From an uncultured Oscillospiraceae bacterium (lineage in GTDB: Bacteria > Bacillota > Clostridia > Oscillospirales > Oscillospiraceae): 39,471 nt of DNA. How positions within the stretch are numbered: the first letter of the stretch is position 1; the number at the start of each line of letters is the position of its first letter. The stretch is taken from NCBI GenBank assembly GCA_934590325.1, contig CAKTOW010000018.1, positions 1 to 39,471 of the forward strand, read 5' to 3'. The notes under the pieces are model-generated. The model was not told the origin of the DNA, made no database searches, and saw nothing but the letters and a program-made list of their open reading frames with translations. The translations under genes and the position numbers were made by a program. Shown in pieces: positions 1-39,471 of the stretch.

Positions 1-19
1 TTCACTTTGCATATTATTC

Positions 20-58
20 AACAAAGCCCGTACCAGTTAAACTGATACGGGCTTTGTT
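20..58. terminator. Bidirectional intrinsic terminator hairpin
   Basis: A perfect 13-bp stem (AACAAAGCCCGTA pairing with its complement) encloses a 13-nt loop. It lies about 100 bp beyond the stop codon of the minus-strand P-type ATPase gene. It is the likely end of that transcript, although on the minus strand the run of T after the stem is weak. Confidence 0.7.
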
Positions 59-156
59 ATGCTCCGCGTCTATCCGCTTACCTTAACGCTGAACACACGA
101 TGCCTGCAAGGAGCAGAGAAGCACCTTGCCGCCTCTCTGCTCCCTCACTTTCTTGC

Positions 157-2253
157 TTATTTTCGGGGATTTTCTTCATCGTCCAGCAGGTCGGTCATAT
201 TCCGCAGGCTGATGCCCAGGGTGGACCCGTTGTGCAGCAGTGCCGAGGTGGTGGGCGGCAGTACCCCCGCCACGCCCAGTGCGATCAGCGTCAGGTTGAA
301 GCCCACGATGAAGCGGTAGCTGCCGTGGATACGCTCCATCAGTGCCTGGCTGAGCCTTCGCAGCGTTACCAGCGCGAAGAGATCCTCCGAGGAAACGGTG
401 ATGTCTGCGATCTCCCGGGCGATGGCTGCGCCGGTGGAGATGGCGATGCCCGCGTCCGCTTCGGAGAGGGCGGGAGAATCGTTGACGCCGTCGCCCACCA
501 TGATAACGGTGTGTCCCTTCGCCTTTTCCTGCCGGATAAACGCGGCCTTGTCCTCCGGCAGCACCTCGGCATACACGGCGTCCACGCCCACCTCGGCGGC
601 CACAGCCTCCGCCGTGCGGCGGTTGTCGCCGGTCATCATCACCACGTTGGCAAAGCCGCTCTCGTGCAGCGCTCTTACCGCCTCCCGTGCCTCCCGGCGC
701 AGGGGATCGTGGATGCAGATGACCGCCGCCAGCTCCCCGTCCATGCAGAGATACAGGTGGGAATACGCGGCGGGCAGCGCGTCAAATTTCGGCTGCTCTC
801 CCTCCGGGATGCGGCAGCCCTCGTCCTCAAAGACGAAGTGCGCACTGCCGATGATGACCTTCTTGCCCTCCACCATACTGGAGATGCCGTGGGCCACCAC
901 ATACTGCACCTGCGAATGGTACTCCTCGTGGGTGAGCCCGTGCCGCTTTGCCTCCGCCACCACGGCGTTTGCCATGGAATGGGGGTAATGCTCCTCCAGA
1001 CAGGCGGCAAGGCGCAGCATTTCCGCCTCGTCGTGGCCGCCGAAGGGGATGACCGCCGCCACGGTGGGCGTCGCATAGGTCAGCGTGCCGGTCTTGTCGA
1101 ACACAATGGTGTCCGCCTTGGCCACCGCCTCCAAAAAGCGTCCGCCCTTGACGGAGATGTGATAGCCGCTGCTCTCCCGCATGGCGGACAGCACCGCGAT
1201 GGGGATGGCCAGCTTCAGGGCGCAGGAGAAGTCCACCATCAGCACCGAGAGCATTTTCGTCACGTTCCGGGTCAGCAGATACGTCAGCGCCGTGCCGCCC
1301 AGCGTATAGGGCACCAGCCTGTCCGCCATCCGGGACGCCTTGTCCTCGGCGGTGGATTTCAGCTTCTCCGACTCCTCGATCATGTGAACCACCCGGTCAT
1401 ACCGCCCGCTGCCGGAGGATTTCTCCACGGAGATGACGCACTCGCCCTCCTCCGCCACCGTCCCGGCATAGACGGGACTGCCGGGGTGCTTCGCCACGGG
1501 CATGGACTCACCGGTGAGGGAGGACTGGTTCACCATGGCCTCGCCCTCCACCACCCGGCCGTCCAGCGGGATCATGCCGCCGGTGCGGATCACAATACGG
1601 TCGCCCGGCTTCACATCGGTGATCTTCGTCAGCACCTCGGCGCCGTTTACCTGCTGCCAGACGCTGTCCACCCGCAGGCTCATGGCGGAGGCAAGGTCGG
1701 CCACGGACTTTTTGTGGGTCCATTCCTCCAGAATTTCACCTAAATGCAGCATGAACATGACAGAGCCTGCGGTGGCAAAATCGCCCCGCGCCATGGACAC
1801 CGTGACGGCGGTGGCATCCAGCACGGCGACGGACAGTTTGCCGTGCCACAGTGCCGAAAGCCCCTCCCGGATGTACTTTACGGAGCGGAGCAGTGCCAGC
1901 GCCGTGGTGATGGGTACAGGCAGGAACAGCTTGGAGATGCATCTGCGCATGACGGCGATAGCCAGCTTGTCCTCAAACTCCCGGTTCAGCGCACGGGAGG
2001 TATGCTCCGGCACCAGCTCCATAGCCTCCGCCTTGGCGAAGGAGAAGCGTGCCAGCGCACGGAGTATGCTTTCACGCTCCGCGTCATAGAGCACCACCGC
2101 GTCCTGCGTCCGGTCGTAGATCCTGACCTCCTGCACGCCGTCCTGGGCGCGCAGATAATATTCCACCACATCCGCTTGGGATACTGTCATCCGCCCGCAG
2201 CACAGGTGTACCCGCAGCCGTCCCGGTAAATCATGTAGGATCGTGCATTTCAT
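157..2253 (-). CDS. P1B-type heavy-metal-translocating ATPase
   Basis: This 698-residue membrane ATPase should use ATP to export a transition metal. Signature motifs are in order: TGES at 247-250 (actuator domain), DKTGT with the phosphorylated Asp at 386, TGDN at 541-544 and GDGVND at 587-592. The ion-path helix before the phosphorylation domain carries Ser343-Cys344-Ala345 where most P1B ATPases have CPC or SPC. The usual HP dipeptide of the nucleotide domain appears as PHS near 424-426. There is no classical CxxC metal-binding domain at the N terminus. A separate HMA protein is encoded two genes upstream, and the DUF6110-like gene ends only 3 bp before this ATG. The ATG follows GGAG. The family is clear, but the metal cannot be assigned from the sequence. 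Confidence 0.93.
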   Translation of the reverse strand: MKCTILHDLPGRLRVHLCCGRMTVSQADVVEYYLRAQDGVQEVRIYDRTQDAVVLYDAERESILRALARFSFAKAEAMELVPEHTSRALNREFEDKLAIAVMRRCISKLFLPVPITTALALLRSVKYIREGLSALWHGKLSVAVLDATAVTVSMARGDFATAGSVMFMLHLGEILEEWTHKKSVADLASAMSLRVDSVWQQVNGAEVLTKITDVKPGDRIVIRTGGMIPLDGRVVEGEAMVNQSSLTGESMPVAKHPGSPVYAGTVAEEGECVISVEKSSGSGRYDRVVHMIEESEKLKSTAEDKASRMADRLVPYTLGGTALTYLLTRNVTKMLSVLMVDFSCALKLAIPIAVLSAMRESSGYHISVKGGRFLEAVAKADTIVFDKTGTLTYATPTVAAVIPFGGHDEAEMLRLAACLEEHYPHSMANAVVAEAKRHGLTHEEYHSQVQYVVAHGISSMVEGKKVIIGSAHFVFEDEGCRIPEGEQPKFDALPAAYSHLYLCMDGELAAVICIHDPLRREAREAVRALHESGFANVVMMTGDNRRTAEAVAAEVGVDAVYAEVLPEDKAAFIRQEKAKGHTVIMVGDGVNDSPALSEADAGIAISTGAAIAREIADITVSSEDLFALVTLRRLSQALMERIHGSYRFIVGFNLTLIALGVAGVLPPTTSALLHNGSTLGISLRNMTDLLDDEENPRK

Positions 2254-2256
2254 GGC

Positions 2257-2526
2257 TCACTCCGCCTTAGCGTCCTCCGCGGAAGCGTCCTCCACCACAG
2301 CGGCGGCCTCCGCCTCTGCGCGGCGCTCGTTGATGGCCTTGGCTTCTGCGTAGATGTCATCCGCGCCCTCCCGCACGGCGGTGACCGTTTTCATCACATC
2401 CTCCTTGGCACGCAGCGCGGCGGCGGTGGTGTGGGCGTAGACCTTCTTGGCATCCCTGCTGCCCAGCAGCTTAATGCCTGCCGTTCCGAACAGCACGCCT
2501 GCTGCAAATAAACCGAGTTTTCTCAT
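2257..2526 (-). CDS. Small membrane-anchored protein, DUF6110-like
   Basis: An 89-residue protein with one N-terminal hydrophobic segment (about residues 4-21), followed by a charged, Ala/Glu-rich helical tail likely to stay in the cytoplasm. The pattern MRKLGLFAAGVLFGTAGIKL, then SRDAKKVY, matches my recollection of the DUF6110 family found beside heavy-metal ATPases in Firmicutes. No biochemical role is known to me. Its ATG is preceded by a strong AGGAGG, and its stop lies 3 bp before the ATPase start, so the two are almost certainly co-translated. An accessory or stabilising role for the ATPase is inference from position only. Confidence 0.8.
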   Translation of the reverse strand: MRKLGLFAAGVLFGTAGIKLLGSRDAKKVYAHTTAAALRAKEDVMKTVTAVREGADDIYAEAKAINERRAEAEAAAVVEDASAEDAKAE

Positions 2527-2596
2527 AATGATTGTCCTCCTAAAGTAAGAATATATATTTCAAACCGATAGCCGGAGTAGCGGCATCGGAATGATC

Positions 2597-2884
2597 TTAA
2601 TGTTTCTTCTTCCCGAAATGGAAAAAGCCTTTCTTCTCGTAGACTGCGGCGCTGATCTCCCCTGCCGTGTAGCCGGTGGCATCGATGGCGGCGCGGAGGG
2701 CGTTTTCGCCCAGCGGCTCTTTCGAGAGGATCACCGTCTCCCCCTTGGAATGGGATGAGGAAACCTTCTCCACTGAGAATGCGGCGCGAATGGCGTCGTT
2801 GATGTGCGCCTCGCACATAGAGCAGGCCATGCCGGAAACCTTAACTGTTGTCTGGATTATTTTCGTACCTTCTTTCAAAATCAT
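2597..2884 (-). CDS. HMA-domain metal-binding protein
   Basis: A 95-residue protein with a heavy-metal-associated domain. The metal motif is GMACSMCEAH, a CxxC in the expected loop after the first beta strand, and the rest fits a beta-alpha-beta-beta-alpha-beta fold. The C terminus is basic and His-rich (HFGKKKH), which could add metal affinity. The ATG at 2884 is preceded by GGA at suitable distance; an in-frame ATG 21 nt further upstream has no better ribosome site. It heads the three-gene metal module (HMA, DUF6110-like, P1B ATPase), so a metallochaperone or detached N-terminal domain for the ATPase is the natural inference. Confidence 0.85.
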   Translation of the reverse strand: MILKEGTKIIQTTVKVSGMACSMCEAHINDAIRAAFSVEKVSSSHSKGETVILSKEPLGENALRAAIDATGYTAGEISAAVYEKKGFFHFGKKKH

Positions 2885-2933
2885 GGTTTTTCCAAAAAAT
2901 CGCACTTAGCCACGTCGCTGCAACGCAGCCCCT

Positions 2934-3530
2934 TTACATGACCTTCATGCAAAAGTCGCAGCGGTCATCACTGCGCCCCCGTGCTTTCGTTCGATGCCGA
3001 GTAAGCCTCGGATGCAGACCGGTGTAGCTGATGTCGTCGCTGTCGCAAAAGCAGCAGCACAGCTCAGGACATCCGTATGCCACGCAGGTGTCGTGATATG
3101 GACATTTCATCATATCCACACGCCATATACCGTTGCCGACCTGCAGCTCCTTTGAGTCAAAGCTCGCCGCTGGACCGAAGATGCTCCGTGTGGACTTAAC
3201 AAAAACGCCGGGAACAAGGCGGTAAAGCCCCGGTATGAGCAGCAGGGTGGCAAGCTGTTTGTGACTCGTTCTCGCCAGCCGCTCCACATAGCCATGAACG
3301 GTTTGCAGAGCCTCCTCTTTCGGCATGACCCGCTGCAAGGTTTCGTAGGCCGCAATGCCCGGTAAGATCTGCCGTTTGAGGTGGTATTGCTTCTCCTTGC
3401 TTGCATCTGCATTTTCAGCCAGCAGCACATTCAACCGCGCATCAAAAAATGCATTCAGCTCCTTGGCCTGCGAGGGAAAGCACTGTGCCGCAGTCTCCCG
3501 AAAATCACGGGAGAGATAGGTTTCCTTCAT
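2934..3530 (-). CDS. ATC hydrolase-like protein (third copy)
   Basis: A 198-residue protein resembling the L-2-amino-thiazoline-4-carboxylic acid hydrolase family. That family includes an enzyme opening the thiazoline ring on the route from ATC to cysteine; most members have no tested function. The C-terminal half has the family's Cys-rich layout: CPYHDTC, then GCPELCCCFCDSDD, then HPRLTRHRTKARG and a terminal CDF. Its ATG overlaps the stop of the upstream ATC-like gene as ATGA, so translation is coupled. It is the last gene of the methyltransferase/hydrolase operon before the metal module 49 bp downstream. The real substrate is unknown, and ATC itself is only one possibility. Confidence 0.75.
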   Translation of the reverse strand: MKETYLSRDFRETAAQCFPSQAKELNAFFDARLNVLLAENADASKEKQYHLKRQILPGIAAYETLQRVMPKEEALQTVHGYVERLARTSHKQLATLLLIPGLYRLVPGVFVKSTRSIFGPAASFDSKELQVGNGIWRVDMMKCPYHDTCVAYGCPELCCCFCDSDDISYTGLHPRLTRHRTKARGRSDDRCDFCMKVM

Positions 3531-4189
3531 CGTCCTGCCTCCGTCCCAGCTTTCACGAAGCCCTTCTTTTTATACCCGCAGTCGCAGTATGGGCCGCCGG
3601 AGGCGAGAGTGTACTGCCGCACAAAATCAGTCGCGCCGCCGGCTTCGCTCATGGTGTAGTCCAGACGGCACAGCGCGGGAGTGAGGTCATATAGCCCCAG
3701 CTTTTTCATTAGCACGCAGATGCCGCATTTGGTGAAGCGTCCCTCGTAGCCGCTGCCGTCCGGGTATTCGTAAAACTCCATATTCCACGAATAGGGGTTC
3801 CGGTCAGCGGCTCTCAGCGCGGCGGTGGCTTTCATACCGGCAATGTCCTTTTCGGTGAATTTGCTCTTTCCGCTCTTGCGGCAGAACCATTTCATGGGCT
3901 TTGTCATCATGGATTTTGCGTAGTAATCTGTCAGCCTGTCCACCTTTGGGCGCTCCGGCATGGAGAGAATAAACGCGCCGATCATGGCGCAGTTGACAAG
4001 GTTCATCTTGAACCGGTCGCTCTTTTCAAATTCGGGCAGCTCGGAGATGATCTCCCTGTATTTCGGCTTTGCTTTTTTCGTGATGGTTTTTGCCGTATTG
4101 GCATCATAGCCGAATACAACCGTCAGCTGTTTTTGGAATGAGCCTGCAAACATCGTCCACATGCCGAAAGGCATTCCAAAATAGGTCAC
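3527..4189 (-). CDS. ATC hydrolase-like protein (second copy)
   Basis: A 220-residue protein, a divergent member of the L-2-amino-thiazoline-4-carboxylate hydrolase-like family. It shows the C-terminal layout shared with its two neighbours: a CGICVLMKKLGL stretch, then LTPALCRLDYTMSE, then a small Cys cluster (PYCDCGYKKKG). I place the start at a GTG that overlaps the stop of the upstream hydrolase as GTGA. A GGAGGG ribosome site lies 7 nt before it. The longer frame beginning at 4210 would overlap that gene without a ribosome site. The third ATC-like gene follows with an ATGA overlap. Function is unassigned beyond the family. Confidence 0.72.
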   Translation of the reverse strand: MTYFGMPFGMWTMFAGSFQKQLTVVFGYDANTAKTITKKAKPKYREIISELPEFEKSDRFKMNLVNCAMIGAFILSMPERPKVDRLTDYYAKSMMTKPMKWFCRKSGKSKFTEKDIAGMKATAALRAADRNPYSWNMEFYEYPDGSGYEGRFTKCGICVLMKKLGLYDLTPALCRLDYTMSEAGGATDFVRQYTLASGGPYCDCGYKKKGFVKAGTEAGR

Positions 4190-5118
4190 TTTTTGTCCCT
4201 CCAATCGCATATCACGCGGGTCATGCGGCGGTCAATGTCAATGCGAGCCGTTTTACACTCCCTGGGATATTTCTTCGCAGCGCTGAACGCCAGCTTGACA
4301 AACAGTGCCGAGCCGACGGGAAGCATGGTCTTGAGCATACCGTCGGGGAAAACAAAATGCGTGCCGTGCTCATATACGACCGCCTCGACTTCGCAGGAGT
4401 GCGGTTTCTCCGCAAAGCGTTTTTCCATGCGGCGGATATATTTTGCGGTGTCCCAAAGCGCGTCGTCCTCTGCGCCGACAAGAAACAGCTTGCCGCGGAT
4501 ATTCTCGACCTTTATGAATTCCTCCTCGGTGATCGGGTGCGCCGCTTCAGAGTCGTCAAACAGCTTGCGCGAGGCGATCATATTGCCGGTGCGTTTGGAC
4601 TCCTCCAAGATTATGCGCCAATAGTCAGGGTGCTGATAGCAAAACGGCATATAGGGCAGGGGCTTGCCCTTGTAAGAAAAGAGTGATTCTCCCTCGATTG
4701 GCCATTCCTTGCAGCCATCCTTTTTGCCCTGCATGAACCCCTGCCACACAAAGTCGCTGGGGGTCATTGCGATGGTCAGAGAGATATCACCAAATAGCGA
4801 AGCCGCCGTCAGGACGAGCGTACCTGTCGTTGAGGCTCCCGCAATGCCTATTTTTTCGTTTCCGTGTAATTTGAGCCATGCCATTGCTTTTTCGATGCGT
4901 TCAAGCGGATAGTTGTGATGACCGTAGTCCTTTTTCCCGGGCGACATGGTCAATACGTTCACGCCGAGGCGAAGCAGCCATTTCACAGCAGATCGCGCCA
5001 TATAATCCTCGGGGTCGTCGCCGAGCATGGCGATGACGGCGCAGTCCGAGCCGTCCTTGCATGCCCAATACGCGCCGTAAAAGCCATCGTTTTCAACATC
5101 AAAGTGGATGTGTTTCAT
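4186..5118 (-). CDS. Alpha/beta hydrolase (acyl-CoA thioester hydrolase/BAAT-like C-terminal domain)
   Basis: A 310-residue alpha/beta hydrolase. The nucleophile elbow is GASTTG around residue 94, where the second position is Ala and the nucleophile is Ser. The late acid appears in VGAEDDALWD and the His in YEHGTHFVFP. This arrangement resembles the BAAT/acyl-CoA thioester hydrolase C-terminal group, whose members cleave or transfer acyl groups. No signal peptide is seen, so it acts in the cytoplasm. The ATG follows AGAGG, 14 bp after the methyltransferase stop, and the next gene overlaps its stop codon. In this operon it is likely to release or transfer an ester, amide or thioester product; the substrate is unknown. 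Confidence 0.78.
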   Translation of the reverse strand: MKHIHFDVENDGFYGAYWACKDGSDCAVIAMLGDDPEDYMARSAVKWLLRLGVNVLTMSPGKKDYGHHNYPLERIEKAMAWLKLHGNEKIGIAGASTTGTLVLTAASLFGDISLTIAMTPSDFVWQGFMQGKKDGCKEWPIEGESLFSYKGKPLPYMPFCYQHPDYWRIILEESKRTGNMIASRKLFDDSEAAHPITEEEFIKVENIRGKLFLVGAEDDALWDTAKYIRRMEKRFAEKPHSCEVEAVVYEHGTHFVFPDGMLKTMLPVGSALFVKLAFSAAKKYPRECKTARIDIDRRMTRVICDWRDKK

Positions 5119-5132
5119 TCAAAACGCCTCTT

Positions 5133-5972
5133 TCAAAAGTTGATCTTCACGATCTGCATCTTCATCATACCGTCACCGACCCTGGCGAGGAAGCGGAAAA
5201 AGCCGCTGACGGAGGGATCGCGAAGGTCGTTGTAGCCCAGCATATAGCCGCGGCTGGTGACCTGCAAGCGGCTGTCCCACAGGGAAAGCTCACTTTTTGC
5301 GTCTGAAACCGCGAAATACGCGCCCACATCCTTGATCTTCGCACTCTTGAGCCAGGTCTTTGCGATCATCTTCACCGCCGTCCGGTTGGCCGCGTCAAAT
5401 ACCAGCACGCCGCCGGGGAAAGCGTCTGCCATGGCCTGCACCAGTGCCTTGACCTGCTCGGTCAGAAAGTAGTAGAACACGCCGGAGGCAAAGAACACCG
5501 CGCCGCCCGAAGCGTCGATTCCAGAAAACCATGCCGTGTCGTTCAGGTCGCAAGGGATATTTTTCTCTCGCTCCCCGGCGGGCAGCAGCTCGTTGCGCAC
5601 GGTAATGACATCGGGAAAGTCCAGATTGTATATTTTACAGCTGCCGTTGTCGCAGGATCTGCCGGTGCCGTCAAGTCCGCAGCCCAGATTGACCACCGCC
5701 GCGTTGGGGTGAGATTTCAGATAATCCCGTACCTCGAAGGCAAGGTCGTTCTGCCGCATGGCGACCTCCAGCGAGCCGAAGCGCTGCATCAGACTGCGGG
5801 CGTTCTTATCAGCGTCCGAAAAGTCATAGTCGATCTCGTTAATCAGACGCACCGCCGTTTCATCTTGGTAGAGATTCGGATACAGCTCTGAGCAGACCTT
5901 CCGCGCATACAGCGGAATGATCAGTGTCTCCTGTACGGTGTTTTTCTCGATTTTATATTTCACGGGTATCAC
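5133..5972 (-). CDS. Class I SAM-dependent methyltransferase, leucine carboxyl methyltransferase (LCM)/O-methyltransferase type
   Basis: A 279-residue methyltransferase. The SAM-binding motif I is VVNLGCGLDGTGRS, followed by the acidic YNLDFPDVITVRNELLP stretch. This is the layout of the LCM/TcmP-like family that methylates carboxylates or hydroxyls of small molecules or proteins. The start codon is a GTG placed directly after the TGA of the upstream hydrolase with no spacer; there is no strong ribosome site of its own, so it probably depends on re-initiation. An internal GTG three codons later is the alternative. It is the fourth methyltransferase of the operon and belongs to a different subfamily from the other three. 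Confidence 0.82.
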   Translation of the reverse strand: MIPVKYKIEKNTVQETLIIPLYARKVCSELYPNLYQDETAVRLINEIDYDFSDADKNARSLMQRFGSLEVAMRQNDLAFEVRDYLKSHPNAAVVNLGCGLDGTGRSCDNGSCKIYNLDFPDVITVRNELLPAGEREKNIPCDLNDTAWFSGIDASGGAVFFASGVFYYFLTEQVKALVQAMADAFPGGVLVFDAANRTAVKMIAKTWLKSAKIKDVGAYFAVSDAKSELSLWDSRLQVTSRGYMLGYNDLRDPSVSGFFRFLARVGDGMMKMQIVKINF

Positions 5973-6746
5973 TCACTTTCTGATAAATGGCAGTTCCGGC
6001 ATACAGTCACGCTCGGCGATGTGTGCCAGCATTTCAGCAAAGCCCTTCGGATCGCGTATCTGATATTGCATATGCTCGTATCCCTCAAACACGGGATAAT
6101 GGCCGCAGGGGTAGGCTTCCATCACTGCCTGACGGTATTTGAAATGATCTTCTATGCTGCCAAACTCGAAATAGATACGCCTTTGCATCTCTTTGGAAAG
6201 TGGCGGAAAGGGCTTGTCCTCCAGACTGTCCGCCATCTGGCGGCGCAAATTTGTATAGGTCAGATTTTCCCCTGCGGCTATAAAATACGGCTTTATGGAG
6301 TCGTCGTCACACCACAGTATCTTTTTCAGCGTACCGCCCTTCGACCAATATAGGCTCTTGATGGCAAAATACAGAAACGGCGTCATAATGCGGCGCGTAC
6401 CTTTTCCGATTTGCGCAAACTGCCCGCCGTCAAAGAAAGCGTGCTCCACGGGCAGCTTCGTCTGCGTCAGAAACGCCATGGCAAGGTCTGCACCGATGGA
6501 AGAAGCGACCACCATCGCCAGCCGCTCCACGCCCTGTCGATGCAGAAAGTCCTCCACCTGCCGTATTTCGTCCGCCTTGCTGACATATTTCTGCCCCTCG
6601 CAGTAAACGGTGGAGGTGGGCAAGATGCAGAAATATCGATCCTGCAAATACCTCGCAATCGGTTCGCTGCTCGCTCCTGTCACACCCATTGCATGAAAGA
6701 ACAGCACGGCAGGATTCCTCCTGTCGCCATATGTTTGAAACAGCAT
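5973..6746 (-). CDS. Alpha/beta hydrolase
   Basis: A 257-residue alpha/beta hydrolase. The N terminus has the usual oxyanion-region strand (NPAVLFFHAMGVTG), and the nucleophile elbow reads ASSIGA near residue 103, so Ser is the likely nucleophile. A late His is available in the C-terminal GYEHMQYQI segment. It is shorter than typical lipases, lacks a signal peptide and is probably cytoplasmic. The ATG follows a GAGG-containing site, 10 bp after the membrane-protein stop. Its TGA abuts the GTG of the methyltransferase gene. The substrate is unknown; the neighbours suggest a small carboxylic or ester compound. Confidence 0.75.
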   Translation of the reverse strand: MLFQTYGDRRNPAVLFFHAMGVTGASSEPIARYLQDRYFCILPTSTVYCEGQKYVSKADEIRQVEDFLHRQGVERLAMVVASSIGADLAMAFLTQTKLPVEHAFFDGGQFAQIGKGTRRIMTPFLYFAIKSLYWSKGGTLKKILWCDDDSIKPYFIAAGENLTYTNLRRQMADSLEDKPFPPLSKEMQRRIYFEFGSIEDHFKYRQAVMEAYPCGHYPVFEGYEHMQYQIRDPKGFAEMLAHIAERDCMPELPFIRK

Positions 6747-6756
6747 TTCTATCGCC

Positions 6757-7251
6757 TCAGCTTTCCATAAAAAGCATCATGATTGCCGCCAGTGCTGCCG
6801 AAATGACAGCCATACCAATTGTGCCGAACAGCCACTTTTTGCCCTTATCCTTGGCTGTAATGTAGGGTTTCAGGTCTTCCGTTCCCGGAATTTCCCATGC
6901 GTTCGTATGTCCTACCCAATAGCCGTCAACCCAAAATCGGTCTATGAGATTCATAACGGACAGTATGACCAGCAGCTGCCAGAAGCCCGTAAGAAAACCC
7001 CGCGCACCGTTCACCGCATAGACGCAGACCAGCACATAGGCGATGTAGCCGGGGACGCAGACAGCTTTGAACAGCAGGGCGTTTCGCTTGATTTTTTCGT
7101 GTGTTGTAAGTCCCAGCGTTATACACCTGTTCTGAACTTCCGGGCTGTAAAGATGCACCATGCCCACCGCGCCCTTGCGGATACCGATGGCGCAAACCAA
7201 AATGAGCAGAACGCCCAGCCCGATGCCTTCCAAAATCACCTGTAAAAGCAT
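6757..7251 (-). CDS. Small integral membrane protein, unknown function
   Basis: A 164-residue protein I do not recognise. It has about four hydrophobic segments: near residues 5-24, 61-80, 88-104 and 142-162. A conserved-looking polar stretch between the last two contains FWVDGYWVGHTNAW. Its ATG overlaps the TAA of the upstream ATC hydrolase-like gene (TAATG), which fixes the start and shows translational coupling. A longer frame starting at 7476 runs inside that gene and is not credible. As the only membrane protein of the methyltransferase/hydrolase operon it could handle the product or substrate at the membrane, but nothing in the sequence proves this. Confidence 0.7.
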   Translation of the reverse strand: MLLQVILEGIGLGVLLILVCAIGIRKGAVGMVHLYSPEVQNRCITLGLTTHEKIKRNALLFKAVCVPGYIAYVLVCVYAVNGARGFLTGFWQLLVILSVMNLIDRFWVDGYWVGHTNAWEIPGTEDLKPYITAKDKGKKWLFGTIGMAVISAALAAIMMLFMES

Positions 7252-7952
7252 TACCGATTCCTCCTGAAGCCCGCCTCGTCTCTGTATTCGGGGTGCTCCT
7301 TCCCGTGCGGGTCCTGGTCGCCGCAGATGGTATAGTCGCACCGGCAGCCGTCCACGCAGGTAGTCGTCCGCACCAGCCTGGCATGGAGCAGCTCCATGGA
7401 CGCATAGTCCACATTGCACAGAGCGGGCATAATGTCCGTAAGACCGTGTTGGATAGCAAATTCCGCCGCCGGGCACGCCGTAAATTCATAATAGATGGGC
7501 TTGCCGTTTTCGTAAGGCGCAACCGCCATCTCGTAATCGCGCCATGCGTCACAGCGCTTTTTGGCGGTGGTGAATGCCCGGTACATCAGCTTTTTCCAGA
7601 ACGGCTTATTGATGTCAACAAAGCGCAGCTTCCGGAAGGCCGGCAGGATCAGATTTTCCTCCATCTCCTCGATCTCGCGGAACGATGTGACGGCTTTGCA
7701 GACTGCGTAATAGCTCATGATGGCGATGCAGTCGTAGGTGCCGCCTACGCCGTTGTGGAAGTTCTTTTTGCCGCCCAAATCCGTGCGCCAGTCGGAGAGA
7801 AATTCCGCATACTGCCGCTGTACCTGCTCCCATACTGTCTCCCGCTCTGCTTCCGGATAGTGCAGGGCGATTTTCGCCAGGATTTCTTTCTTGCAAGGCT
7901 TTGAATACAGCACATGGCTTTTGCGGTCGAATAGAAGCTCGTTGTCCTTCAT
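7251..7952 (-). CDS. ATC hydrolase-like protein (first copy)
   Basis: A 233-residue member of the L-2-amino-thiazoline-4-carboxylate hydrolase-like family. Typical features are the N-terminal helical region, the YDCIAIMSYYAV stretch and a C-terminal pattern of CPAAEF, GLTDIMPALCNVDYASMEL, R and T residues, then CVDGCRCDYTICG. The start is the ATG at 7952 because a strong GGAGGGAGG site precedes it; the frame extends 12 codons further upstream without support. Its stop overlaps the membrane-protein start by one base. With two further diverged copies in the same operon, the family has clearly expanded here, suggesting three related steps or substrates. Confidence 0.78.
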   Translation of the reverse strand: MKDNELLFDRKSHVLYSKPCKKEILAKIALHYPEAERETVWEQVQRQYAEFLSDWRTDLGGKKNFHNGVGGTYDCIAIMSYYAVCKAVTSFREIEEMEENLILPAFRKLRFVDINKPFWKKLMYRAFTTAKKRCDAWRDYEMAVAPYENGKPIYYEFTACPAAEFAIQHGLTDIMPALCNVDYASMELLHARLVRTTTCVDGCRCDYTICGDQDPHGKEHPEYRDEAGFRRNR

Positions 7953-8003
7953 CTGATTGCCTCCCTCCTTGTTCTTTCTTGCGTGCATGAGACCGTCTTA
8001 GAT

Positions 8004-8687
8004 TTAATCCGCTTTCCGGCAGATGAACCATGCCATGCTCTTCACATTTCCCAGCGTTACGGCTGCGTACATGCGTTCCAGCCGGTTTTTCAGACTGGAA
8101 ACCGTCTCATAGGGCGGTGTGAAAAACCCTGTCTTTTCATAAACATGCCGGACAAACCAATCCGTCCGCTTGTGCTCGCCCTTCACATAAAAGCAGCCGC
8201 AGAATGTTCCGCCGGGTCTCAAGACCCGAAATACTTCCCGATACGCAGCTTCCTTGTCCGGGAAAGCGTGAAAGCCGTTCAGCGACAGAACGATGTCAAA
8301 GGTGTCGTCTGCATAGGGGAGTGCTCCCACATCTCCCTGCCGGAAGGTTACATTTTTCAGGTGCAGACGGTCAGCCTTTTCCCGTGCCTGCCTCATCATA
8401 TCCGCCGAGTAATCCAGACAGGTGATGTCCGCCTCCGGCATAGTCTGATAAACCGGCATGGTCAGAATCCCTGTTCCCACCGGCACTTCCAGCAGCTTGC
8501 CGGAGAAATGCTCCGGAATACCGGACATTGCCTTTTCCAGATAGGCGTCGTTTTCCGCCTTGTTCATTGCCCACACCAAGCGGCACACCGCTTTCCCGCT
8601 CAGAGTAGAGCAGGTGATCATGCCGTCATAAAAGTTGTTTCCGCCCGTCATTCGGTACGCACCGCGAATGGCTTCTTTTCGTTCCAT
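8004..8687 (-). CDS. Class I SAM-dependent methyltransferase
   Basis: A 227-residue methyltransferase. Motif I is LLEVPVGTGILT (EVPVGTG in place of the more usual E-x-GxGxG). It is followed by the acidic TCLDYSADMM that binds the SAM ribose, GDVGALPYADDTFD and LRPGG. The ATG at 8687 follows a strong GGAGGAAGG; the longer frame from 8708 has no support. The N-terminal 50 residues (FYDGMITCSTLSGKAVCRLVW) probably form a lid that selects the acceptor. It sits 44 bp after the esterase gene and 51 bp before the first ATC-like gene. The acceptor substrate is unknown. Confidence 0.85.
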   Translation of the reverse strand: MERKEAIRGAYRMTGGNNFYDGMITCSTLSGKAVCRLVWAMNKAENDAYLEKAMSGIPEHFSGKLLEVPVGTGILTMPVYQTMPEADITCLDYSADMMRQAREKADRLHLKNVTFRQGDVGALPYADDTFDIVLSLNGFHAFPDKEAAYREVFRVLRPGGTFCGCFYVKGEHKRTDWFVRHVYEKTGFFTPPYETVSSLKNRLERMYAAVTLGNVKSMAWFICRKAD

Positions 8688-8731
8688 GGTCCTTCCTCCG
8701 TGTTTCAATCATCACATAACCGCTTCCGGCC

Positions 8732-9637
8732 TCATTTCTTCAAAATGTCCACGATTTTCGCAAAATCCTCCTTTGCCTCCTTGAAGATCGGCAGCATACA
8801 GTAGCAATGCACCATCTTCGGGCGGGCGGACACCGTGTAGCGGACATTTGCTCGTTTGCAGGCTTCCTCGAAGTCCGGCAATGCGCCGTAGAGCACCTCG
8901 TCGGCAGAATAGAAGAAGTGGATATCGCCTACGCCGGTAAAATCTCCCCGGGAGCCGGAGAGCATATAGTCCGGCACATTCTCGCAGCCATGCCGCATGA
9001 ATTTTTCCACCGCCACCATAAAGGCATAGTCGATGGAAACATCCAGTTCATTGAGCGCCTGCATCCGCGCCCTTTCCGCATCGTTCCACGGCACCTCGCC
9101 GGGGGATACGGCGACGATGTGCCTTGGCTGCGGCAGCGGCTCGGGCTGCGCGTTGTTGTGCGCCGCGATCCCCAAAGCCAGCGCACCGCCGGAGGAAAAG
9201 CCACAGGTACTGACGTTCCCGCCGCCGTACAGTGCAATCATTTTTCGATAGCATTCGTACACCATCGCGTAGGTCTCGGTAATACAATGCTCCATGCAGA
9301 GCGGGTAAAACGGAAACCACACATCACAGCCCGTCTCGCGGCAGAGCTTACGCATCACAGGCAGGTCGCCCTTGTCCGGGCCGATCACCATACCGCCGCC
9401 GAAGAAGTAGAGGATCGCGCGCTTTGACGGATTCGGATTTTCACGGACGATCAGGCATGGAAAGCCGTTCACTGTAATTGTTTCATAATACGCCTTACGG
9501 TCGGTGGGCGTAAAAACGCCGCGGTGCCGGTTCTGCTTTTCGATTTCCTTTCGCAGTGCATCCTCCGGCAAGGCAAACGCCTTTTTCGCGCCGGAGAGCT
9601 TATACGCCGTGCGCAGGATGGATGCAAAAATGCTCAT
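8732..9637 (-). CDS. Alpha/beta hydrolase, hormone-sensitive-lipase-like esterase
   Basis: A 301-residue esterase of the alpha/beta hydrolase 3 (HSL-like) group. The oxyanion motif reads FFGGGMVIG rather than HGGG. The nucleophile elbow is GFSSGGALALG instead of the usual GDSAGG. The acid is likely the Asp of YSADEVLYG, and the His lies in KMVHCYCMLP. It has no signal peptide. The ATG follows GAGGGGG, 12 bp after the upstream methyltransferase stop. Such enzymes hydrolyse short acyl esters; together with the methyltransferases the operon could both make and remove ester groups. Substrate specificity is not readable from the sequence. Confidence 0.85.
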   Translation of the reverse strand: MSIFASILRTAYKLSGAKKAFALPEDALRKEIEKQNRHRGVFTPTDRKAYYETITVNGFPCLIVRENPNPSKRAILYFFGGGMVIGPDKGDLPVMRKLCRETGCDVWFPFYPLCMEHCITETYAMVYECYRKMIALYGGGNVSTCGFSSGGALALGIAAHNNAQPEPLPQPRHIVAVSPGEVPWNDAERARMQALNELDVSIDYAFMVAVEKFMRHGCENVPDYMLSGSRGDFTGVGDIHFFYSADEVLYGALPDFEEACKRANVRYTVSARPKMVHCYCMLPIFKEAKEDFAKIVDILKK

Positions 9638-9649
9638 GATTTAGCCCCC

Positions 9650-10255
9650 TCATTTCCGCGCCGTGACGCAGAGCCAGTTTTTCTTTTTATGTATCTGCAC
9701 ATCGTGAAAGCCCGCCTGCTCCAAATACGTCTTCAGCTCGGCGTCCTTGTAGATGGTCATGCCGCCGATGAGCTCCGTCCACTTCTCGTCCTTGTCCGTA
9801 TCGCCGTTGCTTTCGTTGCAGATGAGTAATGTCCCGCTGGGCTTCAGCACCCGATAAACCTCCCGGAAGCACCGGGGCAGGTCAGGCCAGAAATAGACGG
9901 TCTCAAAGGCCGTTACCGCATCGAACCAGTTGTTTGCAAACATCATATCCGCCACGCTGCCTTGCAGAACGGCGCAGCGCCCCTCCGCAATGGCGGCGTC
10001 GTTGACCTTTTTGGATTTCTCCACACTGATGGGGGAATAGTCAATGCCCTTCACGATACCCTGCGGGCACTTTTTCAGCAGCCTCTTGATGTTCGCCCCG
10101 CCGCCGCAGCCGCAATCCAGCACCTTGGCATCCGGTGCGGCATTCAGAAATTGGAGCCCCCACCGAGCCACGGCACTGTGCCCGACGTTCATCATGGCGA
10201 CCATAATTTTCCCGCCGAGGCCCACGGGCTTGCGGGTATTTTCAAAGAATGACAT
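9650..10255 (-). CDS. Class I SAM-dependent methyltransferase
   Basis: A 201-residue methyltransferase with motif I VLDCGCGGGANI, the acidic loop GIDYSPISVEKSK, an aromatic-rich TAFETVYFWPDL in the active-site wall and RVLKPSGTLLICNE as the later motif. The ATG at 10255 has GGAGG upstream and begins one base after the TGA of the preceding methyltransferase; the longer frame starting at 10285 lies inside that gene. It is the second cistron of the operon, and its close spacing points to coupled translation with the first. It resembles ubiquinone/menaquinone-type C- or O-methyltransferases only in its general fold, so no acceptor is proposed. Confidence 0.87.
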   Translation of the reverse strand: MSFFENTRKPVGLGGKIMVAMMNVGHSAVARWGLQFLNAAPDAKVLDCGCGGGANIKRLLKKCPQGIVKGIDYSPISVEKSKKVNDAAIAEGRCAVLQGSVADMMFANNWFDAVTAFETVYFWPDLPRCFREVYRVLKPSGTLLICNESNGDTDKDEKWTELIGGMTIYKDAELKTYLEQAGFHDVQIHKKKNWLCVTARK

Positions 10256-10256
10256 A

Positions 10257-10871
10257 TCACACCTCCGTTTTCTCACACTCGGCATAGGTCAATGGGAAGG
10301 ATGCCTTCAGGACAACGCTTTTCCGCACTGTCCAGCCGTTCTGCCGCAGGAAGCGCAGGTATTCCGCGCTCGTCCACCTGCTGTGGAGGGGGAATCCCGC
10401 CAACTTCATGAAAAATGCCCTGACCTTGCCGGAAAACGAGTTTCCCGCATGGGTAAAGGTGGGCGCGATGAGCACACCGTCGTCCTTCAGCACCCGGCGA
10501 ATCTCGGCAAGGGCTTTCTCCGGCTGCGGTACGATATGCAGTGCGTTGGACACGATCACCACGTCGAAGGACTTGTCCGCATAGGGCAGGCGGAACATAT
10601 CCTGCACGGAAAAATGCAGCTTTGCTGAGCGGTTATCCCGTTTGGCTTCGGCGATCATCTCCGCGGAAGCGTCCGTCGCCTCGATGTGCGCCGCCGCGTT
10701 CACGATGTGTTTTGCGATCGACCCCGTGCCGGTCGCCAGCTCCAGCACCGTTTTGGCTTTCACCACCGGCCGGATCAGCTTATACATCTCTTCGTATGCC
10801 GCCCGATCCTTTCGCATAAAGCGGTCGTAACGACCGGCATTTTTGTCCCAGAATGTCTTGTGTTTTCGCAT
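10257..10871 (-). CDS. Class I SAM-dependent methyltransferase, first gene of the operon
   Basis: A 204-residue methyltransferase. Motif I is VLELATGTGSIAKHI, followed by IEATDASAEMIAEAK, the QDMFRLPYADKSFDVV segment and RRVLKDDGVLIAPTF. The ATG at 10871 is chosen because AGGGAG lies about 9 nt upstream; a GTG three codons earlier is the alternative. It is the first gene of a run of eleven minus-strand genes ending at 2934, possibly continuing into the metal module. Two GTTAG-N6-CTAAC palindromes lie 18 and 54 bp upstream of the start codon, so the operon is probably under a dimeric repressor. Confidence 0.87.
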   Translation of the reverse strand: MRKHKTFWDKNAGRYDRFMRKDRAAYEEMYKLIRPVVKAKTVLELATGTGSIAKHIVNAAAHIEATDASAEMIAEAKRDNRSAKLHFSVQDMFRLPYADKSFDVVIVSNALHIVPQPEKALAEIRRVLKDDGVLIAPTFTHAGNSFSGKVRAFFMKLAGFPLHSRWTSAEYLRFLRQNGWTVRKSVVLKASFPLTYAECEKTEV

Positions 10872-10888
10872 GGCTATCACTCCCTGCC

Positions 10889-10904
10889 GTTAGATGTATC
10901 TAAC
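10889..10904. promoter_or_regulatory. Palindromic operator candidate O1 (GTTAGA-N4-TCTAAC)
   Basis: A perfect 6+6 inverted repeat with a 4-bp centre, 18 bp upstream of the ATG of the first methyltransferase. A TATAGG-like sequence on the minus strand lies just upstream, so a bound dimer would cover the start of transcription. The size and symmetry fit a TetR-type repressor site; that family assignment is inference. Confidence 0.65.
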
Positions 10905-10924
10905 CTATACGCACACATCTTTTA

Positions 10925-10940
10925 GTTAGATGTAGCTAAC
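10925..10940. promoter_or_regulatory. Palindromic operator candidate O2 (GTTAG-N6-CTAAC)
   Basis: A second copy of the same palindrome, 36 bp centre to centre from O1, with five perfectly paired arm bases each side. The pair brackets the probable -10 region of the methyltransferase operon. Repetition of an identical half-site at this spacing makes chance unlikely. Confidence 0.65.
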
Positions 10941-11002
10941 TATTGTGTCTTGGAAAAGTCGCATTGCTGCGGCACCCCTCCCAAAGCTATTCTTGCTTAA
11001 TT

Positions 11003-11280
11003 TACCATCGATCGACAAGGGCAGACACGGTTTTGGCGGGCAGAAATGTGCCCATACTGCGTCAAGCCCCTTGACAATACGGCAAGTATTCTCTGCGGGT
11101 CTTTTCTTGTCTGGACCCATTTCTGCTCCGGCAAAACTGCTCCGCACCTGCCGGCGATGTATTTTCGAATGTTTTTTGGCTTTTGAGACGCAGGCGGGCT
11201 GACGCCCGCCAAGGCGAAAAGGGCAAAAAGCAACGGAAAGACACGTTGGCAGGCGTGTTTGCCCTTGTCAATCGATGGTA
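11003..11280. repeat. Inverted repeat pair, about 278 bp apart end to end (MITE-like or IS relic)
   Basis: Positions 11003-11029 and the reverse complement of 11254-11280 match at 25 of 27 bases, beginning TACCATCGAT. The interior has no transposase frame. The layout suits a miniature inverted-repeat element or the ends of a decayed insertion sequence, but target-site duplications are not obvious. Confidence 0.5.
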
Positions 11281-11290
11281 GCGTTTTCGG

Positions 11291-11311
11291 ATGATTTTCT
11301 TAGAAAATCAT
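11291..11311. other. Short perfect hairpin
   Basis: ATGATTTTC-TTA-GAAAATCAT forms a 9-bp stem with a 3-nt loop just outside the right arm of the inverted repeat. No T-run follows on either strand, so it is not a convincing terminator; its role is unknown. Confidence 0.4.
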
Positions 11312-11345
11312 TACTTCCCATTTCTGCTCCAAAGTATAGCACCGT

Positions 11346-11371
11346 CGATGGTTAGTGTCAACTAACCATCG
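11346..11371. promoter_or_regulatory. Palindromic operator candidate O3 (CGATGGTTAG-N6-CTAACCATCG)
   Basis: A perfect 10+10 inverted repeat with the same GTTAG-N6-CTAAC core as the two operators at the methyltransferase operon. It would be a natural autoregulatory site for a divergently transcribed repressor, yet no such gene follows it. Confidence 0.6.
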
Positions 11372-11480
11372 GGTATTCCTCTCATCTTTTTCTCTACCTT
11401 CGGAGAGCGTACAAAGCATCTGCCCTTATTCTTTGATTATAGCATCCCACGGTTTGCGCCGCCAAGGGTTAAGAAAACCG

Positions 11481-11509
11481 TTGACGCTTTTTCTATTTCT
11501 GGCTATAAT
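11481..11509 (+). promoter_or_regulatory. Near-consensus sigma-A promoter reading towards the tRNA scar
   Basis: TTGACG and TATAAT are separated by exactly 17 bp, one base from full consensus. Transcription would start near 11516. It would run through a nine-codon frame (11523-11552) overlapping, as ATGA, a 43-codon basic frame (11549-11680), then into the tRNA 3' half. No recognised gene follows. Confidence 0.65.
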
Positions 11510-11684
11510 AGGCGCACCGAGGATGGACGCCTTTCCGCCTGTTTTTCTATGACCACAACGCGTACCACAGACGCTTCCGGGACACATGGTTACAACGGGA
11601 AAAAGAGGCCACAAGACCATTTACATTCCAGGCAAAAGCGCCGGAAATGGCTAAAAATCAATACAAATCGTAGCTTTTGATTCG

Positions 11685-11729
11685 TTCGCATCCGAGAGGT
11701 CGAGGGTTCGAATCCCTTCAGGTCCACCA
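11685..11729 (+). other. 3' half of a tRNA, probably tRNA-Ala(CGC): integration scar
   Basis: Seen in order: anticodon loop TTCGCAT (anticodon CGC at 11687-11689), 3' anticodon stem CCGAG, variable AGGTC, T arm GAGGG-TTCGAAT-CCCTT, 3' acceptor strand CAGGTCC, discriminator A, CCA. U at position 70 is compatible with the G3-U70 identity pair of tRNA-Ala. The 5' half is missing: upstream bases neither pair with the anticodon stem nor give an acceptor strand. A terminator follows the CCA, so the right flank looks like native chromosome and the left flank like an element recombined at the anticodon loop. Confidence 0.7.
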
Positions 11730-11735
11730 AACCCA

Positions 11736-11763
11736 AGCACCACCTGTCGGTGGTGCTTTATTT
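11736..11763 (+). terminator. Terminator of the tRNA locus
   Basis: A perfect 9-bp stem (AGCACCACC with its complement, loop TGTC) followed by TTATTTTT, seven bases after the tRNA CCA. This is a typical rho-independent terminator for plus-strand transcription. Confidence 0.85.
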
Positions 11764-11838
11764 TTCCCCAAATACAAGGGAAGGGCTCCGGGAGTGCAGC
11801 CTTCCGGAGCCCTTCACAGGGAGGAGAGAGTAAATCGT

Positions 11839-13089
11839 TTATTTCTTCAGTGTGGCCAGACGGCGGCAGGCCTCCTGGACGGTGTCCTCCTCGAATGCGT
11901 AGCACATTCTGAACCAGCCGGGCTTGTCGCTGCCGAACAGCTGGCCGGGGGACACGTTGATCATCAGGTCGTTGTATATCTTCTGCCACAGCACGTGTTC
12001 CTCGGCGAACTCCTGCTTCTCCAGATAGGCGGAGAAGTCCGCCATGATAAAGATACCCGCCTGTGCCTTCATGGTGGGCACGCCGATGTCCGTCAGACCC
12101 TTGGTGATGATCTCATAGGCGGTCTTGAGCCGCTGGCGAGACAGGTCCATGACGCCCTCCAGCTCTGGGGACTGCAGCAGCGCGGTCAGCAGGGACTGGG
12201 TGTGGGAGGACACGGAGGAATAGTAGGTGATGGAGCCGAAGCCCTGGATGATGCAGGGGTTGAAGGAGAAGCACATACCGGTGCGGAAGCCGGACAGCAC
12301 GAAGTCCTTTGCGAAGCTGCTGGTCACGTGGACACGGTGCCGGTAGCTGGCCGGCACCAGCTTCAGGGTGCTGACATAGTGCGCCTCGGGATCGAACACC
12401 GTCTGGGCGTAGATCTCATCGGAGATGATCTCCAGATCGTGGGCCATGGCGAAGTCGATGATATTGCGGACAGCCTCCTCCTTGTAGACGATGCCGATGG
12501 GGTTGTTGGGGGAGGAGAACAACACCGCGCGGACCCGTCTGCCCTCCTTGGTGACCTTGTCATAGGCCGCCTCAAAGGCGCTGCGGTCCAGCTTCTCGTC
12601 GCAGGGCACGCCCACGGCGATGACGCCGGCGCGCTCGTTGATGTCGTCCACAAAGCTGGAGTAGTAGGGCGCGGGGATCAGGAACACGTCGCCGGGCTCG
12701 GCCAGCAGGGTGGCCAGGGTCTCCAGCGCCACGGTGCAGCCGGCGCAGGTGGCCACGTTGTCCTTGGTCAGCACCACGTCGCTGTCCTCGCCGAAGATGA
12801 CCTTCTGCCAGTGCGCGGCGATGGCGGAGCGGAACTCGTCGCTGCCCTCGAACTTGTTGTAGTGGATGTTGTAGCCGGTGAGGTCCATGCGGTCCGCCGC
12901 CTTGCGCAGCAGGTCGCAGACCTCGCGGTTGACCAGGTGGCTCTCCGCAGTGCCCATGTTGATCAGGCCGCCGGGATTGGCCTCCTTGTCGTACATGTTA
13001 TAGAAGTTGTCAAAGTGTGCCTTTACCAGCGGGGGCAGGGTGCGTACCCACTTCTTGCCCCGTTCAGACAGATACTCTACCATAGCCAT
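11839..13089 (-). CDS. PLP-dependent aminotransferase, ACC-synthase-like class I/II
   Basis: A 416-residue fold-type I PLP enzyme. Visible are the NIHYNKFEGSDEFR region typical of ACC-synthase-like members, SSPNNPIG (cofactor Asn), SDEIYAQTVF with Asp224 and Tyr227, the Schiff-base Lys261 in SSFAKDFVLSGFRTG, and the late substrate-binding Arg in WFRMCY. Most bacterial members are aminotransferases rather than ACC synthases. The ATG at 13089 follows GAGG with good spacing. It is the last gene of a three-gene set (transporter, SDR, aminotransferase), suggesting that it transaminates an imported amino acid. The amino acid is not known. Confidence 0.87.
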   Translation of the reverse strand: MAMVEYLSERGKKWVRTLPPLVKAHFDNFYNMYDKEANPGGLINMGTAESHLVNREVCDLLRKAADRMDLTGYNIHYNKFEGSDEFRSAIAAHWQKVIFGEDSDVVLTKDNVATCAGCTVALETLATLLAEPGDVFLIPAPYYSSFVDDINERAGVIAVGVPCDEKLDRSAFEAAYDKVTKEGRRVRAVLFSSPNNPIGIVYKEEAVRNIIDFAMAHDLEIISDEIYAQTVFDPEAHYVSTLKLVPASYRHRVHVTSSFAKDFVLSGFRTGMCFSFNPCIIQGFGSITYYSSVSSHTQSLLTALLQSPELEGVMDLSRQRLKTAYEIITKGLTDIGVPTMKAQAGIFIMADFSAYLEKQEFAEEHVLWQKIYNDLMINVSPGQLFGSDKPGWFRMCYAFEEDTVQEACRRLATLKK

Positions 13090-13101
13090 AGCGCACCTCG
13101 C

Positions 13102-13896
13102 TCAGTTATGCTCCAGGCCGGCCTCCGTCTGGATGCCGGGACGGGTGCCCAAACCCATGGTGGCGTCGATGTTGGCGCCGTGGAACAGGGTGGACTCGTC
13201 ACGCAGCAGCTCGCCCAGCCAGAAGGCGATCTCGGAGGGCTGGATGAGGCGCTTCTTTGCCTGCGCGGCGTCGAAGGCCTTGCGCTCCTCGGGGGACATG
13301 TTCTTCAGGGTGCTGGAGTAGAACATGGGGGTCTCGATGGCGCCGGGGCTGATGCAGAACACGTCAATGAGGGTGTGGGTGTTCTCGGCCGCCAGCTGTT
13401 TGGCCAGGTACGCCACGGCGCACTTGCTCATGCCGTCGCTGAGAGTGAACTTGGGGAAGCAGGCGATACCGCCGCCCACGGAAGAGATGAAGATGAGCTT
13501 GGTCTTCTCGGTCTTGGCCTGCAGCATGGGCTCCATCTTCTTGTACAGCCACAGGGGCCCCAGGGCGTTGACGGTCATCAGGGCGATGTCGTTGGCGGCC
13601 TTCAGGGGGTCGCCCTGATCGGCGTATTCCTTCACGGTGCCGGAGCCCAGCGCGGCGTTGAAGATGACGCCGTACCACTCGTTCTCCACCAGGAAGTCGG
13701 CGTTCTCGATCTCCTCCAGCTTGCCCTGGTCCAGCTTGTGGGCAAACAGACGGCCGGGATATTCCGCCATCAGTTCCTCCGCCTTACCGGCGGAGCGGCG
13801 ATAGGTGATATGGACTTCATAGCCCTGGTCCAGCAGGAGCTTCGTGGTCTCAAGGCCGACACCCTGTGTACCGCCGGTTACCAATACCTTTTTCAT
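13102..13896 (-). CDS. SDR-family protein with altered active site
   Basis: A 264-residue Rossmann-fold protein of the short-chain dehydrogenase/reductase family. The dinucleotide motif is VTGGTQGVGLETTKLL near the N terminus; NAALGSG and the active-site Ser (FISSVGG, 138-139) are present. In the YxxxK motif the Lys158 is kept (SDGMSKCAVAYL), but position 154 is Asp instead of Tyr. Either another residue replaces the proton donor or the protein is not a standard oxidoreductase. The C-terminal SPGAIETPMF is normal. The ATG follows GGAGG. In the operon it lies between the transporter and the aminotransferase, so a 2-oxo-acid or its derivative is a plausible ligand. Confidence 0.83.
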   Translation of the reverse strand: MKKVLVTGGTQGVGLETTKLLLDQGYEVHITYRRSAGKAEELMAEYPGRLFAHKLDQGKLEEIENADFLVENEWYGVIFNAALGSGTVKEYADQGDPLKAANDIALMTVNALGPLWLYKKMEPMLQAKTEKTKLIFISSVGGGIACFPKFTLSDGMSKCAVAYLAKQLAAENTHTLIDVFCISPGAIETPMFYSSTLKNMSPEERKAFDAAQAKKRLIQPSEIAFWLGELLRDESTLFHGANIDATMGLGTRPGIQTEAGLEHN

Positions 13897-13943
13897 ACTG
13901 TTTACCTCCGTTATGTTATTTTTTGTTCCGTTGTTGTGTTGTC

Positions 13944-15074
13944 TCAGGCGCCCTTTTTCTTAAAGAGCACGTCGTTCTCGTTGAAGTCCTCGTACTTGCG
14001 CTTCTTGATGTACTTGGTGTAGATCATGCCCGCGAAGATCACCAGGCCGGCGTAGCCGGAGATGGGATAGATAATGCTGATCATGGTGGAGAAGGACAGC
14101 TGGCCGCCGAAGATACTGACGATGGCGGTGACCACCGCGGTGATGCGGTAGGCCCAGCTCTTGGAGTTGGAGGAGACCTTGTTGCACACGGTGTACAGCA
14201 TGGGCACTGCGGTGGTGTAGATGCCCAGCAGCAGCATGACGGAGAAGATGTCGCCGAACACGGGGCTGATGGAGGCCGCCACGAACAGGGAGGGGATCTC
14301 CAGGTTGTACACGTCGGTGATGTTGGCCAGCAGGCCGAAGTTCAGGATCATCACGGCGATGATGAACGCGCCGCCGCCGAACACGCCGCCCCAGATGGAG
14401 TTCTTCTTACCGGTGGAGGTGGACTTGCCGATGTCGGCCAGATAGGGCACCACGCCGGTGACCGTGTAGGCGCCATACATAAGGCCGGAGATGATCCAGT
14501 TATTGAAGTTGGTGTGAACAGTGATGGTCTGCAGGCTGGCATCCGCCTGAGCAATGCCCTCGGGGTTGTTGGCGATGGAGATGACACCGATGACGATGGT
14601 CACCAGCAGCAGTACCGGGGAGATGTAGCCGATGATCTGCACCAGCTTGTCCAGACCCAGCAGCACCGTGGCAAGGGAGGCGATGATCATGATGGCGCGT
14701 CCGATGTTGCCGTCAACGCCGTAGTACTCAGAGAAGGTGGAGCCCGCCGCCGAGATCATCATCGAGTAGACGAAGAACAGCATAATGGGGGTGAACCATT
14801 CCAGAGCCCAGCCCAGATACTTGCCCAGGTAGAAGTTGAATATCTTGCCGGAGTTGTTGAGCTTCAGGTAGCGGCCGTCCTCCACGATGGTGCTGACGAA
14901 CCACACATAGAGGAGCAGGGCGATCAGACCCGCGCCCACGCTTTTCCATACGCCGAAGCCGGTGAAGTACTGCATGCACTCCTGGCCGGACGCGAAGCTG
15001 GAGCCGATGACGAAGCCCATAAAGGCGCCGCCGATGGCGATGACCTGCTTCATGCTGGCTTTTTTGTCTTCCAT
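13944..15074 (-). CDS. YkvI-family membrane protein, probable amino-acid transporter
   Basis: A 376-residue integral membrane protein with about ten transmembrane helices, resembling the YkvI family (related in fold to APC-type transporters; function mostly untested). The N-terminal helix carries the broken-helix pattern VIGSSFASGQECMQYF expected for sodium-symporter folds. The start is the ATG at 15074, preceded by AAAGGAGG; an open frame continues 41 codons upstream without a ribosome site and runs through the regulator's terminator region. It heads the set transporter, SDR, aminotransferase, so import or export of an amino acid or its oxo/hydroxy product is the likely job. Confidence 0.8.
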   Translation of the reverse strand: MEDKKASMKQVIAIGGAFMGFVIGSSFASGQECMQYFTGFGVWKSVGAGLIALLLYVWFVSTIVEDGRYLKLNNSGKIFNFYLGKYLGWALEWFTPIMLFFVYSMMISAAGSTFSEYYGVDGNIGRAIMIIASLATVLLGLDKLVQIIGYISPVLLLVTIVIGVISIANNPEGIAQADASLQTITVHTNFNNWIISGLMYGAYTVTGVVPYLADIGKSTSTGKKNSIWGGVFGGGAFIIAVMILNFGLLANITDVYNLEIPSLFVAASISPVFGDIFSVMLLLGIYTTAVPMLYTVCNKVSSNSKSWAYRITAVVTAIVSIFGGQLSFSTMISIIYPISGYAGLVIFAGMIYTKYIKKRKYEDFNENDVLFKKKGA

Positions 15075-15172
15075 GAATAGTGCCTCCTTTGTTGTATTCT
15101 GATGGTTCAAGTATAAAATGCTCTGTTTTCCATGACAAGTGACACCGTTTGACTGTCTCGTTAAAAAAATAA

Positions 15173-15203
15173 CCAAACTTGAATTCAACAAATTCAAGTT
15201 TGG
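15173..15203 (-). terminator. Terminator after the HTH regulator gene
   Basis: CCAAACTTGAATT pairs perfectly (13 bp) with its complement across a CAACA loop. On the minus strand the stem is followed by TTATTTTTTT. It separates the regulator at 15229 from the transporter operon, so the two are probably transcribed separately. Confidence 0.88.
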
Positions 15204-15228
15204 CTATTTTCTACAATATATCGGGGCG

Positions 15229-16602
15229 TCACAGGTACCGCAGCAGATCCTCCGCTGTCAGTTTTGTACAATAAGGCTGCTCCAGCATCCGTTCAAAGCA
15301 GGCCTGGAAGGCATCCCGCACCCGGGGATCCATGGAGATGTGGAAGTTGCTGTGGGCGGCGCCGCGCGCGGCATTTTCGATATAAACAGAGATTGTGTCG
15401 ATAAATAGCGAGGGTGACCGGCGCACGGAATCGCTGAGCATGGTGGTGTCCCGGATGAGCCAGATATGGAAGTCCGGGTTCTCCTGCATCAGGCGGCTCA
15501 GGTGCTGCAGATGCGCACGCGCCTGCTCGCGGGTCAGCTGGTGCTCCACGTTGCCCACGCTGACCCGTCCCTCGGACAGGTAGCGGTTGATCATGGACGA
15601 GTACAGTACCAGGTCGATGCGGGAGCGGGACGTCCTGCCGGCGAAGATGCTCTTCAGCTTGGTCAGATAGGTGGCATACTCCTCCGTCTTTGCGTCGGCG
15701 ATGAGCTGGTCCATGATGTCGTCGGGGAACAGCAGCGCCGGCGGCTCGTTGAAAAACAGCCACTGCCGCTTGTCGGAGTAGGAGTCCAGCTGCACGTTGG
15801 TGCGGCGCAGCTCCTCCGGCCGGGCCGTGTCGAACAGCTTCTCCCGGTCAGTCAGCACGCGGGCCTGCATCCGGGCGAACTCCGCCACCACGCCCCGGTC
15901 GCTGGAGAACGCGGCAGCGGTCTCCTCACCGGAGCTCCACAGCATCTGCATGCAGAACATGTCGTTGATGGTCAGCAGCTTGGGCATCTTGGGGGCCTTG
16001 GCCAGCATGGACAGTTCGATGAAGTCCAGCCCGCCGATGATGTTCAGCAGGCTCGTGGTGTAGAACCGCTCGTCGCTGACCAGCTCCTCCGGCGTGACGG
16101 CCACGGTCATGCGTACCTTCTTGGCGCCGGCGCTGCGCAGGGTCTTGATCAGCACCGTGATGTCCTCCCGGTACAGCCGCAGCAGGTCGAAGCAGGCGGT
16201 GACCACCACCTCCTTGCCGTCCAGGTGCAGGGACTGTATCAGGGCGTCGTTCAGCAGCTCGATGACCTCCTGCCGCCCCCGCAGGAACGACATCTTGTGG
16301 TTGTTGTAGGCCTGGAAGGAGATGTAGCTGTTGTCCCGGTCATAGGCGGACTTCAGCTCGTCGAAAATGGCCAGTGCCGCCGCTTCCTGCTCCGCGCCGC
16401 CGCCGGGATACTGCTGCCGCACCAAAATGTCGGCGATCTGGCGGATAACGGTCTCCGCGTTCCGGGGCGAGGGCAGTTTGCTGCCGTTGAGCCATTTGCT
16501 GATGTACGTGGTGTCGTAGCTCAGCGCTTCTGCCAGCGCCCGCTCCTTGAGCCCGGCATTGTCCAGCATCGTGCGCAGGGCTCTTCCGAATAGATTATTC
16601 AA
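15229..16602 (-). CDS. Helix-turn-helix transcriptional regulator with large C-terminal domain
   Basis: A 457-residue protein. Residues 1-60 form an XRE-like helix-turn-helix (LKERALAEALSYDTTYISKW, then NGSKLPSPR). The remaining 400 residues are soluble and I do not recognise them; they probably sense a ligand or mediate oligomerisation. The start codon is TTG at 16602 with AGGAGG six bases upstream, which is better than any ATG nearby. A TATAAT-like sequence on the minus strand at 16644-16649 may be its -10 element. It ends in a strong terminator just before the transporter-SDR-aminotransferase genes, which it is likely to control. Confidence 0.78.
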   Translation of the reverse strand: MNNLFGRALRTMLDNAGLKERALAEALSYDTTYISKWLNGSKLPSPRNAETVIRQIADILVRQQYPGGGAEQEAAALAIFDELKSAYDRDNSYISFQAYNNHKMSFLRGRQEVIELLNDALIQSLHLDGKEVVVTACFDLLRLYREDITVLIKTLRSAGAKKVRMTVAVTPEELVSDERFYTTSLLNIIGGLDFIELSMLAKAPKMPKLLTINDMFCMQMLWSSGEETAAAFSSDRGVVAEFARMQARVLTDREKLFDTARPEELRRTNVQLDSYSDKRQWLFFNEPPALLFPDDIMDQLIADAKTEEYATYLTKLKSIFAGRTSRSRIDLVLYSSMINRYLSEGRVSVGNVEHQLTREQARAHLQHLSRLMQENPDFHIWLIRDTTMLSDSVRRSPSLFIDTISVYIENAARGAAHSNFHISMDPRVRDAFQACFERMLEQPYCTKLTAEDLLRYL

Positions 16603-16719
16603 GGCGCACCTCCTGTTCCACTTTGGTCTGCCTCTTCCCGGTTATTATATCATAATTTTCCGCCGATGCATCTACTTTTTCTCTAAAAAATTCTACCTGG
16701 CCGAAGTCCGAATATACCG

Positions 16720-17081
16720 TCAGCGCAGCTCCCTGCCCAACGCGTAGGCGCGGGCCAGATCGTCCTCGCTGAGGTCCGCGGCAACGGAAGCGCCGCGGGC
16801 ATTGAGTATACCATGGTGAAGTAGTAGATGGGCGAAATGAACACCACCGCGTCCGCCGCCAGCAGATGGGGGCCCAGCAGCTTCATGTCGTCCGCCGCGA
16901 AGGTGCAGATGCCCGTGCGGCGGCACTTGTCGCAGCCGATGCAGGGGTGGACCTCCTGAAACGCCGCGTCGAAGCGGTAGACCTCATGTCCCGCGTCCAG
17001 CGCGCCCTGCTGGAATTTGTCTGCCAGCGCCGCGGTGGTGCCGTGTCGGCGCGCGCTGCCCGTGATAATAACGATTTTCAT
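16720..17081 (-). pseudogene. Broken flavodoxin-fold NAD(P)H/FMN reductase
   Basis: The first 90 codons are a good flavodoxin-like reductase: ITGSARRHGTTAAL (FMN phosphate loop), PCIGCDKCRRTG, DDM, VVFISPIYYFTM. The frame then departs into an unrelated Pro-rich tail ending at 16683. The natural C terminus (ADLSEDDLARAYALGREL, stop at 16720) is found in another frame only about 30 bp further on. Members are usually about 180 residues, so roughly 60 codons have been lost in an internal deletion that also shifted the frame. The ribosome site (AGGAGG before the ATG) is still intact, which suggests recent decay. Confidence 0.68.
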
Positions 17082-17115
17082 ATCGTGCTCCTCCTTGTAA
17101 CTTATAGCTAATAAC

Positions 17116-17706
17116 TCATATCCAGCAACTCATAGTGACAGATGCCTTACTGTCTGCCAGCGTGATCTTGAAGCTTTCTGCCGTGATCGTTGTTCCGTAG
17201 AGAACCGTAACGGCAAAGCTGTTGCCGAAAACCTTAGCGTCCACGCCAACCACCCTGATTGCAGTCACGCCAGCATTGGTAGACTTCATATACTGCGCAG
17301 CTTTGATGGTGCCGGTTTGCTCCGAGGGACCTGTTGCGACATCTGCCGAGCCTTCTTCGCCCGCAGTCAGATCGACCATGAAGGTAACTTCACCGGACTT
17401 GCCATCGGAGGCAGGGGTGAAGCTGATGTTGCTGATCTTGCAAGGAACAGCATCCTTGAGCAGCGCCTTGATCTGCGCTTCGACGGCGGCCTTTGCAGCC
17501 GCTTCATCCGTGATGCCCTTGAGGGTCTCGGAGAAGTCAGCGTTATCCAGCATGGACTGTGCCGCTTCGATTGCGGCCTTGTTTGCTTCAAGAGCACTCG
17601 CAGCGCGGCTTTCGTTGATCGTGTACTGCATAGACGTGCCGACCTGCGGGGTGACCGTATATAGGAGAATCCCTTTACTAAGCCGACATCTTCTCAGTTC
17701 ATCCAA
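17116..17706 (-). pseudogene. Fragment of a modular repeat-type cell-surface protein
   Basis: An open frame of 196 codons with no signal peptide, no anchor and no convincing ribosome site; it opens with a TTG just after a strong hairpin. The middle (ALEANKAAIEAAQSM, AAAKAAVEAQIKALLKD, then SGEVTFMVDLTAGE) looks like repeat units of large Firmicutes S-layer or adhesin proteins. The end (VVGVDAKVFGN, VTVLYGTTITAESFKITLAD) looks like an Ig-like surface module. It is most simply a leftover internal piece of such a gene. A short expressed protein starting at the ATG at 17631 is possible but less likely. Confidence 0.5.
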
Positions 17707-17711
17707 GTATT

Positions 17712-17753
17712 AAAAAGTCAAGGCCACCCCTCTAAGGGGGGCCTTGACTTTTT
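17712..17753. terminator. Strong bidirectional terminator, probable end of the etfBA operon
   Basis: AAAAAGTCAAGGCC pairs perfectly with GGCCTTGACTTTTT, with an inner CCCC/GGGG stem. Poly-T runs flank both sides. It lies 234 bp beyond the EtfA stop on the minus strand. The gap 17754-17986 holds no gene that I can support. Confidence 0.88.
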
Positions 17754-17986
17754 ATGAGAATTTCTCTACTCAAAGTCATGCTGTCTGTACTGTAGATGCT
17801 CCAGACCCGGAGCAGGCTGAAAGTCGCTAAAATTGGTACAGTTTTGGTGTCGGTAGAGATGAGCAAGCTTTCCAAAAATCATGGTCTGCTGAGTAAATGG
17901 ATGGTTATTGTGATGTAGGAGGGAGGAGCCTGCCCACGGGGCGTGGAGTGTATCCGCAATGTAAGAAGAGAAGGAAGAAAGCGTAG

Positions 17987-19108
17987 TTACTTGGCAGCCT
18001 TGGCAGCCTTGATGGACTCGATCAGCTCGGGAACGACCTTGAACAGATCGCCGACGATACCGTAGTCAGCCACCTCGAAGATGGGGGCGGTGTCGTTCTT
18101 GTTCACGGCGATGATGCACTCGGAATCCTGCATACCAGCCTTGTGCTGGATGGCGCCGGAGATACCCAGAGCGATGTAGACCTTGGGATGGACGGTCTTG
18201 CCGGTCTGGCCGACCTGATGGTCAGCGGAGATCCAGCCGGAGTCCACGCAGGCGCGGGAGGAACCCACGACGCCGCCCAGGACCTCAGCCAGCTCCTCGG
18301 CCAGCTTGATGCCGCCCTCCACGTCCTTGGAGATACCACGGCCAACGGACACGATGAAGTCAGCGCCGATCAGGTCAACCAGCTTCTTGGCGGCCTTAAC
18401 GGTATCCACGACCTCGGTCTTGATGTCAGCGGCTTCCAGAGCGAACGCGGGATGCAGGATCTCCACGTTCTTCTTGCACTCGCGCTTCTTCATAACGCCG
18501 GGGCGAACGGTCGCCATGGCGGGGCGGAAGCGGGGGCAGATGATGGAGGCCATCAGGTGACCGCCGAAAGCGGGACGGGTCATCTTCAGGTCGCGGGACA
18601 CGTCGTGGGGCTCGCGGTTGATCATCACGGTGCCCAGCTTCTCGATGCGCTCCTCGGGCAGAGTGGAGGCCTCGCGCAGGAAGCCCTTGTAGTTGGGCAT
18701 GTCGATGTCCAGGTGGGTGCAGTCCGCGCACAGACCGGTGTGCAGGCGGGCGGCGCAGCGGGGAGCCAGGTCACGGCCGATGTTGGAGGCGCCGAACAGC
18801 AGCACCTCGGGCTTCAGCTCCTCAACGGCCTCCACGATCACCTTGGTGTAGGCATCGGTGGTGAAGTCCTTCAGCAGGGGGGAGTTGTAGACGTACACCT
18901 TGTCGGCGCCGTACTCGCCCAGCTCGGCGGCGATGCCGTCCACGTTGTCGCCCAGCAGGATGCCGCACAGCTCGACACCCAGCTCATTGGCCAGCTTCCG
19001 GCCCTCGGAGATCAGTTCGAAGGTGGTGGGCATCATCACGCCCTGACGCTGCTCGCAGAACACCCATACGTTCTTGAAGGCAGCGGTATCAGCACTATTA
19101 AAAGCCAT
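17987..19108 (-). CDS. etfA: Electron transfer flavoprotein, alpha subunit
   Basis: A 373-residue EtfA, somewhat longer than the usual 330-340 because of about 20 extra residues at the N terminus. The C-terminal FAD domain is complete: SVGRGISKD, GSSRACVDSGW, DHQVGQTGKTV, YIALGISGAIQH, then AVNKNDTAPIFEVADYGIVG. With EtfB it passes electrons between NADH, ferredoxin and the acyl-CoA dehydrogenase encoded just upstream; in anaerobic Clostridia this complex commonly bifurcates, coupling enoyl-CoA reduction to ferredoxin reduction. The ATG at 19108 follows AAGGAAGGAG, 16 bp after the EtfB stop. It is the last gene of the operon. Confidence 0.96.
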   Translation of the reverse strand: MAFNSADTAAFKNVWVFCEQRQGVMMPTTFELISEGRKLANELGVELCGILLGDNVDGIAAELGEYGADKVYVYNSPLLKDFTTDAYTKVIVEAVEELKPEVLLFGASNIGRDLAPRCAARLHTGLCADCTHLDIDMPNYKGFLREASTLPEERIEKLGTVMINREPHDVSRDLKMTRPAFGGHLMASIICPRFRPAMATVRPGVMKKRECKKNVEILHPAFALEAADIKTEVVDTVKAAKKLVDLIGADFIVSVGRGISKDVEGGIKLAEELAEVLGGVVGSSRACVDSGWISADHQVGQTGKTVHPKVYIALGISGAIQHKAGMQDSECIIAVNKNDTAPIFEVADYGIVGDLFKVVPELIESIKAAKAAK

Positions 19109-19124
19109 TTTCTTTTCTCCTTCC

Positions 19125-19925
19125 TTAGATGATGTGCTTGGCGGCCAGGATGCCTGCCAGCTTGTCGGTGGTAGCCTTGTCAGCGCCCTCGAGCATCATG
19201 CCCGCGCCCTTCTGAGGAGGCGTGAAGGAGGTCAGAATGTTGGTGGGAGAACCGGCCAGACCGATAGTGCTCTTGTCGATCAGGGGGTGATCCTTCAGGG
19301 TCTCGTAGGTCATGGTGACCAGAGGCTTGCTGTAGCACTCGAACGCGCCGCCCACGGACAGGTAACGCGGGGTGTTCAGCTCCTTGATGCAGGTGATCAT
19401 GCAGGGGGTCTTGACCTTGATGGTCATGTAGCCGTCCTCCAGCATGCGCTTGACGGTCAGGGTGTTGCCGTCCTTGGTGATCTCGCCGGCATAGGTGACC
19501 TGGGGCAGATGCAGCTTCTCAGCGATCTGGGGGCCGACCTGGGCGGTATCGCCGTCGATGGCCTGACGACCGGCCAGAATGATGTCGTCATCCTCGATGC
19601 CGTAGGTGTCGATGGCGGCGGCGATGATCTGGGAGGTAGCGTAGGTGTCGGAGCCGCCGAACTCGCGGGCGGTGACCAGCACACCTTCGTCCACGCCCAT
19701 GGCCATCAGCTCACGCAGCATGCCCTCGGCGGGAGGGGGACCCATGGTAAACGCCACGACCTTGCAGCCCAGCTCGTCCCTCAGAGCCAGAGCGGCCTCA
19801 ACGGCGTTCAGGTCATCGGGGTTGATGATGGTCTGCATGGAAGCACGGTCCAGAGTACCATCGGGATTCACGGCCACCTTACCGGAGGTATCGGGAACCT
19901 GCTTTACAGTAACAAGAATCTTCAT
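19125..19925 (-). CDS. etfB: Electron transfer flavoprotein, beta subunit
   Basis: A 266-residue EtfB of normal length. It begins MKILVTVKQVPDTSG and has INPDDLNAVEAAL and the nucleotide-binding stretch GRQAIDGDTAQVGPQIAE. In Clostridia-type EtfB the equivalent region holds a second FAD used in bifurcation rather than AMP. This suggests, without proving, a bifurcating complex with EtfA and the acyl-CoA dehydrogenase. The ATG follows GAGGGAAGAG, and the gap to the dehydrogenase stop is 16 bp, so dehydrogenase, EtfB and EtfA form one translational block. Confidence 0.96.
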   Translation of the reverse strand: MKILVTVKQVPDTSGKVAVNPDGTLDRASMQTIINPDDLNAVEAALALRDELGCKVVAFTMGPPPAEGMLRELMAMGVDEGVLVTAREFGGSDTYATSQIIAAAIDTYGIEDDDIILAGRQAIDGDTAQVGPQIAEKLHLPQVTYAGEITKDGNTLTVKRMLEDGYMTIKVKTPCMITCIKELNTPRYLSVGGAFECYSKPLVTMTYETLKDHPLIDKSTIGLAGSPTNILTSFTPPQKGAGMMLEGADKATTDKLAGILAAKHII

Positions 19926-19941
19926 TGTCTCTTCCCTCCTC

Positions 19942-21081
<1,140 letters not shown>

Positions 21082-21117
21082 AGTCGTTCTCCTATTTTAT
21101 TCCTTAAAAGTGTTCGG

Positions 21118-21555
21118 TCACAAAGGCATCCAGCTGCCGCTGGCGGTGGCCAGCAGCTTGCCGGTGGCGGCGTCGGCCAGCTCCGCCCTCTGGCGGATCA
21201 GGCTGCGCCCTGCCTTGACGATGTAGACGGTGAGGTATACCTCCATGCCGTAGTCCACGCCCCGGAGGAAGGATACCGTCATATCCGTGGTGGTGGCTTC
21301 GTTGTCCCCGGCGGTGAAGTTCGCCACCACGCCGAAGGCGGTGTCGAACATCCCGGCGATAGCGCCGCCGTGGATGCCGCCCTTTTCGTTGATCTGCCAA
21401 CCCTGGGTGGGGAAGGCGTAGGTGACAGTCTGCGCCTCGTAATCGCAGTCCACCAGACGCGCCCGCATTTTCTCGTCAAAGCCGCCGTCGTGCAGGTGCA
21501 GATAGTGCTCCGACTTCTCCTGCACCAGCTGGAGCCACGCTTGCTTCTTGTCCAT
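21118..21555 (-). CDS. PaaI-type hotdog thioesterase
   Basis: A 145-residue single-hotdog protein with the PaaI-family signature GGIHGGAIAGMFDTAFG, where the Asp is the usual catalytic residue, and TTTDMTVSFLRGVDYG on the following strands. Such enzymes hydrolyse acyl-CoA thioesters. Its ATG lies 9 bp after the AbfD-like gene's stop. Within the operon it could release the free acid product, or clear stalled CoA intermediates to recycle CoA. No CoA-transferase or kinase is encoded in the window, which makes a product-releasing role plausible but unproven. Confidence 0.88.
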   Translation of the reverse strand: MDKKQAWLQLVQEKSEHYLHLHDGGFDEKMRARLVDCDYEAQTVTYAFPTQGWQINEKGGIHGGAIAGMFDTAFGVVANFTAGDNEATTTDMTVSFLRGVDYGMEVYLTVYIVKAGRSLIRQRAELADAATGKLLATASGSWMPL

Positions 21556-21564
21556 GCCGCTCTC

Positions 21565-23040
21565 TTACTTCTGGATACCGGCGATGTTCTTAGCCAGCTT
21601 CTTCTTGCCCTGAATGTTGCCCTGGCGGGCGATCATCACCCGCTGCGCCTGGGGCGAGCCTGCGCCGTGCATGGATTCCGTGCGGTAGCCAACAGCCGCG
21701 GCGCCCAGGCACATATTCTCCAGGAACCGCATCACCCTCTGGCGGTCCTCCGTGCTGACGCCCTCGCGGGCGGCGAAATACTTATTGCAGATCTCGCCGA
21801 TGGTCTCGCCGTTATTGCCCACCACGGTGTCGGAATTGAAGTCCGTCTCGCTGGGCATGGTGACCATCAGGCCGCCGGCGATGTCCTCCGCCAGACGCAC
21901 GATCTCATAGGGGAACCGAGTGACGTTCTGCTTGCAGACGTTGGCCAGCAGCAGGTCGATCTGGTAGTTGCCCGCCTTGGTGGGGCAGCCCTCGCAGGAG
22001 CAGGCGATGCCGCAGGAGTAGAGGGTCTCGTTGAGATGGGTCATCTCGATGAGCTTGTCCTTCACGGCGCTGGCCTTCTCCACGCCGTTGTACTCGGCGG
22101 CCAGAGCCGCCGCGCCGATGACCACGTCGCCCACGCCGACCTTGCAGCCGCCGTAGCTCTGGCGGTGGTAGCCGGCAAAGCGCTCCACGATGGTGCCGGC
22201 GAACTCATACTCGCCGTTGAGGAAGATGTACTCATTGGGGATAAACACGTGGTCGAGGACCACCAGTGCCTCCTGCCCGCCGAATTTGGCGTTGCCCACG
22301 TCGATGCAGCCCTCCTCCATCTTGCGGGTGTCGCAGGACTGGCGGCCGTAGATCATGTACAGGCCCTCGGCGTCGGTGGGGCAGGCGAAGGACACGGCGT
22401 AGTCCTTGTCGGCCTCGCCCATAGCGATGGTGGGCATGAAGATATGCCAGTGGCTGTTGATGGAGCCGGTCTGGTGGCATTTCGCGCCGCAGACCACAAT
22501 GCCGTCGGGGCGGCGTTCCACCACGTGGACGTACATATCGGGATCAGCCTGGTCATGGGGAGCCTTGGAGCGGTCGCCCTTGGGGTCGGTCATGGCGCCG
22601 TCCACGGTCAGATCGTTGTCCTGCACGTACACCAGGAACTTCTTGAAGTTCTCATGGTAATGGGTGCCATACTTCTCGTCGATCTCGTAGGTAGAGGAGA
22701 ACACGGCGTTGAAGGCGTCCATGCCCACACAGCGCTGGAAGCAGCTGGCGGTCTTCTGCCCCAGCAGGCGCTGCATTTTCACCTTCTTTACCAGATCGTC
22801 GGCGGACTGGTGGAGGTGGGTGAAGCGGTTGATCCTCCGCCCCGTCAGGTTGGAGGTGGCGGTCATCAGCTCCTCGTACCGGGGGTCCTGCGCCAGCGCG
22901 TAGGTCATCGCCACGCAGTTGATGGAGGGACGGATCATGGGGTGATCCACCCAGTTGTCGATCTTTTCGCCGAACATATACACGCGGGTGTTCAGCTTAC
23001 GCAGGGAGTCGATGTATTCTTTTGCAGTCATCAGTGCCAT
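21565..23040 (-). CDS. abfD: 4-hydroxybutyryl-CoA dehydratase / vinylacetyl-CoA delta-isomerase family enzyme
   Basis: A 491-residue [4Fe-4S]/FAD enzyme. In the Clostridium aminobutyricum protein the cluster is held by Cys99, Cys103, His292 and Cys299. Here the matching residues are Cys100 and Cys104 (ASCFQRCVGMD) and His292 and Cys299 (YHRQSYGGCK), with Tyr296 and Glu257 of the active site also present. It therefore looks catalytically complete rather than a related flavin monooxygenase. The reaction is radical-type removal of water from 4-hydroxybutyryl-CoA to give crotonyl-CoA. The usual partners (4-hydroxybutyrate dehydrogenase, 4-hydroxybutyrate CoA-transferase) are missing. The start follows AAGGAGG. 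A short relic of a second copy lies at 37732-37788. Confidence 0.93.
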   Translation of the reverse strand: MALMTAKEYIDSLRKLNTRVYMFGEKIDNWVDHPMIRPSINCVAMTYALAQDPRYEELMTATSNLTGRRINRFTHLHQSADDLVKKVKMQRLLGQKTASCFQRCVGMDAFNAVFSSTYEIDEKYGTHYHENFKKFLVYVQDNDLTVDGAMTDPKGDRSKAPHDQADPDMYVHVVERRPDGIVVCGAKCHQTGSINSHWHIFMPTIAMGEADKDYAVSFACPTDAEGLYMIYGRQSCDTRKMEEGCIDVGNAKFGGQEALVVLDHVFIPNEYIFLNGEYEFAGTIVERFAGYHRQSYGGCKVGVGDVVIGAAALAAEYNGVEKASAVKDKLIEMTHLNETLYSCGIACSCEGCPTKAGNYQIDLLLANVCKQNVTRFPYEIVRLAEDIAGGLMVTMPSETDFNSDTVVGNNGETIGEICNKYFAAREGVSTEDRQRVMRFLENMCLGAAAVGYRTESMHGAGSPQAQRVMIARQGNIQGKKKLAKNIAGIQK

Positions 23041-23059
23041 TTTCGTTTCCTCCTTAAAT

Positions 23060-23491
23060 TTACCGCATAGCTATCGTTATATCGCCGTTGGCCGCCCGTT
23101 CCTGATGAACGTACACTTCGGCAGCGCAAGTGACGATGGCTTTTTCTTTTTTCTCGGAAATGATATTTGCATGGATCTCAAGGGTGTCTCCCGGCAGGAT
23201 CTTTTTTCGGAAGCTCACCTTGTCAACGCCTAAAAGGAGCGGTGTTTTTCCGGCGTAGCGCGGTGTTGTCATCAGTAGGATATCTACCGCCTGCGCCATA
23301 CATTCTATAGAGTATACGCCCGGCAGTATCGGCTCCTCCAGGAAGTGTCCGCGGAATATATCCATCTCAGGAGATGCGAAAAAGGCGGCGCGGATATTCT
23401 CGCCGGGGCTCAAATCTTCTACCGATGTCACCAGAAGCATCGGTTCACGGTGCGGCAGGACCGTTTTGATCTCATCTTGATTCAGCTTCAT
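23060..23491 (-). CDS. FabZ-like hotdog dehydratase
   Basis: A 143-residue single-hotdog protein like 3-hydroxyacyl-ACP dehydratase FabZ. The catalytic His49 (FRGHF) and Glu63 (LPGVYSIECMAQA) are both present, and the N-terminal LPHREPMLLV matches the FabZ HRYPFLLVD strand. I place the start at the ATG at 23491, eight bases after the crotonase stop; the frame runs 29 codons further inside the crotonase gene with no similarity. Neither fatty-acid synthesis genes nor an acyl carrier protein are nearby, so here it may dehydrate or hydrate a CoA-bound hydroxyacyl intermediate of the opposite stereochemistry to the crotonase. Confidence 0.85.
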   Translation of the reverse strand: MKLNQDEIKTVLPHREPMLLVTSVEDLSPGENIRAAFFASPEMDIFRGHFLEEPILPGVYSIECMAQAVDILLMTTPRYAGKTPLLLGVDKVSFRKKILPGDTLEIHANIISEKKEKAIVTCAAEVYVHQERAANGDITIAMR

Positions 23492-23499
23492 AAGGCCGT

Positions 23500-24276
23500 T
23501 TACCTGTTCTGAAATTCGGCGGTACGTTTTTCCAGAAACGCGCCCATGCCCTCCTCCTGGTCGGCGGTGGCAAAGCACATGGCGAACAGCTCGTTCTCGC
23601 AGGCAATGCCGCCGTCAATATCCATCTGCATACCCCGGTCAATGCACGCCTTCGCGTATTTCACGGCGATGGGTGCGTTTTTCGCGAAGGAACGCGCCAT
23701 CTCCACCGCCCCGTCCAGCAGAGCTTCGGGGGCGTAGACCGCGTTGACAAGACCGATCCGCTCCGCCTCGTCCGCCTTGACCATTCTGCCGGAGAAGATC
23801 AGCTCCTTCGCCTTGGCGACGCCCACCCGCCGGGGCAGACGCTGGGTGCCGGAGAAGCCGGGGGTGATGCCCAGCCCCACCTCGGGCTGACCGAACTTCG
23901 CCTTCTCGGAGGCGAGGATAATGTCGCAGCTCATCGCCAGCTCACAGCCCCCGCCCAGCGCGAAGCCGTTCACGGCGGCGATGGTGGGGAATTCCAGCTT
24001 TTCCACGCGGCGGAACAGCGCGCTGCCCCGCTGTCCCCAGCGGCGGCCGCCGTCCAGATCCAGCGGGTACTGCTCCCCGATGTCGGCGCCGGCCACAAAG
24101 GAGCGGCCCTCGCCGGTGAGGATCATGGCGCGGACGGTGCCGTCATTTTCCAGCTCCGTCACCACCTGCTCCAATTCGGTGATGACCGTGCTGTTCAAAG
24201 CATTTAACGCCTCGGGACGGTCAATGGTCACGAGGGCGATATTATCCTGCTTTTCAAAATGAATCGTCTGATACAT
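23500..24276 (-). CDS. Enoyl-CoA hydratase (crotonase family)
   Basis: A 258-residue crotonase. The oxyanion and catalytic region is complete: [21 protein letters not shown] with Glu112, then [16 protein letters not shown] with Glu132, the two acids needed for hydration/dehydration. The likely reaction is interconversion of (S)-3-hydroxyacyl-CoA and trans-2-enoyl-CoA. The ATG at 24276 is preceded by AAGGAG; the longer frame from 24303 lacks support. It is followed within 8 bp by the FabZ-like gene. Together with the 4-hydroxybutyryl-CoA dehydratase, three distinct water-removing enzymes stand in a row. Confidence 0.93.
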
Positions 24277-24317
24277 GTGGATCATCTCCTTACGGCAATA
24301 CATTGTAGTGTAGAGTA

Positions 24318-24352
24318 GAAGGGGAACCGCCCGTTTAGAGCGATTCCCCTTC
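24318..24352. terminator. Intergenic hairpin between PFOR and crotonase genes
   Basis: GAAGGGGAA pairs with TTCCCCTTC across a 17-nt loop that can pair further. On the minus strand the stem is not followed by a good T-run. It more likely causes partial termination or protects an mRNA end within the operon than full termination. Confidence 0.5.
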
Positions 24353-24381
24353 TTTGATCGCTCAGTATACAGAATGAGGCT

Positions 24382-27300
24382 TTAGTTGTCTGCCGCCATC
24401 TTCTTATACTTGGCGTAACGTGCCTTCACGTCGGCAATCTCTTTGGCATAAAGCGCATCCGCCTTCTCAGGGAAGTTGTTCTTCAGTGCGGCGAAGCGGT
24501 TCTCGCCCATCAGGAAGTCCATCAGCTTATCGGTGTCAGGCTCGGGAGAATCCAGCTGGAAGGGGTTCTTGCCCTCGGCAATACGGCGGGGATCATAGCG
24601 GTACAGGTGCCAGTAGCCGCACTCCACCGCCTTCTTCATCTCCTCCTGAGAACTGCCCATACCAGCCTTGATGTGCTGCTCCAGACACGGGCAGTAGCAG
24701 ATCACAATGGACGGGCCGGGATAGGCCTCGGCTTCCCGCAGGGCTTTCAGTGTCTGGGCCTGATCGGCGCCCATGGCCACCTGCGCCACATACACATAGC
24801 CGTACTGCATCAGGATGCCGCCCAGATCCTTCTTTGCCACCTGCTTGCCGCCGGCGGAGAATTTCGCCGTGGCGCTGGTGGGCGTGGCCTTGGAGGACTG
24901 GCCGCCGGTGTTGGAATACACCTCGGTATCCAGCACCATCAGGTTCACATCACGGTTCTGGGCCATGACATGGTCGATACCGCCGAAGCCGATATCGTAG
25001 GCCCAGCCGTCGCCGCCCACAGCCCAGACGGACTTCTTGGCCAGATATTCTCTGTTTTCAAGGATGTATTTCACGTCCTCCGTCTGCTCGGCCTTTTCCA
25101 GAGCGGCCAGCAGCGCGTCTGTGACGGTGCGGGAGGTCTCGTGCTTGTTCCACCCGTTCTGGTATGCCTCCACAGCCTCCGCGGCAATACCCGCGGACTT
25201 GATGGCGTCCAGACGGATCAGCAGCTCCTTGCGGATGGCGTCCTGCGCGTGGAAGAAGCCGTAGGCAAACTCAGCATTGTCCTCGAACAGGGAGTGCTCC
25301 CATGCGGGGCCGTGGCCGTGGCAGTCCCTGCAGTAGGGCAGGATGGGCGCGCCGCCGCTGATGGCGGAGGAGCAGCCTGCGGCGTTGCCCACATACATGT
25401 GGTCGCCGAACAGCTGGCTCAGGAGCTTGATATATGTCGTCTCGGCGCAGCCTGCGCAGGCGGCGGAGAACTGGAAGTAGGGCTTGGCGAACTGCACGTT
25501 CTTCACGCTCTTATCGCTGATGACGTCCTTCTTCAAATAGGTCTCGTTCATGGCCACCTGATCAAACAGCGGCTGCTCGGCTTTCATCTCCTCGAAGGGA
25601 GCCATGGTCAGTGCGCCCTTGGCGGGACAGGCCGTCAGGCAGACGCCGCAGCCCAGACAGTCGTAGGGGGAGATCTGCATACGGAAGCCGTAAGCGGGTG
25701 CGTCCTTGCCCAGACCCTTGGCCGGTGCGGTGACAAACCCGGCGGGAACCTGCGCCTTCTCCTCTTCGGTCAGTAGCACTGGACGGATGGCGGCATGGGG
25801 GCAGCTCATGGCGCAGCGGTTGCACTGGATGCACGCCGCCGGGTCCCACCTGGGAACGGCGGTGGCAACGCCGCGCTTGGAGAAGGCGGAGGTGCCGTTC
25901 TCCCACGTGCCGTCCAGCACACCGTGCTTCTGGAACACGGACACGGGAAGCTTGTCGCCCTGCTGGCGATCCATGGGGAGGACGATGTCCTTGACGAAGG
26001 GCGTGGCATTGATCTCGGCGGCAGGCGCGTCCTGCGCCGCTGCCCACGCGGCGGGGATCTCCACCTTCACGGCGGCGTGGATACCCACGTCCACCGCCTT
26101 GTCGTTCAGATCCACGATCTTCTGTCCCGCCTTCTTAAAGTAGGTGGCGTAATTGTTCTTCTTCATATCCGCCACGGCAACGTCCATGGGGATGACCTTC
26201 GTCAAGGCGAAGAACGCGCCCTGCAGGATGTTGTTGGTGTGCTTGCCCAGCCCCACCTCCGCCGCCAGCTTTGCGGCGTCGATGATGTAGAAGTTGGCGT
26301 GCTTCGCGGCAAGATCGCGCTTCATCTTGGCGGGGAGCCGCGTCTCCAGCTCCTCCACCGACCACGGGCAGTTCAGCAGGAACGTGCCGCCGTCCTTCAG
26401 ATCCTCCGTGAGATCGTACTTCTTCACATAGGTGGGCGCGTGGCAGGCTACGAAATCGGCAGAGGACACCAGATAGGTGCTGCGGATAGGCGTGTCCCCG
26501 AAGCGCAGATGGCTTTGGGTCAGGCCGCCGGATTTCATGGAGTCATAGGAGAAGTACGCCTGTGCGTACTTCTCCGCCACAAGCCCGATGGTGCTGATGG
26601 CGTTCTTGTTGGCGCCCACGGTGCCGTCGCCGCCCAGACCCCAGATCTTGCAGGAAATCTCACCGGGATGGTGGAACTCCACATTTTCATAGTCCAGAGA
26701 GGTATGGGTCACGTCGTCGTTGATGCCGATGGTAAAGCTGTTCTTGGGAGTCTCCTGCCGCAGGTTGTCGTACACGGCGATCAGCTGGCCGGGGGTGGTA
26801 TCCTTGCTGGACAGGCCGTAGCGGCCGCCCACCACGCGGATGTCGCCGCGACCTGCCTGATTCAGCGCCGTTACCACGTCCAGATACACAGGCTCGCCCA
26901 CGGAGCCGGTCTCCTTGCTGCGATCCAGCACGGCAACCTTCTTGACTGTGGCGGGAATAGCGGCAGAGAAGTCAGGCACGGAGAAGGGGCGGTACAGATG
27001 GATCTGCACCATGCCCACCTTGCGGCCCTGCGCGTTGAGGTAGTCCACCGTCTCCCGCAGAGCCTCGGTGACGGAGCACATGGCCACGACTACCTCCTCG
27101 GCGTCGGGCGCGCCGTAGTAGTTGAACAGCTTGTAATCGCGGCCCGTCAATTTGTTGATCTCGTCCATGTAGTGCTGCACCGTTCCGGGCACGATGGCAG
27201 ACTTAACGTTGGCACCCTCCTTGCACTGGAAGTACACGTCGGGGTTGACGTTGTTGCCGCGGTTGGTGGGGTGCTCTGGGTTCAGGGACTGGCGGCGGAA

Positions 27301-27909
27301 ATCCCGCAGCGCGTCCTGATCCAGCAGGGGCCGCAGCTCCTCATAGTCCAGCGCTTCGATACGCTGCATCTCGTGAGAGGTGCGGAAGCCGTCGAAGCAG
27401 TGCATAAAGGCGTACTTTGCCTTGATAGCGGACAGGTGCGCCACCGCCGCCAGATCCATGGCCTCCTGAGGGGAGGAGGACATCAGCATGGCGTAGCCGG
27501 TGGTGCGGCAGGTCATAAAGTCCGTGTGGTCACCGAAAATGGAGTGGTGGTTGCTGGTGACCACGCGGGAGGCGATATGCATGACGCTGGGGAGGAACTG
27601 ACCGCCCATGGCGTACATCGCCGGGATCATCAGCATCAAGCCCTGCGAGGAGGTAAAGGTGGTGGTCAGGGCACCCGCCTGCAGGGAGCCGTGACAGGTG
27701 CCGGCGGCACCCGCCTCGGACTGCATCTGGATCACGTCCACCGGCGTGCCGAACAGGTTCTTTTTCCCCTTGGCGGACCACTCGTCCACCTTCTCCGCCA
27801 TGGGGGAGGACGGCGTGATGGGATAGATCGCCGCCACCTCGGTAAAGGCATAGGCAGAATGGGCGGCGGCGGTATTGCCGTCCATGACAACATAATTTTT
27901 CTTACTCAT
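24382..27909 (-). CDS. Pyruvate:ferredoxin (flavodoxin) oxidoreductase family, operon-specific paralogue
   Basis: A 1,175-residue single-chain 2-oxoacid:ferredoxin oxidoreductase. Features in order: YPITPSSPMAE, GDH of the substrate domain, two ferredoxin clusters (CIQCNRCAMSCP, CLGCGVCLTACP), the proximal cluster Cys pair (CAGCAETTY), and thiamine diphosphate binding (GDGWAYDIGFGG, DTEVYSNTGGQSS). It oxidatively decarboxylates a 2-oxo acid to an acyl-CoA with reduced ferredoxin. Near the substrate Arg it reads SNHHSIFGDHTDFM where the second PFOR of this window has the canonical SAHALSIFGDHSDVM, so its substrate may not be pyruvate. The ATG at 27909 follows GAGAGG; the frame extends 6 codons further. 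Confidence 0.93.
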   Translation of the reverse strand: MSKKNYVVMDGNTAAAHSAYAFTEVAAIYPITPSSPMAEKVDEWSAKGKKNLFGTPVDVIQMQSEAGAAGTCHGSLQAGALTTTFTSSQGLMLMIPAMYAMGGQFLPSVMHIASRVVTSNHHSIFGDHTDFMTCRTTGYAMLMSSSPQEAMDLAAVAHLSAIKAKYAFMHCFDGFRTSHEMQRIEALDYEELRPLLDQDALRDFRRQSLNPEHPTNRGNNVNPDVYFQCKEGANVKSAIVPGTVQHYMDEINKLTGRDYKLFNYYGAPDAEEVVVAMCSVTEALRETVDYLNAQGRKVGMVQIHLYRPFSVPDFSAAIPATVKKVAVLDRSKETGSVGEPVYLDVVTALNQAGRGDIRVVGGRYGLSSKDTTPGQLIAVYDNLRQETPKNSFTIGINDDVTHTSLDYENVEFHHPGEISCKIWGLGGDGTVGANKNAISTIGLVAEKYAQAYFSYDSMKSGGLTQSHLRFGDTPIRSTYLVSSADFVACHAPTYVKKYDLTEDLKDGGTFLLNCPWSVEELETRLPAKMKRDLAAKHANFYIIDAAKLAAEVGLGKHTNNILQGAFFALTKVIPMDVAVADMKKNNYATYFKKAGQKIVDLNDKAVDVGIHAAVKVEIPAAWAAAQDAPAAEINATPFVKDIVLPMDRQQGDKLPVSVFQKHGVLDGTWENGTSAFSKRGVATAVPRWDPAACIQCNRCAMSCPHAAIRPVLLTEEEKAQVPAGFVTAPAKGLGKDAPAYGFRMQISPYDCLGCGVCLTACPAKGALTMAPFEEMKAEQPLFDQVAMNETYLKKDVISDKSVKNVQFAKPYFQFSAACAGCAETTYIKLLSQLFGDHMYVGNAAGCSSAISGGAPILPYCRDCHGHGPAWEHSLFEDNAEFAYGFFHAQDAIRKELLIRLDAIKSAGIAAEAVEAYQNGWNKHETSRTVTDALLAALEKAEQTEDVKYILENREYLAKKSVWAVGGDGWAYDIGFGGIDHVMAQNRDVNLMVLDTEVYSNTGGQSSKATPTSATAKFSAGGKQVAKKDLGGILMQYGYVYVAQVAMGADQAQTLKALREAEAYPGPSIVICYCPCLEQHIKAGMGSSQEEMKKAVECGYWHLYRYDPRRIAEGKNPFQLDSPEPDTDKLMDFLMGENRFAALKNNFPEKADALYAKEIADVKARYAKYKKMAADN

Positions 27910-27923
27910 ATTCCTCTCAACTT

Positions 27924-28721
27924 TCAATGTTCGCCGTGGAAGGCGGCAATGTCAGCTTTTGCCATATTCATAAAAATCGCCGTATCGCAGGAATAGCCGA
28001 TGAACTTCACGCCCATCTCCAGCAGCTTGCGGCCGGACTCGGCAGAGTCAGCGAAGCAGCCCACCTGCACACCCTTCGCGGCAGCCTTTTGTACAATCTG
28101 CGCGATCCGCTCCATGACCAGAGGATGGGTGATCTGCCCGATGATGCCCAGAGAGGCGGACAGATCGTAAGGCCCTACGAACACGATGTCCACGCCTTCG
28201 ACACTGAGGATGTCATCCAGATTGTCGATGGCCTTTTGACCCTCGGCCTGAAGGATCACCACGGTGTCCTGCGCCTTTGCGAAGTAGTCCGCGCCGGGAA
28301 CGCCGCCATAGGCGGCGGAACGGACAAAGCGGCAGGTGCCACGGGTGCCGCGGGGAGAGAATTTCGCGGCGGACACAGCGGCGCGCGCCTGATCGGCACT
28401 GTCAATCTGGGGGATCATAACTGCACCGGCACCAACGTCCAGCGCCTGATCGATCCAGATATCCGTCCCACGGGGAACGCGCACCACGGGGCAGGCGCCC
28501 GCCACGTTGGCGGCGCGGATCAGATTCTGCAGATTTTCAAATGTGCCGGGGCCATGTTCCATATCCAGCAACACAAAATCATATCCGGCGTAACCGGCAG
28601 CCTCCACAAAGGCGGGGTCGGAGGTAATCATAAAGGGGCCGAAAGCACCCTGCTCCGATGCCATGGCAGCCTTGAAGTTCTTAACGCTTTCCAATGTCGG
28701 CATAGTAACGTTTCTTTCCAT
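27924..28721 (-). CDS. HpcH/HpaI-family class II aldolase
   Basis: A 265-residue TIM-barrel aldolase/citrate-lyase family protein. Visible active-site residues are Asp53-x-Glu55-His56 (LLDMEHGP), Arg81 (VVRVPRG), and the metal ligands Glu160 (ILQAEG) and Asp186 (FVGPYDLSASLG), with the spacing seen in HpaI. Members cleave or form 4-hydroxy-2-oxo acids with pyruvate as one partner. The ATG follows AGGAGG. It lies between an aminotransferase and the 2-oxoacid oxidoreductase gene (15-bp gap), so it probably acts on the 2-oxo acid made by the aminotransferase or supplies a hydroxylated one. The aldehyde partner cannot be deduced. Confidence 0.88.
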   Translation of the reverse strand: MERNVTMPTLESVKNFKAAMASEQGAFGPFMITSDPAFVEAAGYAGYDFVLLDMEHGPGTFENLQNLIRAANVAGACPVVRVPRGTDIWIDQALDVGAGAVMIPQIDSADQARAAVSAAKFSPRGTRGTCRFVRSAAYGGVPGADYFAKAQDTVVILQAEGQKAIDNLDDILSVEGVDIVFVGPYDLSASLGIIGQITHPLVMERIAQIVQKAAAKGVQVGCFADSAESGRKLLEMGVKFIGYSCDTAIFMNMAKADIAAFHGEH

Positions 28722-28824
28722 AATAATTCCTCCTAAGCAAATCGTTTTGATACATAAAGAAAAGCGGCGACTGTGTCAGCTATTCTATTATGCAGCCGTT
28801 TTTCGTGGGGGGGTGGCGGCATTT

Positions 28825-30000
28825 TTACTTCATATCGGGGTACGCCTTGCGGACGTAGGCGTCAATGCGGCGGACGGCTTCCTTCAGGTTCTCGTCGGAG
28901 TTGGCGAACACAAGACGCAGATATCCCTCGCCGCAGGCGCCGAAGGCGGAGCCAGGCACGGTGACAACACCGGCGCCCACCAGCAGCTCCTCGGCGAACT
29001 CCTGAGAGGTCTTGCCGAAAGCTTTGATGTTGGCGAAGGCGTAAAAGCTGCCTGCGGACTTCTTGCAGCTGAAGCCGGGAATGGCATTGATGCCGTCAAT
29101 CAGGATATCCCGGCGGCGGGTATAATCGGCCACCATCTGCTCCACGCACTCGGTGCTCTTCAGCGCCTCGGCGGCGGCTACCTGAGAGAAGGAGGACACG
29201 CAGGAGGCAATGGCCTCGTTCATCTGCGCCATCTTCTTGACACAGGCAGGGTCGGGAGCGATGACATAGCCCACACGCCAGCCGGTCATGGCATAGGACT
29301 TGGAGAAGCTATTCAGCACGAACACACGGTCACGGACCTCCGGCACCTGAGCGATACTGAAAGGCGTTACACTGTCATAGACGATGCTGTCATAAGGCTC
29401 GTCGGACAGCACCCACAGGTCATGCTTCTTCACCACCTCGGCGATGGCCAGAATGTCCTCCTTGGTCAGCACCGCGCCGGTGGGGTTACAGGGAGAATTC
29501 AGCAGCAGTGCTTTGGTGTGGGGCGTGATGCACTTCTCGATATCCGCCGCCATCATACGGTAGTCGTTGTCCTCATAGGTGGGCACAGGCTTGGCGCACG
29601 CGCCGGTGAGGGACGCCTGGCCGTAATAGTTGGGGAAACAGGGATCGGGCACCAGGATCTCATCGCCGGGATCCAGCAGCAGCATCATGGTCAGCATCAG
29701 GCCTTCCATAGCGCCCACGGTGACCATCACATGGTCGGCGGTGTAGCCGTCCCAGTGGCTCTTCTGATACCTCTCCGCCACCGCCTGACGCAGCACGGTC
29801 ATACCGGCGTTGGGGGTATAGTGGGTCTCACCGGCGTCCATGGCCTTTTTGGCGGCCTCCTTGATATAGTCGGGAGTATCAAAGTTGGGCTCACCTACCG
29901 TCAGCTTGATGGCGTCCGGATATTGGGTCGCCAGATCGAACATCTTGCGGATGCCGGAGGGCGGGTAATTCCGCGCTGCCTTGGAAAATCCTCTGTTCAT
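28825..30000 (-). CDS. PLP-dependent class I/II aminotransferase (aspartate aminotransferase superfamily)
   Basis: A 391-residue fold-type I aminotransferase: the TVGEPNFDTP N terminus, HYTPNAGM, LLNSPCNPTGAVL, SDEPYDSIVY, the Schiff-base Lys234 in SFSKSYAMTGWRVGY and the late Arg in GYLRLVFANS. It converts an amino acid to its 2-oxo acid, usually with 2-oxoglutarate as acceptor. The ATG at 30000 follows GAAAGGATG; six upstream codons are left out. It is second in the operon after the symporter, which makes it the likely first chemical step on the imported amino acid. Family members range from Ala/Asp to aromatic substrates, so the specificity is open. Confidence 0.92.
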   Translation of the reverse strand: MNRGFSKAARNYPPSGIRKMFDLATQYPDAIKLTVGEPNFDTPDYIKEAAKKAMDAGETHYTPNAGMTVLRQAVAERYQKSHWDGYTADHVMVTVGAMEGLMLTMMLLLDPGDEILVPDPCFPNYYGQASLTGACAKPVPTYEDNDYRMMAADIEKCITPHTKALLLNSPCNPTGAVLTKEDILAIAEVVKKHDLWVLSDEPYDSIVYDSVTPFSIAQVPEVRDRVFVLNSFSKSYAMTGWRVGYVIAPDPACVKKMAQMNEAIASCVSSFSQVAAAEALKSTECVEQMVADYTRRRDILIDGINAIPGFSCKKSAGSFYAFANIKAFGKTSQEFAEELLVGAGVVTVPGSAFGACGEGYLRLVFANSDENLKEAVRRIDAYVRKAYPDMK

Positions 30001-30032
30001 AATTGTACATCCTTTCAATTGATTTCTTGGTC

Positions 30033-30069
30033 GAGACTCCGCCCTGGCACAGCGCCAAGGCGGAGTCTC
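30033..30069. other. Strong intergenic hairpin between symporter and aminotransferase genes
   Basis: GAGACTCCGCC pairs perfectly with GGCGGAGTCTC, with a second inner TGGC/GCCA pairing. No T-run follows on the minus strand, so it is unlikely to terminate fully. Such hairpins often mark mRNA processing or stabilise the upstream message. Confidence 0.6.
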
Positions 30070-30119
30070 TCAGAAGAGGAAAGTGGAAAAGAGAAATGGT
30101 ACCAGTGGAAATATAAGGC

Positions 30120-31538
30120 TTAGTCTTTGGGTGCCAGCTCAGGGATCTTGGCAACAGATTCTTCGTTGGTCTTTTCCCACTTGCCGGACTTCACGCGGGC
30201 CTTGTAGTCCTTAATGGTTGCCCAGACCTGCTTGCGCATGGCAATGCAAAGGAACAGGTTGCACACAGCACAAACACCGAAGAAGAAGTCAAACAAGTTC
30301 CACAGCACACTCAGAGCGCCCACAGAACCGATAACGGCAAAGGCGCAGCCCAGCAGACGGTAAGGAATGGCAATTTTGTCCAGCTTCAGCGCGCTGAGGC
30401 AGATCTCACCGTAGTAGATGTTGACCAGCGCGGTGGTAAAGCCGAAAAAGGCAATGATAACGGAAACAAAGATGGTACCGATAGCCTGATTGCCAATGGC
30501 GGAACCGAAGGCAAGGGAGGTCAGAGCCGCACCGGAGGCGCCGTTGTCCCACACGCCGGAGCACAGAACCACCAGAGCAGTCATGGAACAAACAACGATG
30601 GTGTCAACAAACACCTCGGTAATGCCCCACAAGCCCTGCTTGGCAGGATGGTTGGCGTTGGAGGAGGAGTGCGCCAGGGGAGCCATACCGGTGCCCGCCT
30701 CATTGGAGTACACGCCTCGGGCAAGGCCCCAGCGGACAGCCAGCATCACCGTGGAACCGAGGAAACCTCCAGAGGCAGCGGTCGGAGTAAACGCACCCTG
30801 GAAAATCATGCCGAAAGCGCCGGGAATGTTCTTTGCATTGATAACCAGGATGATGATGGAAACGATGGTATAGGCCAACGCCATGAAAGGAACAACGATC
30901 TCAGCAAAGCGGGAAATGCTCTTCAGTCCACCCATCAGCACAGCCATCAGCAACACGGCAATGATAATGCCGATGATAATCGGCTTGACGTCAAAGTAGG
31001 AGTTAATGGCGCTGACAATAGAGTTGGACTGCACTGCGGGCGCAAATACCATGGCACACGCCAGAATGACAGCCCACAGCACACCGAGCCAGGTCCAGTG
31101 CTTACCAAGGCCTTTACGCACAGTCCAGTAGAAGCCGCCGTGCCACACGCCGGTGACAGGGTCCTTCTCACGGTAAGCCATGCCCAGCGTGATTTCAGTA
31201 AACTTCACAATCAGTCCCATCAGCGCCACAGCCCACATCCAGAAGATGGAGCCGGGGCCACCGGTGGCGATAGCCACGGAAACGCCCGCGATATTTCCTA
31301 CACCCAGCGTAGAGGCCAGCGCTGTACAGCACGCCTGGAAGGGGGAAACATTTCCCTCACCGTGTTCGCTCTTCTCGAAAATCTTGCCGAGGGTGTTCTT
31401 CAGAGAATGGCCGAAGAAGGTGAACTGGAATCCATGGTACTTAATGGTCAGCACAACGGCAACGAACACCGTCAGGATCAGTAGAGGCCAGCCCCAAAGC
31501 CAATTGGAAATAGCCATCATTGCGTTAATAATAAACAT
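30120..31538 (-). CDS. Sodium:alanine/glycine symporter family protein (AgcS/AGCS)
   Basis: A 472-residue membrane protein of usual AGCS length with about eleven hydrophobic segments. The family hallmark STLGVGNIAGVSVAIATGG is present near residue 75, followed by the FWMWAVALMGLIVKFTEITL helix and GVYSNEAGTGMAPLAHS in the second half. It should import a small neutral amino acid with sodium; alanine and glycine are the known substrates of the family, but others are possible. The ATG at 31538 follows AAGGAGAG. It is the first gene of the operon, after a 5' leader of about 200 nt in which I see no riboswitch. Confidence 0.92.
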   Translation of the reverse strand: MFIINAMMAISNWLWGWPLLILTVFVAVVLTIKYHGFQFTFFGHSLKNTLGKIFEKSEHGEGNVSPFQACCTALASTLGVGNIAGVSVAIATGGPGSIFWMWAVALMGLIVKFTEITLGMAYREKDPVTGVWHGGFYWTVRKGLGKHWTWLGVLWAVILACAMVFAPAVQSNSIVSAINSYFDVKPIIIGIIIAVLLMAVLMGGLKSISRFAEIVVPFMALAYTIVSIIILVINAKNIPGAFGMIFQGAFTPTAASGGFLGSTVMLAVRWGLARGVYSNEAGTGMAPLAHSSSNANHPAKQGLWGITEVFVDTIVVCSMTALVVLCSGVWDNGASGAALTSLAFGSAIGNQAIGTIFVSVIIAFFGFTTALVNIYYGEICLSALKLDKIAIPYRLLGCAFAVIGSVGALSVLWNLFDFFFGVCAVCNLFLCIAMRKQVWATIKDYKARVKSGKWEKTNEESVAKIPELAPKD

Positions 31539-31697
31539 GTTGTCTCTCCTTTTCAATTTTTATTTTGGAAACCATTGCAGCCTATGAAATGATGTAATGT
31601 TGTTTACCACCTTCCTTTCCGGTCACAGAACCAACTGTTGTATATGCTGTTTGAGGTAGAGCACCTTGTAAATATGCGCTGTGAACACCTCACTTAT

Positions 31698-31712
31698 TTT
31701 CACTATATGAAA
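31698..31712. promoter_or_regulatory. Palindrome TTTCA-N5-TGAAA, candidate IclR-family operator
   Basis: A 5+5 inverted repeat between the divergent symporter operon and the IclR gene, about 20-35 bp downstream of the predicted operon start. Position and symmetry suit an operator for the adjacent regulator; the assignment is inference. Confidence 0.4.
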
Positions 31713-31742
31713 TATAATTCTGTAATACGAAATTTTTTCTTT

Positions 31743-31771
31743 ATTATTGCTGTTTCCTACAGAAATGTCAA
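31743..31771 (-). promoter_or_regulatory. Sigma-A promoter of the symporter/AbfD operon
   Basis: On the minus strand TTGACA (31766-31771) and AATAAT (31743-31748) are separated by 17 bp. The -35 is perfect and the -10 good. Transcription should start near 31735 and give a leader of about 200 nt before the symporter ATG. Confidence 0.65.
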
Positions 31772-31869
31772 TCCCCTATTCTGACAAAAAAATTATTGTT
31801 ATGTATTGCAAAATGACTAAAAGCAAGTTATTATGTAGCTATATTTTCATAATGCGGAAAGGAATTGTC

Positions 31870-32643
31870 ATGAAGGATAGCAACGGTTCTGTTCAATCCA
31901 TTGATCGTGTATTAGACATTCTTGAAACACTCTCAGCCGCACCGCAGGGACTCACACTGTCAGATGTGGCGGCAGCCACCTCTTTGCATGCGAGCACTGC
32001 ACACCGACTTTTGGCCTCGCTTGCAAACAGAGGCTATGTAAGAAAAGACGCAGAAAATGGGAAGTATCGTTTAACGCTTCGGCTCTATGAAATATCCCGC
32101 CGAGTCTCGACCGTATTGAATCTTTTTTCAGCCTCTAAACCTTTGCTGGAAAAGCTGTCCAATGATGTCAAGGAGATTGTGCATCTGGTGGAGCGCGACG
32201 GAAACGAGGTCGTTTATCTCCACAAATTTGAGCCGCTTCTCCGCCCCATCAGCATCACATCATCTGTCGGACTGCACAACCCTATGTACTGCACCGGCGT
32301 GGGCAAGAGCATCATGGCCTACCTGCCGGAGAAGGAGGTGCGCGCCATCTGGGACGGCACACAGGTCATTCCGTTCACCCCCAAGACCATCACCACATGG
32401 GAGGCCCTGCAGGAGGATCTATCCTGCGTCCGTGAGAGGGGCTATGCCATCGACGATGAGGAGCACGATTTGGGGGTTCGGTGCATCGCTGCCCCCATCT
32501 ATAATTGGAACGGAACGCCTGTGGGCGCTATGAGTATTTCTGGCTCCGTAGCCAGAATGAACTCCGCCGCGATAGATGAATTTTCACCCAAGCTCAAAAG
32601 CACCGCTGGGAAGATCAGCGAGCTGATGGGCTGGCATGCGTGA
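31870..32643 (+). CDS. IclR-family transcriptional regulator
   Basis: A 257-residue IclR-type regulator. Residues 8-70 form the winged helix-turn-helix (QSIDRVLDILETLS, LTLSDVAAATSLHASTAHRL, RGYVRKD). The rest is the ligand-binding domain, with PMYCTGVGKSIMAYLP and the late RCIAAPIYNWNGTPVGAMSISG. The ATG at 31870 follows AAAGGA; the reading frame is open 41 codons further upstream but without a ribosome site. It is transcribed divergently from the symporter/AbfD operon, the classic position for an IclR regulator of a catabolic operon. The effector is probably the substrate or an early intermediate. Confidence 0.92.
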   Translation: MKDSNGSVQSIDRVLDILETLSAAPQGLTLSDVAAATSLHASTAHRLLASLANRGYVRKDAENGKYRLTLRLYEISRRVSTVLNLFSASKPLLEKLSNDVKEIVHLVERDGNEVVYLHKFEPLLRPISITSSVGLHNPMYCTGVGKSIMAYLPEKEVRAIWDGTQVIPFTPKTITTWEALQEDLSCVRERGYAIDDEEHDLGVRCIAAPIYNWNGTPVGAMSISGSVARMNSAAIDEFSPKLKSTAGKISELMGWHA

Positions 32644-32671
32644 TGCCTCCCTTTTCGCCCATAACAGGATA

Positions 32672-32716
32672 AGGAGGGGGAAAGCGTTGGAGCCCAACGC
32701 TTTCCCCCTCCTTTTT
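32672..32716 (+). terminator. Terminator of the IclR gene
   Basis: A perfect 19-bp stem beginning AGGAGGGGGAAAGCGTTGG, loop AGC, followed by TTTTT. It may also serve the converging LysR gene. Positions 32717-32906 hold no gene but resemble a second stretch near 37,837-38,000. Confidence 0.92.
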
Positions 32717-32906
32717 GCGCTTTCGGCACAATGGTGCAAGGAAGTATCTATTGTATCCTTCTATTGCTCCACTGTCGTTTCCGCGCTTGGTTCGCATTCA
32801 GGATCAGAGCGCGCGGCGGCGCAAAATGACCCCTTTGCGATCAAGGAACTGGCATCAGGCGTTGACCTTTTTTGTATATCGGACAGAGCCTGTGTGCCAG
32901 GTTCTG

Positions 32907-33785
32907 TTATTGTGGAGCTGCTTGCGCAAGGTGTTTTTTGAAAAACTCAATGAAGTGTACGGCGGCCGGCGACGCATTCTCGATGCTGCGCACCACGAGC
33001 ATGATCTCCCTGTAATACTGCGGCACTGTGGGACGGCTGGTCACGCGGTAGGAATTCTTTGTGAGGATCAGCTTCCCCATATATCCGATACACAGATTGT
33101 TTTCTATCAACGAGAGGATGAGGTTATCATCGCGGCTGGTGTATTCCACACGTGGCGAAATTTTATTTCTCCGAAATACGCCCATAGCCTCCTTTTGACT
33201 ACCCTCGTCAAAGAGGGCAGTCGGCTCAGAGCTGTAAACAGACAGAGGTATCGCCTCTGCCTCGGCATAAGGGCTGTCCTCCGGCACTACCGCCACAAAC
33301 GGGTCACGCCGCACCAGAAAGGAATCAAATCCCATAGGGACCGGCGCGTCCATAAATCCAAAGTCGACCTCGTCGTGCAGCAGCATCTCGGTGACGCTGG
33401 CATCATCGCCCTCGCGGATCTCAATGCTGATATTGGGATAGTCCGTCTTGAATTCCTTTAGCACAGGAGCCAGCACATGGCAAGACACGCTGGAAAAGGT
33501 GCCGATGCGGATATGGCCTATTTCAAGGCCGTGCAGTCTGGCGGCCTGCTCGGCCACGGCCTCTGCTGCATCGTGCAGGTGTCGGATATAAGGGAGCATC
33601 TGCTCGCCGTCGGAGGTCAGTGTCACCCCAGACTGGCTACGGTTGAGCAGCGTCATCTGGAGTTCATCCTCCAGAGAACTGATGATCTGGCTTACAGCGG
33701 ACTGAGAATAGTTGCAGTGCATGGCGGCCTTGGACATACTGCCAAGTTCAGCCACCTTCAAGAAAATAGCATATTTAGATGTCAC
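32907..33785 (-). CDS. LysR-family transcriptional regulator
   Basis: A 292-residue LysR regulator. The N-terminal helix-turn-helix is FLKVAELGSMSKAAMHCNYS, then QSAVSQIISSLEDELQ; the co-inducer domain begins at IGTFSSVSCHVLAPVL and ends in the usual IENNLCIGYMGKLIL. The start is taken as the GTG at 33785, which has AGAAGGG at the right distance; a TTG seven codons upstream is an alternative. It is divergent from the second PFOR gene, as is typical for a LysR gene and its target. A promoter (TTGACA, 18 bp, TACTAT) lies upstream. Confidence 0.9.
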   Translation of the reverse strand: MTSKYAIFLKVAELGSMSKAAMHCNYSQSAVSQIISSLEDELQMTLLNRSQSGVTLTSDGEQMLPYIRHLHDAAEAVAEQAARLHGLEIGHIRIGTFSSVSCHVLAPVLKEFKTDYPNISIEIREGDDASVTEMLLHDEVDFGFMDAPVPMGFDSFLVRRDPFVAVVPEDSPYAEAEAIPLSVYSSEPTALFDEGSQKEAMGVFRRNKISPRVEYTSRDDNLILSLIENNLCIGYMGKLILTKNSYRVTSRPTVPQYYREIMLVVRSIENASPAAVHFIEFFKKHLAQAAPQ

Positions 33786-33821
33786 AGGAAACCCTTCTTT
33801 CTGCAAAATTACTTCTCAGCA

Positions 33822-33851
33822 ATAGTAACAGATTTCCTGCTTTCCTGTCAA
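33822..33851 (-). promoter_or_regulatory. Promoter of the LysR gene
   Basis: On the minus strand TTGACA (33846-33851), an 18-bp spacer and TACTAT (33822-33827), placed about 40 bp before the GTG start. Confidence 0.6.
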
Positions 33852-33944
33852 TTTTTTGTATCATTCCCAAGCGGCGGAGCGCCCTGCAGACATCACCACA
33901 CTGAGATTATGCCACACTTTTTCCCCTTTTGGTTATCAGCAACC

Positions 33945-33961
33945 GTGAAGGTGCGGTTCAC
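33945..33961. promoter_or_regulatory. Palindrome GTGAA-N7-TTCAC, candidate LysR site
   Basis: An inverted repeat in the LysR/PFOR divergent region, immediately next to another partial palindrome GGTT-N6-AACC at 33931-33944. LysR regulators bind interrupted palindromes in such regions; the exact site is inferred only. Confidence 0.35.
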
Positions 33962-34135
33962 GATTTTTGATATCTCTACCGGCGCGGCGGGTCGGCACGG
34001 CGATGTGCACAAGCGAACACTTTCTGCATTGTGAAAAACATACAAAAAGGGATACTCTCAGGAAAAACAGAGAAAATTCCTGTCGCCGGAAACGGTGGTA
34101 TAAGAAAACGTGAAGCGGCAATTCGAATATCGTGA

Positions 34136-34165
34136 TTGGCCTATGGCAGAAAAGTCCGCTATAAT
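34136..34165 (+). promoter_or_regulatory. Promoter of the second PFOR gene
   Basis: A perfect TATAAT (34160-34165) with a weak TTGGCC -35 element 18 bp upstream, about 60 bp before the PFOR ATG. A weak -35 fits activation by the divergent LysR protein. The divergent region 33852-34135 holds no gene. Confidence 0.5.
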
Positions 34166-34226
34166 CGGGACAAAGACCAAGGGCGCGCTGCGCTGCATGG
34201 GATTACGTAATGAAGGAGAGTACATT

Positions 34227-37730
<3,504 letters not shown>

Positions 37731-37731
37731 A

Positions 37732-37788
37732 ATCGACAAACGGATGGATCACCCCATGATCCGTCCCTCCATCAACTATATGCAATGA
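37732..37788 (+). pseudogene. Relic of a 4-hydroxybutyryl-CoA dehydratase (abfD) gene
   Basis: Beginning one base after the PFOR stop codon, the reading IDKRMDHPMIRPSINYMQ-stop matches residues 27-41 of the AbfD protein encoded at 21565-23040 (IDNWVDHPMIRPSIN). At DNA level positions 37745-37777 are identical over 33 bases to the coding strand of that gene (22917-22949). Sequence on either side stops matching within a few bases. The fragment is too short to be functional and is best read as a scar of deletion, duplication or gene conversion. Confidence 0.75.
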
Positions 37789-37797
37789 CCTGCGAAA

Positions 37798-37836
37798 AGA
37801 GGCGGAAAGCGTTGGATACCAACGTTTTCCGTCTCT
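37798..37836 (+). terminator. Terminator after the second PFOR gene
   Basis: An 18-bp stem with two G-T pairs (AGAGGCGGAAAGCGTTGG, loop ATA), followed by a short pyrimidine run. Its core GGAAAGCGTTGG is the same as in the terminator after the IclR gene. Confidence 0.75.
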
Positions 37837-37914
37837 TCTGCATACTTTCGAATCAGTGGAGCGTCCACTGTGTCCGTCCAATACTCCCCGGTCGTTCCGA
37901 CGTATGGGGCGCGG

Positions 37915-37923
37915 TTTGGGTCA
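37915..37923 (+). repeat. TTTGGGTCA repeat, copy 1 of 3 (candidate integrase arm site)
   Basis: TTTGGGTCA occurs here upstream of the integrase gene and twice downstream (39306-39314 and 39318-39326). Short direct repeats on both sides of a tyrosine integrase gene next to an att site suit arm-type binding by its N-terminal domain. Confidence 0.45.
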
Positions 37924-38075
37924 GACTCCGTGGCAACTCAAAAATGACCACGCTGTAATCAAAGAATACTCCCGCTGCGGAATTGATGACTTTCTCTTAA
38001 CTCTGCCCATCTCCGATAGCTATTAAGGTCGGCTTGTGGTATGTATGTTGGCTACCAAGAAAAGGAGTTGATACC

Positions 38076-39233
38076 ATGCCAAAGAAACGAGCAAACGGCG
38101 AGGGCAGCATCCGCAAGCGGAAAGACGGCCGCTGGGAGGGCCGCTACACCGCAGGCAATGATCCCGCCACCGGCAAGCCCATCCACAAGAGCGTCCTCGC
38201 TAAAACACAGTCAGAAGCCAAGGAAAAGCTCAAGCAGGCCATTGCGGAGGCTGAAAAGCTGGACATGAGCCGCGCAAAATCCTACACGCTGGGCGCGTGG
38301 ATCAAGCTGTGGTATGAGGTCTACGCCGAGCCGCGCCTGCGGGAGAAAACCAAGGACTACTACCTTAACTACATCGACAACCACATCGTTCCGGAGCTGG
38401 GCAACACGCCGCTGGAAAAGCTGACCACCATCCAGATCCAAAAATTCTACAACGACCTGCAAAAATCCGGTCGCATCCAGCGATATACCCACATCAAGCT
38501 GAAGGACAAGGGCCTCAGCACCCGCGTGGTACGGGGCATCCACACGCTGCTGAACAACTGTCTGGAGCAGGCGGTAGCGGAGCGGCTGCTCCTCACCAAC
38601 CCCGCCAAGGGCTGCCGTCTGCCGAAGCTGGAAAAGCGCGAGATGAAAATACTGCCGGAGGACAAGATCGGCCCGTATCTGGCCGAAGCAGAACGGCGCG
38701 GGTTGCTGGCGGCCTTCTATCTGGAGCTGACCACCGGCCTGCGGCGGGGCGAGCTCCTCGCCCTGCTGTGGACGGACTTGGACGTGGAGAATATGACCAT
38801 CTCTGTCAGCAAGCAGGTAAACCGCATCAACGGTGAACTGATAGTCAGCCAACCCAAGACGCCCAACTCCATCCGCAAGCTGGCCATCCCACAGCGGGCG
38901 GTGGAGCTACTGGTAGAGGAGCACAGCAAGCGCCCACACAGTCCCTACCTGTTTGTGTCGCCCAAGACCGGCACCATGTTCGACCCGGATTCCTTCCGGC
39001 ACACCCATGAGAAAATCCTGAAGGCCATCGGCGCGGAGCACATCAGGTTTCATGACCTCAGACACACCTTCGCAACGCTGTCCCTCAAGTACGGCGTGGA
39101 TGTCAAGACACTGTCCGGCACGCTGGGACACTATGACGCGGGCTTTACCCTCAGCACCTACACCCACGCCACGGAGGGAATGAAGCGCTCCGCCGCCGAA
39201 ACCATCGGCAGCGTCATCAGCCAGACCATGTAG
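38076..39233 (+). CDS. int: Tyrosine recombinase/integrase (Tn916-like, phage-type)
   Basis: A 385-residue site-specific recombinase. Residues 8-52 (GEGSIRKRKDGRWEGRY and on) form an arm-binding AP2-like domain; 70-170 form the SAM-like core-binding domain; the catalytic domain follows. All catalytic residues are present: Arg223 (TTGLRRGE), Lys261, His326-x-x-Arg329 (FHDLRH), His352 (LGHYD) and the nucleophile Tyr362 (STYTH). It should be active. The ATG at 38076 follows AAAGGAG. It lies about 180 bp from a tRNA-Val 3' half, the likely attachment core, and is flanked by TTTGGGTCA repeats. No excisionase gene is visible. Confidence 0.95.
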   Translation: MPKKRANGEGSIRKRKDGRWEGRYTAGNDPATGKPIHKSVLAKTQSEAKEKLKQAIAEAEKLDMSRAKSYTLGAWIKLWYEVYAEPRLREKTKDYYLNYIDNHIVPELGNTPLEKLTTIQIQKFYNDLQKSGRIQRYTHIKLKDKGLSTRVVRGIHTLLNNCLEQAVAERLLLTNPAKGCRLPKLEKREMKILPEDKIGPYLAEAERRGLLAAFYLELTTGLRRGELLALLWTDLDVENMTISVSKQVNRINGELIVSQPKTPNSIRKLAIPQRAVELLVEEHSKRPHSPYLFVSPKTGTMFDPDSFRHTHEKILKAIGAEHIRFHDLRHTFATLSLKYGVDVKTLSGTLGHYDAGFTLSTYTHATEGMKRSAAETIGSVISQTM

Positions 39234-39248
39234 CCCGCAAAAATAGTC

Positions 39249-39282
39249 GGAGAGGGACGGATGATGCCATCCGTCCCTCTCC
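39249..39282 (+). terminator. Terminator of the integrase gene
   Basis: A perfect 14-bp stem starting GGAGAGGGACGGAT with a GATGCC loop, 16 bp after the integrase stop codon. It is followed by a T-rich stretch interrupted by GGTGC. Confidence 0.8.
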
Positions 39283-39305
39283 GGTGCTTTCTTGACCTCT
39301 CGGCT

Positions 39306-39326
39306 TTTGGGTCACGGTTTGGGTCA
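39306..39326 (+). repeat. TTTGGGTCA repeats, copies 2 and 3, in tandem
   Basis: Two copies 12 bp apart (39306-39314 and 39318-39326), about one helical turn, between the integrase gene and the tRNA-Val scar. This is the expected place for arm-type sites of an attP-derived end. Confidence 0.45.
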
Positions 39327-39373
39327 AAGAAAAAACGCAAAAATCCTGCGTCACTATTAGGGAGTATAAACAG

Positions 39374-39411
39374 AAAAAGTTCCTGATTTCTTGTGAAATC
39401 AGGAACTTTTT
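39374..39411 (-). terminator. Terminator of the tRNA-Val locus
   Basis: AAAAAGTTCCTGATTTC pairs perfectly (17 bp) with its complement across TTGT. It starts at the last base of the tRNA CCA on the minus strand, with T-runs on both sides, so it would end transcription of the tRNA. Confidence 0.88.
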
Positions 39412-39455
39412 GGTGGAGACTGCTGGACTCGAACCAGTGACCTCCTGCGTGTGAA
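39411..39455 (-). other. 3' half of tRNA-Val(CAC): integration scar
   Basis: On the minus strand: anticodon loop TTCACAC (anticodon CAC), 3' stem GCAGG, variable AGGTC, T arm ACTGG-TTCGAGT-CCAGC (one mismatch), acceptor 3' strand AGTCTCC, A, CCA. The five bases before the loop (AGTTC) cannot pair with GCAGG, so the 5' half is not tRNA and recombination occurred at the anticodon loop. The window ends 16 bp further on, so the other flank cannot be judged. Confidence 0.68.
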
Positions 39456-39471
39456 GAACTGCGTAATGTCC

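Follow-up and report, generated by a model that had tools for sequence, protein, structure and literature searches.

An eleven-gene run on the minus strand of the window (the whole 39,471-nt stretch of DNA analysed, from an uncultured Oscillospiraceae bacterium) has, in our judgement, an even chance of encoding a linear fermentation route from a hydroxy-2-oxo acid to butyryl-CoA, and sequence comparison supports the view that its PFOR-family oxidoreductase is a paralogue of its own, whose substrate pocket is altered and more polar. All eleven genes named in the initial annotation, in the order given there, were recovered between 17987 and 31538, with families assigned by profile matches and intergenic gaps no longer than about 120 bases; they presumably form one operon read as a single transcript (Table 1). 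Conservation of this exact gene order, which had been proposed as a check, was found in none of the other loci read, and the genome G001 splits the set between separate loci, with aldolase, crotonase and dehydrogenase genes in L003 and aminotransferase and AbfD genes in L042. Genes in the fetched loci were called from codon bias, with the window as training set; this method misses genes in A+T-rich loci, which was corrected with tblastn. Several neighbour annotations are based on one representative per cluster.

Table 1. Features of the operon and its surroundings in the window
Feature	Position	Strand	Basis or remark
EtfA (AcrA equivalog)	17987..19108	-	AcrA model 654 vs cut-off 600
EtfB (AcrB equivalog)	19125..19925	-	AcrB model 491 vs cut-off 475
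Short-chain acyl-CoA dehydrogenase (butyryl-CoA dehydrogenase / AcrC type)	19942..21081	-	Best NCBIfam model AcrC
4HBT-fold thioesterase	21118..21555	-	Family match
AbfD, 4-hydroxybutyryl-CoA dehydratase / vinylacetyl-CoA isomerase	21565..23040	-	910 bits to 1u8v; four Fe-S ligands
FabZ-like (FabA/FabZ-like) hotdog 3-hydroxyacyl dehydratase	23060..23491	-	Family match
Crotonase / short-chain enoyl-CoA hydratase	23500..24303	-	Family match
PFOR-family 2-oxoacid:ferredoxin oxidoreductase, 'HH' group	24382..27909	-	TIGR02176 1643.6 bits, cut-off 911
HpcH/HpaI class II pyruvate aldolase	27924..28721	-	PF03328
Class I aminotransferase	28825..30000	-	PF00155
Na+:alanine/glycine symporter (AgcS family)	30120..31538	-	PF01235; TIGR00835 405.6 bits vs cut-off 272.65
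Promoter-like site, best on minus strand ahead of operon	31743..31771	-	TTGACA-17-AATAAT, 11/12; consensus match only
IclR-family regulator	31747..32643	+	Divergent from operon; shares 63% identity with its divergent counterpart at the related L003 operon
Second PFOR, canonical, outside operon	34110..37730	+	ATG start probably at 34227; serves as control for the altered pocket within the window

The divergent IclR gene and the second, canonical PFOR gene were absent from the gene list of the initial annotation. The antisense minus-strand ORF at 34203-37739, opposite the canonical PFOR gene, matched no Pfam or NCBIfam family. The LysR protein encoded at 32907-33806 and the one encoded beside the PFOR gene of L055 are 27% identical and not orthologous.

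The operon PFOR passes TIGR02176 and has the PFOR domain set, and the listed source names of its group members carry the name of the pyruvate enzyme. It has His128 and Asn226 at the positions of Leu121 and Ala219 of D. africanus PFOR, a pair present in all 20 rows of the group (18 distinct sequences, two rows being repeats). In the D. africanus enzyme, positions 121 and 219 line the pyruvate methyl group (PMC5020499); at the four positions of the narrow methyl pocket (Leu121, Ala219, Ile843 and Asn996), the operon enzyme has His, Asn, Ala and Asn, with Ala at 843 also found in five of seven other PFORs and position 219 variable among those seven. In an unrooted tree of 27 proteins, a long branch with support 1.0 separates the operon type from the other seven, and 76 alignment columns carry a residue that is fixed in the group and absent from the other seven. 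With at most two candidates scored per genome, the group proved rare: within one family, six of the 300 genomes had it (84-87% identity, the next best match being 61%), and in the order it was found in 4 of 295 genomes. Each of the 11 group-bearing genomes tested has at least one more PFOR match, and in the window the canonical PFOR lies only 6 kb from the operon enzyme. Because this canonical PFOR exists, a housekeeping role for the operon PFOR was rejected as the simplest account. The operon PFOR is probably a specialised enzyme rather than the housekeeping pyruvate enzyme, and its substrate is probably a 2-oxo acid hydroxylated at C4. Group members are present in Intestinibacillus sp. Marseille-P6563 (L146) and Pseudoflavonifractor sp. 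MSJ-37 (L134), which are isolates by strain name, so the enzyme should be directly assayable.

The neighbours of the PFOR group point in the same direction. Among 16 places, a crotonase gene adjoins the group PFOR in five (the window, L003, L133, L134 and L136) and a galactarate-dehydratase-like gene directly precedes it in three (L137, L146 and L147); in L018 such a gene precedes the aldolase gene, and FabZ lies on the same stretch as the group PFOR in the window, L003 and L018. No HpcH/HpaI aldolase was found at E ≤ 1e-20 in the genomes of L137, L146 and L147 (G162, G632 and G769), a search that proves little alone, its control being that the same query matched seven of nine genomes in another search. 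Crotonase neighbours, or galactarate-dehydratase neighbours without an aldolase match, are expected for an enzyme acting on a 4-hydroxy-2-oxo acid. The linear set of L003 (oxidoreductase-crotonase-dehydrogenase-EtfB-EtfA-aldolase plus FabZ) lacks AbfD. Against the preferred explanation, neither a crotonase nor an aldolase or galactarate-type dehydratase gene lies near the group member of L135 (a 39% identical IlvD homologue lies 7.6 kb on), and the aldolase and sugar-acid dehydratase neighbours could also point to pyruvate as the substrate. The idea of the aldolase as a constant partner of the group was weakened when G162, G632, G769 and G243 gave no aldolase match; of the nine places with both genes, all but the window were found through an aldolase search, which accounts for eight. 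The operon aldolase itself is a predicted HpcH/HpaI class II enzyme by its PF03328 match and its His56 and Arg81 (presumably catalytic) and Glu160 and Asp186 (presumably metal-binding), which are invariant in 14 sequences.

The operon AbfD matches 1u8v, the structure of 4-hydroxybutyryl-CoA dehydratase with Fe-S ligands Cys99, Cys103, His292 and Cys299, over residues 3-489, and its own Cys100, Cys104, His292 and Cys299 are invariant in seven aligned AbfD-like proteins. Judged by whole-length similarity and these four ligands, it is a true AbfD; identity as an HpaB monooxygenase was rejected because all Fe-S ligands are present and the best monooxygenase scored 119 bits against 910 for 1u8v. 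The remark in the initial annotation that the dehydrogenase and the CoA-transferase feeding AbfD are both missing was borne out, tblastn giving no match to Fe-ADH, three kinds of CoA-transferase, thiolase, HBD or BKACE in the 39-kb window at E ≤ 1e-3. Among 35 AbfD loci from the family of G001, picked from the matches listed by identity and contig size and not at random, AbfT and/or Fe-ADH accompany 20, while HBD, BKACE or thiolase occur in 13; all 35 lack the combination of aminotransferase and oxidoreductase, which counts against the preferred explanation. AbfD at 88% identity or more occurs in five of six PFOR-group genomes and in 8 of 300 genomes overall, a co-occurrence that we did not count as independent evidence because both may mark one lineage. 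A crotonase next to AbfD is also expected in the classical dismutation of crotonyl-CoA, and this adjacency was counted against the preferred explanation.

In the proposed route, a 2-oxo acid would pass through a hydroxyacyl-CoA and an enoyl-CoA to a saturated acyl-CoA, most likely butyryl-CoA. The symporter and aminotransferase would import an amino acid and convert it to the 2-oxo acid itself or to pyruvate for the aldolase; either a dehydratase or the pyruvate aldolase would be the source of the 4-hydroxy-2-oxo acid. The oxidoreductase would then turn the C4-hydroxylated 2-oxo acid into a 3-hydroxyacyl-CoA and reduced ferredoxin, the 3-hydroxyl would be taken off by crotonase and FabZ and the 4-hydroxyl by AbfD, the double bond would be reduced by the acyl-CoA dehydrogenase with EtfAB, and the thioesterase would release the final acyl group; here we infer all substrates, the direction of the aldolase and the end product. 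A hydroxy-2-oxo-acid route was already suggested in the initial annotation and stands in part, favoured by the changed-pocket paralogue, the crotonase and dehydratase neighbours and a recurring gene trio described below, and disfavoured by the canonical pockets in L055, L042 and L043; the substrates named there, 5-hydroxy- and 4-hydroxy-2-oxopentanoate, fared less well, the argument for them being purely chemical. A detailed version, which we consider unlikely, would have the operon make butyrate from alanine and a two-carbon aldehyde through 2-keto-3-deoxypentonate: alanine would give pyruvate, to which the aldolase would add glycolaldehyde to form 4,5-dihydroxy-2-oxopentanoate; the His/Asn-pocket oxidoreductase would yield 3,4-dihydroxybutyryl-CoA, FabZ/crotonase 4-hydroxycrotonyl-CoA, dehydrogenase/Etf 4-hydroxybutyryl-CoA, AbfD crotonyl-CoA and dehydrogenase/Etf again butyryl-CoA. 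Among the readings found, this version alone gives every enzyme a step in sequence, and its balance is exact when glutamate dehydrogenase does the recycling (alanine + glycolaldehyde = butyrate + CO2 + NH3).

Plain alanine fermentation is the strongest rival, a real possibility although short of an even one. AgcS import and the aminotransferase would lead to pyruvate, the operon oxidoreductase would be a regulated pyruvate isozyme, and AbfD, the dehydrogenase and Etf would form a butyrate electron sink, with 4-hydroxybutyrate and crotonyl-CoA coming from genes elsewhere. The symporter family, the TIGR02176 score far over its cut-off and the AbfT and/or Fe-ADH genes in 20 of the 35 AbfD loci read elsewhere are all consistent with it. 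The company of the aminotransferase bears on the question as well. Relatives at least 65% identical (L055, 78%; L052, 68%; L092, 67%) accompany AbfD and a 2-oxoacid oxidoreductase in all three other loci found, and this trio recurs with three kinds of oxidoreductase, AbfD standing in one run with an aminotransferase and non-orthologous oxidoreductases (single chain or PorGAB) in L042, L043, L055, L092 and L052, the last of which additionally encodes a dehydrogenase with Etf, an enoyl-CoA hydratase and a fragment of a CoA-transferase. The trio was seen in 3 of 11 AbfD loci from one search (L042, L043 and L052) and the aminotransferase-oxidoreductase arrangement in none of the 35 picked AbfD loci, with L055 and L092, which came from aminotransferase searches, left out of these frequencies; among the 35, PorG, PorA and PorB adjoin AbfD in L112 and a PFOR lies about 5 kb off in L122, both without the aminotransferase. 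Eight aminotransferase loci comprise three with an oxidoreductase and AbfD (L052, L055 and L092), two with PFOR and BrnQ without AbfD (L093 and L094) and three without AbfD or an adjacent oxidoreductase (L056, L095 and L096, the last with a 26% PorA match 3.4 kb on). Conversion of alanine to pyruvate remains a serious rival because the trio PFORs of L055, L042 and L043 have unchanged, canonical pockets. In L055, the 78% identical aminotransferase and an 88% identical AbfD accompany a PFOR that has the canonical pocket and shares 81% identity with the canonical PFOR of the window; in L094, a more distant aminotransferase is found with AgcS, a PFOR of canonical pocket and a BrnQ transporter. The operon aminotransferase has Met at what we take to be the Lys109 position of Thermus AspAT, with Glu beside it; because this Glu also occurs in alanine aminotransferases, no substrate was deduced from the pocket. 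However, alanine fermentation would call for a second PFOR with fixed pocket changes only 6 kb from a canonical one, the window holds no homologue of thiolase, HBD, CoA-transferase or Fe-ADH, and the crotonase beside the oxidoreductase (5 of 16 places) and FabZ are left unexplained.

A route to propionate from homoserine, or from some other C4 hydroxy acid, is, in our view, very unlikely. The aminotransferase would give 4-hydroxy-2-oxobutanoate, which the aldolase would trim or make from pyruvate and formaldehyde, the oxidoreductase would yield 3-hydroxypropionyl-CoA and the crotonase acryloyl-CoA, and the AcrC-like dehydrogenase with the AcrAB-type Etf would form propionyl-CoA. EtfA and EtfB do score above the equivalog cut-offs of AcrA and AcrB, the best model for the dehydrogenase is AcrC, and class II aldolases of the HpcH/HpaI family can act on 4-hydroxy-2-oxobutanoate. 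The dehydrogenase, however, scores 527 bits against an AcrC cut-off of 640, so that two of the three AcrCBA subunits exceed their NCBIfam cut-offs; it shares 86-90% identity with the dehydrogenases that neighbour AbfD in L046, L047, L049 and L050, whose substrate should be crotonyl-CoA; and AbfD would be left without a role. The specific route of the initial annotation would have 5-hydroxynorvaline transaminated and decarboxylated straight to a 4-substituted butyryl-CoA as the AbfD substrate; by analogy it can be extended to other 5-substituted amino acids, with a 5-amino or 5-guanidino group, such as ornithine or arginine. This reading is likewise very unlikely. The five AbfD runs with non-orthologous oxidoreductases, including the extended one of L052, fit it, but to our knowledge 5-hydroxynorvaline is not an abundant substrate and no AbfD acts on amines, there would be no task for the aldolase or FabZ, and the PFOR pockets of L055, L042 and L043 are canonical.

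Gut butyrate routes are usually counted as four (acetyl-CoA, glutarate, 4-aminobutyrate and lysine), with AbfD as the marker of the 4-aminobutyrate route. If AbfD is fed by a 2-oxoacid oxidoreductase, this marker rule is broken and genomes are misassigned; the operon would be a short new butyrate route in a gut bacterium, and the PFOR group with its remodelled pocket would be a new enzyme activity under a pyruvate-enzyme name. In a literature search at abstract level, with subscription journals thinly covered, we recognised no description of such an operon or oxidoreductase.

Several known systems resemble parts of the operon. As in 4-aminobutyrate/4-hydroxybutyrate fermentation, there is an AbfD of the same family and a butyryl-CoA dehydrogenase type enzyme with Etf; whereas the genes of Clostridium aminobutyricum are AbfD-AbfT-AbfH, the window lacks AbfT, AbfH and any other CoA-transferase or Fe-ADH, and the operon has an aminotransferase, an aldolase and a PFOR-like enzyme instead. 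The AcrCBA acryloyl-CoA reductase complex belongs to the alanine fermentation of Anaerotignum (Clostridium) propionicum; EtfA and EtfB pass its models, but the dehydrogenase falls below that of AcrC and no lactate or lactoyl-CoA enzyme is among the NCBIfam matches listed for the 30 window proteins scanned. The operon PFOR shares its whole length, domain set and the equivalents of Thr31, Arg114 and Asn996 with the D. africanus/Moorella PFOR (TIGR02176), but its group is separate, with Leu121 replaced by His and Ala219 by Asn, and is never the sole PFOR match in the 11 genomes tested. Non-phosphorylative pentose and sugar-acid pathways, which proceed through 2-keto-3-deoxy acids, share the HpcH/HpaI aldolase family with the operon and sugar-acid-type dehydratases, GntP-family permeases and LarA-type isomerases with its relatives; the window operon has no sugar-acid dehydratase, and in three relatives the PFOR-like enzyme replaces the expected aldolase or kinase. 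If the unlikely version through a 2-keto-3-deoxypentonate is true, the group would comprise the first 2-keto-3-deoxy-acid:ferredoxin oxidoreductases, which would be a new means of taking sugar acids to acyl-CoA without an aldolase.

The gene calls of the eleven-gene run were confirmed by comparison with Pfam and NCBIfam models and PDB sequences, from which the families of the operon genes were assigned. The window comprises 39,471 bases with a G+C content of 58% and contains no tRNA gene and no Rfam family at the gathering score. The operon AbfD scored 910 bits against 1u8v and 119 bits against the best monooxygenase, and alignment revealed all four AbfD cluster ligands in the operon protein and six relatives; judged from its sequence, the gene encodes a true 4-hydroxybutyryl-CoA dehydratase. 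Searching with tblastn revealed no match in the window to Fe-ADH, three types of CoA-transferase, thiolase, HBD, or BKACE. Between the IclR gene and the operon lies a candidate promoter, recognized by its consensus match and the best such site for the operon strand. Elsewhere the window encodes a P-type metal ATPase, a series of small genes including methyltransferase-like and lipase-like ones (several without an NCBIfam match), and another class I aminotransferase-like protein, whose top NCBIfam model, GntC, gave 152 bits, far under the cut-off of 415. A tyrosine recombinase of the phage-integrase family is encoded near the canonical PFOR, the second PFOR-family gene of the window, and the locus may adjoin a mobile element.

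Locations of the features discussed, in the window and in loci of other genomes (L handles)
Feature	Location	Strand	Remarks
Operon	31538 down to 17987	minus	eleven genes; intergenic gaps at most about 120 bases
IclR gene	31747-32643	plus	divergent from, and facing, the operon
Canonical PFOR	34110-37730	plus	motif scan; TIGR02176, 1835.7 bits; about 2.5 kb past the operon start side
Antisense ORF over canonical PFOR	34203-37739	minus	1178 aa; no Pfam or NCBIfam family match
Tyrosine recombinase	38034-39233	plus	
Aminotransferase-like gene	11839-13089	minus	
Small genes	2934-10285	minus	
P-type metal ATPase	157-2253		
Conserved five-gene run	L137:4296-12147; L146:5890-13760; L147:5058-13287		
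Glycyl radical enzyme and activase	L028:10843-14190		
PFOR with Met-Trp	L048:3109-6687		
AbfD run	L108:3157-10794		also in L116
AbfD, PorG, PorA, PorB homologues	L112:9460-14559		no aminotransferase

The operon oxidoreductase is 62% identical to the canonical PFOR of the window. In PMC5020499, the carboxylate binders of D. africanus PFOR are given as Thr31 and Arg114, and the wall of its narrow pyruvate pocket as Leu121, Ala219, Ile843, Asn996, and Met1202. We placed the N-terminal pocket positions by alignment to 6cin, with an offset of 2 set by Thr31 and Arg114 and without D. africanus letters, and the C-terminal positions by alignment to 1b0p. Both window enzymes retain the carboxylate binders and Asn996. 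The canonical PFOR also retains Leu121, while the operon enzyme, of the HH type, has His at positions 120 and 121 and Asn at position 219. His121 and Asn219 were present in all 20 HH-type proteins (18 distinct, as two pairs are identical) of a 27-protein alignment, the seven others having Leu (six) or Trp (one) at position 121 and Thr (five), His (one), or Ala (one) at position 219. In the unrooted tree of these 27 proteins a long branch (support 1.0) separated the HH type from the other seven, a comparison set that samples canonical variation thinly; 76 alignment columns are fixed in the HH type with residues that those seven lack. In locus L048, the PFOR beside a second AbfD (59% identical to that of the window) and a dehydrogenase carries Met-Trp at positions 120-121 of the pocket, and is possibly another specialised oxidoreductase.

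HH-type matches were found at 84-87% identity in 6 of 300 genomes sampled from the family of genome G004, with the next matches at 61% or less, and at 82-87% in 4 of 295 sampled from the order, both counts being lower bounds because scoring was limited to two candidates in each genome. The two samples overlap; their union comprises eight distinct HH genomes, in all of which the type was confirmed from sequence. The 11 HH genomes tested have two to six PFOR matches each including the HH gene, so at least one other is always present (in genome G071 it spans residues 4-928 of 1166). Source names among the best 120 relatives listed included Dysosmobacter, Pseudoflavonifractor, Butyricicoccus, Intestinibacillus, Agathobaculum, and Oscillibacter, and the HH motif was present in all seven listed relatives whose sequence was inspected.

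The surroundings of the HH enzyme were read at 16 distinct places (the window, L003, L004, L005, L009, L011, L012, L014, L018, L133-L137, L146, and L147). Crotonase adjoins it in five (the window, L003, L133, L134, and L136), and an HpcH/HpaI aldolase is on the same stretch in nine, namely the window and eight from the aldolase search. The eight genomes reached via the oxidoreductase gave crotonase in three, dehydratase in three, an aldolase/IlvD/GntP set in one, and none of these close by in one (L135); three of these places are on contigs shorter than 7 kb, where part of the neighbourhood may be lacking. The HH enzyme closes a run shared by L137, L146, and L147, which begins with a LarA-like isomerase and continues with a GntP-family permease, an SAF subunit, and a galactarate-dehydratase-like subunit; the same order in L018 is interrupted by an aldolase between the dehydratase-like subunit and the HH enzyme. 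The isomerase of L146 and L018 belongs to nickel-pincer group 22 (NCBIfam), and those of L137 and L147 were named by 48-50% identity to that of L018. The L146 HH protein is the same as that in Intestinibacillus sp. Marseille-P6563, and a DHDPS-family gene adjoins the run in L147. The HpcH/HpaI aldolase query, which covers this one aldolase family, found no match at E ≤ 1e-20 in the genomes carrying these three runs (G162, G632, and G769) or in G243; as a control, the same query matched seven of nine genomes. Relatives of the window aldolase were found at thirty loci among genome contigs, titled mostly Oscillibacter, Dysosmobacter, or Oscillospiraceae, the nearest (80%) being in a Bacillota genome from water buffalo. 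In L028, a glycyl radical enzyme of the PFL2/dehydratase group and its activase adjoin a 53% identical aldolase; the enzyme scored 571 bits against the HypD model (cut-off 1100), and no equivalog model was above cut-off.

Galactarate-class dehydratases yield 2-oxo-3-deoxy acids with a hydroxyl at carbon 4. Oxidative decarboxylation of a 4-hydroxy-2-oxo acid by the HH enzyme would give a 3-hydroxyacyl-CoA, on which crotonase and FabZ act. The dehydratase before, the crotonase after, and the polar pocket are all accounted for by the single assumption of a hydroxy-2-oxo acid substrate, to which the neighbours and pocket thus point. The L003 set (oxidoreductase-crotonase-dehydrogenase-EtfB-EtfA-aldolase, plus FabZ and a 63% identical IclR) is complete for such a route and has no AbfD. 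Pyruvate released by the aldolase would, as HH substrate, account for the aldolase places but leave the crotonase neighbours unexplained, and the dehydratase-only places fit pyruvate only if the dehydratase yields it; related enzymes releasing pyruvate, such as sulfolactate lyase, exist.

The exact eleven-gene order, whose conservation the initial annotation had raised, was absent from every other locus read. AbfD itself is common, matching at E ≤ 1e-150 in 136 of 296 genomes from the family of genome G001 and 33 of 300 from that of G004. Among 35 hand-picked AbfD loci, 20 had AbfT and/or Fe-ADH, 13 had HBD, BKACE, or thiolase without those, and two had neither set; none had the trio of aminotransferase, 2-oxoacid oxidoreductase, and AbfD. 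Aminotransferase searches of 300 and 296 genomes gave eight loci, and the three closest to the window aminotransferase (at least 65% identity) were exactly those with AbfD and an oxidoreductase: L055 (78%; PFOR-AbfD-aminotransferase), L052 (68%; AbfD-dehydrogenase-EtfB-EtfA-PorG-PorA-PorB-aminotransferase-enoyl-CoA hydratase-CoA-transferase fragment), and L092 (67%; PorG-PorA-PorB-AbfD-aminotransferase). Two of the other five (49-61%), L093 and L094, had PFOR and BrnQ. L042 (36%) and L043 have the order AbfD-aminotransferase-PFOR. The trio thus recurs, as a minority arrangement, with oxidoreductases of different kinds. Other AbfD contexts included a sigma-54 factor gene and its activator divergent from the AbfD operon in L046, L047, L049, and L050, suggesting a dedicated circuit; crotonase and CoA-transferase within that operon in L046, L049, and L050 (PF01144 checked in L050); an uncommon run in L108 and L116, where AbfD is grouped with a 2-hydroxyacyl-CoA dehydratase pair and its activator as well as FabZ, HBD, and crotonase; and AbfD followed by Por homologues in L112.

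The trio loci bear on a simpler reading, in which alanine is converted via pyruvate to acetyl-CoA and AbfD belongs to a butyrate sink supplied from elsewhere. The PFORs of L055, L042, and L043 have the canonical pocket, that of L055 being 81% identical to the canonical PFOR of the window, and the operon symporter is of the alanine type, fitting alanine uptake. Because these pockets and this symporter fit an alanine route, the reading keeps an appreciable, though less than even, chance. The earlier proposal that an oxidoreductase rather than a CoA-transferase feeds the acyl-CoA steps gained moderate support, but the substrates it named, 5-hydroxy-2-oxopentanoate and 4-hydroxy-2-oxopentanoate, did not.

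In the literature searched, we recognized no description of an HH-type oxidoreductase or of the hydroxy-2-oxo acid route proposed here. PMC6336799 has 2-keto-3-deoxypentonate converted either to pyruvate and glycolaldehyde or to 2-oxoglutarate. A route through the same compound in the present operon would employ every operon enzyme, with the balance alanine + glycolaldehyde = butyrate + CO2 + NH3.
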